IMG/VR virus record: IMGVR_UViG_3300034685_000141
Location: 1 to 29,897 of that record
DNA length: 29,897 nucleotides
Reading direction: 5' to 3' (one strand)
DNA from: a virus
The first letter of the stretch is position 1. Every line of letters starts with the position of its first letter. Of this stretch, positions 1-29,897 are shown piece by piece. The position numbers were made by a program, and so were the translations under genes. A model generated the notes under the pieces. That model made no database searches and was not told the DNA's origin. It saw only the letters and a list, made by a program, of their open reading frames with translations.

Positions 1-64
1 CTACCGGTGCGCGCATTGTTGAATTTAATGTATCATCCCTATTTGGCAATAAAATTTCCGGCAT
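1..64 (-). CDS. Partial tail protein, N-terminus only
   Basis: The gene starts at an ATG at 64, immediately after the TAA of the upstream fibre gene, behind a strong GAGGAGGTG ribosome site. It runs off the window edge after 21 codons (MPEILLPNRDD...). Its place after the baseplate and fibre genes of a Mu/PBSX-type tail suggests a tail-fibre or fibre-associated protein. Too little is present to name a family. Confidence 0.6.
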   Translation of the reverse strand, partial: MPEILLPNRDDTLNSTMRAPV

Positions 65-493
65 TTACACCACCTCCTCAAACATAAATACCAAGTTATT
101 ACCCTGCTGTTTAAAACCATATTTATATGTTTTGCCCGTATCGTTGTCTTGAAATTCATGTGGCATATCATCCGCCTGATGCGTCTCATGGGCTTGTTCC
201 AAAGCAGCTAAATCCTGATCTAAAATACTAATATCATCAGCCAGAACTTCCATATTCTTAGTAGGAGGGTCCCACCAGTTCGCTTTCCCGGTAATAGCCT
301 TAATTCTGTTAGTAAGCCAACTGACCCACTGGACTATCTTCCCGGGTCCGTTACCCGCTGGTACTTGCGTCGGATCGGCCGTTGGTGTTAATGCTTCATC
401 TATTGTATTCATGTTGTCATTCTGATCCTTAATATTATAGAAATCTTCGTCCCCTGGCTTTTTTAAATTATAATTGGGAGTAAACTCGGCCAT
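65..493 (-). CDS. Tail fibre / baseplate-attached fibre protein
   Basis: A 142-residue protein opening MAEFTPNYNLKKPGDEDFYN. Openings of this kind, with an NYNLKKP motif followed by a DFYN-D-N--M segment, are common at the start of Firmicutes phage fibre proteins that attach to the baseplate. The body is acidic and polar, rich in Asp, Gln and Glu, with no membrane segment. The start codon overlaps the stop of the DUF2313 baseplate gene by one base, and the next gene follows directly, so it is part of the late operon. The fibre role is inferred from the N-terminal motif and position. It is short for a complete receptor-binding fibre, so the following truncated gene may carry the tip. Confidence 0.6.
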   Translation of the reverse strand: MAEFTPNYNLKKPGDEDFYNIKDQNDNMNTIDEALTPTADPTQVPAGNGPGKIVQWVSWLTNRIKAITGKANWWDPPTKNMEVLADDISILDQDLAALEQAHETHQADDMPHEFQDNDTGKTYKYGFKQQGNNLVFMFEEVV

Positions 494-1032
494 TAGCTTA
501 TCACCTCATTTCGAATTTGATTATGGGTATAGTTGCTTAACTGTCCATGTGTAAATTCAGATAGCTTAAAATACTGGTTATACCTTAGTTCTACAGATAA
601 TAGGATATTAGCCGGCAACATCTTTTTAGCTATTTTTTCTACTTCCTCGAACATCCTTTTTACAACCAGTTCAACCTTTATTTTTAAGCTATATGAACCG
701 GCATCTAATATCATTTCGTACCCATCTACCCCACAAAGTTGATCTAGCTTACTTTGAAGCACCCTGTAGGTATATGGAAGCTTATCATTCCATCTTGCTA
801 ATACCCTAAACCTCCTGCTTTCTAGGGTATCATCAGCAAATTGAGTAATCCCTAGCATTTTCTCACGCCTTGCTATGCCTCTTTCTGTAGCAGTTTGAAT
901 GAATTGATCATCCATTAAATTTCTTACTGCCTGCCAGATAACTTCAATTTCGGGGTTAATGGCTTTCGCTATTTCCTCAAACTCTCTGATATCTTTTAAG
1001 ACATCCGACCAATACTCTTGTATTTGCTTCAA
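493..1032 (-). CDS. xkdU: Baseplate protein, YmfQ/XkdU-like (DUF2313)
   Basis: A 179-residue protein of the DUF2313 family, known from Mu gp48 and PBSX XkdU. It completes the baseplate wedge next to the gpJ-like protein. The central segment (ATERGIARREKMLGI, then LESRRFRVLARWNDKLPYT) is typical of the family, as is the following stretch that leads to a C-terminal beta-rich part. It overlaps the baseplate J gene by four bases, an ATGA-type coupling, and precedes the fibre gene, the usual order in contractile-tail phages. The role is known for the family; identity comes from motif recognition. Confidence 0.82.
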   Translation of the reverse strand: MKQIQEYWSDVLKDIREFEEIAKAINPEIEVIWQAVRNLMDDQFIQTATERGIARREKMLGITQFADDTLESRRFRVLARWNDKLPYTYRVLQSKLDQLCGVDGYEMILDAGSYSLKIKVELVVKRMFEEVEKIAKKMLPANILLSVELRYNQYFKLSEFTHGQLSNYTHNQIRNEVIS

Positions 1033-2105
1033 GATACTGTCACCTCACCTAAAACAGGGATTTCAGTATCTGTTAGCACAAAATTTTGTGCTACTCCATT
1101 GATCTTAGTGTTTTGAATATCAAGAACCCCTGTAACATTTAGAACTTTTGCCTCAATCTGGCTTATTCTAACTACCAAGTTGTTGTTATCGGCCCACGTT
1201 TTAGAAAGTTCTAGTAAATATTCAGTAATAGCATTCTCAACACCTGGCTTTACATCATTCCAGGTATAACCGTCTTGGTATGTTAAACTGGTTACTACAT
1301 TAATTACCATCTCTTCCACACCTGCTACTGTCACTATATGACCAATAGGGGCCAGCCCCAACCCCTGACCCTGATTTCCCAAAGGGTCAATAGCTGTTTG
1401 TACTTCATCAATCAATACACTTGATGGCTTACTAAAGGTACTATCTATTATCACCAGTTTTACACTCCCCCCGCCATTCCAAGCGGGATAAACCTTTGTT
1501 CCTCCAACGCCAGGTAGCTTATTTGTTATATCCTTGTAATCAGCTATATTTCCTCCAAAACTCTGACTTTCTAAGCTAGCAAAATATCTTTGTCTTAAAC
1601 TCTCATTAGATTCTTCCTCTTCACCAGGTATTAAGACATCCGTAAGATTGGCTGTTTCCAATCCTTCAATGTACTGAATAGGTAATATCTGACCAATATA
1701 GGAGTTGCCTATTTCTCCGGCAGTTTCACATTCTAAACGAAACTCCCCATCTGCTATCTTTTCTTTAACAATGAAATTTAAACCATCCCCGCTAAATCTG
1801 CTGTTTAAAGGTGGGTTAAATGGTATACCACCATTTCCGGTAAATATACCTTTACGGATGGCAGGAGTAGCAACCTTCTTAATAATCCCTCTTTCTGCAG
1901 CCCTCCTTCTTAAATCCTCATTTACTGCTCTATCAGCATAAGTCCTATTCTCAACTTCACGCAATTCAATGTATACCTGGGCCAGTTCCGCTGCTGTAGG
2001 GGTAAGGGCATTATAAATTATACTTCCTTCTCGCTTATCCAGACTATCAGACACCCTGTCCAACATCCGCTGAAGTATAGCTTCATAGGTTTGGTCTTCG
2101 TACAT
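1029..2105 (-). CDS. xkdT: Baseplate J-like wedge protein (XkdT / Mu gp47)
   Basis: A 358-residue protein of the baseplate J family, which forms the wedge arms that trigger sheath contraction. The N-terminus (YEAILQRMLDRVSDSLDKREGSIIYNALTP) is the family signature, followed by AELAQVYIELREVENRTYADRA. The middle contains GEIGNSY and the ES-RQRYF helix, both typical. Length fits the Firmicutes members. It sits one base after the XkdS-like gene and overlaps the DUF2313 gene. No signs of damage. Confidence 0.92.
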   Translation of the reverse strand: MYEDQTYEAILQRMLDRVSDSLDKREGSIIYNALTPTAAELAQVYIELREVENRTYADRAVNEDLRRRAAERGIIKKVATPAIRKGIFTGNGGIPFNPPLNSRFSGDGLNFIVKEKIADGEFRLECETAGEIGNSYIGQILPIQYIEGLETANLTDVLIPGEEEESNESLRQRYFASLESQSFGGNIADYKDITNKLPGVGGTKVYPAWNGGGSVKLVIIDSTFSKPSSVLIDEVQTAIDPLGNQGQGLGLAPIGHIVTVAGVEEMVINVVTSLTYQDGYTWNDVKPGVENAITEYLLELSKTWADNNNLVVRISQIEAKVLNVTGVLDIQNTKINGVAQNFVLTDTEIPVLGEVTVS

Positions 2106-2106
2106 C

Positions 2107-2514
2107 TTACGTATTTAGCCCCCTTTCTACTTCAAAGTCACCATAAATAGAAAAGACAGTAAAGCTAACTACTAAACTGTCTCCATCCGGATAAGTAAAC
2201 TTAAAATTATCTACATTAGTTATCCTGTCGTCCTGGATTAATGCTTCCTTAATTCTTCTTTTTAGTTCAGATTCAACAAAAAACCTATCCTTACCTATTA
2301 GACCCGTTAGTTCACTGCCGTAATCAGTTGAATATATTAGATACTCATACCTTTCGGTATTAAGAATTAAAAAAACCGCTTGCTTCACAGCCTCTAACCC
2401 ATCACAAAAGCCATTAACCCGCTTTCTTTCAAAGTCAATCTTATAAGTATAGCTTGGTTGTTGGATAACCTCAATCTCTTCACCAAAGTTTATAGCGTTT
2501 TGGGGCAATATCAT
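2107..2514 (-). CDS. xkdS: Baseplate wedge subunit, XkdS-like (DUF2634)
   Basis: A 135-residue protein of the DUF2634 family, a gp25/lysozyme-like wedge component of contractile tails. Visible landmarks are the TYKIDFERKRVNGFCDGLEAVKQAV segment, the ERYEYLIYSTDYGSEL motif and the C-terminal VSFTVFSIYGDFEVERG. The start overlaps the stop of the preceding DUF2577 gene by one base (TAATG). Its location between XkdR-like and XkdT-like genes matches PBSX exactly. Confidence 0.88.
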   Translation of the reverse strand: MILPQNAINFGEEIEVIQQPSYTYKIDFERKRVNGFCDGLEAVKQAVFLILNTERYEYLIYSTDYGSELTGLIGKDRFFVESELKRRIKEALIQDDRITNVDNFKFTYPDGDSLVVSFTVFSIYGDFEVERGLNT

Positions 2515-2867
2515 TAAGGACCCACCACCTTATCAAATACAATATATTGCTGGCCACCTTGCACTCGGAGAAGTAATACTTTATCTCCTACCTGTAACCC
2601 CGAGCGAATTATGATCTTATCTGGCAAAGCTTCACCGGTAGTTTTCTGACTGCCGTCATCGGAATAAGAATGAACATGTTTTAGATCTACTTCATGCCGG
2701 GTTAAACTCTCCGGCACTACTAAAACCTCTTTGGGCAGAACCATCCTTTGATTTACCTCTATCCTTAAAGGGTCAATATTTATTACCTTACCGAAAGAAA
2801 TAGCCACAGGATTAGAGGCATTCATTGCATCCAACGCCGCCTTTTTAGCAATGGTTATTATATTCAT
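2514..2867 (-). CDS. xkdR: Tail protein, XkdR-like (DUF2577)
   Basis: A 117-residue protein of the DUF2577 family found between the hub protein and the wedge genes of PBSX-like tails. It contains VAISFGKVINIDPLRIEVNQRMVLPKE, then a charged loop, and ends in GDKVLLLRVQGGQQYIVFDKV, a beta-barrel (OB-like) pattern typical of the family. It probably forms part of the hub or spike base. ATG at 2867 directly follows the stop of the XkdQ-like gene. Confidence 0.85.
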   Translation of the reverse strand: MNIITIAKKAALDAMNASNPVAISFGKVINIDPLRIEVNQRMVLPKEVLVVPESLTRHEVDLKHVHSYSDDGSQKTTGEALPDKIIIRSGLQVGDKVLLLRVQGGQQYIVFDKVVGP

Positions 2868-2868
2868 G

Positions 2869-3846
2869 TTATACCACCTTTAAAGCTAGATTAAAGGTAT
2901 GTTCCCCGTTTGCAAACTTATGGGTAGCTTCATCAATTAAAAAAAACTGGTTAAATCCCAGTTCCTGAATATTAATAAACAAACCCGCTCCCGCTCTTAA
3001 ATTTACTTCCGCTGGATCGGTTCCTATGACATCAACCTTTAATGTTTTAGTTTCTTTGTTTTTTACCTTTAAGAGGTTTTCGGACATCTCTTTAATCTGT
3101 GCTTTATTCATATTTTCGTCGACTGACTGGTAATATTGCAAAAGTCCCCACTTAGCTATTGTTTGGCTGTCCTGTATTATATAAACTTCCCTTTTGCCAG
3201 CTTCTTTGTTGTTTTGCACCAGCTTAATACGATTATAGGTATCAGAATCAATAGATTTTCTATAGGTAAAGTCCATTAAGTTACTGTCACCATCAACAAC
3301 TATATTCTGCTTTAAGTTGTCTATACTTCTTAGATTTAGCAAGCCAAAATCATCATAGAAAACATATGTTCTCCCCGTGGCTATCAGAGTTTTATCTATA
3401 GCTTCATAAATAATATCTAATAACTTCTTATCTTCACCTACATGAGTTGGGATAACATAACCAGTATCTTCTAAGGTTCCAATTTTTAATTCAAAATCTT
3501 GAGCTATCTGTTGGATAACCTGAGTAGCCGTTTTATTAATAAATACATAAGTATCTTTCGCCATCAGATATCTTAGCTGATCATAAATTTTAAGTCCTTT
3601 CTTTTGGTTTTTCTTGGTATAGCTTTCTTCAAAACAGTAACCATAAAATACATTTTGATTAAATACCTCAAGTCTAAGCACATCACCGCTATTTACCGTA
3701 AATTCTCCGGTGGGCAGATAATCGAACTCAATAGTTCCAGCCTTACCTATCCTTTGTGTTTTCCAGGTTATTGCACCGGCTAAATCACTAATATCAATTA
3801 TGTTACCATTTCTATTATCTAGTAAAAGTTCAATCACTCTTCCCAC
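2869..3846 (-). CDS. xkdQ: Baseplate hub protein, XkdQ/YqbQ-like
   Basis: A 325-residue late control D / gp27-type hub protein that seals the tail tube at the baseplate. It begins with an ILLDNRNGNIIDISDL-type beta strand, has the TYVFINKTATQVIQQIAQDF segment characteristic of the family near residues 95-115, and GRTYVFYDDFGLLNLR in the middle. No peptidoglycan hydrolase domain is fused. It follows the LysM gene by nine bases with a GGAGGTGGGA ribosome site. Confidence 0.88.
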   Translation of the reverse strand: MGRVIELLLDNRNGNIIDISDLAGAITWKTQRIGKAGTIEFDYLPTGEFTVNSGDVLRLEVFNQNVFYGYCFEESYTKKNQKKGLKIYDQLRYLMAKDTYVFINKTATQVIQQIAQDFELKIGTLEDTGYVIPTHVGEDKKLLDIIYEAIDKTLIATGRTYVFYDDFGLLNLRSIDNLKQNIVVDGDSNLMDFTYRKSIDSDTYNRIKLVQNNKEAGKREVYIIQDSQTIAKWGLLQYYQSVDENMNKAQIKEMSENLLKVKNKETKTLKVDVIGTDPAEVNLRAGAGLFINIQELGFNQFFLIDEATHKFANGEHTFNLALKVV

Positions 3847-3855
3847 CTCCTCAGA

Positions 3856-4494
3856 TTAAGGCAGTTTTAAAACTTGACCTGGATAGATAAGATTAGGGTT
3901 GCTAATATTATTAAGTTTTGCAATTTCAGAATACCTGCTACCATCGAACAAATGCTTTTTGGCAATTGCCCAAAGGGTATCACCGCTTCTTACAGTATAA
4001 GTTTTTGGGATCTCTCTTTCTACCGGCCGGGCAGGAGCCCTATTGGACATTATTTGTACAGCTCTTTCCGTATTTTGCTTAACTTCTAATTTTTTAGCCT
4101 TATAGGGAACATACCTCTTAAGCTTGATACTATAATAGATGTCCCCAGGTTCCCCGCCTTTTTCTTCTATTTCAAAGTTTTCAATACTGCACAGTGTATT
4201 AATATCTAAAGTACTTCCTGTGAATATAAACCGTATTACTTGTTTACTTTCTTTCCATCCAAGTATCTTGTTTATATAAAAAACTGGCCTAAATTCAGCT
4301 GAATAAGGGAAGTAACTGTCAAAACTTATCTCGTTTAACTTAGGATTTTTCAGTAGAGATACTTCCCCCAGGTTAACTAATTCAAAGGTTTTATTTCCAC
4401 TAGGATAAGTAAATTTTATTTTCTCAGGCAATTGAGGTAAGCTAAAACCCTCAGCACCACCGTTTACACTAAGGTACATAGCATATTTAGCCAT
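3856..4494 (-). CDS. xkdP: Tail hub/spike protein with LysM, XkdP-like
   Basis: A 212-residue protein whose C-terminal 49 residues are a complete LysM domain ([17 protein letters not shown]...[14 protein letters not shown]). The N-terminal part (residues 1-150) matches the XkdP type, in which LysM fastens hub proteins to the baseplate. I chose the ATG at 4494 (MAKYAMYLS) because it directly follows the tape-measure stop and has a GAGGGGG site upstream. A longer frame starting at 4533 would overlap the tape-measure gene by 38 bases. Confidence 0.9.
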
Positions 4495-4495
4495 A

Positions 4496-6154
4496 TTAGA
4501 TATATACCCCCTCTGCCGACTCAATAAGCTCATTTTCCATATACTCTTCTATAGAGGCTATAAGTTTATTAATATCCGCTTCTTCCCGGATATCACCGGT
4601 AGTCACTTGTAAAGTTGGAGAAAGGGTGATAAAGTTTTGGATACTTTCCTGTTCTGCCATATCCCTCATTAATTTTAGGTCCTCTGAACTCATAGTGATA
4701 CTGTCCTTAATTTTACTTATATCATCCCGCATAGGTAGCCAGCTATCTTGTGCCGTTTTATTCATTTGCTCCAAAATATTAGTCATATCATCTTTCTTTT
4801 TCTCCTGGAATTCCCATTCTTTAATCCTGAAATCACCGATTATATCTTTCATAAAGGGAATCTTGCTAGCCATATCTAAGAGCCAGTTAAGGCCACCAAT
4901 TATTCCGTTTACAAAGTTAGTAAAAGCTTTACGCCCCTGTTCTGTTGTTGTTACCCAGTGGATTAACATGGCAGCTAATGCAGCTACTGCACCGATTACT
5001 AAGCCTATTGGGTTCTGTTGAATTGCTGTCCATAATGCTCTAAAACTAAACTTTGCACGATCTGCAGCTATCTTTGATAAATATATTTCCAATTTATATC
5101 CTGCCATAGCAAATGTTAATAATATTAATAGAGGAGCTAATGGCTTACCTATATATCCCAGCAACATTAAACCAGTTCCAATACCAGCTAGTACAATACC
5201 TAAAGTAGTAGCTATAGTCCCTATAAAATCTAATAGAGGTTGGAAATTACCAGCTGCAAACATTTCATTAATCTTAAATATAATAGGTGCCAGGCTATTT
5301 AAAGCGCCTTGTCCAGAATTAGCAAAGGCTGTAACAATGTTTGATACCAGAGCTTCCGCTTGAGCGGGACCGGACTTTTCATAAAGCTCCAAAGTTTCAC
5401 TTGTAAAACCTTTTGAATTTAAAAGAGCATCAAATTTATTTATAAACTCATCTAGCGTTTTAGCATTTTTTAAATCTTCGACATCAGCTCTGCCCATATT
5501 AAACCTAGATCTAAGGGACATGTAGTCTCCGGACAACGCTTCCTTAAGGGCAAAGCCAGCTCCTTCTAATCCTTGTCCTGGGTCAATTAAAAAAAGTCGT
5601 TTTGCTAAATTATCCAGACTTTTTTCTCCCATAAATAACTTTTCAGGATTTTTAGTAAACTGAGTAAACTTTTGCATATTACTTAACATATCATTAAAAC
5701 CAAACGATGTCCGCATGGCTTGTTGTTCCAGTGCTGTAAATGCAGCCATTGCCTTGTCTTGGTTGCCAAATATACCTTGCAAGGTCAACTGACTTTGCTG
5801 TACTTTTCCCGCTCCCCCTAAAGTAAGCTCTAAGAATTTTTTCCCGGTCTGAAAGGTTAGATAGGTAGCTGCCAAACCTTTCAAAGTACCTAAAAAACCG
5901 GTAGCCTCACCTTTCCCTCTTCTAATAGCATCATTAAGCCGTTGCTGCTCCTCAACCATTTTTTCCAGTTCATAATTAGCGGTTGATATCCTATTTCTAA
6001 TGTCATTAAAGGTGTTACCCATGGAATTTTGTTTTTGTCCGGCAGTTTGTAGCTTTTCTACCGCATTTAATGTCATATCTATGGCTTCTGTAATGTTCAT
6101 TAATGGCCTAGTCATAGAGTCAAAAAGCTTTATTGTACTTGATACCGTTGCCAT
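4496..6154 (-). CDS. Tail tape measure protein
   Basis: A 552-residue protein that sets tail length and helps deliver DNA. The first 80 residues form a charged coiled coil ([18 protein letters not shown]). The middle carries three hydrophobic segments near residues 311-332, 338-354 and 383-400, typical of tape measures. The C-terminus is helical and acidic. At the usual 1.5 angstrom per residue this predicts a short tail of about 80 nm, an inference. The start at 6154 has a perfect AGGAGGTGAG site. It lies downstream of the moron and its terminator, so late transcription must pass that terminator to reach it. Confidence 0.85.
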
Positions 6155-6176
6155 ACTCTCACCTCCTGGCTATAAC

Positions 6177-6202
6177 AAAAGCACCCAACTTATGTTGAGT
6201 GC
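6177..6202 (-). terminator. Intrinsic terminator after the moron
   Basis: On the minus strand a 9-bp stem (GCACTCAAC / GTTGGGTGC, one G-T pair) with an ATAA loop is followed by TTTTGTTAT. It lies just after the stop of the 6214-6702 gene and just before the ribosome site of the tape-measure gene, inside the late operon. Confidence 0.65.
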
Positions 6203-6213
6203 CTAATTATTAT

Positions 6214-6702
6214 TTATCTTTCCGTATTGTATTTTAAAGTATAAAATTTGCTGAATATAAAACTGTGTAGCATTTTTGCTTCTCTTTGGTTACATTTAAA
6301 AATTACATTTTCATTTTTATTTTGTATAACTAACAAATGATCACTTTGGATATCTTTACCCATCCCAGACATGCCACCGACAACTGCACCCAATGGTCCA
6401 AGTAATAAACCACCTATAGCAGCTCTACCAATAACAGATTTATCACTTTGGAATTCACTTATTGTTTTTAAATTAATAGTTTCTATTTCTTCATCTAGAA
6501 CATAATAACATTTACCTTTGATAAATGGCCCTCTTATATGTGATACTAACAATCCTTTTTCATATTTTGCAAATTCAAATACTTCTGCATCTTCTCTCTT
6601 AGGGAAATCATTAAGGCCTTCAATCAATTGCACCGTAGCTGCATACTTCTTTTTTTCCTTACCCAATACCTCTTTAATATCTTTCTTATCAATCTCCAAC
6701 AT
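6214..6702 (-). CDS. Moron: glycine-zipper protein of unknown function
   Basis: A 162-residue protein not recognised as part of tail assembly. Residues about 110-133 (GRAAIGGLLLGPLGAVVGG...) form a glycine-rich hydrophobic segment of the glycine-zipper type. The flanking parts look like a compact alpha/beta domain ending in an amphipathic region. It interrupts the otherwise conserved order chaperone then tape measure, has its own promoter-like sequence upstream and a terminator downstream, and could therefore be expressed in the lysogen. A membrane- or envelope-related role is possible but unproven. Confidence 0.65.
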   Translation of the reverse strand: MLEIDKKDIKEVLGKEKKKYAATVQLIEGLNDFPKREDAEVFEFAKYEKGLLVSHIRGPFIKGKCYYVLDEEIETINLKTISEFQSDKSVIGRAAIGGLLLGPLGAVVGGMSGMGKDIQSDHLLVIQNKNENVIFKCNQREAKMLHSFIFSKFYTLKYNTER

Positions 6703-6719
6703 ATAATCACCCCGTAGTA

Positions 6720-6749
6720 TTTATATGGTAATTATATGTATTCTATCAA
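6720..6749 (-). promoter_or_regulatory. Sigma-70-type promoter for the moron
   Basis: On the minus strand TTGATA (6744-6749) and TATAAA (6720-6725) are separated by 18 bases, five of six matches in each box. The predicted start near 6713 gives a short leader with a GGGGTGATT ribosome site before the ATG at 6702. Confidence 0.6.
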
Positions 6750-6770
6750 AAAATTCCTTTTCCTTTAATT

Positions 6771-7372
6771 TTACCTCCTTCTTCTTCCTCTTATTCTATT
6801 TTTTATAATTTCTTCTTTTTCTCTTTTTAGATATACTTTAATACTGGCAATAATAAAAGCCTTTTCTTTGCGACTTAAATTAGCAAATACGCTGGGAAGC
6901 ATTTTAAGTTTATGGAGGGCATAGTGGGCAAAATTTGCCTCACTATCTCCCTCCTCTATTAGTTTTTTGCTTCTTCTATCAGTTCATCCATGCTTTTATC
7001 ATAACCGTTTATCTCACTGACAATAGCAAATAACTCAGCATACTCACCGTCTAACATCTTGCCCTTCATAGCCTTTAATAAATTTTCTGCGCCCATTACA
7101 CCCCAGGCTTTTTGTAATTCTTCATTCCTAAAATCAGGATAGACAGTGGTCTCAATGATTAACTTTTCCATATAAGAGTCCTGGTCAGTACTGACCTGCT
7201 TTTGCCCTTTATAGATTGACACCTTCCGGCAGCTCTTTCTTATTTCATCACCCTTAGTAGCACTAATTGGCTTAAATTTCATTTTCTTTTCCTTGCCACC
7301 AAGTTTAATTGACCTTTCTATAACTTCCGCTTCCTCAAAATCCTCTATTAGAAAATCTTGAAATTCGCTCAT
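6771..7372 (-). CDS. Frameshifted long tail-assembly chaperone
   Basis: The long form arises by a -1 frameshift at the end of the XkdN-like gene. The ribosome reads A_AAA_AAC (6962-6968), slips back one base and continues for 63 codons to a TAA at 6771-6773, giving about 200 residues. The extension (LIEEGDSEANFAHYALHKL..., then MLPSVFANLSRKEKAFIIAS) is helical and looks like the second part of other phage tail chaperone pairs of the lambda G/GT and SPP1/PBSX types. No start codon with a ribosome site serves this part alone. In such phages the long form binds the tape measure while the short form coats it. Confidence 0.82.
6914..6968 (-). promoter_or_regulatory. Programmed -1 frameshift signal
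   Basis: The slippery heptamer A AAA AAC lies in the zero frame at 6968-6962, directly before the TAA stop. Seven bases later a long stem-loop spans 6954-6914: GGAGGG pairs with CCCTCC, ATAGTG with CACTAT and GGCAA with TTGCC around an ATT loop, with only small bulges. Heptamer, spacer and structure fit the standard -1 frameshift layout. Confidence 0.85.
6959..7372 (-). CDS. xkdN: Tail assembly chaperone, XkdN-like short form
   Basis: A 137-residue protein placed between tail tube and tape measure, as is XkdN in PBSX. It is mostly helical and acidic, with the typical beginning (IEDFEEAEVIERSIKLGGKEKKMKFKPIS in shortened form), a DSYMEKLIIETTVYPDF segment and VMGAENLLKAMK. It should coat the tape measure during tail assembly and be absent from the virion. 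Its last codons are GCA AAA AAC TAA, which form the frameshift site. The ribosome site is AGGAGGGGG before the ATG at 7372. Confidence 0.85.
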   Translation of the reverse strand: MSEFQDFLIEDFEEAEVIERSIKLGGKEKKMKFKPISATKGDEIRKSCRKVSIYKGQKQVSTDQDSYMEKLIIETTVYPDFRNEELQKAWGVMGAENLLKAMKGKMLDGEYAELFAIVSEINGYDKSMDELIEEAKN

Positions 7373-7383
7373 GTTTCCCCCTC

Positions 7384-7845
7384 CTAGTAACTTAATTCAT
7401 TAAAGCTATCTAAAATATCGACATCTTCAAAGGTAAATGGAATTTCCTCCTCAAGGAATTCTGCATCTGCATCCATTAAAGCCATAATAACTTCATCCAG
7501 GTTTACCCTTTTTAATAGCACGGTTTGGTTTCCAGCGGGGCTAGCCTCATCATCGTTTATTACCTGAACATCAAAGTAAGCATCTATCCCTTTTTTAATG
7601 TAGTCCAACATTATTTGTCTAAACATGCTGGTCACATAATAAATGGTCATAGTACCTGTTCCGCTCCATCCCGTAGCTTTATGTTGGGTGGCCCGAGAAC
7701 CAATTACTCTTCCTTCAGATTTGTTTTTTATCACCTTGGCTTCAATTTTTTTAACATAAAACATTTCGTAAACCCTGCCATTAATAGTCATAAAAGCCCT
7801 AGCCTCTGAACCACTAATAGTATCACTGAGATTGAAATTAACCAC
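7384..7845 (-). CDS. xkdM: Tail tube protein, XkdM-like (DUF2001)
   Basis: A 153-residue protein with the tube signature: ISGSEARAFMTINGRVYEMFYVKKIEAKV, then KSEGRVIGSRATQHKATGWSGTGTMTIYYVTS and a C-terminal EEEIPFTFEDVDILDSF. It polymerises as hexameric rings inside the sheath. It directly follows the sheath gene with no gap, as in PBSX (xkdK-xkdM). Length is normal for the family. Confidence 0.92.
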   Translation of the reverse strand: MVNFNLSDTISGSEARAFMTINGRVYEMFYVKKIEAKVIKNKSEGRVIGSRATQHKATGWSGTGTMTIYYVTSMFRQIMLDYIKKGIDAYFDVQVINDDEASPAGNQTVLLKRVNLDEVIMALMDADAEFLEEEIPFTFEDVDILDSFNELSY

Positions 7846-9165
7846 CTACCTCACCTCAACCTTCATATATATTTTCTCTATAGCATCTACTGGCTGAATA
7901 TATAGATCAGCCCGCACTGCATCTATCTCAGCCCCAGGAAGCACCAGGACATCGGTTTGAGCATCAAAATTTTGAATTGCATTAATATCCTGCAATAAAT
8001 TTAAGTACTTAATCAACTCACCTTTAAAGAGATTTCTACCATCGGCATTGTTATTTACCTTACCAATATAGTAATTATCAAAAATACTTTTAGCGTCGTT
8101 TGCTATACTGTCTAAAACTCTAATAATCCTATTTTTACGAAATTCCTTGCCTTTTTCTGAAGTAAATGAGGTCAATGTATTAATATCCTGCTCAACAATG
8201 GCCGTACCTTTATTAGCAACAAATACAAATTCGCCCGCTTTTAAAGCGGTTTCAATTTCACTATTTGTGTAACGGGTATCCACATCTACAGCATCATCAT
8301 AAGCTGTATAGGTTAAAGACTCATTTACATTAGCTCTGGCAGTGGCTCCCGCTACCCATGCTACTGCTTTTTCAGCTGGAACAACAGTAGTATCAGCTAA
8401 AACAACCCCGTTCTTTACAGAAATCACACCTTCAAAATCAGCAACCGAGTAATTTTCTACCACCAACTGCACCTTCTTACCTTCCTGATCACGCAAACGT
8501 TTTATAAAGGAAACAAAAACGCTTTTTAAAGTAGCATCCTTTGAAGGAAGGGCCATCGTGTTAAACTCATAAGGTTCAATGATAGCCAAGTAATTAGTGT
8601 AGTCTTCGTTACTTACTTCTCCATCAGTTCCTCCTTCGAGTTTTATCCCTGCTGTGGCAGCTAAATCACCACTTCCCGAGAAGTTAACAAAATTATTATT
8701 AACTAGCTGCTCTACTTTTCCAACTAGCTCCTGTTTATCTACTTCTTTTCCGTCAAGAAGAGTTATTACATCAAATTTTGTTTCATCCTCAATATTTACT
8801 TGAATAACAATAGAAAGTTTATTACCTTTAGTTCCGCTATACTTAGCAGTAGCAGTCAAAACTCCACTGGTTGCTGTAGCCTTTACACCAGTATTTGCTC
8901 TGTATAATAGCAAAGTTCTAGCTCTTTTAAATACCTCTTTTATTAATAAAGCTTCAGGATCAGTTATGTTTATTCCAATCTTGTCAAATAAATTATCATT
9001 AGCCTTTATCTCAATTACTTTTTTTTCAGGTCCCCAGGGTAAAACTAAAGGCATTGTTACAACTCCCCGCTCACCAAGAGTTCCCAATGCCTTTTGTGCT
9101 GATACAAAATTAATATATACACCAGGTCGCACTTTATTTTCCGTAATCCAAGTTCCTCCCGCCAT
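7846..9165 (-). CDS. xkdK: Tail sheath protein, XkdK-like
   Basis: A 439-residue contractile sheath subunit. The start (TWITENKVRPGVYINFVS) is the standard sheath N-terminus, and the end carries the usual conserved block (GEFVFVANKGTAIVEQDINTLTSFT, then KEFRKNRIIRVLDSIANDAKSIF and the C-terminal PVDAIEKIYMKVEV strand that clasps neighbouring subunits). Its presence shows the tail is contractile. The small gene before it ends three bases upstream. Confidence 0.95.
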   Translation of the reverse strand: MAGGTWITENKVRPGVYINFVSAQKALGTLGERGVVTMPLVLPWGPEKKVIEIKANDNLFDKIGINITDPEALLIKEVFKRARTLLLYRANTGVKATATSGVLTATAKYSGTKGNKLSIVIQVNIEDETKFDVITLLDGKEVDKQELVGKVEQLVNNNFVNFSGSGDLAATAGIKLEGGTDGEVSNEDYTNYLAIIEPYEFNTMALPSKDATLKSVFVSFIKRLRDQEGKKVQLVVENYSVADFEGVISVKNGVVLADTTVVPAEKAVAWVAGATARANVNESLTYTAYDDAVDVDTRYTNSEIETALKAGEFVFVANKGTAIVEQDINTLTSFTSEKGKEFRKNRIIRVLDSIANDAKSIFDNYYIGKVNNNADGRNLFKGELIKYLNLLQDINAIQNFDAQTDVLVLPGAEIDAVRADLYIQPVDAIEKIYMKVEVR

Positions 9166-9167
9166 CG

Positions 9168-9332
9168 TTATTTCACCTTACTTCCCTTAAATTTCTTTAT
9201 CATGCCTTTGGCCTCCTTTATGCCATAGGTTTTATCATTTGCTAAGATAGCATTTAAGATGTCCTTTTCAATCTGGGTAAAATGTTTAGATTGTAAAATT
9301 TGCTCCTTGCTATATTTAACTATTTTAGACAT
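9168..9332 (-). CDS. Small tail-cluster protein upstream of sheath
   Basis: A 54-residue basic protein (MSKIVKYSKEQILQSKHFTQ...). The pattern YSKEQIL-SK-FT-IEKDIL-AIL followed by a Tyr and a KEAK helix is familiar from small proteins just before the sheath gene in Firmicutes contractile-tail phages. The ATG at 9332 overlaps the end of the tail-terminator gene by eight bases and has a GAGGAGG site inside that gene. Function unknown; possibly a tail assembly factor. Confidence 0.75.
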   Translation of the reverse strand: MSKIVKYSKEQILQSKHFTQIEKDILNAILANDKTYGIKEAKGMIKKFKGSKVK

Positions 9333-9756
9333 CTTTTAATCTCGCCTCCTCTATTAAGGTCTGCATAAAGGGTTCTACTGCTTTTCCCTTCCGCAGACCC
9401 AACTCCAGATCTATAAGAAAGTGTAAAACATCGTCTACTACCCTATGCCTTTTTTCAGCGATACGGTATTTTTCCGTGCCCGCTTCCAACACCTCAACTT
9501 CTTCATAAAACTTTTGGGTAACGATAAAAAAATCGTTATTCTTATTTTCATTGTGTTTACCGTTAAAATAACTTATATCCAGGCTCACCCTAAATTTATA
9601 TCGCCGGTCTATCTCCTTTTTAATTTCGGAAGAAATTACATTAATATAAAAACAAGGTTCTTTTAAATTTTGTTTAGTAAATTCATCATAGACATATTTG
9701 TCAGGAAATATTTCTTTTAGCCTTTTTACCAAGGCACTAACTATTATTCTAATCAT
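9325..9756 (-). CDS. Tail terminator-like protein (DUF6838)
   Basis: A 143-residue protein of the DUF6838 type (IIVSALVKRLKEIFPDKYVYDEF, then KEPCFYINVISSEIKKEIDRRYKFRVSLDISYF). Position just before the sheath and after an HK97 gp10-like gene matches tail terminator proteins that cap the growing tube and sheath. It overlaps its upstream neighbour by four bases. The terminator role is inferred from position. Confidence 0.75.
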   Translation of the reverse strand: MIRIIVSALVKRLKEIFPDKYVYDEFTKQNLKEPCFYINVISSEIKKEIDRRYKFRVSLDISYFNGKHNENKNNDFFIVTQKFYEEVEVLEAGTEKYRIAEKRHRVVDDVLHFLIDLELGLRKGKAVEPFMQTLIEEARLKDV

Positions 9757-10256
9757 TTTATTTTCCCCAATACCTTGCTAGAAATTTCTCTGGCGGCTTT
9801 ATCAAGTCTTCTTTGAGCCCTTTTTTCGGCGTTATACACCATAAAGTGACCTTTAACAAACCTTGTTTTTTTGCCAACATATATTCCCCCTTTGGCATCA
9901 GGATTATAGACAAAGCGACCTTTTTTAAACTCTCCTGGAACAAAGTGAGGGGTTACCCGGTGTCCATATTCCACATAAGGAGCATACTCATTATTGGTAT
10001 ATACTTCTGCCGAATATACGCCCTTACTTTCTGTAACTTCATCAGCTACAAATGTTTCATCGGGATTATCGGCATTAAAGTTACCCCGTAATAATCCGGT
10101 ATCTACTGGAGTATTTCTTTTAATATCTGCCACCATCATTTTGGCATTTTCTTTTACAGCCTCTCTCATCAGCTTTTCTGCTTCTTCTTTGAGTTTAATA
10201 AGATTATTACGAAACTCCTTTAAGCCTTTGGTACTCATATCAAACCACTTGGTCAT
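9753..10256 (-). CDS. Neck protein, HK97 gp10 family
   Basis: A 167-residue protein. A helical N-terminus (KGLKEFRNNLIKLKEEAEKLMREAV) is followed by the family hallmark NTPVDTGLLRGNF and then EYAPYVEYGH. HK97 gp10-type proteins sit at the head-tail neck. The ATG at 10256 overlaps the previous gene by four bases. The minus-strand frame within it at 9758-9943 is only a shadow. Confidence 0.88.
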   Translation of the reverse strand: MTKWFDMSTKGLKEFRNNLIKLKEEAEKLMREAVKENAKMMVADIKRNTPVDTGLLRGNFNADNPDETFVADEVTESKGVYSAEVYTNNEYAPYVEYGHRVTPHFVPGEFKKGRFVYNPDAKGGIYVGKKTRFVKGHFMVYNAEKRAQRRLDKAAREISSKVLGKIK

Positions 10257-10606
10257 ATTCGTTCCTCACGAAGCAAGGGTAATTCTTGGTGAGAAGTATA
10301 AACAAAACTTTCTCCAGCCCAAAACCGTCTTGTTTTCCCGCTGGCTCCTATAGTTATTTCAAGCTCATCCCCCGCTAATATTTCAAAATCTGGAGAAAGA
10401 AAAAGGATATGTTCGCTCCTAATAGAAGTATGGGCTTCATTTTCCAGGGGATTACTACTTTTACTTTGGCTTAATGCACAGCTTATTCCCTGATAAATTA
10501 ATTGCCTTACCTGTTTAGTAATACCATATTCATTCTCTGAATTTGCTCTCCGATAAACATCGCAGCGATCATTATAAGTGGCTTCTAAAATTTCTTTTTC
10601 TGTCAT
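10253..10606 (-). CDS. Head closure / neck protein
   Basis: A 117-residue, beta-rich protein with no membrane segment. Its place, the second gene after the capsid cluster and before HK97 gp10, and its features (NDRCDVYRRANSENEYGITKQVRQLIYQGISCALSQ, later ILAGDELEI) fit the SPP1 gp16 / head closure group that seals the portal after packaging. It overlaps both neighbours by four bases. The family is inferred from position and motif. Confidence 0.68.
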   Translation of the reverse strand: MTEKEILEATYNDRCDVYRRANSENEYGITKQVRQLIYQGISCALSQSKSSNPLENEAHTSIRSEHILFLSPDFEILAGDELEITIGASGKTRRFWAGESFVYTSHQELPLLREERI

Positions 10607-10932
10607 AGCACCCGCACCTTCCGGTAACGATTTAGTTCCCTACTATGATCAATTACTACTTTGTCAATAAATTCATCAGCTTTGGAAGCATATTTTATCG
10701 TTGTATCTCCCCGCTTAATTTCCTGAACATTGGCCGCAGAAGGAACAGTAACATTATATAAATCAACAACCATTGCGACCCAAACGAACATAAGTCCTGC
10801 GGGAACTGTAGTAATGTTGCAATAATTTTTTATCTTTATCTCTATTTGATTAATAAAACTATTTAAAATATCATCTTTGGTATCATCATTTTTTAGCCCC
10901 AACCTTAACTTTACCTCTTGCAAGACATCCAT
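10603..10932 (-). CDS. Head-tail connector protein (gp6-like adaptor)
   Basis: A 109-residue helical protein. It starts MDVLQEVKLRLGLKNDDTKDDILNSF-like, with a helix ending in IEIKIKNYCNI and later MVVDLYNV, the usual build of phage gp6/gp15-type adaptors that add a ring below the portal. It comes shortly after the capsid gene, behind a hairpin (10966-10992), with an AAAGGGGG ribosome site about nine bases before the ATG at 10932. Confidence 0.75.
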   Translation of the reverse strand: MDVLQEVKLRLGLKNDDTKDDILNSFINQIEIKIKNYCNITTVPAGLMFVWVAMVVDLYNVTVPSAANVQEIKRGDTTIKYASKADEFIDKVVIDHSRELNRYRKVRVL

Positions 10933-10965
10933 TTTAAAGCCCCCTTAAAGGAGTTGAAAAGAGGT

Positions 10966-10992
10966 AAAGCACTGGTTATTTACCAGTGCTTT
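10966..10992 (-). terminator. Hairpin terminator inside the head operon
   Basis: An 11-bp perfect stem (AAAGCACTGGT / ACCAGTGCTTT) with a five-base AT-rich loop, followed on the minus strand by TACCTCTTTTC. The poly-U run is poor, so termination may be partial. It lies between the small post-capsid gene and the connector gene. Confidence 0.5.
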
Positions 10993-11047
10993 TAACACTC
11001 TTTTTATTATCCTCCGGTTTCCTCTCTTCTTCCTTCTTTTTATCATC

Positions 11048-11203
11048 CTACCCATTTTCAGTATTAGCGTTCTTAGTTTGTGCTTTTTCCTTTTGCTTTG
11101 CAGATTTTTCTTCTACCAACTCAAAGCCTTTACCCAAAAGTTCATCCCTTTTATTCTCAGAGTCCACTATCTTGACTACATTAAGCTTTTTTAATTTAAA
11201 CAT
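11048..11203 (-). CDS. Small Lys/Glu-rich protein after capsid, amber end
   Basis: A 51-residue protein starting MFKLKKLNVVKIVDSENK with GKGFELVEEK in the middle; the first part looks folded, the rest is Lys/Glu/Gln-rich and probably disordered. It follows the capsid gene with a GGGGGAGGTTAAGGG site. It ends in TAG at 11048-11050, yet the same frame stays open for 23 more codons (DDKKKEERKPEDNKK...) to a TAA at 10976-10978 in the loop of the hairpin. The tail has the same composition as the gene body, so the TAG may be a nonsense mutation or a read-through site. Function unknown; head decoration is a guess. Confidence 0.65.
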   Translation of the reverse strand: MFKLKKLNVVKIVDSENKRDELLGKGFELVEEKSAKQKEKAQTKNANTENG

Positions 11204-11218
11204 CCCTTAACCTCCCCC

Positions 11219-12145
11219 TTAAGCTAAGGCCTGCTTACAGTTCACCCAAATACCATCCCATTTATTTTTAGGAATCCAAAGATCATGGTACTTTCTGTAA
11301 TCAATCTTCCATGCGTTAGCCTTCTGGTTAGTATTTGGATCAAAGATGCGGATAACATCAGTTTTGGATATAGCTAATACTGCCCTCCTAGCAGTAATTA
11401 TCCAGTTAATATCTTTAGCTCCTTCATCTGCAACGAATCCACCGGCCTCTTGCCCTTCTGTTTTACCATCATTAAATACATAAGCCGTTTTCATTCTGGC
11501 AGAGGGAACACGGATGATAGGAATATTATCAATAGCCTTAACCTTAAAACTTACTTCACCTTGTTTAAAATCAACTACATCAAGACTTTTCTTAACCTCA
11601 TCAGCTTGGCTTAGGATTGTAGCTACAGGAATACTCATAGTTATAACCAATTCCTCATCTTCACCAACTATATCCTGAACACGGGCAATATCATCTTGTA
11701 GTTTAGAAATAATATCCGTTTTAGCAGGAGTATAACCACCAGAGGCTTTACTGTTGGCAATGGCCCCCGCTCCAATACTCGAATACCTGTAAGCATCAAC
11801 TTCTGGGATAACCTTGGTTCTCTGGAACTCTCCTAATACTGCCCCGGCAGTTACTACAAAATTAGTTTCATCCACATCCATAGAATCTATGGAAAAGGTT
11901 CTACCCCTATCCTGAGTTAATTGATGGGTTTCCCAACTCAAGGTAACGCTGCCATCTACAAAGCCGTTAGTACGGTCATAGTCACCTAGCCCATCCATAA
12001 GAATACTGGGGATTTTTACTTCATTACCACCATTGTACTTAACCAAATTACTGTTTGGTTCCATCCAGCCGGAAGTAGCTGCAGCCAGCATCTGTTTATC
12101 CAGCTCAGTTTGAAATACACTTGCATACTCTAATACATTTGCCAT
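11219..12145 (-). CDS. Major capsid protein
   Basis: A 308-residue protein opening MANVLEYASVFQTELDKQM, a start seen in many HK97-fold capsid proteins of Firmicutes phages. It has the expected NGGNEVKIPSILMDGLGDYDR region, followed by TLSWETHQLTQDRGR and a central ETNFVVTAGAVLGEFQRTKVIPEVDAYRYS helix block. There is no protease gene or N-terminal delta domain, in line with a separate scaffold encoded just upstream; stop and start overlap by one base. Confidence 0.92.
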   Translation of the reverse strand: MANVLEYASVFQTELDKQMLAAATSGWMEPNSNLVKYNGGNEVKIPSILMDGLGDYDRTNGFVDGSVTLSWETHQLTQDRGRTFSIDSMDVDETNFVVTAGAVLGEFQRTKVIPEVDAYRYSSIGAGAIANSKASGGYTPAKTDIISKLQDDIARVQDIVGEDEELVITMSIPVATILSQADEVKKSLDVVDFKQGEVSFKVKAIDNIPIIRVPSARMKTAYVFNDGKTEGQEAGGFVADEGAKDINWIITARRAVLAISKTDVIRIFDPNTNQKANAWKIDYRKYHDLWIPKNKWDGIWVNCKQALA

Positions 12146-12744
12146 TATCTAATCCCTCCATTTAACGCATTTGCGAATTGTTCTCTAACCTTATCAGTGC
12201 CGGTTAGAGTTTTAGTTGTGGTTTCAGGGCTTTTGCCGGCTAATCTTTTTTCCACCTGTTTTTGTACCGCCTGGTCAAAAATTGCCTTAAAACTTTCCAC
12301 CCGCTTAGTGGTATTTTCTAAATCATCTGCCAATACCATATCCAACACATCAGCGGGCAATTCTTTTTCAGCCAACAGCTTCAAAGTATCGGCTTTTAAC
12401 TCCCTTAGAGCTAATTCCTTTTCTCTTTTTTCCAATTCAGCCAGTCTTTTTTCTTGCTCATACTTTTGCTTTTCATCAGCTGTCATTTTTGCAGTTTTTA
12501 AGGCTTCTTCTTTGGCAGCTTCCAAAGCCTGTTTATGCTGTTCATTTACTTTGGCCAACTCATCTTTAATAAGCTTTTGCACATCCTCTTCAGTGTACGT
12601 TTTTACTTCAGCTGGCGGTTGATCTGCCGTTTGATCTGCCGGTTGATCTTTCGGCTGGTCTGTTGGCGGAGTACCTCCTGGATCTGCCGGCGGTTCTGCA
12701 AACATTTGTAGATTAAGCTTCATTGTTCTTTCTAAATCAGTCAT
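12145..12744 (-). CDS. Capsid scaffolding protein (DUF4355-like)
   Basis: A 199-residue, highly charged protein with an almost wholly helical centre (about residues 50-165, coiled coil rich in Lys and Glu), preceded by a Pro/Asp/Gln-rich linker with DQPADQ-type repeats. This is the usual scaffold build next to a capsid gene. The ATG at 12744 has an AAGGAGGG site nine bases upstream. Many homologues start at an MKLNLQMFAE-like motif, here at 12723, so that internal start is an alternative, although its ribosome site is weaker. Confidence 0.85.
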   Translation of the reverse strand: MTDLERTMKLNLQMFAEPPADPGGTPPTDQPKDQPADQTADQPPAEVKTYTEEDVQKLIKDELAKVNEQHKQALEAAKEEALKTAKMTADEKQKYEQEKRLAELEKREKELALRELKADTLKLLAEKELPADVLDMVLADDLENTTKRVESFKAIFDQAVQKQVEKRLAGKSPETTTKTLTGTDKVREQFANALNGGIR

Positions 12745-12916
12745 CGTTTTTGCCCTCCTTACTATTATTTATTACAGCTCCCATATAGCCACCCAATGCA
12801 CCGGATACTGCAAGAGCTATCTCGTTATAGCCTTTAAAAACGGCCAAAACAAAACCTAATCCTAGAAAAACTATTGCCACTAAATCATCCAATCGAGTCT
12901 CCTCAAACTTAAACAT
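12737..12916 (-). CDS. Small two-helix membrane protein, holin candidate
   Basis: A 59-residue protein with two hydrophobic segments (about residues 12-27, DLVAIVFLGLGFVLAVF, and 32-49, EIALAVSGALGGYMGAVI), a short turn and a charged tail (NNSKEGKNDD). The ATG at 12916 has an AAGGAGG site. The stop overlaps the scaffold start by eight bases. Size and two-helix form suit a small holin or spanin-like membrane protein, but the amidase is 6 kb away, and the gene sits between head genes, so the lysis role is tentative. Confidence 0.65.
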   Translation of the reverse strand: MFKFEETRLDDLVAIVFLGLGFVLAVFKGYNEIALAVSGALGGYMGAVINNSKEGKNDD

Positions 12917-12941
12917 TTCTCTTTCCTCCTTTTAATTTTTA

Positions 12942-12990
12942 TTTAGTTTTTTTGGCAAACTAAAAAGAGCCACCGAATAGGTCGACTCTT
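12942..12990 (-). terminator. Tandem hairpins, probable partial terminator
   Basis: On the minus strand a stem at 12990-12962 (AAGAG-TCG-CC against GG-GGCTCTT, two G-T pairs and one bulge, TATTC loop) is followed by TTTTTAGTTT. A second 8-bp stem TTTAGTTT/AAACTAAA (12964-12942) follows at once. They separate the MuF-type gene from the membrane protein, scaffold and capsid genes. Confidence 0.5.
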
Positions 12991-13017
12991 TATGCACAAT
13001 AGCATTGATTACCAAAG

Positions 13018-13055
13018 CCTTTAATTTGCCTTTAATCACCTTTAATTTGCTTTAA
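13018..13055. repeat. Helically phased CCTTTAAT repeats
   Basis: CCTTTAAT occurs at 13018, 13029 and 13039, with a related CTTTAA at 13050, a spacing of 10-11 bases. The surrounding 200-base gap (12917-13115) holds no supported gene. The same ATTAAAG core, also with 11-base spacing, recurs in the left-end region (29573-29590). Confidence 0.55.
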
Positions 13056-13115
13056 AAATCTTAATCAATATATTTATTCGTCTAGTCTTTTAAAAAGCTT
13101 TAAAAGCCTTTTTAG

Positions 13116-14150
13116 TTATTTAGGATCGTTAATATTGTTTACGTACTTTTTATACCACTCTTGATAGGTCATATTAGCAGGAACTTTGTAATATTTCCTA
13201 TCATGTTTAGCTAACCGTGTTTCCGGTTCCAGATCCTCATAATTAACAACAGGAATTGTTGTTGAACGACAATTTGGATGCATAGGCGGGTAGTTTTTTC
13301 CCACCTGAGCTTCCGAGAGTTTAAACCTTTTCCCATCCAAACTAGCACAAATTTTACTAGTCCTTAAATCCAGTGTTGCAAGGTACTTATACTCATCTTG
13401 TCCCATATCTTCATAACTTTTAATAGTAGCTCTATTATGCACATAATTACTTTCTGTCCGTATTAACCGCTTGGCATTATTAAAACTTGAGCCCATGGCT
13501 CTTTGGAGCTTAATGGCCATCTTGTCATTACTTTCCCCAAGGATAACACCTTGAGTGATTATTTGCTCCACATTCCGGGCTAATTGCTGGCGATGTTTGC
13601 CCCATATAATCTCAGAGTACGATGCACCACTCCAAGCAATATTAATAGCTGTCTCAATTGCCCTGGTATCAAGTTTACTAAAGCTCACGCCAAAACCTAA
13701 ACCCTTTTGAATTTCATAAATATTGCGGTAATATGTATTTTTATAAACCTCACCAAGCGTATTATGGGTTAATATTTCCTCTTGTTCATAAAGTTTTGTT
13801 ACCTCCTTTTCTATCTGTAGTCTAAGAGCTTCTAACCTTGTTATTCTCTGTTTTTTGCTGAACTTATTAAGAAGTGCCTGGGCTACAGGATCATTAATTT
13901 TTTCTACTAGTTCTCGATACTGTTTTAAAATAAGGTTTAGCTCACTTTTATTTAAAGCTTTTTTAGCTTCTACTATAGATAAGCCGGTTTCATCGGCATA
14001 CTTTTTATAGAAATCCTCTAACTGTTTTTGAATGGTTTTTAAAGCTTTTTTATACTCCCTTTCCAAGACTTTAATCTTAGCCTCGGTATAATTAATAGTC
14101 TTCGCACTATTTGCCAAGGACCTTTTCATCCAGTAGTAATCACTCTTCAT
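13116..14150 (-). CDS. Minor head protein, MuF / SPP1 gp7 type
   Basis: A 344-residue protein with a helical N-terminal half and a C-terminal Mu-F domain: RLIRTESNYVHNRATIKSYEDMG, then KYLATLDLRTSKICASLDGKRF and NYPPMHPNCRST. These are the hallmark blocks of the family, which joins the portal and enters the capsid to assist DNA ejection. Start overlaps the portal stop by four bases. No C-terminal toxin domain is fused. Confidence 0.93.
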   Translation of the reverse strand: MKSDYYWMKRSLANSAKTINYTEAKIKVLEREYKKALKTIQKQLEDFYKKYADETGLSIVEAKKALNKSELNLILKQYRELVEKINDPVAQALLNKFSKKQRITRLEALRLQIEKEVTKLYEQEEILTHNTLGEVYKNTYYRNIYEIQKGLGFGVSFSKLDTRAIETAINIAWSGASYSEIIWGKHRQQLARNVEQIITQGVILGESNDKMAIKLQRAMGSSFNNAKRLIRTESNYVHNRATIKSYEDMGQDEYKYLATLDLRTSKICASLDGKRFKLSEAQVGKNYPPMHPNCRSTTIPVVNYEDLEPETRLAKHDRKYYKVPANMTYQEWYKKYVNNINDPK

Positions 14151-15520
14151 ACTGTATCACTTTCTAAATCTTTTATAACCTCAGCGTCAATTGTGCCTAG
14201 TTTCTCCTCTTCCTCTTGTTCCTTTCTCACTCTTCCCAGTTCTTCATCGGGATCATCTACAAAAGGCAAAAGCCCAAACAATGTTTCCCTACTGACTAAC
14301 CCAGCTAATGTTCCTACTATTTCGGCAGCCTCTTTATCATTTTGGATCATATTTCGGTTAAAAATAAATTCCACCTGGTCGGCATCAAAATTGGCATTCA
14401 ACTTAACATTCAATGCCGAGGTAATTAGCTTAATTTTTTTCTTCTGTGCTGCAGAAAACTTATTCTCTTTAATTACAGCCAGTTGTTCCAAACCGATTAG
14501 CTTATACTTTATAGCTACACCGCTCAGATTACTGGCAAAGCTCTCATCAGTTAATGCCGGTACTTGAGAAAGGAAGAAAATATCGTTATACACCCTATTT
14601 TTAAAATTCTCCACCGCAGTATCGTTGACATCTTTTATCAGCCATTGGGCTTGGCCATGTTCATCTAAAAACAATATTCTTTCCTGTTTTAAAGTTTGAA
14701 CAGCCTTAGTTTCATCTTCCTCTCCTTCAGAAGTTACTAAACCACCCCCGGCCCCTACCACAACCAAATACGCATCAGTAAAATATTCAAAATCATTTGC
14801 CGTATCGGATTGGCTCTTATCGTAGGCATCAATCAAGGTGATTACATCCTCATAATCTCCTTTTCTTTCAGCATTATTCCAATAGACTATAACCGGTACA
14901 TCACTAAAATTGTGACCTCTTTTTTCCTCTTCAACCTCTATAAACTTTTCTTTATCCTTTTTAAAGAGGAGAATCTCTTTTTTGGTATATACCTCGGCAT
15001 AGCTAGTAGTCTGTTCAGAAATAAGATCGTATTCCTGCCAAAGCCTGATTGCAAACTCTAAGAACTCCCCTACACTAGTTGAATAAACAGGGATAAAATC
15101 TTCTGCCCCAAATTTCTTGCTTTTGATTTCACTCTTTTCATTGAAGTACAAGAGTTCATAAGCTATGCCCTTTTTACTCATTTCTTTAGCTATTTCAAAA
15201 TTTATATCTTTAGTATAGTTATTATCTAAAACTTCATCCAAAGCATCTTTGAATTTTGAATCTTCCACATCATATCGAATACCCTCTCCCATAAAGTAAC
15301 CAGTAGCCATATTGGAAATATACTTAGCAAACCCGTGGGCTATTTTATTATTTGGTTTTTCTGAAGGCAGAGCTCTTTTAAGGATTTCATTCTCAACTTG
15401 GTAATATTGTTCTAGCTTTAAAAGTCTTGGTAAATACCTGTCCTCAAATTCTTTCACTATAGCTGTTACTAGATCGTTAGTAATAGTTGTGTTAGGTTTA
15501 ACCTTTATAATCCTAACCAC
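14147..15520 (-). CDS. Portal protein, SPP1 gp6 family
   Basis: A 457-residue portal of the SPP1 gp6 type: the N-terminal KIAHGFAKYISNMATGYFMGEGI block, NAERKGDYEDVITLIDAYDKSQSDTANDFEYFTDAYLVV in the clip/stem region, and the C-terminal acidic tail EQEEEEKLGTIDAE. It forms the dodecameric DNA channel. Start overlaps the terminase stop by 16 bases. This is an SPP1-type portal rather than the portal (gp29) of Mu, a sign of mosaicism. Confidence 0.92.
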   Translation of the reverse strand: MVRIIKVKPNTTITNDLVTAIVKEFEDRYLPRLLKLEQYYQVENEILKRALPSEKPNNKIAHGFAKYISNMATGYFMGEGIRYDVEDSKFKDALDEVLDNNYTKDINFEIAKEMSKKGIAYELLYFNEKSEIKSKKFGAEDFIPVYSTSVGEFLEFAIRLWQEYDLISEQTTSYAEVYTKKEILLFKKDKEKFIEVEEEKRGHNFSDVPVIVYWNNAERKGDYEDVITLIDAYDKSQSDTANDFEYFTDAYLVVVGAGGGLVTSEGEEDETKAVQTLKQERILFLDEHGQAQWLIKDVNDTAVENFKNRVYNDIFFLSQVPALTDESFASNLSGVAIKYKLIGLEQLAVIKENKFSAAQKKKIKLITSALNVKLNANFDADQVEFIFNRNMIQNDKEAAEIVGTLAGLVSRETLFGLLPFVDDPDEELGRVRKEQEEEEKLGTIDAEVIKDLESDTV

Positions 15521-16977
15521 CTCCGCTTTCCAACCTTCGCTTTCTTCTTGCCCTTGACATCACCATTTATAAATTCCACTAAACCAGTTATTGCATCGGC
15601 CGGATCATCATACTCATTTTTGCCCTTTCGCTGATATTTACTTATTTCTTTATAAAACAGGGGGAATTTTCTTTTCCAACCTTCCGGCATAATAATTTGC
15701 TCCATGACGTTAGAACTGTTAACCAGTATCCTAGTCTTTTTATTTTTACTCTGGTGGAACCAGGTGACGCTACATTTTTTATTTTTTAGCTTTTTTAATT
15801 CCTTTTCTACATTTCGGGCAAATCCTCGGCCACCGTTGTTACTTTCGATTAAAGCTTCCCTTACACCATGCAAATCTAACCTTCTGGCTGTTTCCGGTTC
15901 TGTTTCTTCCATAGGTTCATCGGTACAATAGACATCCAGTACATACCCGTATCTACCTATTACTCCGGCACTAATACTTACTAGGTAGTCAGTTCCTGTG
16001 TCAGCGGTATCAGTGTAGTTAATAATTCTTTCAAAACTATCCGGATCAACGACATCATAAGTTTTAAATTCACCATACAAGCTACCTTTTTTATCGATTG
16101 GCTCTTGCATGTAGTTAGCCAGCCAAATATCTTCATCAAGCGTTGCCTTCTTTTCCAATAGGTTAGCTGTAGAATATAAATCCTCACATAAACTTCTTTC
16201 ATCCACTAATGCCGGCATTTTTAACTCATAACACCTATCAGGGAAATTGGACAATAACCTTCCCGCTAAATCATCGCTGGCCCAGCGGGTTTGAATAATA
16301 ATCTGTATTGCACCATCCAGCATCCGGGAAGCAAAAGTATTTTTATAAAAATCCCAGTGTTTTTCTTTAACCCGCTCATTTAACGCTTCTTCGGCATTTT
16401 TGATAGGATCATCTATGATGCCGATGTTTCCTCTCATACCGGTAATAGAGCCATCAAAAGAACTGGCTAAATAACTCATATAGGCTCCGTCTAGGCTCCA
16501 TAAGTTCATAGCGCCATCACCAGGCTTTATCTTAACATTGGGAAAAAAACTATTAACTACAAAATAGTTATCATCACCTTTGATTTCCTCATCCTCAATA
16601 GCATCACGCACTGACTTGGCAAATCTAGTGGAAAGAATTTGGTTATAACTTACTGTAATAACTTGGTTTTGAATGCTTTGGCCATAGGCCCAGGTCGCAA
16701 ACATTACACCGGTGTAAGATTTACCAAACCCGGGAGGAAGGTTTAAAACCAAAATGTCATAGGGCTTGCCCGTCTTGGGATTAATGAGCCTTTTTTCATA
16801 CATGGCCTGCATTGTATCACAGACTATACCCTGGTACTTTCGATGAGGTTTAAAAAAATCAGGATTTATAGCCATACAATATTCATGGAAATTCTTCTTG
16901 CCCCGCTCAATCACTCTTCTTCGCTGAGGGCTGATATCACCACCAGAAAGTTCCTTTAGTAGGCTCAAATTAATCAC
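15505..16977 (-). CDS. terL: Terminase large subunit
   Basis: A 490-residue packaging motor. The ATPase domain has Walker A at residues 81-89 (PPGFGKSYT), an adenine-binding TVSYNQ segment and Walker B at about 186-190 (GIIDD). The nuclease domain follows at about residue 320 (NYTDTADTGTDYLVSISAGVIG) with a later DVYCTDEP strand and a final DDPADAITGLVEF acidic site. Head-full packaging with host flanks, as in Mu, is expected for a transposable phage. Starts right after the small subunit. Confidence 0.95.
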   Translation of the reverse strand: MINLSLLKELSGGDISPQRRRVIERGKKNFHEYCMAINPDFFKPHRKYQGIVCDTMQAMYEKRLINPKTGKPYDILVLNLPPGFGKSYTGVMFATWAYGQSIQNQVITVSYNQILSTRFAKSVRDAIEDEEIKGDDNYFVVNSFFPNVKIKPGDGAMNLWSLDGAYMSYLASSFDGSITGMRGNIGIIDDPIKNAEEALNERVKEKHWDFYKNTFASRMLDGAIQIIIQTRWASDDLAGRLLSNFPDRCYELKMPALVDERSLCEDLYSTANLLEKKATLDEDIWLANYMQEPIDKKGSLYGEFKTYDVVDPDSFERIINYTDTADTGTDYLVSISAGVIGRYGYVLDVYCTDEPMEETEPETARRLDLHGVREALIESNNGGRGFARNVEKELKKLKNKKCSVTWFHQSKNKKTRILVNSSNVMEQIIMPEGWKRKFPLFYKEISKYQRKGKNEYDDPADAITGLVEFINGDVKGKKKAKVGKRRWLGL

Positions 16978-17523
16978 CTACCCTTTTAGATCATTTTCGA
17001 TTTTTTCCACTAGAGAATTAATTCTTTCTAGTAGCTCGGGATGCTGTTTCAACTCTTTAGAAAGGCTTTCTTTAACCTTACTAACAGCAGCATCTACACC
17101 TTTGTCAAACTCAAACTTGAGTTTTTCACGGCTTACAGCGGAGCGTTCCAGCGTTGCTAAGGTTCTAATGGCAGCTAGCGTATTTTTATCTATATTTTCA
17201 CTATCGGCATTAACCAGCATATCCATTAAAAGCTGAAAAGCCACCATAGAAGATGCTTCTGCCATATCCAGCTTTAATCCGGCAGACGTCTCAATGATGG
17301 ATCTGGCCTGTTCCTTAGCCCTACTAATACTTTCAAGTTTTGTTAAAAATTTTTTACCATAACGTTCTACAGATTTTTGGCTGATATCGTGACCAGCTTC
17401 TTTGATAAGCAAGGTTATTTCCTTATAGGTCATCCTTTTGTTTACTATGGCATCATTAATAGCTTCTCTTAACTCACTGGGCAATTGGTCAATTTTACTA
17501 TGGCTCCTATTTCTCTTCATCAT
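16978..17523 (-). CDS. Terminase small subunit, Mu gp27-like (DUF3486)
   Basis: A 181-residue protein of the DUF3486 family. It shows the family start (SKIDQLPSELREAINDAIVNKRMTYKEITLLIKEAGHDISQKSVERYGKKF in shortened form), a helix-turn-helix to recognise phage DNA, followed by a helical oligomerisation part. Pairing with a large terminase is as in Mu. It overlaps the upstream gene by four bases. Confidence 0.88.
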   Translation of the reverse strand: MMKRNRSHSKIDQLPSELREAINDAIVNKRMTYKEITLLIKEAGHDISQKSVERYGKKFLTKLESISRAKEQARSIIETSAGLKLDMAEASSMVAFQLLMDMLVNADSENIDKNTLAAIRTLATLERSAVSREKLKFEFDKGVDAAVSKVKESLSKELKQHPELLERINSLVEKIENDLKG

Positions 17524-17825
17524 AAATCAACCCCAGTATCTTCAACCGTTCCCTCCGCTAAATCAACGCCTTTAGTAGTTAATTTATATATCTCATTTTT
17601 TAAGATATCTTGACCAAAGGCAGTCTTCCCAAAATCCCTTTTTTCAATAAATCCATCCTCTGTGAGATAGGCGATACTTGCCCAAAATTCCTTTTCTGTG
17701 ACGGAATACCCTAAGTCGCAAAGTTGCTTATGTATACTTTTTGCCTCTAGTCCCGCCGGATACGCCCTTTCTAAGATTCTTACTATCCAACCTCTAACTT
17801 TTTTATTATGATCTGTAAATAACAC
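17520..17825 (-). CDS. Winged-helix protein, Mu-like late gene
   Basis: A 101-residue protein with an evident winged helix-turn-helix: VRGWIVRILERAYPAGLEAKSIHKQL, then SVTEKEFWASIAYLTEDGFIEKRD and a wing leading to YKLTTKGVDLAEG. Small wHTH proteins of this type stand before terminase genes in Mu-like phages (Mu gp26 region). It may help regulation or DNA packaging; there is no direct evidence. It overlaps both neighbours by one to six bases, so translation is probably coupled. Confidence 0.72.
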   Translation of the reverse strand: MLFTDHNKKVRGWIVRILERAYPAGLEAKSIHKQLCDLGYSVTEKEFWASIAYLTEDGFIEKRDFGKTAFGQDILKNEIYKLTTKGVDLAEGTVEDTGVDL

Positions 17826-18124
17826 TACTTACCACTCCTCTCTCCTGTTAATTTTCCTATATCCTTTTGAATTTCCAGCAAAAGATCTTTGATATAATCG
17901 ATTTTGTTTTCCAAGGCATTGATATCCCGGTAATGTTCATCTCTGGTGATGAAAAGCCTATAAAGTTCTTTCTGGTTGTCATTCACCTTTTCTTCTAGTT
18001 CCTCCACCCGTGCTTCATTCTTTTCCTGGCGTTTTTCCGATGTTTCATAAAACTTTTTTAGCGTCCAGGAAATATAACCTATAGCTATAGTTACCACGAT
18101 GTTAAATATGCTGCCAAAATCCAT
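17825..18124 (-). CDS. Membrane-anchored coiled-coil protein (gp25-like)
   Basis: A 99-residue protein with one N-terminal membrane helix (residues 4-22, GSIFNIVVTIAIGYISW) and a long charged coiled coil (residues 25-90). This build is found in DUF2730-like proteins of Mu-type phages and in XhlA-like accessory lysis proteins. It is the first gene of the late operon after the terminator, with an AAAGGAGGGAGG ribosome site about 11 bases from the ATG. A holin-accessory role is possible but unproven. Confidence 0.65.
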   Translation of the reverse strand: MDFGSIFNIVVTIAIGYISWTLKKFYETSEKRQEKNEARVEELEEKVNDNQKELYRLFITRDEHYRDINALENKIDYIKDLLLEIQKDIGKLTGERSGK

Positions 18125-18156
18125 ATTTAAATAGCCTCCCTCCTTTCAGAAAATAT

Positions 18157-18203
18157 AAAAAAAGGCACAGTAAACCATCCAGAAGGATAGTTTAAAGGCC
18201 TTT
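18157..18203 (-). terminator. Strong intrinsic terminator before late operon
   Basis: On the minus strand a base stem AAAGGC/GCCTTT and a 10-bp inner stem (18194-18185 with 18180-18171, TTCT loop, one G-T pair) are followed by seven U residues and AUAUUU. It lies between the nusG-like gene and the first late gene, so late transcription from upstream must pass it. Confidence 0.82.
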
Positions 18204-18219
18204 ATAATCCTGCATCACC

Positions 18220-18242
18220 GGTTATGGCCTAAACACATAACC
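18220..18242 (-). promoter_or_regulatory. Leader hairpin, possible NusG/LoaP loading site
   Basis: GGTTATG pairs with CATAACC around a nine-base loop, 3 bases after the nusG-like stop codon and 16 bases before the terminator. It has no U tract, so it is not itself a terminator. LoaP-type factors are known to need an RNA hairpin in the leader of target operons; that this is such a site is inference. Confidence 0.45.
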
Positions 18243-18244
18243 AA

Positions 18245-18742
18245 TTACATCAGTGCTTTTTGAAATTCCACTCCAACCCATGTACGCTTTTTTTCTCCTG
18301 ACAAGTCAAATTCCAGAAGAACCTTTTTCTTGCGTCTGTCCAATTTAACTATTTTATTCCTGTATTTTTCTATTGGACCAATAAACTTCAACTTACCCTG
18401 CTCGTTATATTCAACTATACTCTTTTCTTTAAAGTCATTAATAAGAAGAATATACTCCATTTCTTCGTCTGCAATCGGTTGTTTCAAACCACTGCCTAAA
18501 AAATATAATACAAACCAGGTATTTTTAATTAAGTAATATAGCCAATAGTCGTCTTTGGGAATTTTAACAAATACATACCCCGGTATAAGTTTTATAATCC
18601 TTTCTTTCCATTTACCCGCTTTATATTCAAATACTCTTTTTTGGGGGATTACAGCTACTATGTCATGTTTTTCTAGTCTCCCCTTGACCTTTTCTTCTTT
18701 GCCGGCAACAACTTTTATAGCATACCAGAATAATGGCTTCAT
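18245..18742 (-). CDS. NusG/LoaP-like transcription elongation factor
   Basis: A 165-residue NusG paralogue. The NGN domain (about 1-105) shows FWYAIKVVAGKEEKVKGRLEK in order, then the family hallmark IPGYVFVKI at 53-61 and NTWFVLYFLGSG at 74-85. A KOW-like domain follows (about 120-150: IGPIEKYRNKIVKLDRRKKKV). NusG-family proteins bind RNA polymerase and favour elongation; LoaP members act on specific operons through leader RNA and antitermination. The gene stands alone between two terminators, just before the late operon, whose internal terminators it could overcome. It is not a host nusG: no secE or L11 genes lie nearby. The ribosome site AAGG is ordinary. Confidence 0.85.
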   Translation of the reverse strand: MKPLFWYAIKVVAGKEEKVKGRLEKHDIVAVIPQKRVFEYKAGKWKERIIKLIPGYVFVKIPKDDYWLYYLIKNTWFVLYFLGSGLKQPIADEEMEYILLINDFKEKSIVEYNEQGKLKFIGPIEKYRNKIVKLDRRKKKVLLEFDLSGEKKRTWVGVEFQKALM

Positions 18743-18757
18743 ATTCTCAACAACCTT

Positions 18758-18794
18758 AAAAAAAATAGACTAGAACATTTTTCGTTCTAGTCTA
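18758..18794 (-). terminator. Intrinsic terminator after mor
   Basis: An 11-bp perfect stem (TAGACTAGAAC / GTTCTAGTCTA) with a seven-base loop, followed on the minus strand by eight U residues. It ends 15 bases before the nusG-like start codon, so the middle transcript should stop here. Confidence 0.85.
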
Positions 18795-18834
18795 ATTATA
18801 TTTCCTATTGATTTAGGTACATAGCTCACTTAAA
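18795..18834 (-). promoter_or_regulatory. Possible Mor-dependent late promoter
   Basis: A perfect TATAAT (18800-18795) has no -35 box. Upstream lies an imperfect dyad, TTTAAGT (18834-18828) and ACCTAAA (18818-18812), centred about 35 bases before the predicted start at 18788. Mu middle and late promoters also lack a -35 box and carry activator dyads close to this position. The predicted start falls within the terminator arm, so promoter and terminator overlap. Confidence 0.4.
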
Positions 18835-18844
18835 GAAAGACGCT

Positions 18845-19279
18845 TTATATTAAATCAAATAATGTTAGCTGGTTATCGTTACTCTTAATCCTGCAAGAAC
18901 CGCTATTGCCATTTATGATATTATAAAATCTTACTTTAGATATGTTATATTTTTGCATTAGTTTTCTTCGATTATCACCATTATATTCTTCTTTGACTTT
19001 TTTCTCAATGTAATTTTTTAGGAGGTTCTCTTTTTTCTGAAAGTAAATATTGGTCCCGCCGTAGTAAAACCTTAATAACTGGTACTTTTCTTCTCCGATG
19101 GCTTCTATCATTTCCTTGATATCTCCGGTTTTTTTAGCCTTTTCTTCTACATCCAAAGGGATATAAATATTATCACCGCCAAATAACCCGCACAGTTCTA
19201 CAACTGCTTCAATGCCAATAACTTGAGCTATATCTCTCATTTCACCCTTTAGATCATCTAATCCTAAATCGGGGTACAT
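18845..19279 (-). CDS. mor: Mor-family transcription activator
   Basis: A 144-residue protein of the Mor/C family. The N-terminal dimerisation domain has the signature IAQVIGIEAVVELCGLFGG-YIP (residues 17-41), a charged linker follows, and the C-terminal helix-turn-helix is near residues 111-130 (NRRKLMQKYNISKVRFYNII). In Mu, Mor turns on the middle promoter and C turns on late genes; here a single member is visible. A GGAGGTG site precedes the ATG. It is cotranscribed with the amidase and ends in a terminator. Confidence 0.9.
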   Translation of the reverse strand: MYPDLGLDDLKGEMRDIAQVIGIEAVVELCGLFGGDNIYIPLDVEEKAKKTGDIKEMIEAIGEEKYQLLRFYYGGTNIYFQKKENLLKNYIEKKVKEEYNGDNRRKLMQKYNISKVRFYNIINGNSGSCRIKSNDNQLTLFDLI

Positions 19280-19299
19280 GTCTGCACCTCCCTAAAACC

Positions 19300-20010
19300 C
19301 TAAATCATTTTTGCTAAGACTCCAAACATTTCACCAATAGATATCTTGTCAGCCAATCGGTTCTCCCAGTATTCCGGGGTATTAATTATCCCTTTATTAC
19401 AAAGTTTTTTAAAGGCTTCTACCTGCCAGGCAGGTATAATGTTTATTGGCTGAAGGTTTAGGTAACTTATAATTGCATCAGCTATTGCTTTGGCTTCTTT
19501 ATGTAAATAATCCTGAGACTTTAAAAGCTTAGCGTCTTCATAGTTAGTAAGGAAACCGCCTTCAACAATAATTGCATCAGTATCGTTATTCCAAATTCTT
19601 CTGATCATGTAGTACCAGTCTTCTTTTCTGTCATTAAGCTTGGTAAAGGACCTCCTGCTCGGCATCCCAATACCCGCTAACCTATCAAGAATATCTAATG
19701 CCAGTTTATCATCGTATTCATCATAGTGGGCATGTATAACCTCTGCACCCCTAGCCGATGAACTACCGGCAGCATTATGATGGATACTTACACACAAGTC
19801 AGGATTAAAGGTATTCACCAACCTCACCCGCTCATCAGGTGTAAGGTCTATATCGGAAGTCCGAGTTAGTTCAACGATTACATCATAGTTGTCCAATATT
19901 CTTTTAATTTCTAATCCTACTACCAAATTTAACTCTTTTTCTATCAGCTTATTTGCAGTTGCGCCGTAGTCTTTACCTCCATGCCCAATATCAATAACAA
20001 CTTTTTTCAT
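19300..20010 (-). CDS. N-acetylmuramoyl-L-alanine amidase (Amidase_3), endolysin
   Basis: A 236-residue zinc amidase that cuts the bond between muramic acid and L-alanine in peptidoglycan. The zinc ligands are visible: H10 in VIDIGHGGKDYGA, E24 in IEKELNL and H77 in SIHHNA. The catalytic glutamate is E150 in IVEGGFLTN. About 50 C-terminal residues (PAWQVEAFKKLCNKGIINTPEYW) look like a small wall-binding, SLH-like helical part. There is no signal peptide, so release needs a holin. Placement before mor, rather than among late genes, is unusual. Confidence 0.92.
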   Translation of the reverse strand: MKKVVIDIGHGGKDYGATANKLIEKELNLVVGLEIKRILDNYDVIVELTRTSDIDLTPDERVRLVNTFNPDLCVSIHHNAAGSSSARGAEVIHAHYDEYDDKLALDILDRLAGIGMPSRRSFTKLNDRKEDWYYMIRRIWNNDTDAIIVEGGFLTNYEDAKLLKSQDYLHKEAKAIADAIISYLNLQPINIIPAWQVEAFKKLCNKGIINTPEYWENRLADKISIGEMFGVLAKMI

Positions 20011-20026
20011 AGTTTCACCCCTTTTC

Positions 20027-20170
20027 TTAGCTTACATATTCCGCAGCTGCCACTATCTTTCCAGGACTAATACCATCATCTGGTATATAGCATATTCTAG
20101 GTCCCTTACTTAACTTTATCTTCTTCCCCCTATACCGGGACTTTCTAGCATTTTTCTTTCTCCTCGGCAT
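20027..20170 (-). CDS. Small basic protein
   Basis: A 47-residue protein with a strongly basic first half (MPRRKKNARKSRYRGKKIK) and a mixed second half containing IPDDGISPGKIVAAAEY. It could bind nucleic acid. It lies 16 bases before the amidase start. The AAAGG site is about 12 bases from the ATG, a little far. Reading frame, position and a composition like its neighbours support it, but it is not recognised. Confidence 0.55.
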   Translation of the reverse strand: MPRRKKNARKSRYRGKKIKLSKGPRICYIPDDGISPGKIVAAAEYVS

Positions 20171-20207
20171 AGATACACACACCTTTCTTCATTAGTTGGG
20201 ATACGCA

Positions 20208-20360
20208 TTAATCCATAGGTTGTAGTAAAAATCCACATATTTCACACGTATAGTCAACACCCTCTGCACAATCATCACAATAATAATCACCGCAACCACT
20301 CATACATTCCCAATGCACATCTTCAGAATTACATACAAAACACTTTTGAACATCGCCCAT
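20208..20360 (-). CDS. Small eight-cysteine zinc protein
   Basis: A 50-residue protein with eight cysteines in the order C-X2-C-X8-C-X3-C-X4-C-X2-C-X7-C-X2-C (positions 7, 10, 19, 23, 28, 31, 39, 42), enough for two zinc sites in a cross-brace or double-ribbon fold. It is very acidic between the knuckles. The ATG at 20360 has an AAGGAG site. Function unknown; such proteins often bind protein or nucleic acid partners. Confidence 0.7.
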   Translation of the reverse strand: MGDVQKCFVCNSEDVHWECMSGCGDYYCDDCAEGVDYTCEICGFLLQPMD

Positions 20361-20397
20361 TTACAATTTCTCCTTCATAAAATAATTGGAATGTGAC

Positions 20398-20961
20398 TTA
20401 GTCACCAATATTAAATTTTTTACAGGCTTTTGAAAAATTATATTCCTCACCTGTTAATTGCTTATACCAATATAAGTTAGACAAATAGACTTCAGGGAGC
20501 AATCCTTTTGCTTTATCTTTCGAGGTATCCCAAGCTACTAGATTTCTAGCAATTACTTCTTTTAGTTTCAAATACTCTAACTTAACTTTGGCAACTTCTT
20601 TGCGTAGCTCTATAGCTTCTGTTTCACTTGGTTTACTCTCTATCAACGCTTTTACTTCTTTAGGGCTTAATTGATTATCTTCATAAGCTGCTAACTTCTG
20701 CCTAAGCTCTGCATGGCCCACGGCCATGTGATAAAGTAGTGACACAGGGCAATCGCAATCCATATACTCCCCAAATTCTTCTGCGCCAACCTCGATATCT
20801 ATATCGCATTTAGACTTACATTCTTTTTTGCAATAGTTTACAATGCTCAAATCTTCTCCGTTGTCGTAATCCCTTATAAAAACTTCTCCGTCCTTAATAA
20901 CGGTCATGTTATGTAACCATTGATAATTCCCTTTTGGATCATCAGTTGTTAGACGCTCCAT
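20398..20961 (-). CDS. Conserved phage protein of unknown function
   Basis: A 187-residue protein. The first part has a MERLTTDDPKGNYQWLHNM start and a cysteine cluster (YCKKECKSKCD, later DCDC), followed by a helix HMAVGHAELRQKLAAYED typical of small phage proteins with many cysteines, and a helical coiled-coil second half (about 95-150). Start ATG at 20961 behind a GGAG site. It is an early-region accessory protein; no enzyme motif was seen. Confidence 0.65.
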   Translation of the reverse strand: MERLTTDDPKGNYQWLHNMTVIKDGEVFIRDYDNGEDLSIVNYCKKECKSKCDIDIEVGAEEFGEYMDCDCPVSLLYHMAVGHAELRQKLAAYEDNQLSPKEVKALIESKPSETEAIELRKEVAKVKLEYLKLKEVIARNLVAWDTSKDKAKGLLPEVYLSNLYWYKQLTGEEYNFSKACKKFNIGD

Positions 20962-20991
20962 GATTTTTCACTCCTTCGCATAATTTACAAA

Positions 20992-21183
20992 CTACATCAT
21001 TAAAATATCCAGAAAAAAACCGACTACTACAATAGGCAGCCAACAAAAAATACATATCACAATATAAAAAAACCAACTAAATCCTTCTAAAGTAGCATTG
21101 GCCGCCTCTAGCGTTATAATCCCGAACATTAATCCCGTAAGACAATATAAAGATAAAATCCACCTTTTAATATCTTCCCACAT
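20992..21183 (-). CDS. Small membrane protein, two helices
   Basis: A 63-residue protein with two hydrophobic stretches (about 9-26, ILSLYCLTGLMFGIITL, and 36-60, a very hydrophobic Trp/Phe/Cys-rich segment). I chose the ATG at 21183 (MWEDIKRW) because AAGGAGAGG stands eight bases upstream; a longer frame from 21249 would overlap the preceding gene. It could serve as a membrane partner for lysis or superinfection exclusion; neither is shown. Confidence 0.6.
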   Translation of the reverse strand: MWEDIKRWILSLYCLTGLMFGIITLEAANATLEGFSWFFYIVICIFCWLPIVVVGFFLDILMM

Positions 21184-21196
21184 AACTTTCCTCTCC

Positions 21197-21586
21197 TTAA
21201 ACAGCCTTACTTTTAACTTCACGTATCCATCCTCTAGGAATTTTACCAAAAAATAAATACCAATCTTTACTGCCCGTCCAATCTTTAATTAATCTTTTAT
21301 TTTCCCCCGGTAATTTGGGTAGATAATCATAGGCACTCCATAGTTTTGAGCGGTGATGTTTAGGTATGACTACTGTAATTCTGAAAGCCGTCCGATCATA
21401 ACCCAGAATATGGCTTGTTGCCCAACTTTGATTATTAAAGTCACTATCTTTTGTCAGCCATTGACAAGGAGTTAAAAACTCATACTGTTTTAACTGTTCA
21501 TTAAAAATAGGCAATACCCCTAATGTTATTCCCTGTTTTAATATATCTGGCAATAAATGTTCAGATGTAAAATGATACAGCTTCAT
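21197..21586 (-). CDS. Possible ADP-ribosyltransferase-fold protein
   Basis: A 129-residue protein. The start MKLYHFTSEHLLPDILKQGI is the usual first strand and helix of small ADP-ribosyltransferase-fold proteins (H-x-T with L--IL-QGI, as in DarT, KptA and Arr relatives). A FRITVVIP strand follows, and a terminal FFGKIPRGWIREV strand resembles the closing strand of these folds. Catalytic residues beyond the first histidine cannot be assigned by eye. It overlaps the preceding stop as ATGA, so it is translationally coupled. It may modify a host or phage target, but this is inference. Confidence 0.55.
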   Translation of the reverse strand: MKLYHFTSEHLLPDILKQGITLGVLPIFNEQLKQYEFLTPCQWLTKDSDFNNQSWATSHILGYDRTAFRITVVIPKHHRSKLWSAYDYLPKLPGENKRLIKDWTGSKDWYLFFGKIPRGWIREVKSKAV

Positions 21587-21786
21587 GATTTCAGCTTTAC
21601 CCCTCCTTGTGGTATTGGTTTAAAGTTAGCTCCTATCAAAACTGCTACATCATATCCCAATCCCGTGAGATTTTTTATTGTATTTGAAGCGGTATTAATA
21701 TCTTTAAAAACTCTACTTATAATCAAAGCTTTGTTAATTGTTGCGGTTACAACAATTAAGTCACTTCTTAAAACATCAAACTCCAT
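21583..21786 (-). CDS. Small unknown early protein
   Basis: A 67-residue protein (MEFDVLRSDLIVVTATINKAL...) with an alternating strand-helix pattern (DLIVVTATI, RVFKDINTASNTIKNLTGLGYDVAVLIG). I chose the ATG at 21786, with GAAGGG ten bases upstream; an upstream TTG at 21816 would overlap the preceding gene. It overlaps the next gene by four bases. Not recognised. Confidence 0.5.
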   Translation of the reverse strand: MEFDVLRSDLIVVTATINKALIISRVFKDINTASNTIKNLTGLGYDVAVLIGANFKPIPQGGVKLKS

Positions 21787-21808
21787 GCCTTCACAACCCT
21801 TCAAAAAA

Positions 21809-22294
21809 TTATTCAACCAAATAGCTTAAATCCCGAACTTTATTAAAACTACCCTTGTTATAATCGTCATACTTTCCTTCCAAAACTTTCACAATGTTTG
21901 TTTGATTAGCAATAATCCAGTCAAAGCTTGCTCGCCATCCTCTGTCATTCTTACCTTTACAAAAACTACTGGCTTCTAGTTTTCTAAAAACCTCTTCAAA
22001 AACTTTTAAATCACCTAATTGCTCCCACCGGCACTTTAAAGACATTTTTCTTCTATCCGTAATTGCAGTTACTTTTGGATAACTCTTACAAATATCGTTC
22101 CAGAGTTTTCTTATTTCCTCGTACGGGACACGTTCATTTATTTTTTCATAGATTTCTAAATTTCTTTCGAGTTTAATCCAACTATCATCTCCACATAGTG
22201 GGCAAACAATGTTTATTTCCATAACCGGATTTTCAACCCAGAAATGTTTATTACATCTCATACACGATATTTCTGTAACCTTGGCTAATACCAT
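21809..22294 (-). CDS. Zinc-ribbon protein with phage replication-like tail
   Basis: A 161-residue protein. Residues about 10-40 hold two Cys pairs (CMRCNKHFW and CPLCGDD), a zinc ribbon. The rest (VPYEEIRKLWNDICKSYPKV, then LTDRRKMSLKCRW-like and FEEVFRKLEASSFCKGKN---WRASFDWIIANQTNIVKVLEGKYDD) matches a C-terminal block common in Firmicutes phage replication-associated proteins. ATG at 22294 has GGGAGG nine bases upstream, better than the ATG at 22318, which overlaps the previous gene. A replication-helper role is inferred. Confidence 0.65.
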   Translation of the reverse strand: MVLAKVTEISCMRCNKHFWVENPVMEINIVCPLCGDDSWIKLERNLEIYEKINERVPYEEIRKLWNDICKSYPKVTAITDRRKMSLKCRWEQLGDLKVFEEVFRKLEASSFCKGKNDRGWRASFDWIIANQTNIVKVLEGKYDDYNKGSFNKVRDLSYLVE

Positions 22295-22298
22295 TACG

Positions 22299-22493
22299 TT
22301 AAACCTCCCTGACTTCATACTCTCCGCATTTAATTGAACTGGTGAGAATACAGGTTTTCCAGCACTCTGTCTGAAAAACTAGGAACTTTTCATAAAATTC
22401 AACCAAAACACCTGTTATAGTGTTTTTACTTTCTCTTTTTCTAGTGCTTCCAACTCCTTTATAAATTATCTTGTACTTCTTCCCGACTACCAT
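22299..22493 (-). CDS. Small SH3-like phage protein
   Basis: A 64-residue, beta-rich protein (KKYKIIYKGVGSTRKRESKNTITGVLVEFYEKFLVFQTECWKTCILTSSIKCGEYEV). The KYKI-YKG-GSTRKR then VVVE-Y---LVF pattern is a familiar small phage protein of unknown function, perhaps an SH3-like barrel binding RNA or DNA. Its start overlaps the gemA-like gene by 35 bases, in a different frame. Confidence 0.6.
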   Translation of the reverse strand: MVVGKKYKIIYKGVGSTRKRESKNTITGVLVEFYEKFLVFQTECWKTCILTSSIKCGEYEVREV

Positions 22494-22884
22494 TATTAAT
22501 CCCCTTTTCTAACACTTTTTTCAGGCTTTCTATGGCCTTCCATGCATTACGACTGCTTAACCATTCCGGCCGTTCCACTCCATACCATTTTCTTAAAAAA
22601 CTTGTTAACCGCTTGGGATTATCATCCCAGCCCAATTCTTTTTCCAACTGCCTTATCTTCCAAATCTGTTTATTACTTGCCATGCCTGGTCTGCTTTTTG
22701 TTTCTTCCTTTAATATTACTAGAGCCTGCACTACTCTCCTTAATTCCTTCTCTGTGCAGGCTCTCATACTATCTTTTTGTGTTTCACGGAATAGAACACT
22801 ATAAAGTTCCTCTTTATGGAGGCCTAGCCCTTTGGCTAAGCCCCATATAATTTTTTTGGTATCTTTGGGTTGTGCAGCCCCCAT
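22459..22884 (-). CDS. gemA: GemA / Mu gp16-like protein (DUF1018)
   Basis: A 141-residue protein of the GemA family. It has the full DUF1018 signature: IWGLAKGLGL near the start, then MASNKQIWKIRQLEKELGW, and the closing RLTSFLRKWYGVERPEWLSSRNAWKAIESLKKV. In Mu, GemA affects host gene expression and DNA supercoiling in the early phase; the precise job is unclear. Its presence ties this phage to the Mu group. Length is normal. Confidence 0.9.
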   Translation of the reverse strand: MGAAQPKDTKKIIWGLAKGLGLHKEELYSVLFRETQKDSMRACTEKELRRVVQALVILKEETKSRPGMASNKQIWKIRQLEKELGWDDNPKRLTSFLRKWYGVERPEWLSSRNAWKAIESLKKVLEKGINNGSREEVQDNL

Positions 22885-22899
22885 TTAATCCACCTGCCT

Positions 22900-23520
22900 T
22901 TAGCAGTTTTGATAACTTAATCCAATACTCAACCGGTCCTCCACCCAAATAGCTTTTCGTAACTTTTCTAAATCTATCCGATCTAAATCAAAGTAGCGGG
23001 TAACTAATTCATAATTCTTAGCTTCCTTAATTGCATCCAATTCCTCTTCAAGATTACCTTCTACGCCCATATTTTCAAGAAGTTCCTTGTCTTTTAGATA
23101 GTCACCTTTAAACTTCTTCATAGCCACTTTTACTTTCTTTTCATCAAGTCCCATGTTTATTAAAATAGTTTTGATATCGTGTTCTGCATAATCTCCTTTA
23201 TACAGTGCTATTAAAGCCTTTTTAAAGTTTGCGTCTACTTCATATTCAACCTTTTCTTTTTTAACAACCTTACCTTCTACTAAACCACCCAACAATTCAT
23301 TCAACAGCTCATAATCATCTATTTCAAAGTTTTCTTTATAGCACACATCACAACTACCCAAAGAGCCGAAAAGCTGTTTCCATTTGAGGTTCTTGTTTTC
23401 CATATCCTCTAAGGCAACAGACTGTAAATCAGCCTTTATTCTATCTAGTTCCTTTTTCTTTTCTTTGAGTTCCATATCCAGTTGAATAGCCTTATCAATC
23501 TTTTCTTGTAAAGTCAACAC
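22900..23520 (-). CDS. Helical early protein, unknown
   Basis: About 206 residues. The N-terminal 40 residues form a Lys/Glu-rich coiled coil (EKIDKAIQLDMELKEKKKELDRIKADL) followed by a middle region with KWKQLFGSLGSCDVCYKENFEIDDYELL and a helical rest. The coiled-coil start recalls host-nuclease inhibitors (Mu Gam-like) and siphovirus Gp157-like proteins, but no clear match is visible. Start uncertain: GTG at 23526 or 23520 or TTG at 23517, near a GAGGTG site. It sits where Gam-type proteins stand in Mu-like phages. Confidence 0.7.
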   Translation of the reverse strand: MLTLQEKIDKAIQLDMELKEKKKELDRIKADLQSVALEDMENKNLKWKQLFGSLGSCDVCYKENFEIDDYELLNELLGGLVEGKVVKKEKVEYEVDANFKKALIALYKGDYAEHDIKTILINMGLDEKKVKVAMKKFKGDYLKDKELLENMGVEGNLEEELDAIKEAKNYELVTRYFDLDRIDLEKLRKAIWVEDRLSIGLSYQNC

Positions 23521-23542
23521 AATCACCTCAGGATTTCTTAAA

Positions 23543-23779
23543 TTATAGGAGCTTTAATTTTTTAAGACACTTTTCACAGATAAATCTACCTTCAAAATTT
23601 TTAAGATTCTCATCACCCTTACAGATCAAACAAGAACCAATAATTCTTTCTATTACTATCTTCCCATCAGCAGTAGTATCAATTTTTATCTTTTCACCAC
23701 CTTGAATACCTAAATCCCTTCTCAGTGAACTGGGTATTGTAACTCCTCCACTTTTACCGATTTTTTTATTATGCACCAT
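23543..23779 (-). CDS. AbrB/SpoVT-type regulator with C-terminal zinc ribbon
   Basis: A 78-residue protein. Residues 1-50 are an AbrB/MazE swapped-hairpin DNA-binding domain (KIGKSGGVTIPSSLRRDLGIQGGEKIKID). The last part has two Cys pairs (CLICKGD and CEKCLKK), a small zinc ribbon. It probably binds DNA as a dimer and controls phage or host genes. The ATG at 23779 follows a GAGGAGG site. Fusion with a zinc ribbon makes it larger than a simple AbrB unit. Confidence 0.82.
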   Translation of the reverse strand: MVHNKKIGKSGGVTIPSSLRRDLGIQGGEKIKIDTTADGKIVIERIIGSCLICKGDENLKNFEGRFICEKCLKKLKLL

Positions 23780-23786
23780 GCTTTAA

Positions 23787-24050
23787 CTACCTCCTCATCA
23801 TTGGTATTTTCTTAATAAAACTAAGAGCGGATTGCTCCTGCTTTACCTCAAAGCCACTTACTTCCTTTAGTAGCTTAATCTGACCAAGTTTTAACTGGTT
23901 TATATCGCCTAAGTTATCGTAGGATATAAAATTCTTATTTACATACTCCATAATCTCAGTTAAAGCCTCATCTCTAGAGCTTAATCCCTCAGCAACACAG
24001 TTTAAGTTTTTCACAACTATATTTTCTAAACCAATTGGCATAACCTGCAT
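23787..24050 (-). CDS. Small helical early protein
   Basis: An 87-residue protein (MQVMPIGLENIVVKNLN...) with a helical middle (DEALTEIMEYVNKNF) and a basic end (FIKKIPMMRR). I chose the ATG at 24050, seven to eight bases after AAAGGGG; a GTG at 24068 is an alternative. It follows the MuB-like gene after a 66-base gap that contains a large hairpin. Not recognised; perhaps a replication accessory factor, as genes after MuB often are. Confidence 0.6.
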   Translation of the reverse strand: MQVMPIGLENIVVKNLNCVAEGLSSRDEALTEIMEYVNKNFISYDNLGDINQLKLGQIKLLKEVSGFEVKQEQSALSFIKKIPMMRR

Positions 24051-24106
24051 TTTGCATTCCCCTTTCACTCTGGTATAATTAAAGTAAGTTTAAATATTTT
24101 TCTTTG

Positions 24107-24152
24107 CGGGCCGTGACTAGACTAATATGCCCATTAGTTTAGCCATGGCCCG
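24107..24152 (-). repeat. Long imperfect hairpin at end of MuB gene
   Basis: A 20-base stem with two mismatches around a six-base loop. The arms end in CGGGCC/GGCCCG, and ACTAAT/ATTAGT closes the loop. It covers the last 12 codons of the MuB-like gene and ten bases after its stop. There is no U tract after it, so it is not a plain terminator; it may affect mRNA stability or processing. Confidence 0.7.
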
Positions 24153-25013
24153 TACCCCTTTAGCAGATAAATCTTTATTGTTTTGTGCATTAACAAAAAC
24201 ATGAATTGCTCCTCTTAAACCAAACTTACTTTTGCAAATGTTTAAAAGGAAATCTAATACTTCCTCTTCCTGATCTCCAAACACACTTACTACATCCTTT
24301 TTAGTAAAAACATCAGTCAACAAATGACTCCTCATGCCGATCCTGCTAAATAGCTGTGCAAATTCTGCCTGCTGCTTACCTAAAAGCTTACTGTATACTA
24401 CTGCATTTCCGATTAAGATTATTGCTGTATTGGTACTGTCATTTATACTTCTCACAATCTCCAGGGCCTTGTGGGTTAAATGCTGGGCCTCATCAATCAC
24501 TATGGTTTTATCAGCTCCGGTAAGTTTGTCCAGCACATCCATATAAACATCATCCATGCTACCATTTCTAATAGTCTTAAGCTGCTTTGCTAGTAACTTT
24601 AAAAAAGCTTTAGGGCTATTAAAAGCAGGATTAACTGTTACCATTACCACATCCGGCTTATCCTTTGACCATTCCTGGGCTGTTCTTGTTTTACCTATAC
24701 CTGCATCACCATAAACAACACCTATAGTTTTCTGTATGCGACAATATTCCAGTACCTGCCAAACATTTTGACTTATACCAGTCATAGCAAAGCCAATATC
24801 TCTAGCATCCAAAACCTCTTGACGAATACTTTCTTTTTCAAAGAATGCTATTACTTTATGATTAATAGCCTCTGGATTAGGGTAATTTCCCTTTAGCCAC
24901 CGGCTAAAAGTACTTTCCCCTATCCCTATCAAATTAGCTAGCCTTGCTTGGCTCAATCCTTTTTCTTCCATGTATTTAACACACTTTTGGACTAAATCTA
25001 ATCTTTCATCCAT
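24117..25013 (-). CDS. MuB-like transposition ATPase with HTH domain
   Basis: A 298-residue AAA+ protein. Residues 1-60 hold a helix-turn-helix domain (LSQARLANLIGIGESTFSRWL), as in MuB. Walker A is GDAGIGKT (102-109), Walker B IVIDEAQ (171-177), and a sensor-like IILIGN strand follows. In Mu, MuB binds target DNA in an ATP-dependent way, recruits the MuA transpososome and gives target immunity. It directly follows the transposase gene (two-base gap). The gene ends within a long hairpin. Confidence 0.93.
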   Translation of the reverse strand: MDERLDLVQKCVKYMEEKGLSQARLANLIGIGESTFSRWLKGNYPNPEAINHKVIAFFEKESIRQEVLDARDIGFAMTGISQNVWQVLEYCRIQKTIGVVYGDAGIGKTRTAQEWSKDKPDVVMVTVNPAFNSPKAFLKLLAKQLKTIRNGSMDDVYMDVLDKLTGADKTIVIDEAQHLTHKALEIVRSINDSTNTAIILIGNAVVYSKLLGKQQAEFAQLFSRIGMRSHLLTDVFTKKDVVSVFGDQEEEVLDFLLNICKSKFGLRGAIHVFVNAQNNKDLSAKGVRAMAKLMGILV

Positions 25014-25015
25014 CT

Positions 25016-26965
25016 TTACTCCTCCTCTTTTTTCTTTTTAGCATTAATAATCATTCTGTTAAAATCAATTAAATCTGTTTCCCCAACAACAGCTGCTAAT
25101 TGCTGTTTACCGTTAAAACTGATCGGCTGAATTACATCGGCTTCATAATCAGTATTATCTGCTTTTATATTTTCTTTAGCTTTTCTCAACAACACTTCCA
25201 TAGCTTTCGGAGCTTGGTAGATACTTAATTGCTGATCCATATAACCTTTTATAAGCTCCTTCTGTTTCTTAACCCTTTTATTCATTTTCTTTATTGCTTC
25301 TTTATCAATAGTTCCCTCATATCCGCCTTTTTCCAATAGATACGCTGTACCTAGATATCTTTCTTCACTGTCATAAACCCTTACGGAACTAAGGTCTTCA
25401 CTGTCATATCTAACATATACCTCTTGTTTAAAGTAATGATGCACAAGTTCCTCACTATAGAACCAAAGCTTTTGACCACTAATAGTTATGTATACGCCAT
25501 TACGATCCACTTTCTGTAAGCGGGCATTTCTTAATAACATGAGATTTAATTGTTCTTCAGTGGCAGTGCGCTTAACTATTAAGTTCTGAGCATAACATTC
25601 ATTCGGTGATAGACCATTTAATCCCTCAGCTTGTGACTTTCTAGTGTTATACCAGCCTTCAAAATAAACCCATAAATCTTCTTTTATCTTAGAAGCTAGC
25701 GGGATATTGTCAGCATTTTTAAGTATTTTATTATGACGCTCTGGTCTGCTTTCTGGCCGATTACCACAGTAGGTCATAATTAACTTAGAAAACTCTCCGG
25801 AAACCTGTTTAAAGGCTCTTTCCACAACTTTAGCACGGGCATTACGGACCTTTGCATTATGCATTTCTATTCCTAACCGTTCTAAAATAGTTGAACCATA
25901 ATCCGCATTAGTATCCGTTTTTCTTTTCCCTCTGCCACCAAAATCCCTAACCAGATACTCTTTACCGTTATCCAAATAAACCTGTTTAGGTATGCCGAAT
26001 CTTTTAACTGCATCCCTGAAAGAAAGAATTACACCATCACTGTTACTTGTCTGACATAGGCGCATGGATAAAAGTTTCCTACTTCTTATATCCATCCAGA
26101 CTACCACATGGGGCCTATACACTTTGCCTGTAACATCATCCCGAACCATAATATCCAAGGTATGATAGTCACTGCTCCATATATCATTACTGTCTAGGTA
26201 CTCATAAGTTCTGACAATGTAGGGTAATACCTCATCTGTTAGAACTTTATCTCCTTCCCGGAAATATTTGACTACCCCGGCAGGAATCTTGTTAACGGCA
26301 CGATAGAAAGTATCTGGTGAGGGTAAAGGAAGTAATTGTGGCATTTCCAACTCAGCCCAGGCTTTTGTCAACCTGTAAACATGCATTAGATTCGGCTGGT
26401 TTTCATCTAACCACCACTGTAAAAATACCGACCAAACTATTTCATCTATTGAAGTTTTACCCTTAGTCTTGCTATTAGACCTATGGTCAGCCAGGGCAAT
26501 TTCTCCATACTGCCGGTACTTTTGCCATTTATCCCTTAAAGTACGTTCTTTTATGCTCTTATGAGGATTTTGTATATTATGAATTTTTATAAACTCCTTA
26601 GTTTTCAGGGTTTTCTGCTTTTTATAAGGAGCTATAAACCTTCGCCAATCCTCCAGAACCTTTTTCCAATAAGCTATTTCCTGCCTTTGTTCCGCTGTCA
26701 AATCCTCGATAGTCATATCCTCATATTTATTAGGTTTCTCCTCCACACCCAGGGCTTGCTCAGTGGCTTTAAGCCTGGCATAATACTTAGCCTGAGCCTT
26801 CTCGCTTAATTCCCGTAAACTCACCCTGTATTCAAAGCCCCGTCTACTCGAACAAGGAACTTTAACTGCTTTCATCTTATTTCTTTCAATTTGTTTATAT
26901 ATAGTGTTATACGATTTGCCTTCTAATTCAGCCACTTCATTGAGTGTTAATAAAGCAAGAGCCAC
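25016..26965 (-). CDS. MuA-like DDE transposase
   Basis: A 649-residue DDE transposase, close to MuA in length (663). Residues 1-60 form a winged-helix-like DNA-binding part (LTLNEVAELEGKSYNTIYKQI), then two helical binding domains up to about residue 230. The RNase H-like core carries D266 (SSDYHTLD), D332 (YLDNGKEY) and E382 (VVERAFKQ), spaced much as in MuA (269, 336, 392). The C-terminal domain, including GYMDQ and the basic end KKKKEEE, would contact MuB. It acts in integration and replicative transposition. The start is a GTG at 26965 behind AAAGGGGGGAG. Confidence 0.95.
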   Translation of the reverse strand: MALALLTLNEVAELEGKSYNTIYKQIERNKMKAVKVPCSSRRGFEYRVSLRELSEKAQAKYYARLKATEQALGVEEKPNKYEDMTIEDLTAEQRQEIAYWKKVLEDWRRFIAPYKKQKTLKTKEFIKIHNIQNPHKSIKERTLRDKWQKYRQYGEIALADHRSNSKTKGKTSIDEIVWSVFLQWWLDENQPNLMHVYRLTKAWAELEMPQLLPLPSPDTFYRAVNKIPAGVVKYFREGDKVLTDEVLPYIVRTYEYLDSNDIWSSDYHTLDIMVRDDVTGKVYRPHVVVWMDIRSRKLLSMRLCQTSNSDGVILSFRDAVKRFGIPKQVYLDNGKEYLVRDFGGRGKRKTDTNADYGSTILERLGIEMHNAKVRNARAKVVERAFKQVSGEFSKLIMTYCGNRPESRPERHNKILKNADNIPLASKIKEDLWVYFEGWYNTRKSQAEGLNGLSPNECYAQNLIVKRTATEEQLNLMLLRNARLQKVDRNGVYITISGQKLWFYSEELVHHYFKQEVYVRYDSEDLSSVRVYDSEERYLGTAYLLEKGGYEGTIDKEAIKKMNKRVKKQKELIKGYMDQQLSIYQAPKAMEVLLRKAKENIKADNTDYEADVIQPISFNGKQQLAAVVGETDLIDFNRMIINAKKKKEEE

Positions 26966-27006
26966 CTAACTCCCCCCTTTAAGTCCAGAACAAAATATGG
27001 TAAAAT

Positions 27007-27345
27007 TTACTTGATAATTTTTATTTTGTTAGGCTCTAGCTTTTGTTTAAATTCAGCCATTACCTGGAGTTCATGTTCCAGATGTTCTTTTATGTCGCCC
27101 AGTGCTGATATTTGGCTGTAAAACAAAGCTAGAGCATTTTTCATTTCTGCTTCTTTTGCTGCTATTTGTTTTTTGACATTCTCCAGCTCCTGCTGTAATA
27201 TTTCTTCCCGCTGGCTAAAAAAGATATTTGCATATTGCTTGTTAGCATCAAGAACATAATTATGAACACTTGGTACTAAAAATCCTAAATGAGCCTTTCC
27301 ATGAGCCATTTTTTTAGCTGCATAGCTAGAAAATTTCTCACTCAT
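27007..27345 (-). CDS. Coiled-coil early protein
   Basis: A 112-residue protein. The start MSEKFSSYAAKKMAHGKAHLGFLVPSVHNYVLDANKQY is followed by a coiled coil (about 50-80, EEILQQELENVKKQIAAKEAEMKNAL) and a helical rest. I chose the ATG at 27345, nine bases after AAGGAGG, over an upstream TTG. Not recognised; it lies directly before the transposase gene in the early operon. Confidence 0.6.
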   Translation of the reverse strand: MSEKFSSYAAKKMAHGKAHLGFLVPSVHNYVLDANKQYANIFFSQREEILQQELENVKKQIAAKEAEMKNALALFYSQISALGDIKEHLEHELQVMAEFKQKLEPNKIKIIK

Positions 27346-27361
27346 TCCCAACAACCTCCTT

Positions 27362-27568
27362 TTAAGCTACATCAATATCCAGTTGCAAAAACTCAGCAAT
27401 CCTTCTTTTATACTTTTGGCCACCTTTTCTGTCTGTAAGGATCATGGTTAAATATTCCTCACTCATCCCTACCCGTTTCGCCAATTCTCTTTGAGTCATA
27501 TTAAGCTCTATGAGTCTTTTTTTGACTTCTCTGCTAAAATGGCTTAAAGGTTTCTTATTGTTATACAT
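27362..27568 (-). CDS. Small Cro/Ner-like HTH regulator
   Basis: A 68-residue protein with a Cro/C1-type helix-turn-helix (VKKRLIELNMTQRELAKRVGMSEEYLTMILTDRKGGQKYKRRIAEFLQ in shortened form; residues about 14-57). Early Mu encodes a similarly small Ner protein that turns down the early promoter after infection; this protein is well placed for that job, two bases after the preceding gene's stop. It may bind palindromes in the early leader (28425-28457). Confidence 0.85.
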   Translation of the reverse strand: MYNNKKPLSHFSREVKKRLIELNMTQRELAKRVGMSEEYLTMILTDRKGGQKYKRRIAEFLQLDIDVA

Positions 27569-27570
27569 TA

Positions 27571-27735
27571 TTAACCACTCCTTTGTTTTTGAAACCTTCT
27601 TGTTTTCCCGGAATATTTATGAACAATCTCTATCATCTCCGGTGTATCTTTAATAACCAGCCAGTTTGCCCAATTTAAACCTTTAGATTTTATTAACTCA
27701 CCTTGCCTTCTGGTAGGCCGTTTACCGTGTTTCAC
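27571..27735 (-). CDS. Small phage protein, DUF6906 family
   Basis: A 54-residue basic protein. The sequence KHGKRPTRRQGELIKSKGL, then NWLVIKDTPEMIEIVHKYSGKTRRF, matches DUF6906 proteins of Firmicutes phages. I chose the GTG at 27735, which has AAGGAG eight bases upstream; the frame open to 27771 has no good site. Function unknown. Confidence 0.75.
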   Translation of the reverse strand: MKHGKRPTRRQGELIKSKGLNWANWLVIKDTPEMIEIVHKYSGKTRRFQKQRSG

Positions 27736-27789
27736 TTCCTTCACTCCTTTTTTGCAGGTTTTCCCTCCCAAGTGTAGAAATGATAGTTA

Positions 27790-28087
27790 GGTGCCGGTGA
27801 TGGGAGGATCAAATGACACATTCTTTAAATAAACTTTTTGATGATGAAAAATTACCTATCAATTGCCCTGTTTGTAGCCATAACTTTAATGTAAAACTTC
27901 GTGAAATGACAAAAGACGGTTCAATAGTTCAATGTCCTGCCTGCAAAACAGATATTGAACTTCAACATGATACAACTACCAAAAAAACCTTAAGAGATAT
28001 CGAAAAAGCTACAAAGAAATTTGAAAAATCTCTTAATGATCTAGAAAAAGCATTTAAAAAATTCGGAAGATAATATTAGCCGGCACC
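27790..28087 (+). repeat. 298-bp unit bracketed by inverted repeats
   Basis: GGTGCCGG (27790-27797) and CCGGCACC (28080-28087) are perfect 8-bp inverted repeats flanking the only plus-strand gene in the early operon. Nothing clearly resembling a target duplication is seen at the edges. The unit may be a small inserted cassette or moron; repeats of eight bases could also arise by chance. Confidence 0.4.
27813..28073 (+). CDS. Zinc-ribbon protein, plus-strand moron candidate
   Basis: An 86-residue protein. The first half has CPVC (18-21) and CPAC (41-44), a zinc ribbon; the second half is a charged coiled coil (about 55-85, KTLRDIEKATKKFEKSLNDLEKAF). It has a strong GGGAGG site. It runs against the early operon and converges on the 28094 gene, ending 20 bases away. 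The reversed orientation and the flanking inverted repeats suggest a gene that is expressed in the lysogen. A weak -35/-10 pair (TTGCAG-17-TAGAAA, near 27753) may drive it. Function unknown. Confidence 0.72.
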   Translation: MTHSLNKLFDDEKLPINCPVCSHNFNVKLREMTKDGSIVQCPACKTDIELQHDTTTKKTLRDIEKATKKFEKSLNDLEKAFKKFGR

Positions 28088-28093
28088 CATTTT

Positions 28094-28390
28094 TTAATTT
28101 GTTTTATTTAAATTAACTTTTACTTCATTAATTAATTTGGTTAATTCAATTAAGTCTCCAATAAATTTTTCCGCTGTAAGATGTATTGTGATAATTTGGT
28201 TTGTCTTAACTTCTCGATCCACCAGTAGCTGCTTCATCATTTCTTCCAGTAGCTCAACCTCCACCTTGGTCTCCTTCCACTCTTTCTCATACCCCTTTCT
28301 TGGCTTGTCCATCAAATAATTGGTCGAATAACACAACAGGTTATGGCAGGCCTCATCGTAATATTTCTTCAAAAGTTCCTGTTTTGTCAT
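28094..28390 (-). CDS. First early gene, helical protein of unknown function
   Basis: A 98-residue helical protein (MTKQELLKKYYDEACHNLL...). I chose the ATG at 28390 behind GGAGGGATGG; the frame open further upstream to 28522 would enter the promoter and operator. It would be the first product of the early promoter. A single region rich in Glu and Lys (EKEWKETKVEVELLEEMMKQLL) suggests a coiled coil. Not recognised. Confidence 0.65.
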   Translation of the reverse strand: MTKQELLKKYYDEACHNLLCYSTNYLMDKPRKGYEKEWKETKVEVELLEEMMKQLLVDREVKTNQIITIHLTAEKFIGDLIELTKLINEVKVNLNKTN

Positions 28391-28424
28391 TGCACCATCC
28401 CTCCTTCCAAACAAAAGTATTAAA

Positions 28425-28457
28425 TTACCACTATTCACTAATAGTAAAAACTGGTAA
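28425..28457 (-). promoter_or_regulatory. Palindrome cluster in the early leader
   Basis: TTACCA (28425-28430) and TGGTAA (28452-28457), a perfect ACTATT/AATAGT dyad (28430-28445) and a further TTGGTAA copy at 28472-28478 lie downstream of the early promoter. They could be a second operator, perhaps for the Ner-like protein, or a leader hairpin. Confidence 0.35.
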
Positions 28458-28489
28458 CATATTGGTAAGAATTCTAATCCGCTAATTAA

Positions 28490-28518
28490 ATTATATATCC
28501 GTATGCCGATATTGTCAA
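28490..28518 (-). promoter_or_regulatory. Early lytic promoter, consensus sigma-70
   Basis: TTGACA (28518-28513), 17-base spacer, TATAAT (28495-28490): a perfect consensus promoter on the minus strand. The start is predicted near 28483, giving a leader of about 93 bases before the first early gene. It must be held off in the lysogen by the repressor. Confidence 0.88.
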
Positions 28519-28540
28519 TCAAAAATATCGATTTTCGGAT
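28497..28540. promoter_or_regulatory. Nested palindromic operator
   Basis: Two inverted repeats share one centre (28518.5): CGATATT (28507-28513) with AATATCG (28524-28530), and ATCCG (28497-28501) with CGGAT (28536-28540). The centre lies at the edge of the early -35 box, so bound repressor would block the promoter. It also adjoins the repressor gene start. Confidence 0.75.
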
Positions 28541-28558
28541 TTTTTAAGGAGTGATTTT

Positions 28559-29287
28559 ATGTCGTCTATTGGCGATCGTTTCAAAGAGTTAAGAAAAAAA
28601 TTTAATATTAACCAAAAAGAATGTGCATCTAAAATCGGTATTTCCCAAGGTACTTTAAGTGACATAGAAAGTAATAATACACGTCCATCTATTGAAACAT
28701 TAATATCCGCAAGCCGATTTTTTAATGTAACAACAGACTGGCTACTGACAGGAGAAGAGCACACTACAAATAAAAAAACTGATTTAATACTGAATGATCT
28801 AGAAGAAGAATGTTTACATATGTACAACCAATTAACACTTAATAATAAATACCGAATACTCGGAAGTTTAGATATGTTATTAAAAACTCAAAACACACCA
28901 CCACCAATAAAAAAGCCAACAAAAAAAGTACCTATTATAGGTACTGTAGCAGCTGGATCACCTATCCTGGCTACAAACTATTTTGAGGATTTCATTGAAA
29001 CCGACAATTTTAAAGCTGATTATGCTCTTATAATAAAAGGTGATAGTATGGAACCACTAATAAAAGACAAAGAAATTGTATTAGTACAAAAAACTACTGT
29101 TAGTGAAGGCGAAATAGGCATTTTTATCATTGGTACTACTCCAGAAGATTCAGAAGCTACCTGTAAAAAACTTAAAAAAATATCCAATTACCATATACAA
29201 CTTATCTCCATAAATCCTAGACACGAACCAATAGATATAGATTTAACGAAAGAACAAGTCAGAGCTATAGGAAAGGTATTAATATAA
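28559..29287 (+). CDS. CI/LexA-type repressor (HTH plus S24 peptidase)
   Basis: A 242-residue repressor. Residues 5-62 are a Cro/C1 HTH (NINQKECASKIGISQGTLSDIESNNTRPS in shortened form), followed by a linker and an S24 autopeptidase: cleavage pair A132-G133 in TVAAGSP, nucleophile S163 in KGDSMEP and Lys 203/204 as general base. Such repressors cut themselves with RecA after DNA damage, so this prophage should be SOS-inducible, unlike Mu, whose repressor is controlled otherwise. The ATG has AAGGAG, and the transcript ends at the 29593 terminator or earlier. Confidence 0.93.
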   Translation: MSSIGDRFKELRKKFNINQKECASKIGISQGTLSDIESNNTRPSIETLISASRFFNVTTDWLLTGEEHTTNKKTDLILNDLEEECLHMYNQLTLNNKYRILGSLDMLLKTQNTPPPIKKPTKKVPIIGTVAAGSPILATNYFEDFIETDNFKADYALIIKGDSMEPLIKDKEIVLVQKTTVSEGEIGIFIIGTTPEDSEATCKKLKKISNYHIQLISINPRHEPIDIDLTKEQVRAIGKVLI

Positions 29288-29592
29288 ATTTTTGTGCATT
29301 TTTATGCAAAAAAAGATAAGATTTCCTACCTTTTTTAATTAATTATTTTGCAATTTACCGTGCGAATTTTTAGTTGTAATTTTTTTACTCCCCCTAAAAC
29401 CCTTGTTTTTACAAACTTTTTTCCAACTTGACATGTCAAGTTGAATAGAATCATTTTGTCAAGTTGTCCATTTGAAATTTAACCGTTTTACTTCTTTTTC
29501 TGGAGATCAATTAAAGATTTTTTATCCGTCTTTAAAGCCTATTTAATGGGCTTTGCAAGGTTTTTGAAAGATTATTAAAGACTATTAAAGAC
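29288..29592. other. Left-end noncoding region with repeats
   Basis: No gene is supported. The stretch is AT-rich and holds a 20-bp palindrome with a third half-site (29424-29466), ATTAAAG motifs (including a tandem pair at 29573-29590) and TTTTGCAA-type sites (29346 and 29552). A position of 180 to 490 bp from the phage end suits regulatory or transposase sites. Confidence 0.6.
29424..29466. repeat. CAACTTGACA palindrome plus third half-site
   Basis: CAACTTGACA and TGTCAAGTTG abut to form a perfect 20-bp palindrome at 29424-29443. A further TGTCAAGTTG follows at 29457-29466, 23 bases from the second half. The three identical 10-mers suggest a protein that binds as a dimer plus an additional subunit. 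Which protein is unknown. Confidence 0.7.
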
Positions 29593-29640
29593 AAAAAAGG
29601 GCAGCTCAACCCATCCGGTTAAAACTGCCCTTTTTATTAT
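29593..29640 (+). terminator. Bidirectional intrinsic terminator
   Basis: GGGCAG/CTGCCC with flanking A and T runs (AAAAAAGGGCAG ... CTGCCCTTTTTATT), and an inner AACC/GGTT pair. It ends the repressor transcript on the plus strand and would also stop host transcription entering from the right, which reads into six U residues on the minus strand. Confidence 0.85.
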
Positions 29641-29644
29641 TTTT

Positions 29645-29774
29645 TTTGCAAACTACAATATCTTTAAAAAATCTTTACAAAGTCCTTTCAACCCGTATCA
29701 TACCTACATTTCCTCAACTTTCCTCAACTTTCCTCACCTCATGTATTTTTTGCAAGATTACTTACAAATGTACA
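29645..29774 (-). other. Candidate phage left end (transposase sites)
   Basis: On the minus strand the sequence TGTACATTTGTAAG begins at 29774, with the TGTA opening seen at Mu ends. TTTGCAA motifs at 29749-29755 and 29645-29651 (and 29552-29558) lie about 20, 125 and 220 bp from it, roughly where MuA sites stand in Mu. The exact end cannot be proven without the other junction. Confidence 0.4.
29711..29740. repeat. Three 10-bp tandem repeats
   Basis: TCCTCAACTT occurs at 29711 and 29721, followed by the variant TCCTCACCTC at 29731. A period of one helical turn suits bent DNA or cooperative binding. It lies between the first two TTTGCAA motifs. Confidence 0.7.
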
Positions 29775-29843
29775 AATACCTGCTTCATTATAAGCGGTCA
29801 TTGTTAAAATTTTAGCACCTTTAATTATGATTTTTTTTAACAT
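29739..29843 (-). pseudogene. Truncated host gene start, amidohydrolase-like
   Basis: An ATG at 29843 behind AAGGAGGAG opens a frame of 34 codons starting MLKKIIIKGAKILTM, as in the first strand of many amidohydrolases. The frame then changes character (TFVSNLAKNT) and stops at 29739. The change occurs at about the candidate phage end (29774), so the gene is probably interrupted by the prophage. Confidence 0.45.
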
Positions 29844-29897
29844 CCCATCTCCTCCTTTAATCTTGACCATAAACGGTTAAATAGGCCTTTCTCATCC

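Follow-up and report, generated by a model that had tools for sequence, protein, structure and literature searches.

We find that a tail assembly chaperone gene of the XkdN type almost certainly carries a programmed -1 ribosomal frameshift, as judged by comparing the window (the whole stretch of viral DNA analysed, 29,897 nucleotides) with its relatives. The shift is considered programmed because relatives keep both the in-frame slippery heptamer and a homologous -1 domain: A_AAA_AAC stands in frame at the end of the zero frame, together with that domain, in 84 of 85 distinct XkdN-family loci. Most ribosomes would read A_AAA_AAC and terminate at the next codon, yielding a short chaperone of 137 residues, whereas a minority would pause while the heptamer occupies the P and A sites, aided by a hairpin that begins 7 nt downstream. 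In the paused complexes tRNA-Lys and tRNA-Asn would re-pair one base back and translation would resume for 63 codons, yielding a long form of 200 residues with an added helical domain. As in the lambda G/GT scheme, many short chaperones would be made for each long one; by analogy with lambda gpG and gpGT, short chaperones would cover the tape measure protein, and the domain added in the long form would bring in the tail tube protein and set off tube polymerisation. The sequences themselves display the signal, its conservation in relatives, and selection acting on the zero-frame as well as the -1 part; from these we infer the frameshifting itself, its rate, the roles of the two products and a chaperone role for the -1 domain. 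The features are collected in Table 1.

Table 1. Features of the chaperone locus and its neighbours, in window coordinates.
Feature	Position	Strand	Evidence
Tape measure protein	4496..6154	-	phrog_1068, 1.2e-64
-1 extension, 63 codons and stop, helical domain (GT-type product, 200 aa)	6771..6962	-	ORF, homology, dN/dS
Hairpin of 17 pairs, 7 nt after heptamer, presumed frameshift stimulator	6914..6954	-	MFE, shuffles, pairing across loci
Zero-frame stop TAA, adjoining heptamer	6959..6961	-	sequence
Zero-frame tail assembly chaperone, XkdN-like (G-type product, 137 aa)	6959..7372	-	PF08890, phrog_389, 3klu profile
Slippery heptamer A_AAA_AAC, zero frame (xxA AAA AAC)	6962..6968	-	kept in 84/85 distinct relatives
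Tail tube protein	7384..7845	-	PF09393, 1.1e-46

By sequence and by gene position, the zero-frame gene is a tail chaperone gene, as the preliminary description had proposed, and of the XkdN type. Its product matches PF08890 (Phage_TAC_5) with an E value of 5.7e-40 and 136.8 bits against a cut-off of 27, covering profile positions 2-135 of 135. It likewise matches phrog_389 (2.4e-39), and YqbN of B. subtilis, whose structure has been solved (3klu), is a profile match at E 1.4e-40. The gene follows those for the sheath and the tube and precedes that for the tape measure protein, the presumed client of the chaperone. An extra gene matching phrog_17658 (6214-6702, minus strand; 1.1e-15), of unknown function, is located between the chaperone and tape measure genes, and the Brevibacillus phages Jimmer2 and Abouo likewise have an unnamed gene there. 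In the phiCDKH02 record (L016:1381-1821) the XkdN chaperone is named 'portal protein', as it is in the hit list for PVJ1 and MissE2, which is apparently an annotation error.

Relatives were taken from named phages, two species genomes and viral contigs, and their zero-frame products are down to about 30% identical to that of the window. The contigs were searched with a peptide pattern that lies some 50 residues ahead of the site, which keeps this sample from being chosen by the heptamer, and most of the 85 distinct loci were found in this way. A pattern derived from the window protein alone returned very few relatives; an alignment-based pattern returned more than 500, of which 80 were used. 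Seventy-five loci, here called diverged, share less than 90% pairwise identity in the region of the site; the loci are related by descent, and statistics pooled over them overstate their independence.

The last codons of the zero-frame gene are GAA GCA AAA AAC TAA, which bears out the earlier reading of a zero-frame heptamer directly before the stop. The heptamer alone is common, with 23 copies on the two strands of the window; beyond chance are its frame, its position next to the stop, the hairpin, and the conservation of these. Immediately before AAA AAC, the diverged loci have GCA (39 loci), GTA (29), ATA (3), ACA (3) or GGA (1). The residue encoded there varies, yet all 75 have A as the third base, against 28% predicted from codon usage; with the amino acids fixed, a locus would carry the heptamer by chance with a probability of about 0.06. 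A stop follows the heptamer directly in 73 of the 75 (TAA 54, TGA 15, TAG 4), and A_AAA_AAC was found at the stop of none of 668 other ORFs of the related loci. That the residue varies while the third base is always A, that the stop adjoins, and that the arrangement is absent from those other ORFs, shows selection of the slippery site at the nucleotide level.

Six A in a row could also lead to transcriptional slippage, and it is then the transcript, not the ribosome, that would yield the fusion. Transcription in bacteria is known to slip on A runs, yet usually needs about nine A or more, whereas in 84 of the 85 distinct loci the run has six A, no more and no fewer, and then C. The codon phase of the run and the spacing of 7 nt to the hairpin also fit ribosomal slippage, and we hold a transcriptional origin of the fusion to be very improbable. 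Transcriptional slippage is among the subjects of a review (PMC5009743).

A step of one base back at the heptamer, as in ribosomal frameshifting, gives 63 open codons before a stop that ends at 6771, and the computed fusion has the 200 residues that had been anticipated. The interval first assigned to the element, 6914-6968, is right for the hairpin, which ends at 6914, and too short for the -1 coding part, which runs on to 6771. Of the 75 diverged loci, 74 can be read for 50 codons without a stop in the -1 frame, none in the zero frame and one in the +1 frame. Median dN/dS in the -1 frame is 0.39, and the ratio is below 1 in 99% of the 264 pairs with unsaturated synonymous change, which indicates purifying selection. 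The preliminary description had named two grounds for abandoning the frameshift, relatives that lack the slippery site and a -1 frame free of purifying selection; the comparison gave the opposite on both. Synonymous differences from close relatives are fewer in the -1 part than in the zero-frame part (for example 0.55 versus 0.84 for Clostridium mobile), as constraint from the RNA stem would predict.

The -1 domain is predicted to be all-helical, in accordance with the helical domain proposed before. AlphaFold2, run on an alignment of the window and a subset of the related loci, gives three helices at a mean pLDDT of 79. A search with this fold returned nothing significant in PDB (best E 3.9) or BFVD (best E 0.056). 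Among 67 members of the -1 domain, no Pfam model and no useful NCBIfam model matched any, and most match short PHROG families without function.

Could the -1 part be a small gene of its own, with its own start and translated by reinitiation, so that no fusion is made? GenBank records omit the domain or annotate a fragment of it, and parts of it appear as separate small ORFs in Jimmer2, Abouo, phiCDKH02 and PBP180. In the window the frame, described earlier as lacking its own start, does have one in-frame ATG at 6902, its codon 21; the length of 63 codons given with that claim is exact. No Shine-Dalgarno sequence is visible before this ATG, however, and in a 15-member alignment the Met of codon 21 is mostly not Met in the relatives. 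The homologous part of the domain begins at the heptamer itself, with the motif LIxEGD, upstream of any start, and a separate gene would leave the conserved heptamer unexplained. In Streptococcus phage EJ-1 (L015:1489-2085), moreover, chaperone and extension form one continuous ORF, owing to one base, just ahead of the heptamer, in which it differs from its relative MismyG (L014). The continuous frame of EJ-1 may be a fusion that occurs in nature or may stem from an error in sequencing; as a single frame, it shows that the zero-frame and -1 parts are co-linear pieces of one protein. Independent initiation seems to us close to negligible.

A spacer of seven bases and a stem of 17 pairs, composed of GGAGGG/CCCTCC, ATAGTG/CACTAT and GGCAA/TTGCC, were found as they had been described. 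In the window the hairpin has an MFE of -26.1 kcal/mol versus -10.2 +/- 2.7 in shuffles (z -5.84), and 0 of 200 shuffles were as good. Locus by locus, the 55 nt that follow the spacer were also folded and compared with synonymous shuffles that keep the same -1 peptide and the same GC content. Over 75 loci the observed mean is -20.4 kcal/mol versus -11.6, with a mean z of -2.9 (window, -5.3), and 76% of the loci show an excess at p<=0.05; a control stretch 63 nt further on gives a mean z of -0.34. A hairpin beyond coding expectation is absent from 11 of the 75 loci, including the Lactobacillus phages KC5a and CR28. Coding alone does not account for the conserved hairpin, which is nonetheless not universal in the XkdN family.

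The same structure is paired in 81.8% of cells among 55 gap-free loci, versus 39-56% when it is slid along the alignment. Covariation by column is modest, with 20 double-changed cells versus 6 expected from shuffles, confined to 3 pairs, in part because the stem changes register between subgroups. Inspected by eye, the alignment reveals GAGGGC/GCCCTC in some loci and GAAGGC/GCCTTC in others, and the stem appears to be maintained through register shifts that column counts miss. The median distance between heptamer and hairpin is 7 nt over the 75 loci. By hairpin energy the window ranks 18th of 75, a good and not an unusual member, so that the initial view of an unusually well formed site is not supported. 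That the stem, stable and GC-rich, is a transcription terminator or other RNA element beside an incidental slippery site is hardly credible, since it is not followed by a T run, is embedded in conserved coding sequence and keeps a fixed spacing to the heptamer, and an Rfam search matched no family. On the evidence given, transcriptional slippage, independent initiation and a terminator were all rejected.

Mechanistically, this is the G/GT-type frameshift already known for phage tail chaperones and widely conserved among tailed phages, and the preliminary description was correct in treating it as an established principle. Here as in lambda G/GT, the gene precedes the tape measure gene, the shift is in the -1 direction, a slippery heptamer lies near the end of the first frame, and a short and an extended product would result. 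Lambda G/GT uses another heptamer. Here, unlike in lambda, A_AAA_AAC abuts the stop and a strong hairpin follows; family searches revealed no sequence likeness to the lambda proteins. In the G/GT class both products are made, at a fixed ratio that is needed for tail assembly, and a downstream stimulatory structure is common, though not universal. Features of the class found at the present locus are an in-phase heptamer, a conserved -1 frame without a conserved start, a position between the tube and tape measure genes, and downstream RNA structure. The lambda frameshift and its counterparts in dsDNA tailed phages are the subject of Xu, Hendrix and Duda (2004), as cited in the review PMC5009743, which also gives the lambda scheme of a short part on the tape measure and an extension that recruits the tube protein. 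For a cluster of HK97-like tail chaperones, frameshifting at 6-7% was determined by experiment (PMC3711429, 2013). It is the same kind of phage frameshift, in a chaperone family that differs from XkdN, and XkdN is not mentioned in the main text of that paper.

What is new here is modest: the same site recurs throughout the XkdN family, and the domain it leads to has no Pfam or NCBIfam model. The window protein resembles the PF08890 family (phrog_389; YqbN, 3klu) in sequence and in its position after the sheath and tube genes, whereas the Pfam and PHROG models of XkdN-like chaperones end with the zero frame and leave the frameshift domain outside. Our confidence is evenly divided on a broader proposal, namely that XkdN (PF08890) phages of Firmicutes with contractile tails share one exact cassette, consisting of A_AAA_AAC, an adjoining zero-frame stop and mostly a hairpin about 7 nt on, which joins the chaperone to a conserved helical domain that lacks a Pfam or NCBIfam model and is usually unannotated or cut into small hypothetical ORFs, and that this family-wide rule may be undescribed. 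In the open literature searched, which did not extend to the 2004 survey by Xu et al., we found no paper stating a frameshift for XkdN. A textbook mechanism is extended to a large and common chaperone family with no principle changed, and across the XkdN family the second half of a protein is missing from annotation. The uniform site also offers a natural set of variants, with and without the hairpin and with one in-frame fusion, for the effect of stop versus hairpin on the product ratio.

The element as a whole (1-29897) is a Mu-like transposable phage, probably of a Firmicute. Its transposase is 40.8% identical to that of Bacillus phage BalMu-1, and it also encodes a MuB-like AAA protein, Mor, and homologues of Mu gp27 and gpF; its tail module is contractile, of the PBSX/XkdN type. 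Near the Mor activator and head genes lies a gene with a NusG N-terminal domain (18245-18742, minus strand; PF02357, 8.9e-16). It has only one weak relative in the phage collection, and may encode a phage elongation or antitermination factor for the late operon.

Follow-up and report, generated by a model that had tools for sequence, protein, structure and literature searches.

A LoaP-like NusG paralogue and its putative RNA hairpin target ahead of the late operon of a Mu-like phage

The closest described counterpart of the locus analysed here is LoaP of Bacillus velezensis (NF033641), an NGN–KOW paralogue of NusG that works with hairpins in the dfn and mln leader RNAs, each followed by an intrinsic terminator and a long operon. 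LoaP has been studied in antibiotic operons. It counteracts NusA and binds a UNCG-type hairpin of the dfn leader that read-through requires; its residues E40, R41 and I143 matter, and it has been described as the one NusG-like protein in bacteria for which association with a particular RNA element is known (PMC12691694). In the dfn leader, RNA polymerase is also reported to pause after the hairpin and before the terminator, and deletion of the pause weakens antitermination. RfaH, acting at ops, is likewise a NusG paralogue that enables polymerase to finish a long operon, but RfaH is an autoinhibited protein that recognises non-template DNA and works inefficiently at intrinsic terminators (PMC7819879). 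Phages encode processive antitermination of their own in lambda N/nut and Q, although these proteins are unrelated to NusG paralogues and N needs boxA/boxB together with host Nus factors. Phage Mu has a Mor-family activator (Mor/C) ahead of its late region and no NusG paralogue annotated in the region of its genome that we examined. We found no description of LoaP in phages in the open-access literature, outside which the original LoaP and LoaP–RNA papers lie, and regard LoaP-type antitermination in a phage late operon as a provisionally new setting of a known mechanism.

The window, by which we mean the whole stretch of 29,897 bases that was analysed, carries the gene set of a Mu-like phage: a Mu transposase, an MuB-like AAA protein, Mor, an Mu gp27-like TerS, an SPP1-type portal, Mu F, a contractile sheath and baseplate J. 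On the minus strand, an amidase gene is followed by mor, a TATAAT box with an intrinsic terminator, a 165-aa ORF, a hairpin, a further terminator, a holin-like ORF and the head and tail genes (Table 1). The late operon comprises the 99-aa holin-like ORF, a YjcQ-like ORF, TerS, TerL, portal, Mu F, capsid genes, sheath, tail and baseplate. The mor product matches Pfam PF08765 (Mor) with 54.9 bits, over the gathering cut-off of 24.9, as well as PHROG 836, late transcriptional activator. The locus thus shares with B. velezensis LoaP the succession of paralogue, leader hairpin, terminator and long operon, but here the gene belongs to a phage late operon, next to that of a Mor activator, and the hairpin directly follows the factor's own stop codon; the window also differs in having a UUAG loop, no bulge, a protein score under the curated cut-off and no copy of a second leader element, GGCGAAGC, considered below. 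Apart from this locus, a 129-aa ORF at 21197-21586 (minus strand), which starts MKLYHFTSEHLLPDILKQGI, resembles a small ADP-ribosyltransferase-type or DarT-like protein and is a candidate for such a function.

Table 1. Features of the window discussed in the text, with their positions
Feature	Position	Strand	Remarks
Window, Mu-like phage	29,897 bases		Whole IMG/VR record IMGVR_UViG_3300034685_000141
mor, Mor/C-family late transcription activator gene	18845..19279	(-)	Directly upstream of the nusG paralogue
TATAAT, candidate -10 of a Mor-dependent middle/late promoter	18795..18800	(-)	Sequence
Intrinsic terminator between mor and the nusG paralogue	18758..18794	(-)	Perfect 11-bp stem 18794-18766 plus T8; fold z -5.5
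LoaP-like NusG paralogue, 165 aa, NGN + KOW	18245..18742	(-)	Pfam, NCBIfam, Foldseek, tree
Putative LoaP-class RNA hairpin TTGGTTATG-TGTTTAGGC-CATAACCGG	18218..18244	(-)	Directly after the stop codon; 9-bp stem
Candidate box GGATTATA behind the hairpin, loosely conserved (relatives: GRRAACAUA)	18203..18210	(-)	Weak
Bipartite intrinsic terminator with a final T7, before the late genes	18157..18203	(-)	Fold z -4.9
Late operon, presumed target	65..18124	(-)	~18 kb
Terminator-like 11-bp hairpin between late genes	10966..10992	(-)	Possible further antitermination target
Terminator-like 11-bp hairpin between late genes	6179..6204	(-)	Possible further antitermination target

The 165-aa protein is a NusG paralogue closest to LoaP. 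As the original prediction had proposed, it contains the NGN hallmark IPGYVFVKI and a KOW region and lies before the late operon: Pfam NusG matches it with 58.6 bits (cut-off 22.2), and an AlphaFold model built on an alignment of phage homologues (mean pLDDT 92.6) shows an NGN domain and, at the C-terminus, a KOW region made up of strands. The kinship with LoaP invoked at the time also holds in a comparison of curated NCBIfam models, among which LoaP scores best at 89 bits, yet under its curated cut-off of 125; we therefore file the protein as LoaP-like. NusG (52.9 bits), UpxY (47.1) and RfaH (16.4) score lower. Membership of the housekeeping NusG family (TIGR00922) would take 135.7 bits, and host NusG falls in a separate clade (support 100/100); RfaH (TIGR01955) would take 144.5 bits, and the KOW region is predicted as strands and no GGCGAAGC or ops-like motif lies 3' of the gene. 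The LoaP model matches all 15 aligned phage homologues, one of which, in prophage L124, exceeds the cut-off (162 versus 125 bits). The top Foldseek matches of the window protein are three chains of 8f5g, described as a NusG-RNA complex, with both domains superposed (TM 0.71, rmsd 4.2) and RfaH and NusG structures ranking below, so that the predicted NGN plus KOW fold resembles that of a solved NusG-RNA complex. In a maximum-likelihood tree, the window protein and those of L107, L004 and L018 form a clade (97/90) that joins bacterial LoaP (92/85), apart from housekeeping NusG; support is weak for the deeper order and for the position of the proteins encoded between terS and terL. NusG-like proteins of phages are not novel in themselves, because PHROG 6386, which matches the protein, already carries the name transcription antiterminator.

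Relatives of the locus were obtained through TerL scans; scans of IMG/VR with the factor or Mor as single proteins found nothing, and tblastn against INPHARED and PLSDB gave weak, partial matches only. The factor occupies one of two positions. In type A loci it lies between mor and the holin-like gene, as in the window, L004, L107 (= L007) and the near-copies L018, L092 and L093. In type B loci it lies just before terL, as in L008, L014, L017, L021, L094, L108, L110 and the prophages L124, L150 and L151, and also in L101, where it comes after another gene; in the first seven and L124 it stands between terS and terL rather than after mor. Many close TerL relatives have no such gene (L002, L009 and L100, as well as L102-L106). 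The Mu-like prophages of Paenibacillaceae (L124, L150 and L151) resemble the window in their phage setting and in a hairpin directly after the stop codon, but their LoaP exceeds the cut-off, its gene lies between terS and terL, and GGCGAAGC is present; L124 moreover has a different TerL downstream.

Directly after the factor gene, the RNA of the window can form a hairpin whose arms, TTGGTT/AACCGG and ATG/CAT, flank the loop TGTTTAGGC, with no bulge and with UUAG in place of UNCG. The positions originally given for this hairpin and for the terminator behind it proved right, and both are part of the structure predicted for the RNA (-35.5 kcal/mol, z -4.4, with none of 200 shuffles as good). At the same place, L004, L018 and L107 have a more elaborate structure, consisting of a stem P1, a bulged A, a 3-bp P2, a bulged U, a G-C pair, a U.G pair and the tetraloop UGCG, in which the loop TGTTGCGGC is constant and the stem sequences vary. 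A UNCG hairpin of fixed architecture occurs -31 to +27 nt from the stop codon at 10 of 14 phage loci, the window aside (L004, L018, L107, L014, L124, L150, L017, L021, L094 and L008); the scan itself covered 13 loci besides the window, 10 of which matched, and L151, a near-copy of L150 and L124 outside the scan list that also has the hairpin, is a fourteenth only if counted. The background was 28 matches in 690,778 nt, or 0.0077 per 190-nt window. The pattern was guided by the type A loci, L014 and L124, and the hairpins of L008 and L021 had been spotted by eye beforehand; those of L017 and L094, which lie inside the end of the coding sequence, were found by the scan. By the scan used, L101, L108 and L110 have no hairpin.

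The stems covary. Across 15 hairpins (11 phage and 4 bacterial, the L021 and L094 rows having small flank or bulge slips and not being found as exact strings), 94.6% of P1 and P2 positions are paired, whereas 2,000 permutations of the 3' arms averaged 45% and reached 73% at most. A tool-built alignment of 17 sequences, A7, which leaves out L021 and L094, is 92.9% paired, with changes on both sides in 9 of 10 pairs and covariation exceeding that of all 500 shuffles. The covariance models R1 and R2 did not recover the window's copy at a significant score, because the bulge and the C of UNCG are absent there; its assignment therefore rests on its place, its 9-bp stem and an identical loop, TGTTTAGGC also capping the bacterial LoaP hairpins L133, L134 and L153. 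On this reading of the sequence, the leader of the window would carry a UUAG variant of the UNCG-type hairpin. The window also appears to depart in the protein: at the RNA-contact residues E40/R41, assigned by motif and without an alignment to the B. velezensis sequence, it seems to have E-Y where most phage homologues have E-R. The two changes may or may not be linked. The box after the hairpin listed in Table 1 comes from a comparison by eye with L004, L018, L107, L014, L124 and bacterial leaders. Rfam gave no meaningful match.

The same hairpin is found in the leaders of bacterial loaP genes, the reference here being Paenibacillaceae LoaP leaders and not the B. velezensis dfn hairpin sequence itself. 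The bacterial set consisted of genes over the curated cut-off in 150 genomes, all from the family to which Paenibacillus sanguinis belongs. Model R2, trained on hairpins from both phages and bacteria, has a match at most about 1 kb from loaP in 16 of 20 bacterial regions of 20 kb each; for 15 of these the E value is <=0.03, and for one (L172) it is 0.34. The training set includes several of these regions and lacks others. R2 had no match in 469 kb of DNA from control phages that lack the factor. Some bacterial hairpins are found at a distance from loaP, upstream of the gene or on the opposite strand. R1, run over 391 genomes of a Firmicute class, gave chance-level matches only, with no adjoining NusG gene. 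A DNA pattern combining the hairpin with TGANGATGGAA was also tried on IMG/VR and set aside; it returned the known phages and coincidental matches without a NusG gene. Separately, the genome of Bacterium D16-56 (G013) contains 16 matches to LoaP/NusG models, several of them paired.

Two intrinsic terminators enclose the factor gene. Neither mor upstream nor the terminator behind it (18794-18766) featured in the original prediction. This mor-proximal terminator lies about 24 nt 5' of the ATG and abuts the TATAAT box, an arrangement in which a -10-like box adjoins the terminator after mor at 15 of 22 related mor loci including the window (about 1.4 expected), specifically at 10 of 11 loci with the factor and 5 of 11 without. 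The Mor-family activator probably drives the late promoter. The start expected 6-8 nt past the box would fall inside the 5' arm, and a transcript initiated there would then be unable to form the full terminator; RNA started further upstream could form it, which would insulate the late region from early transcription in the absence of an antiterminator. Mu also has predicted terminators at its activator-dependent promoters Pm and Plys, but these precede the start, whereas that of the window is expected to overlap it. We considered the mor-proximal terminator as a target of the LoaP-like factor and set it aside, as it is also present in phages that lack the factor and the predicted start would lie within its 5' arm. 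Of the three distinct closest relatives, one (L107/L007) has a counterpart of the late terminator beyond the hairpin; in L004 and L018, the hairpin has no U-tract terminator behind it. The late terminator is therefore not a required part of the arrangement. The late switch envisaged in the original prediction is thus partly supported: a LoaP-like factor and a conserved, covarying hairpin of the LoaP class stand, and the strong terminator as a conserved component does not.

Autogenous LoaP-type processive antitermination of the late operon is the reading that we favour, with a probability of about 0.74, because a LoaP-type protein is combined with the same kind of hairpin as bacterial LoaP targets; the protein and hairpin come from sequence and comparison, and from them we infer the read-through. 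Mor would activate a promoter just upstream of the nusG paralogue, and RNA polymerase would transcribe this gene and then the UNCG-class hairpin that starts at its stop codon. The protein would bind the hairpin at its own stop and remain on polymerase, where, by analogy with Bacillus LoaP, it would counter NusA. Polymerase could then pass the late terminator and later ones, finishing the head and tail operon; two terminator-like hairpins between late genes (Table 1) may be such targets, although the number of these hairpins in the late region is not above that in shuffles. The order of hairpin and then terminator may act as a delay switch, in which the first rounds of transcription yield mainly factor and later rounds read through. 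In relatives without the terminator, the factor–hairpin pair would serve processivity alone.

Several other readings must be weighed. It is unlikely, in our view, that the hairpin and terminator merely end the factor mRNA, with the late genes served by their own activator-dependent promoter after 18157 and the factor acting elsewhere, on late transcripts generally or on host genes. Such a layout would be ordinary, in that a strong terminator stands right behind a regulatory gene; a TATATT adjoins its T-run, and the middle and late promoters of Mu come after predicted terminators. Promoters of the Mor/C type often have no -35 box, so that our scan of the late-operon strand from the late terminator to 16202, which found no sigma70-type promoter (at least 9 of 12 positions matching), would miss one. 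However, the first hairpin belongs to the LoaP class, covaries and is kept without a directly following terminator in L004, L018, L014 and L124, and comparison of the relatives by eye shows no conserved promoter-like box at this site. We consider it very improbable that the protein is an autogenous repressor or attenuator, limiting its own expression or affecting mRNA stability through hairpin binding with no antitermination. The hairpin does lie in the 3' region of the factor's own gene, within the coding end in L017 and L094, but the LoaP–hairpin pair that has been studied antiterminates (PMC12691694), and bacterial hairpins also occur at other positions relative to loaP, as noted above.

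The second leader element, GGCGAAGC, lies 9-118 nt past the stop codon in 9 of 11 type B loci (L014, L017, L021, L094, L101, L108, L124, L150 and L151), where 0.014 would be expected per 250 nt. It is also present in many bacterial LoaP loci, including L131, L132, L137, L142, L145, L147, L156 and L158. Measured from the centre of the hairpin, its usual distance is 69-83 nt downstream on that strand, as in 10 of the 16 bacterial regions that contain a hairpin. The usual extension of GGCGAAGC is GGCGAAGCYNTG, which shares a GGCG start and a TG end with the 12-nt ops sequence. These features suggest that GGCGAAGC is a candidate pause element, namely the dfn-type pause signal; a full-text literature search found no paper tying it to NusG, the sole match being unrelated. 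Least probable of all is recruitment of the factor through such a DNA pause element, as with RfaH at ops, with the RNA hairpin secondary: the ops-like layout of GGCGAAGC, which many bacterial LoaP loci and the majority of phage loci of the terS/terL type contain, would fit, but the element is missing after the hairpin in the window and the type A phages, including the three closest distinct relatives that retain the hairpin, the KOW region is predicted as strands rather than the helical hairpin of RfaH, and RfaH models score far under cut-off.

Returning to LoaP-type antitermination, it is conceivable, at somewhat less than even odds, that this is a widespread late switch of Firmicute Mu-like phages, carried as a portable cassette of factor and own hairpin, that bacterial LoaP regulons share its origin, and that the standard leader consists of a UNCG hairpin with GGCGAAGCYNTG about 70 nt further on as a signal for pausing or polymerase recognition, the second element having been lost in the lineage of the window. 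If antitermination of this type does operate here, the locus would offer a compact natural system, with factor, hairpin and terminator within 600 bp, and a form of phage antitermination, distinct from that of lambda N or Q, that bears on the origin of LoaP. Further, GGCGAAGC makes the identity of the dfn leader pause testable. Two other features emerged among the phage contigs. NusG paralogues are also encoded in large phage contigs (L095, L096 and L097) with no sign of Mu-like neighbours, and in L009, at about 2740-3070 after mor, a stretch resembling a tRNA gene (GGTTCGAGTCC) is a candidate tRNA locus.
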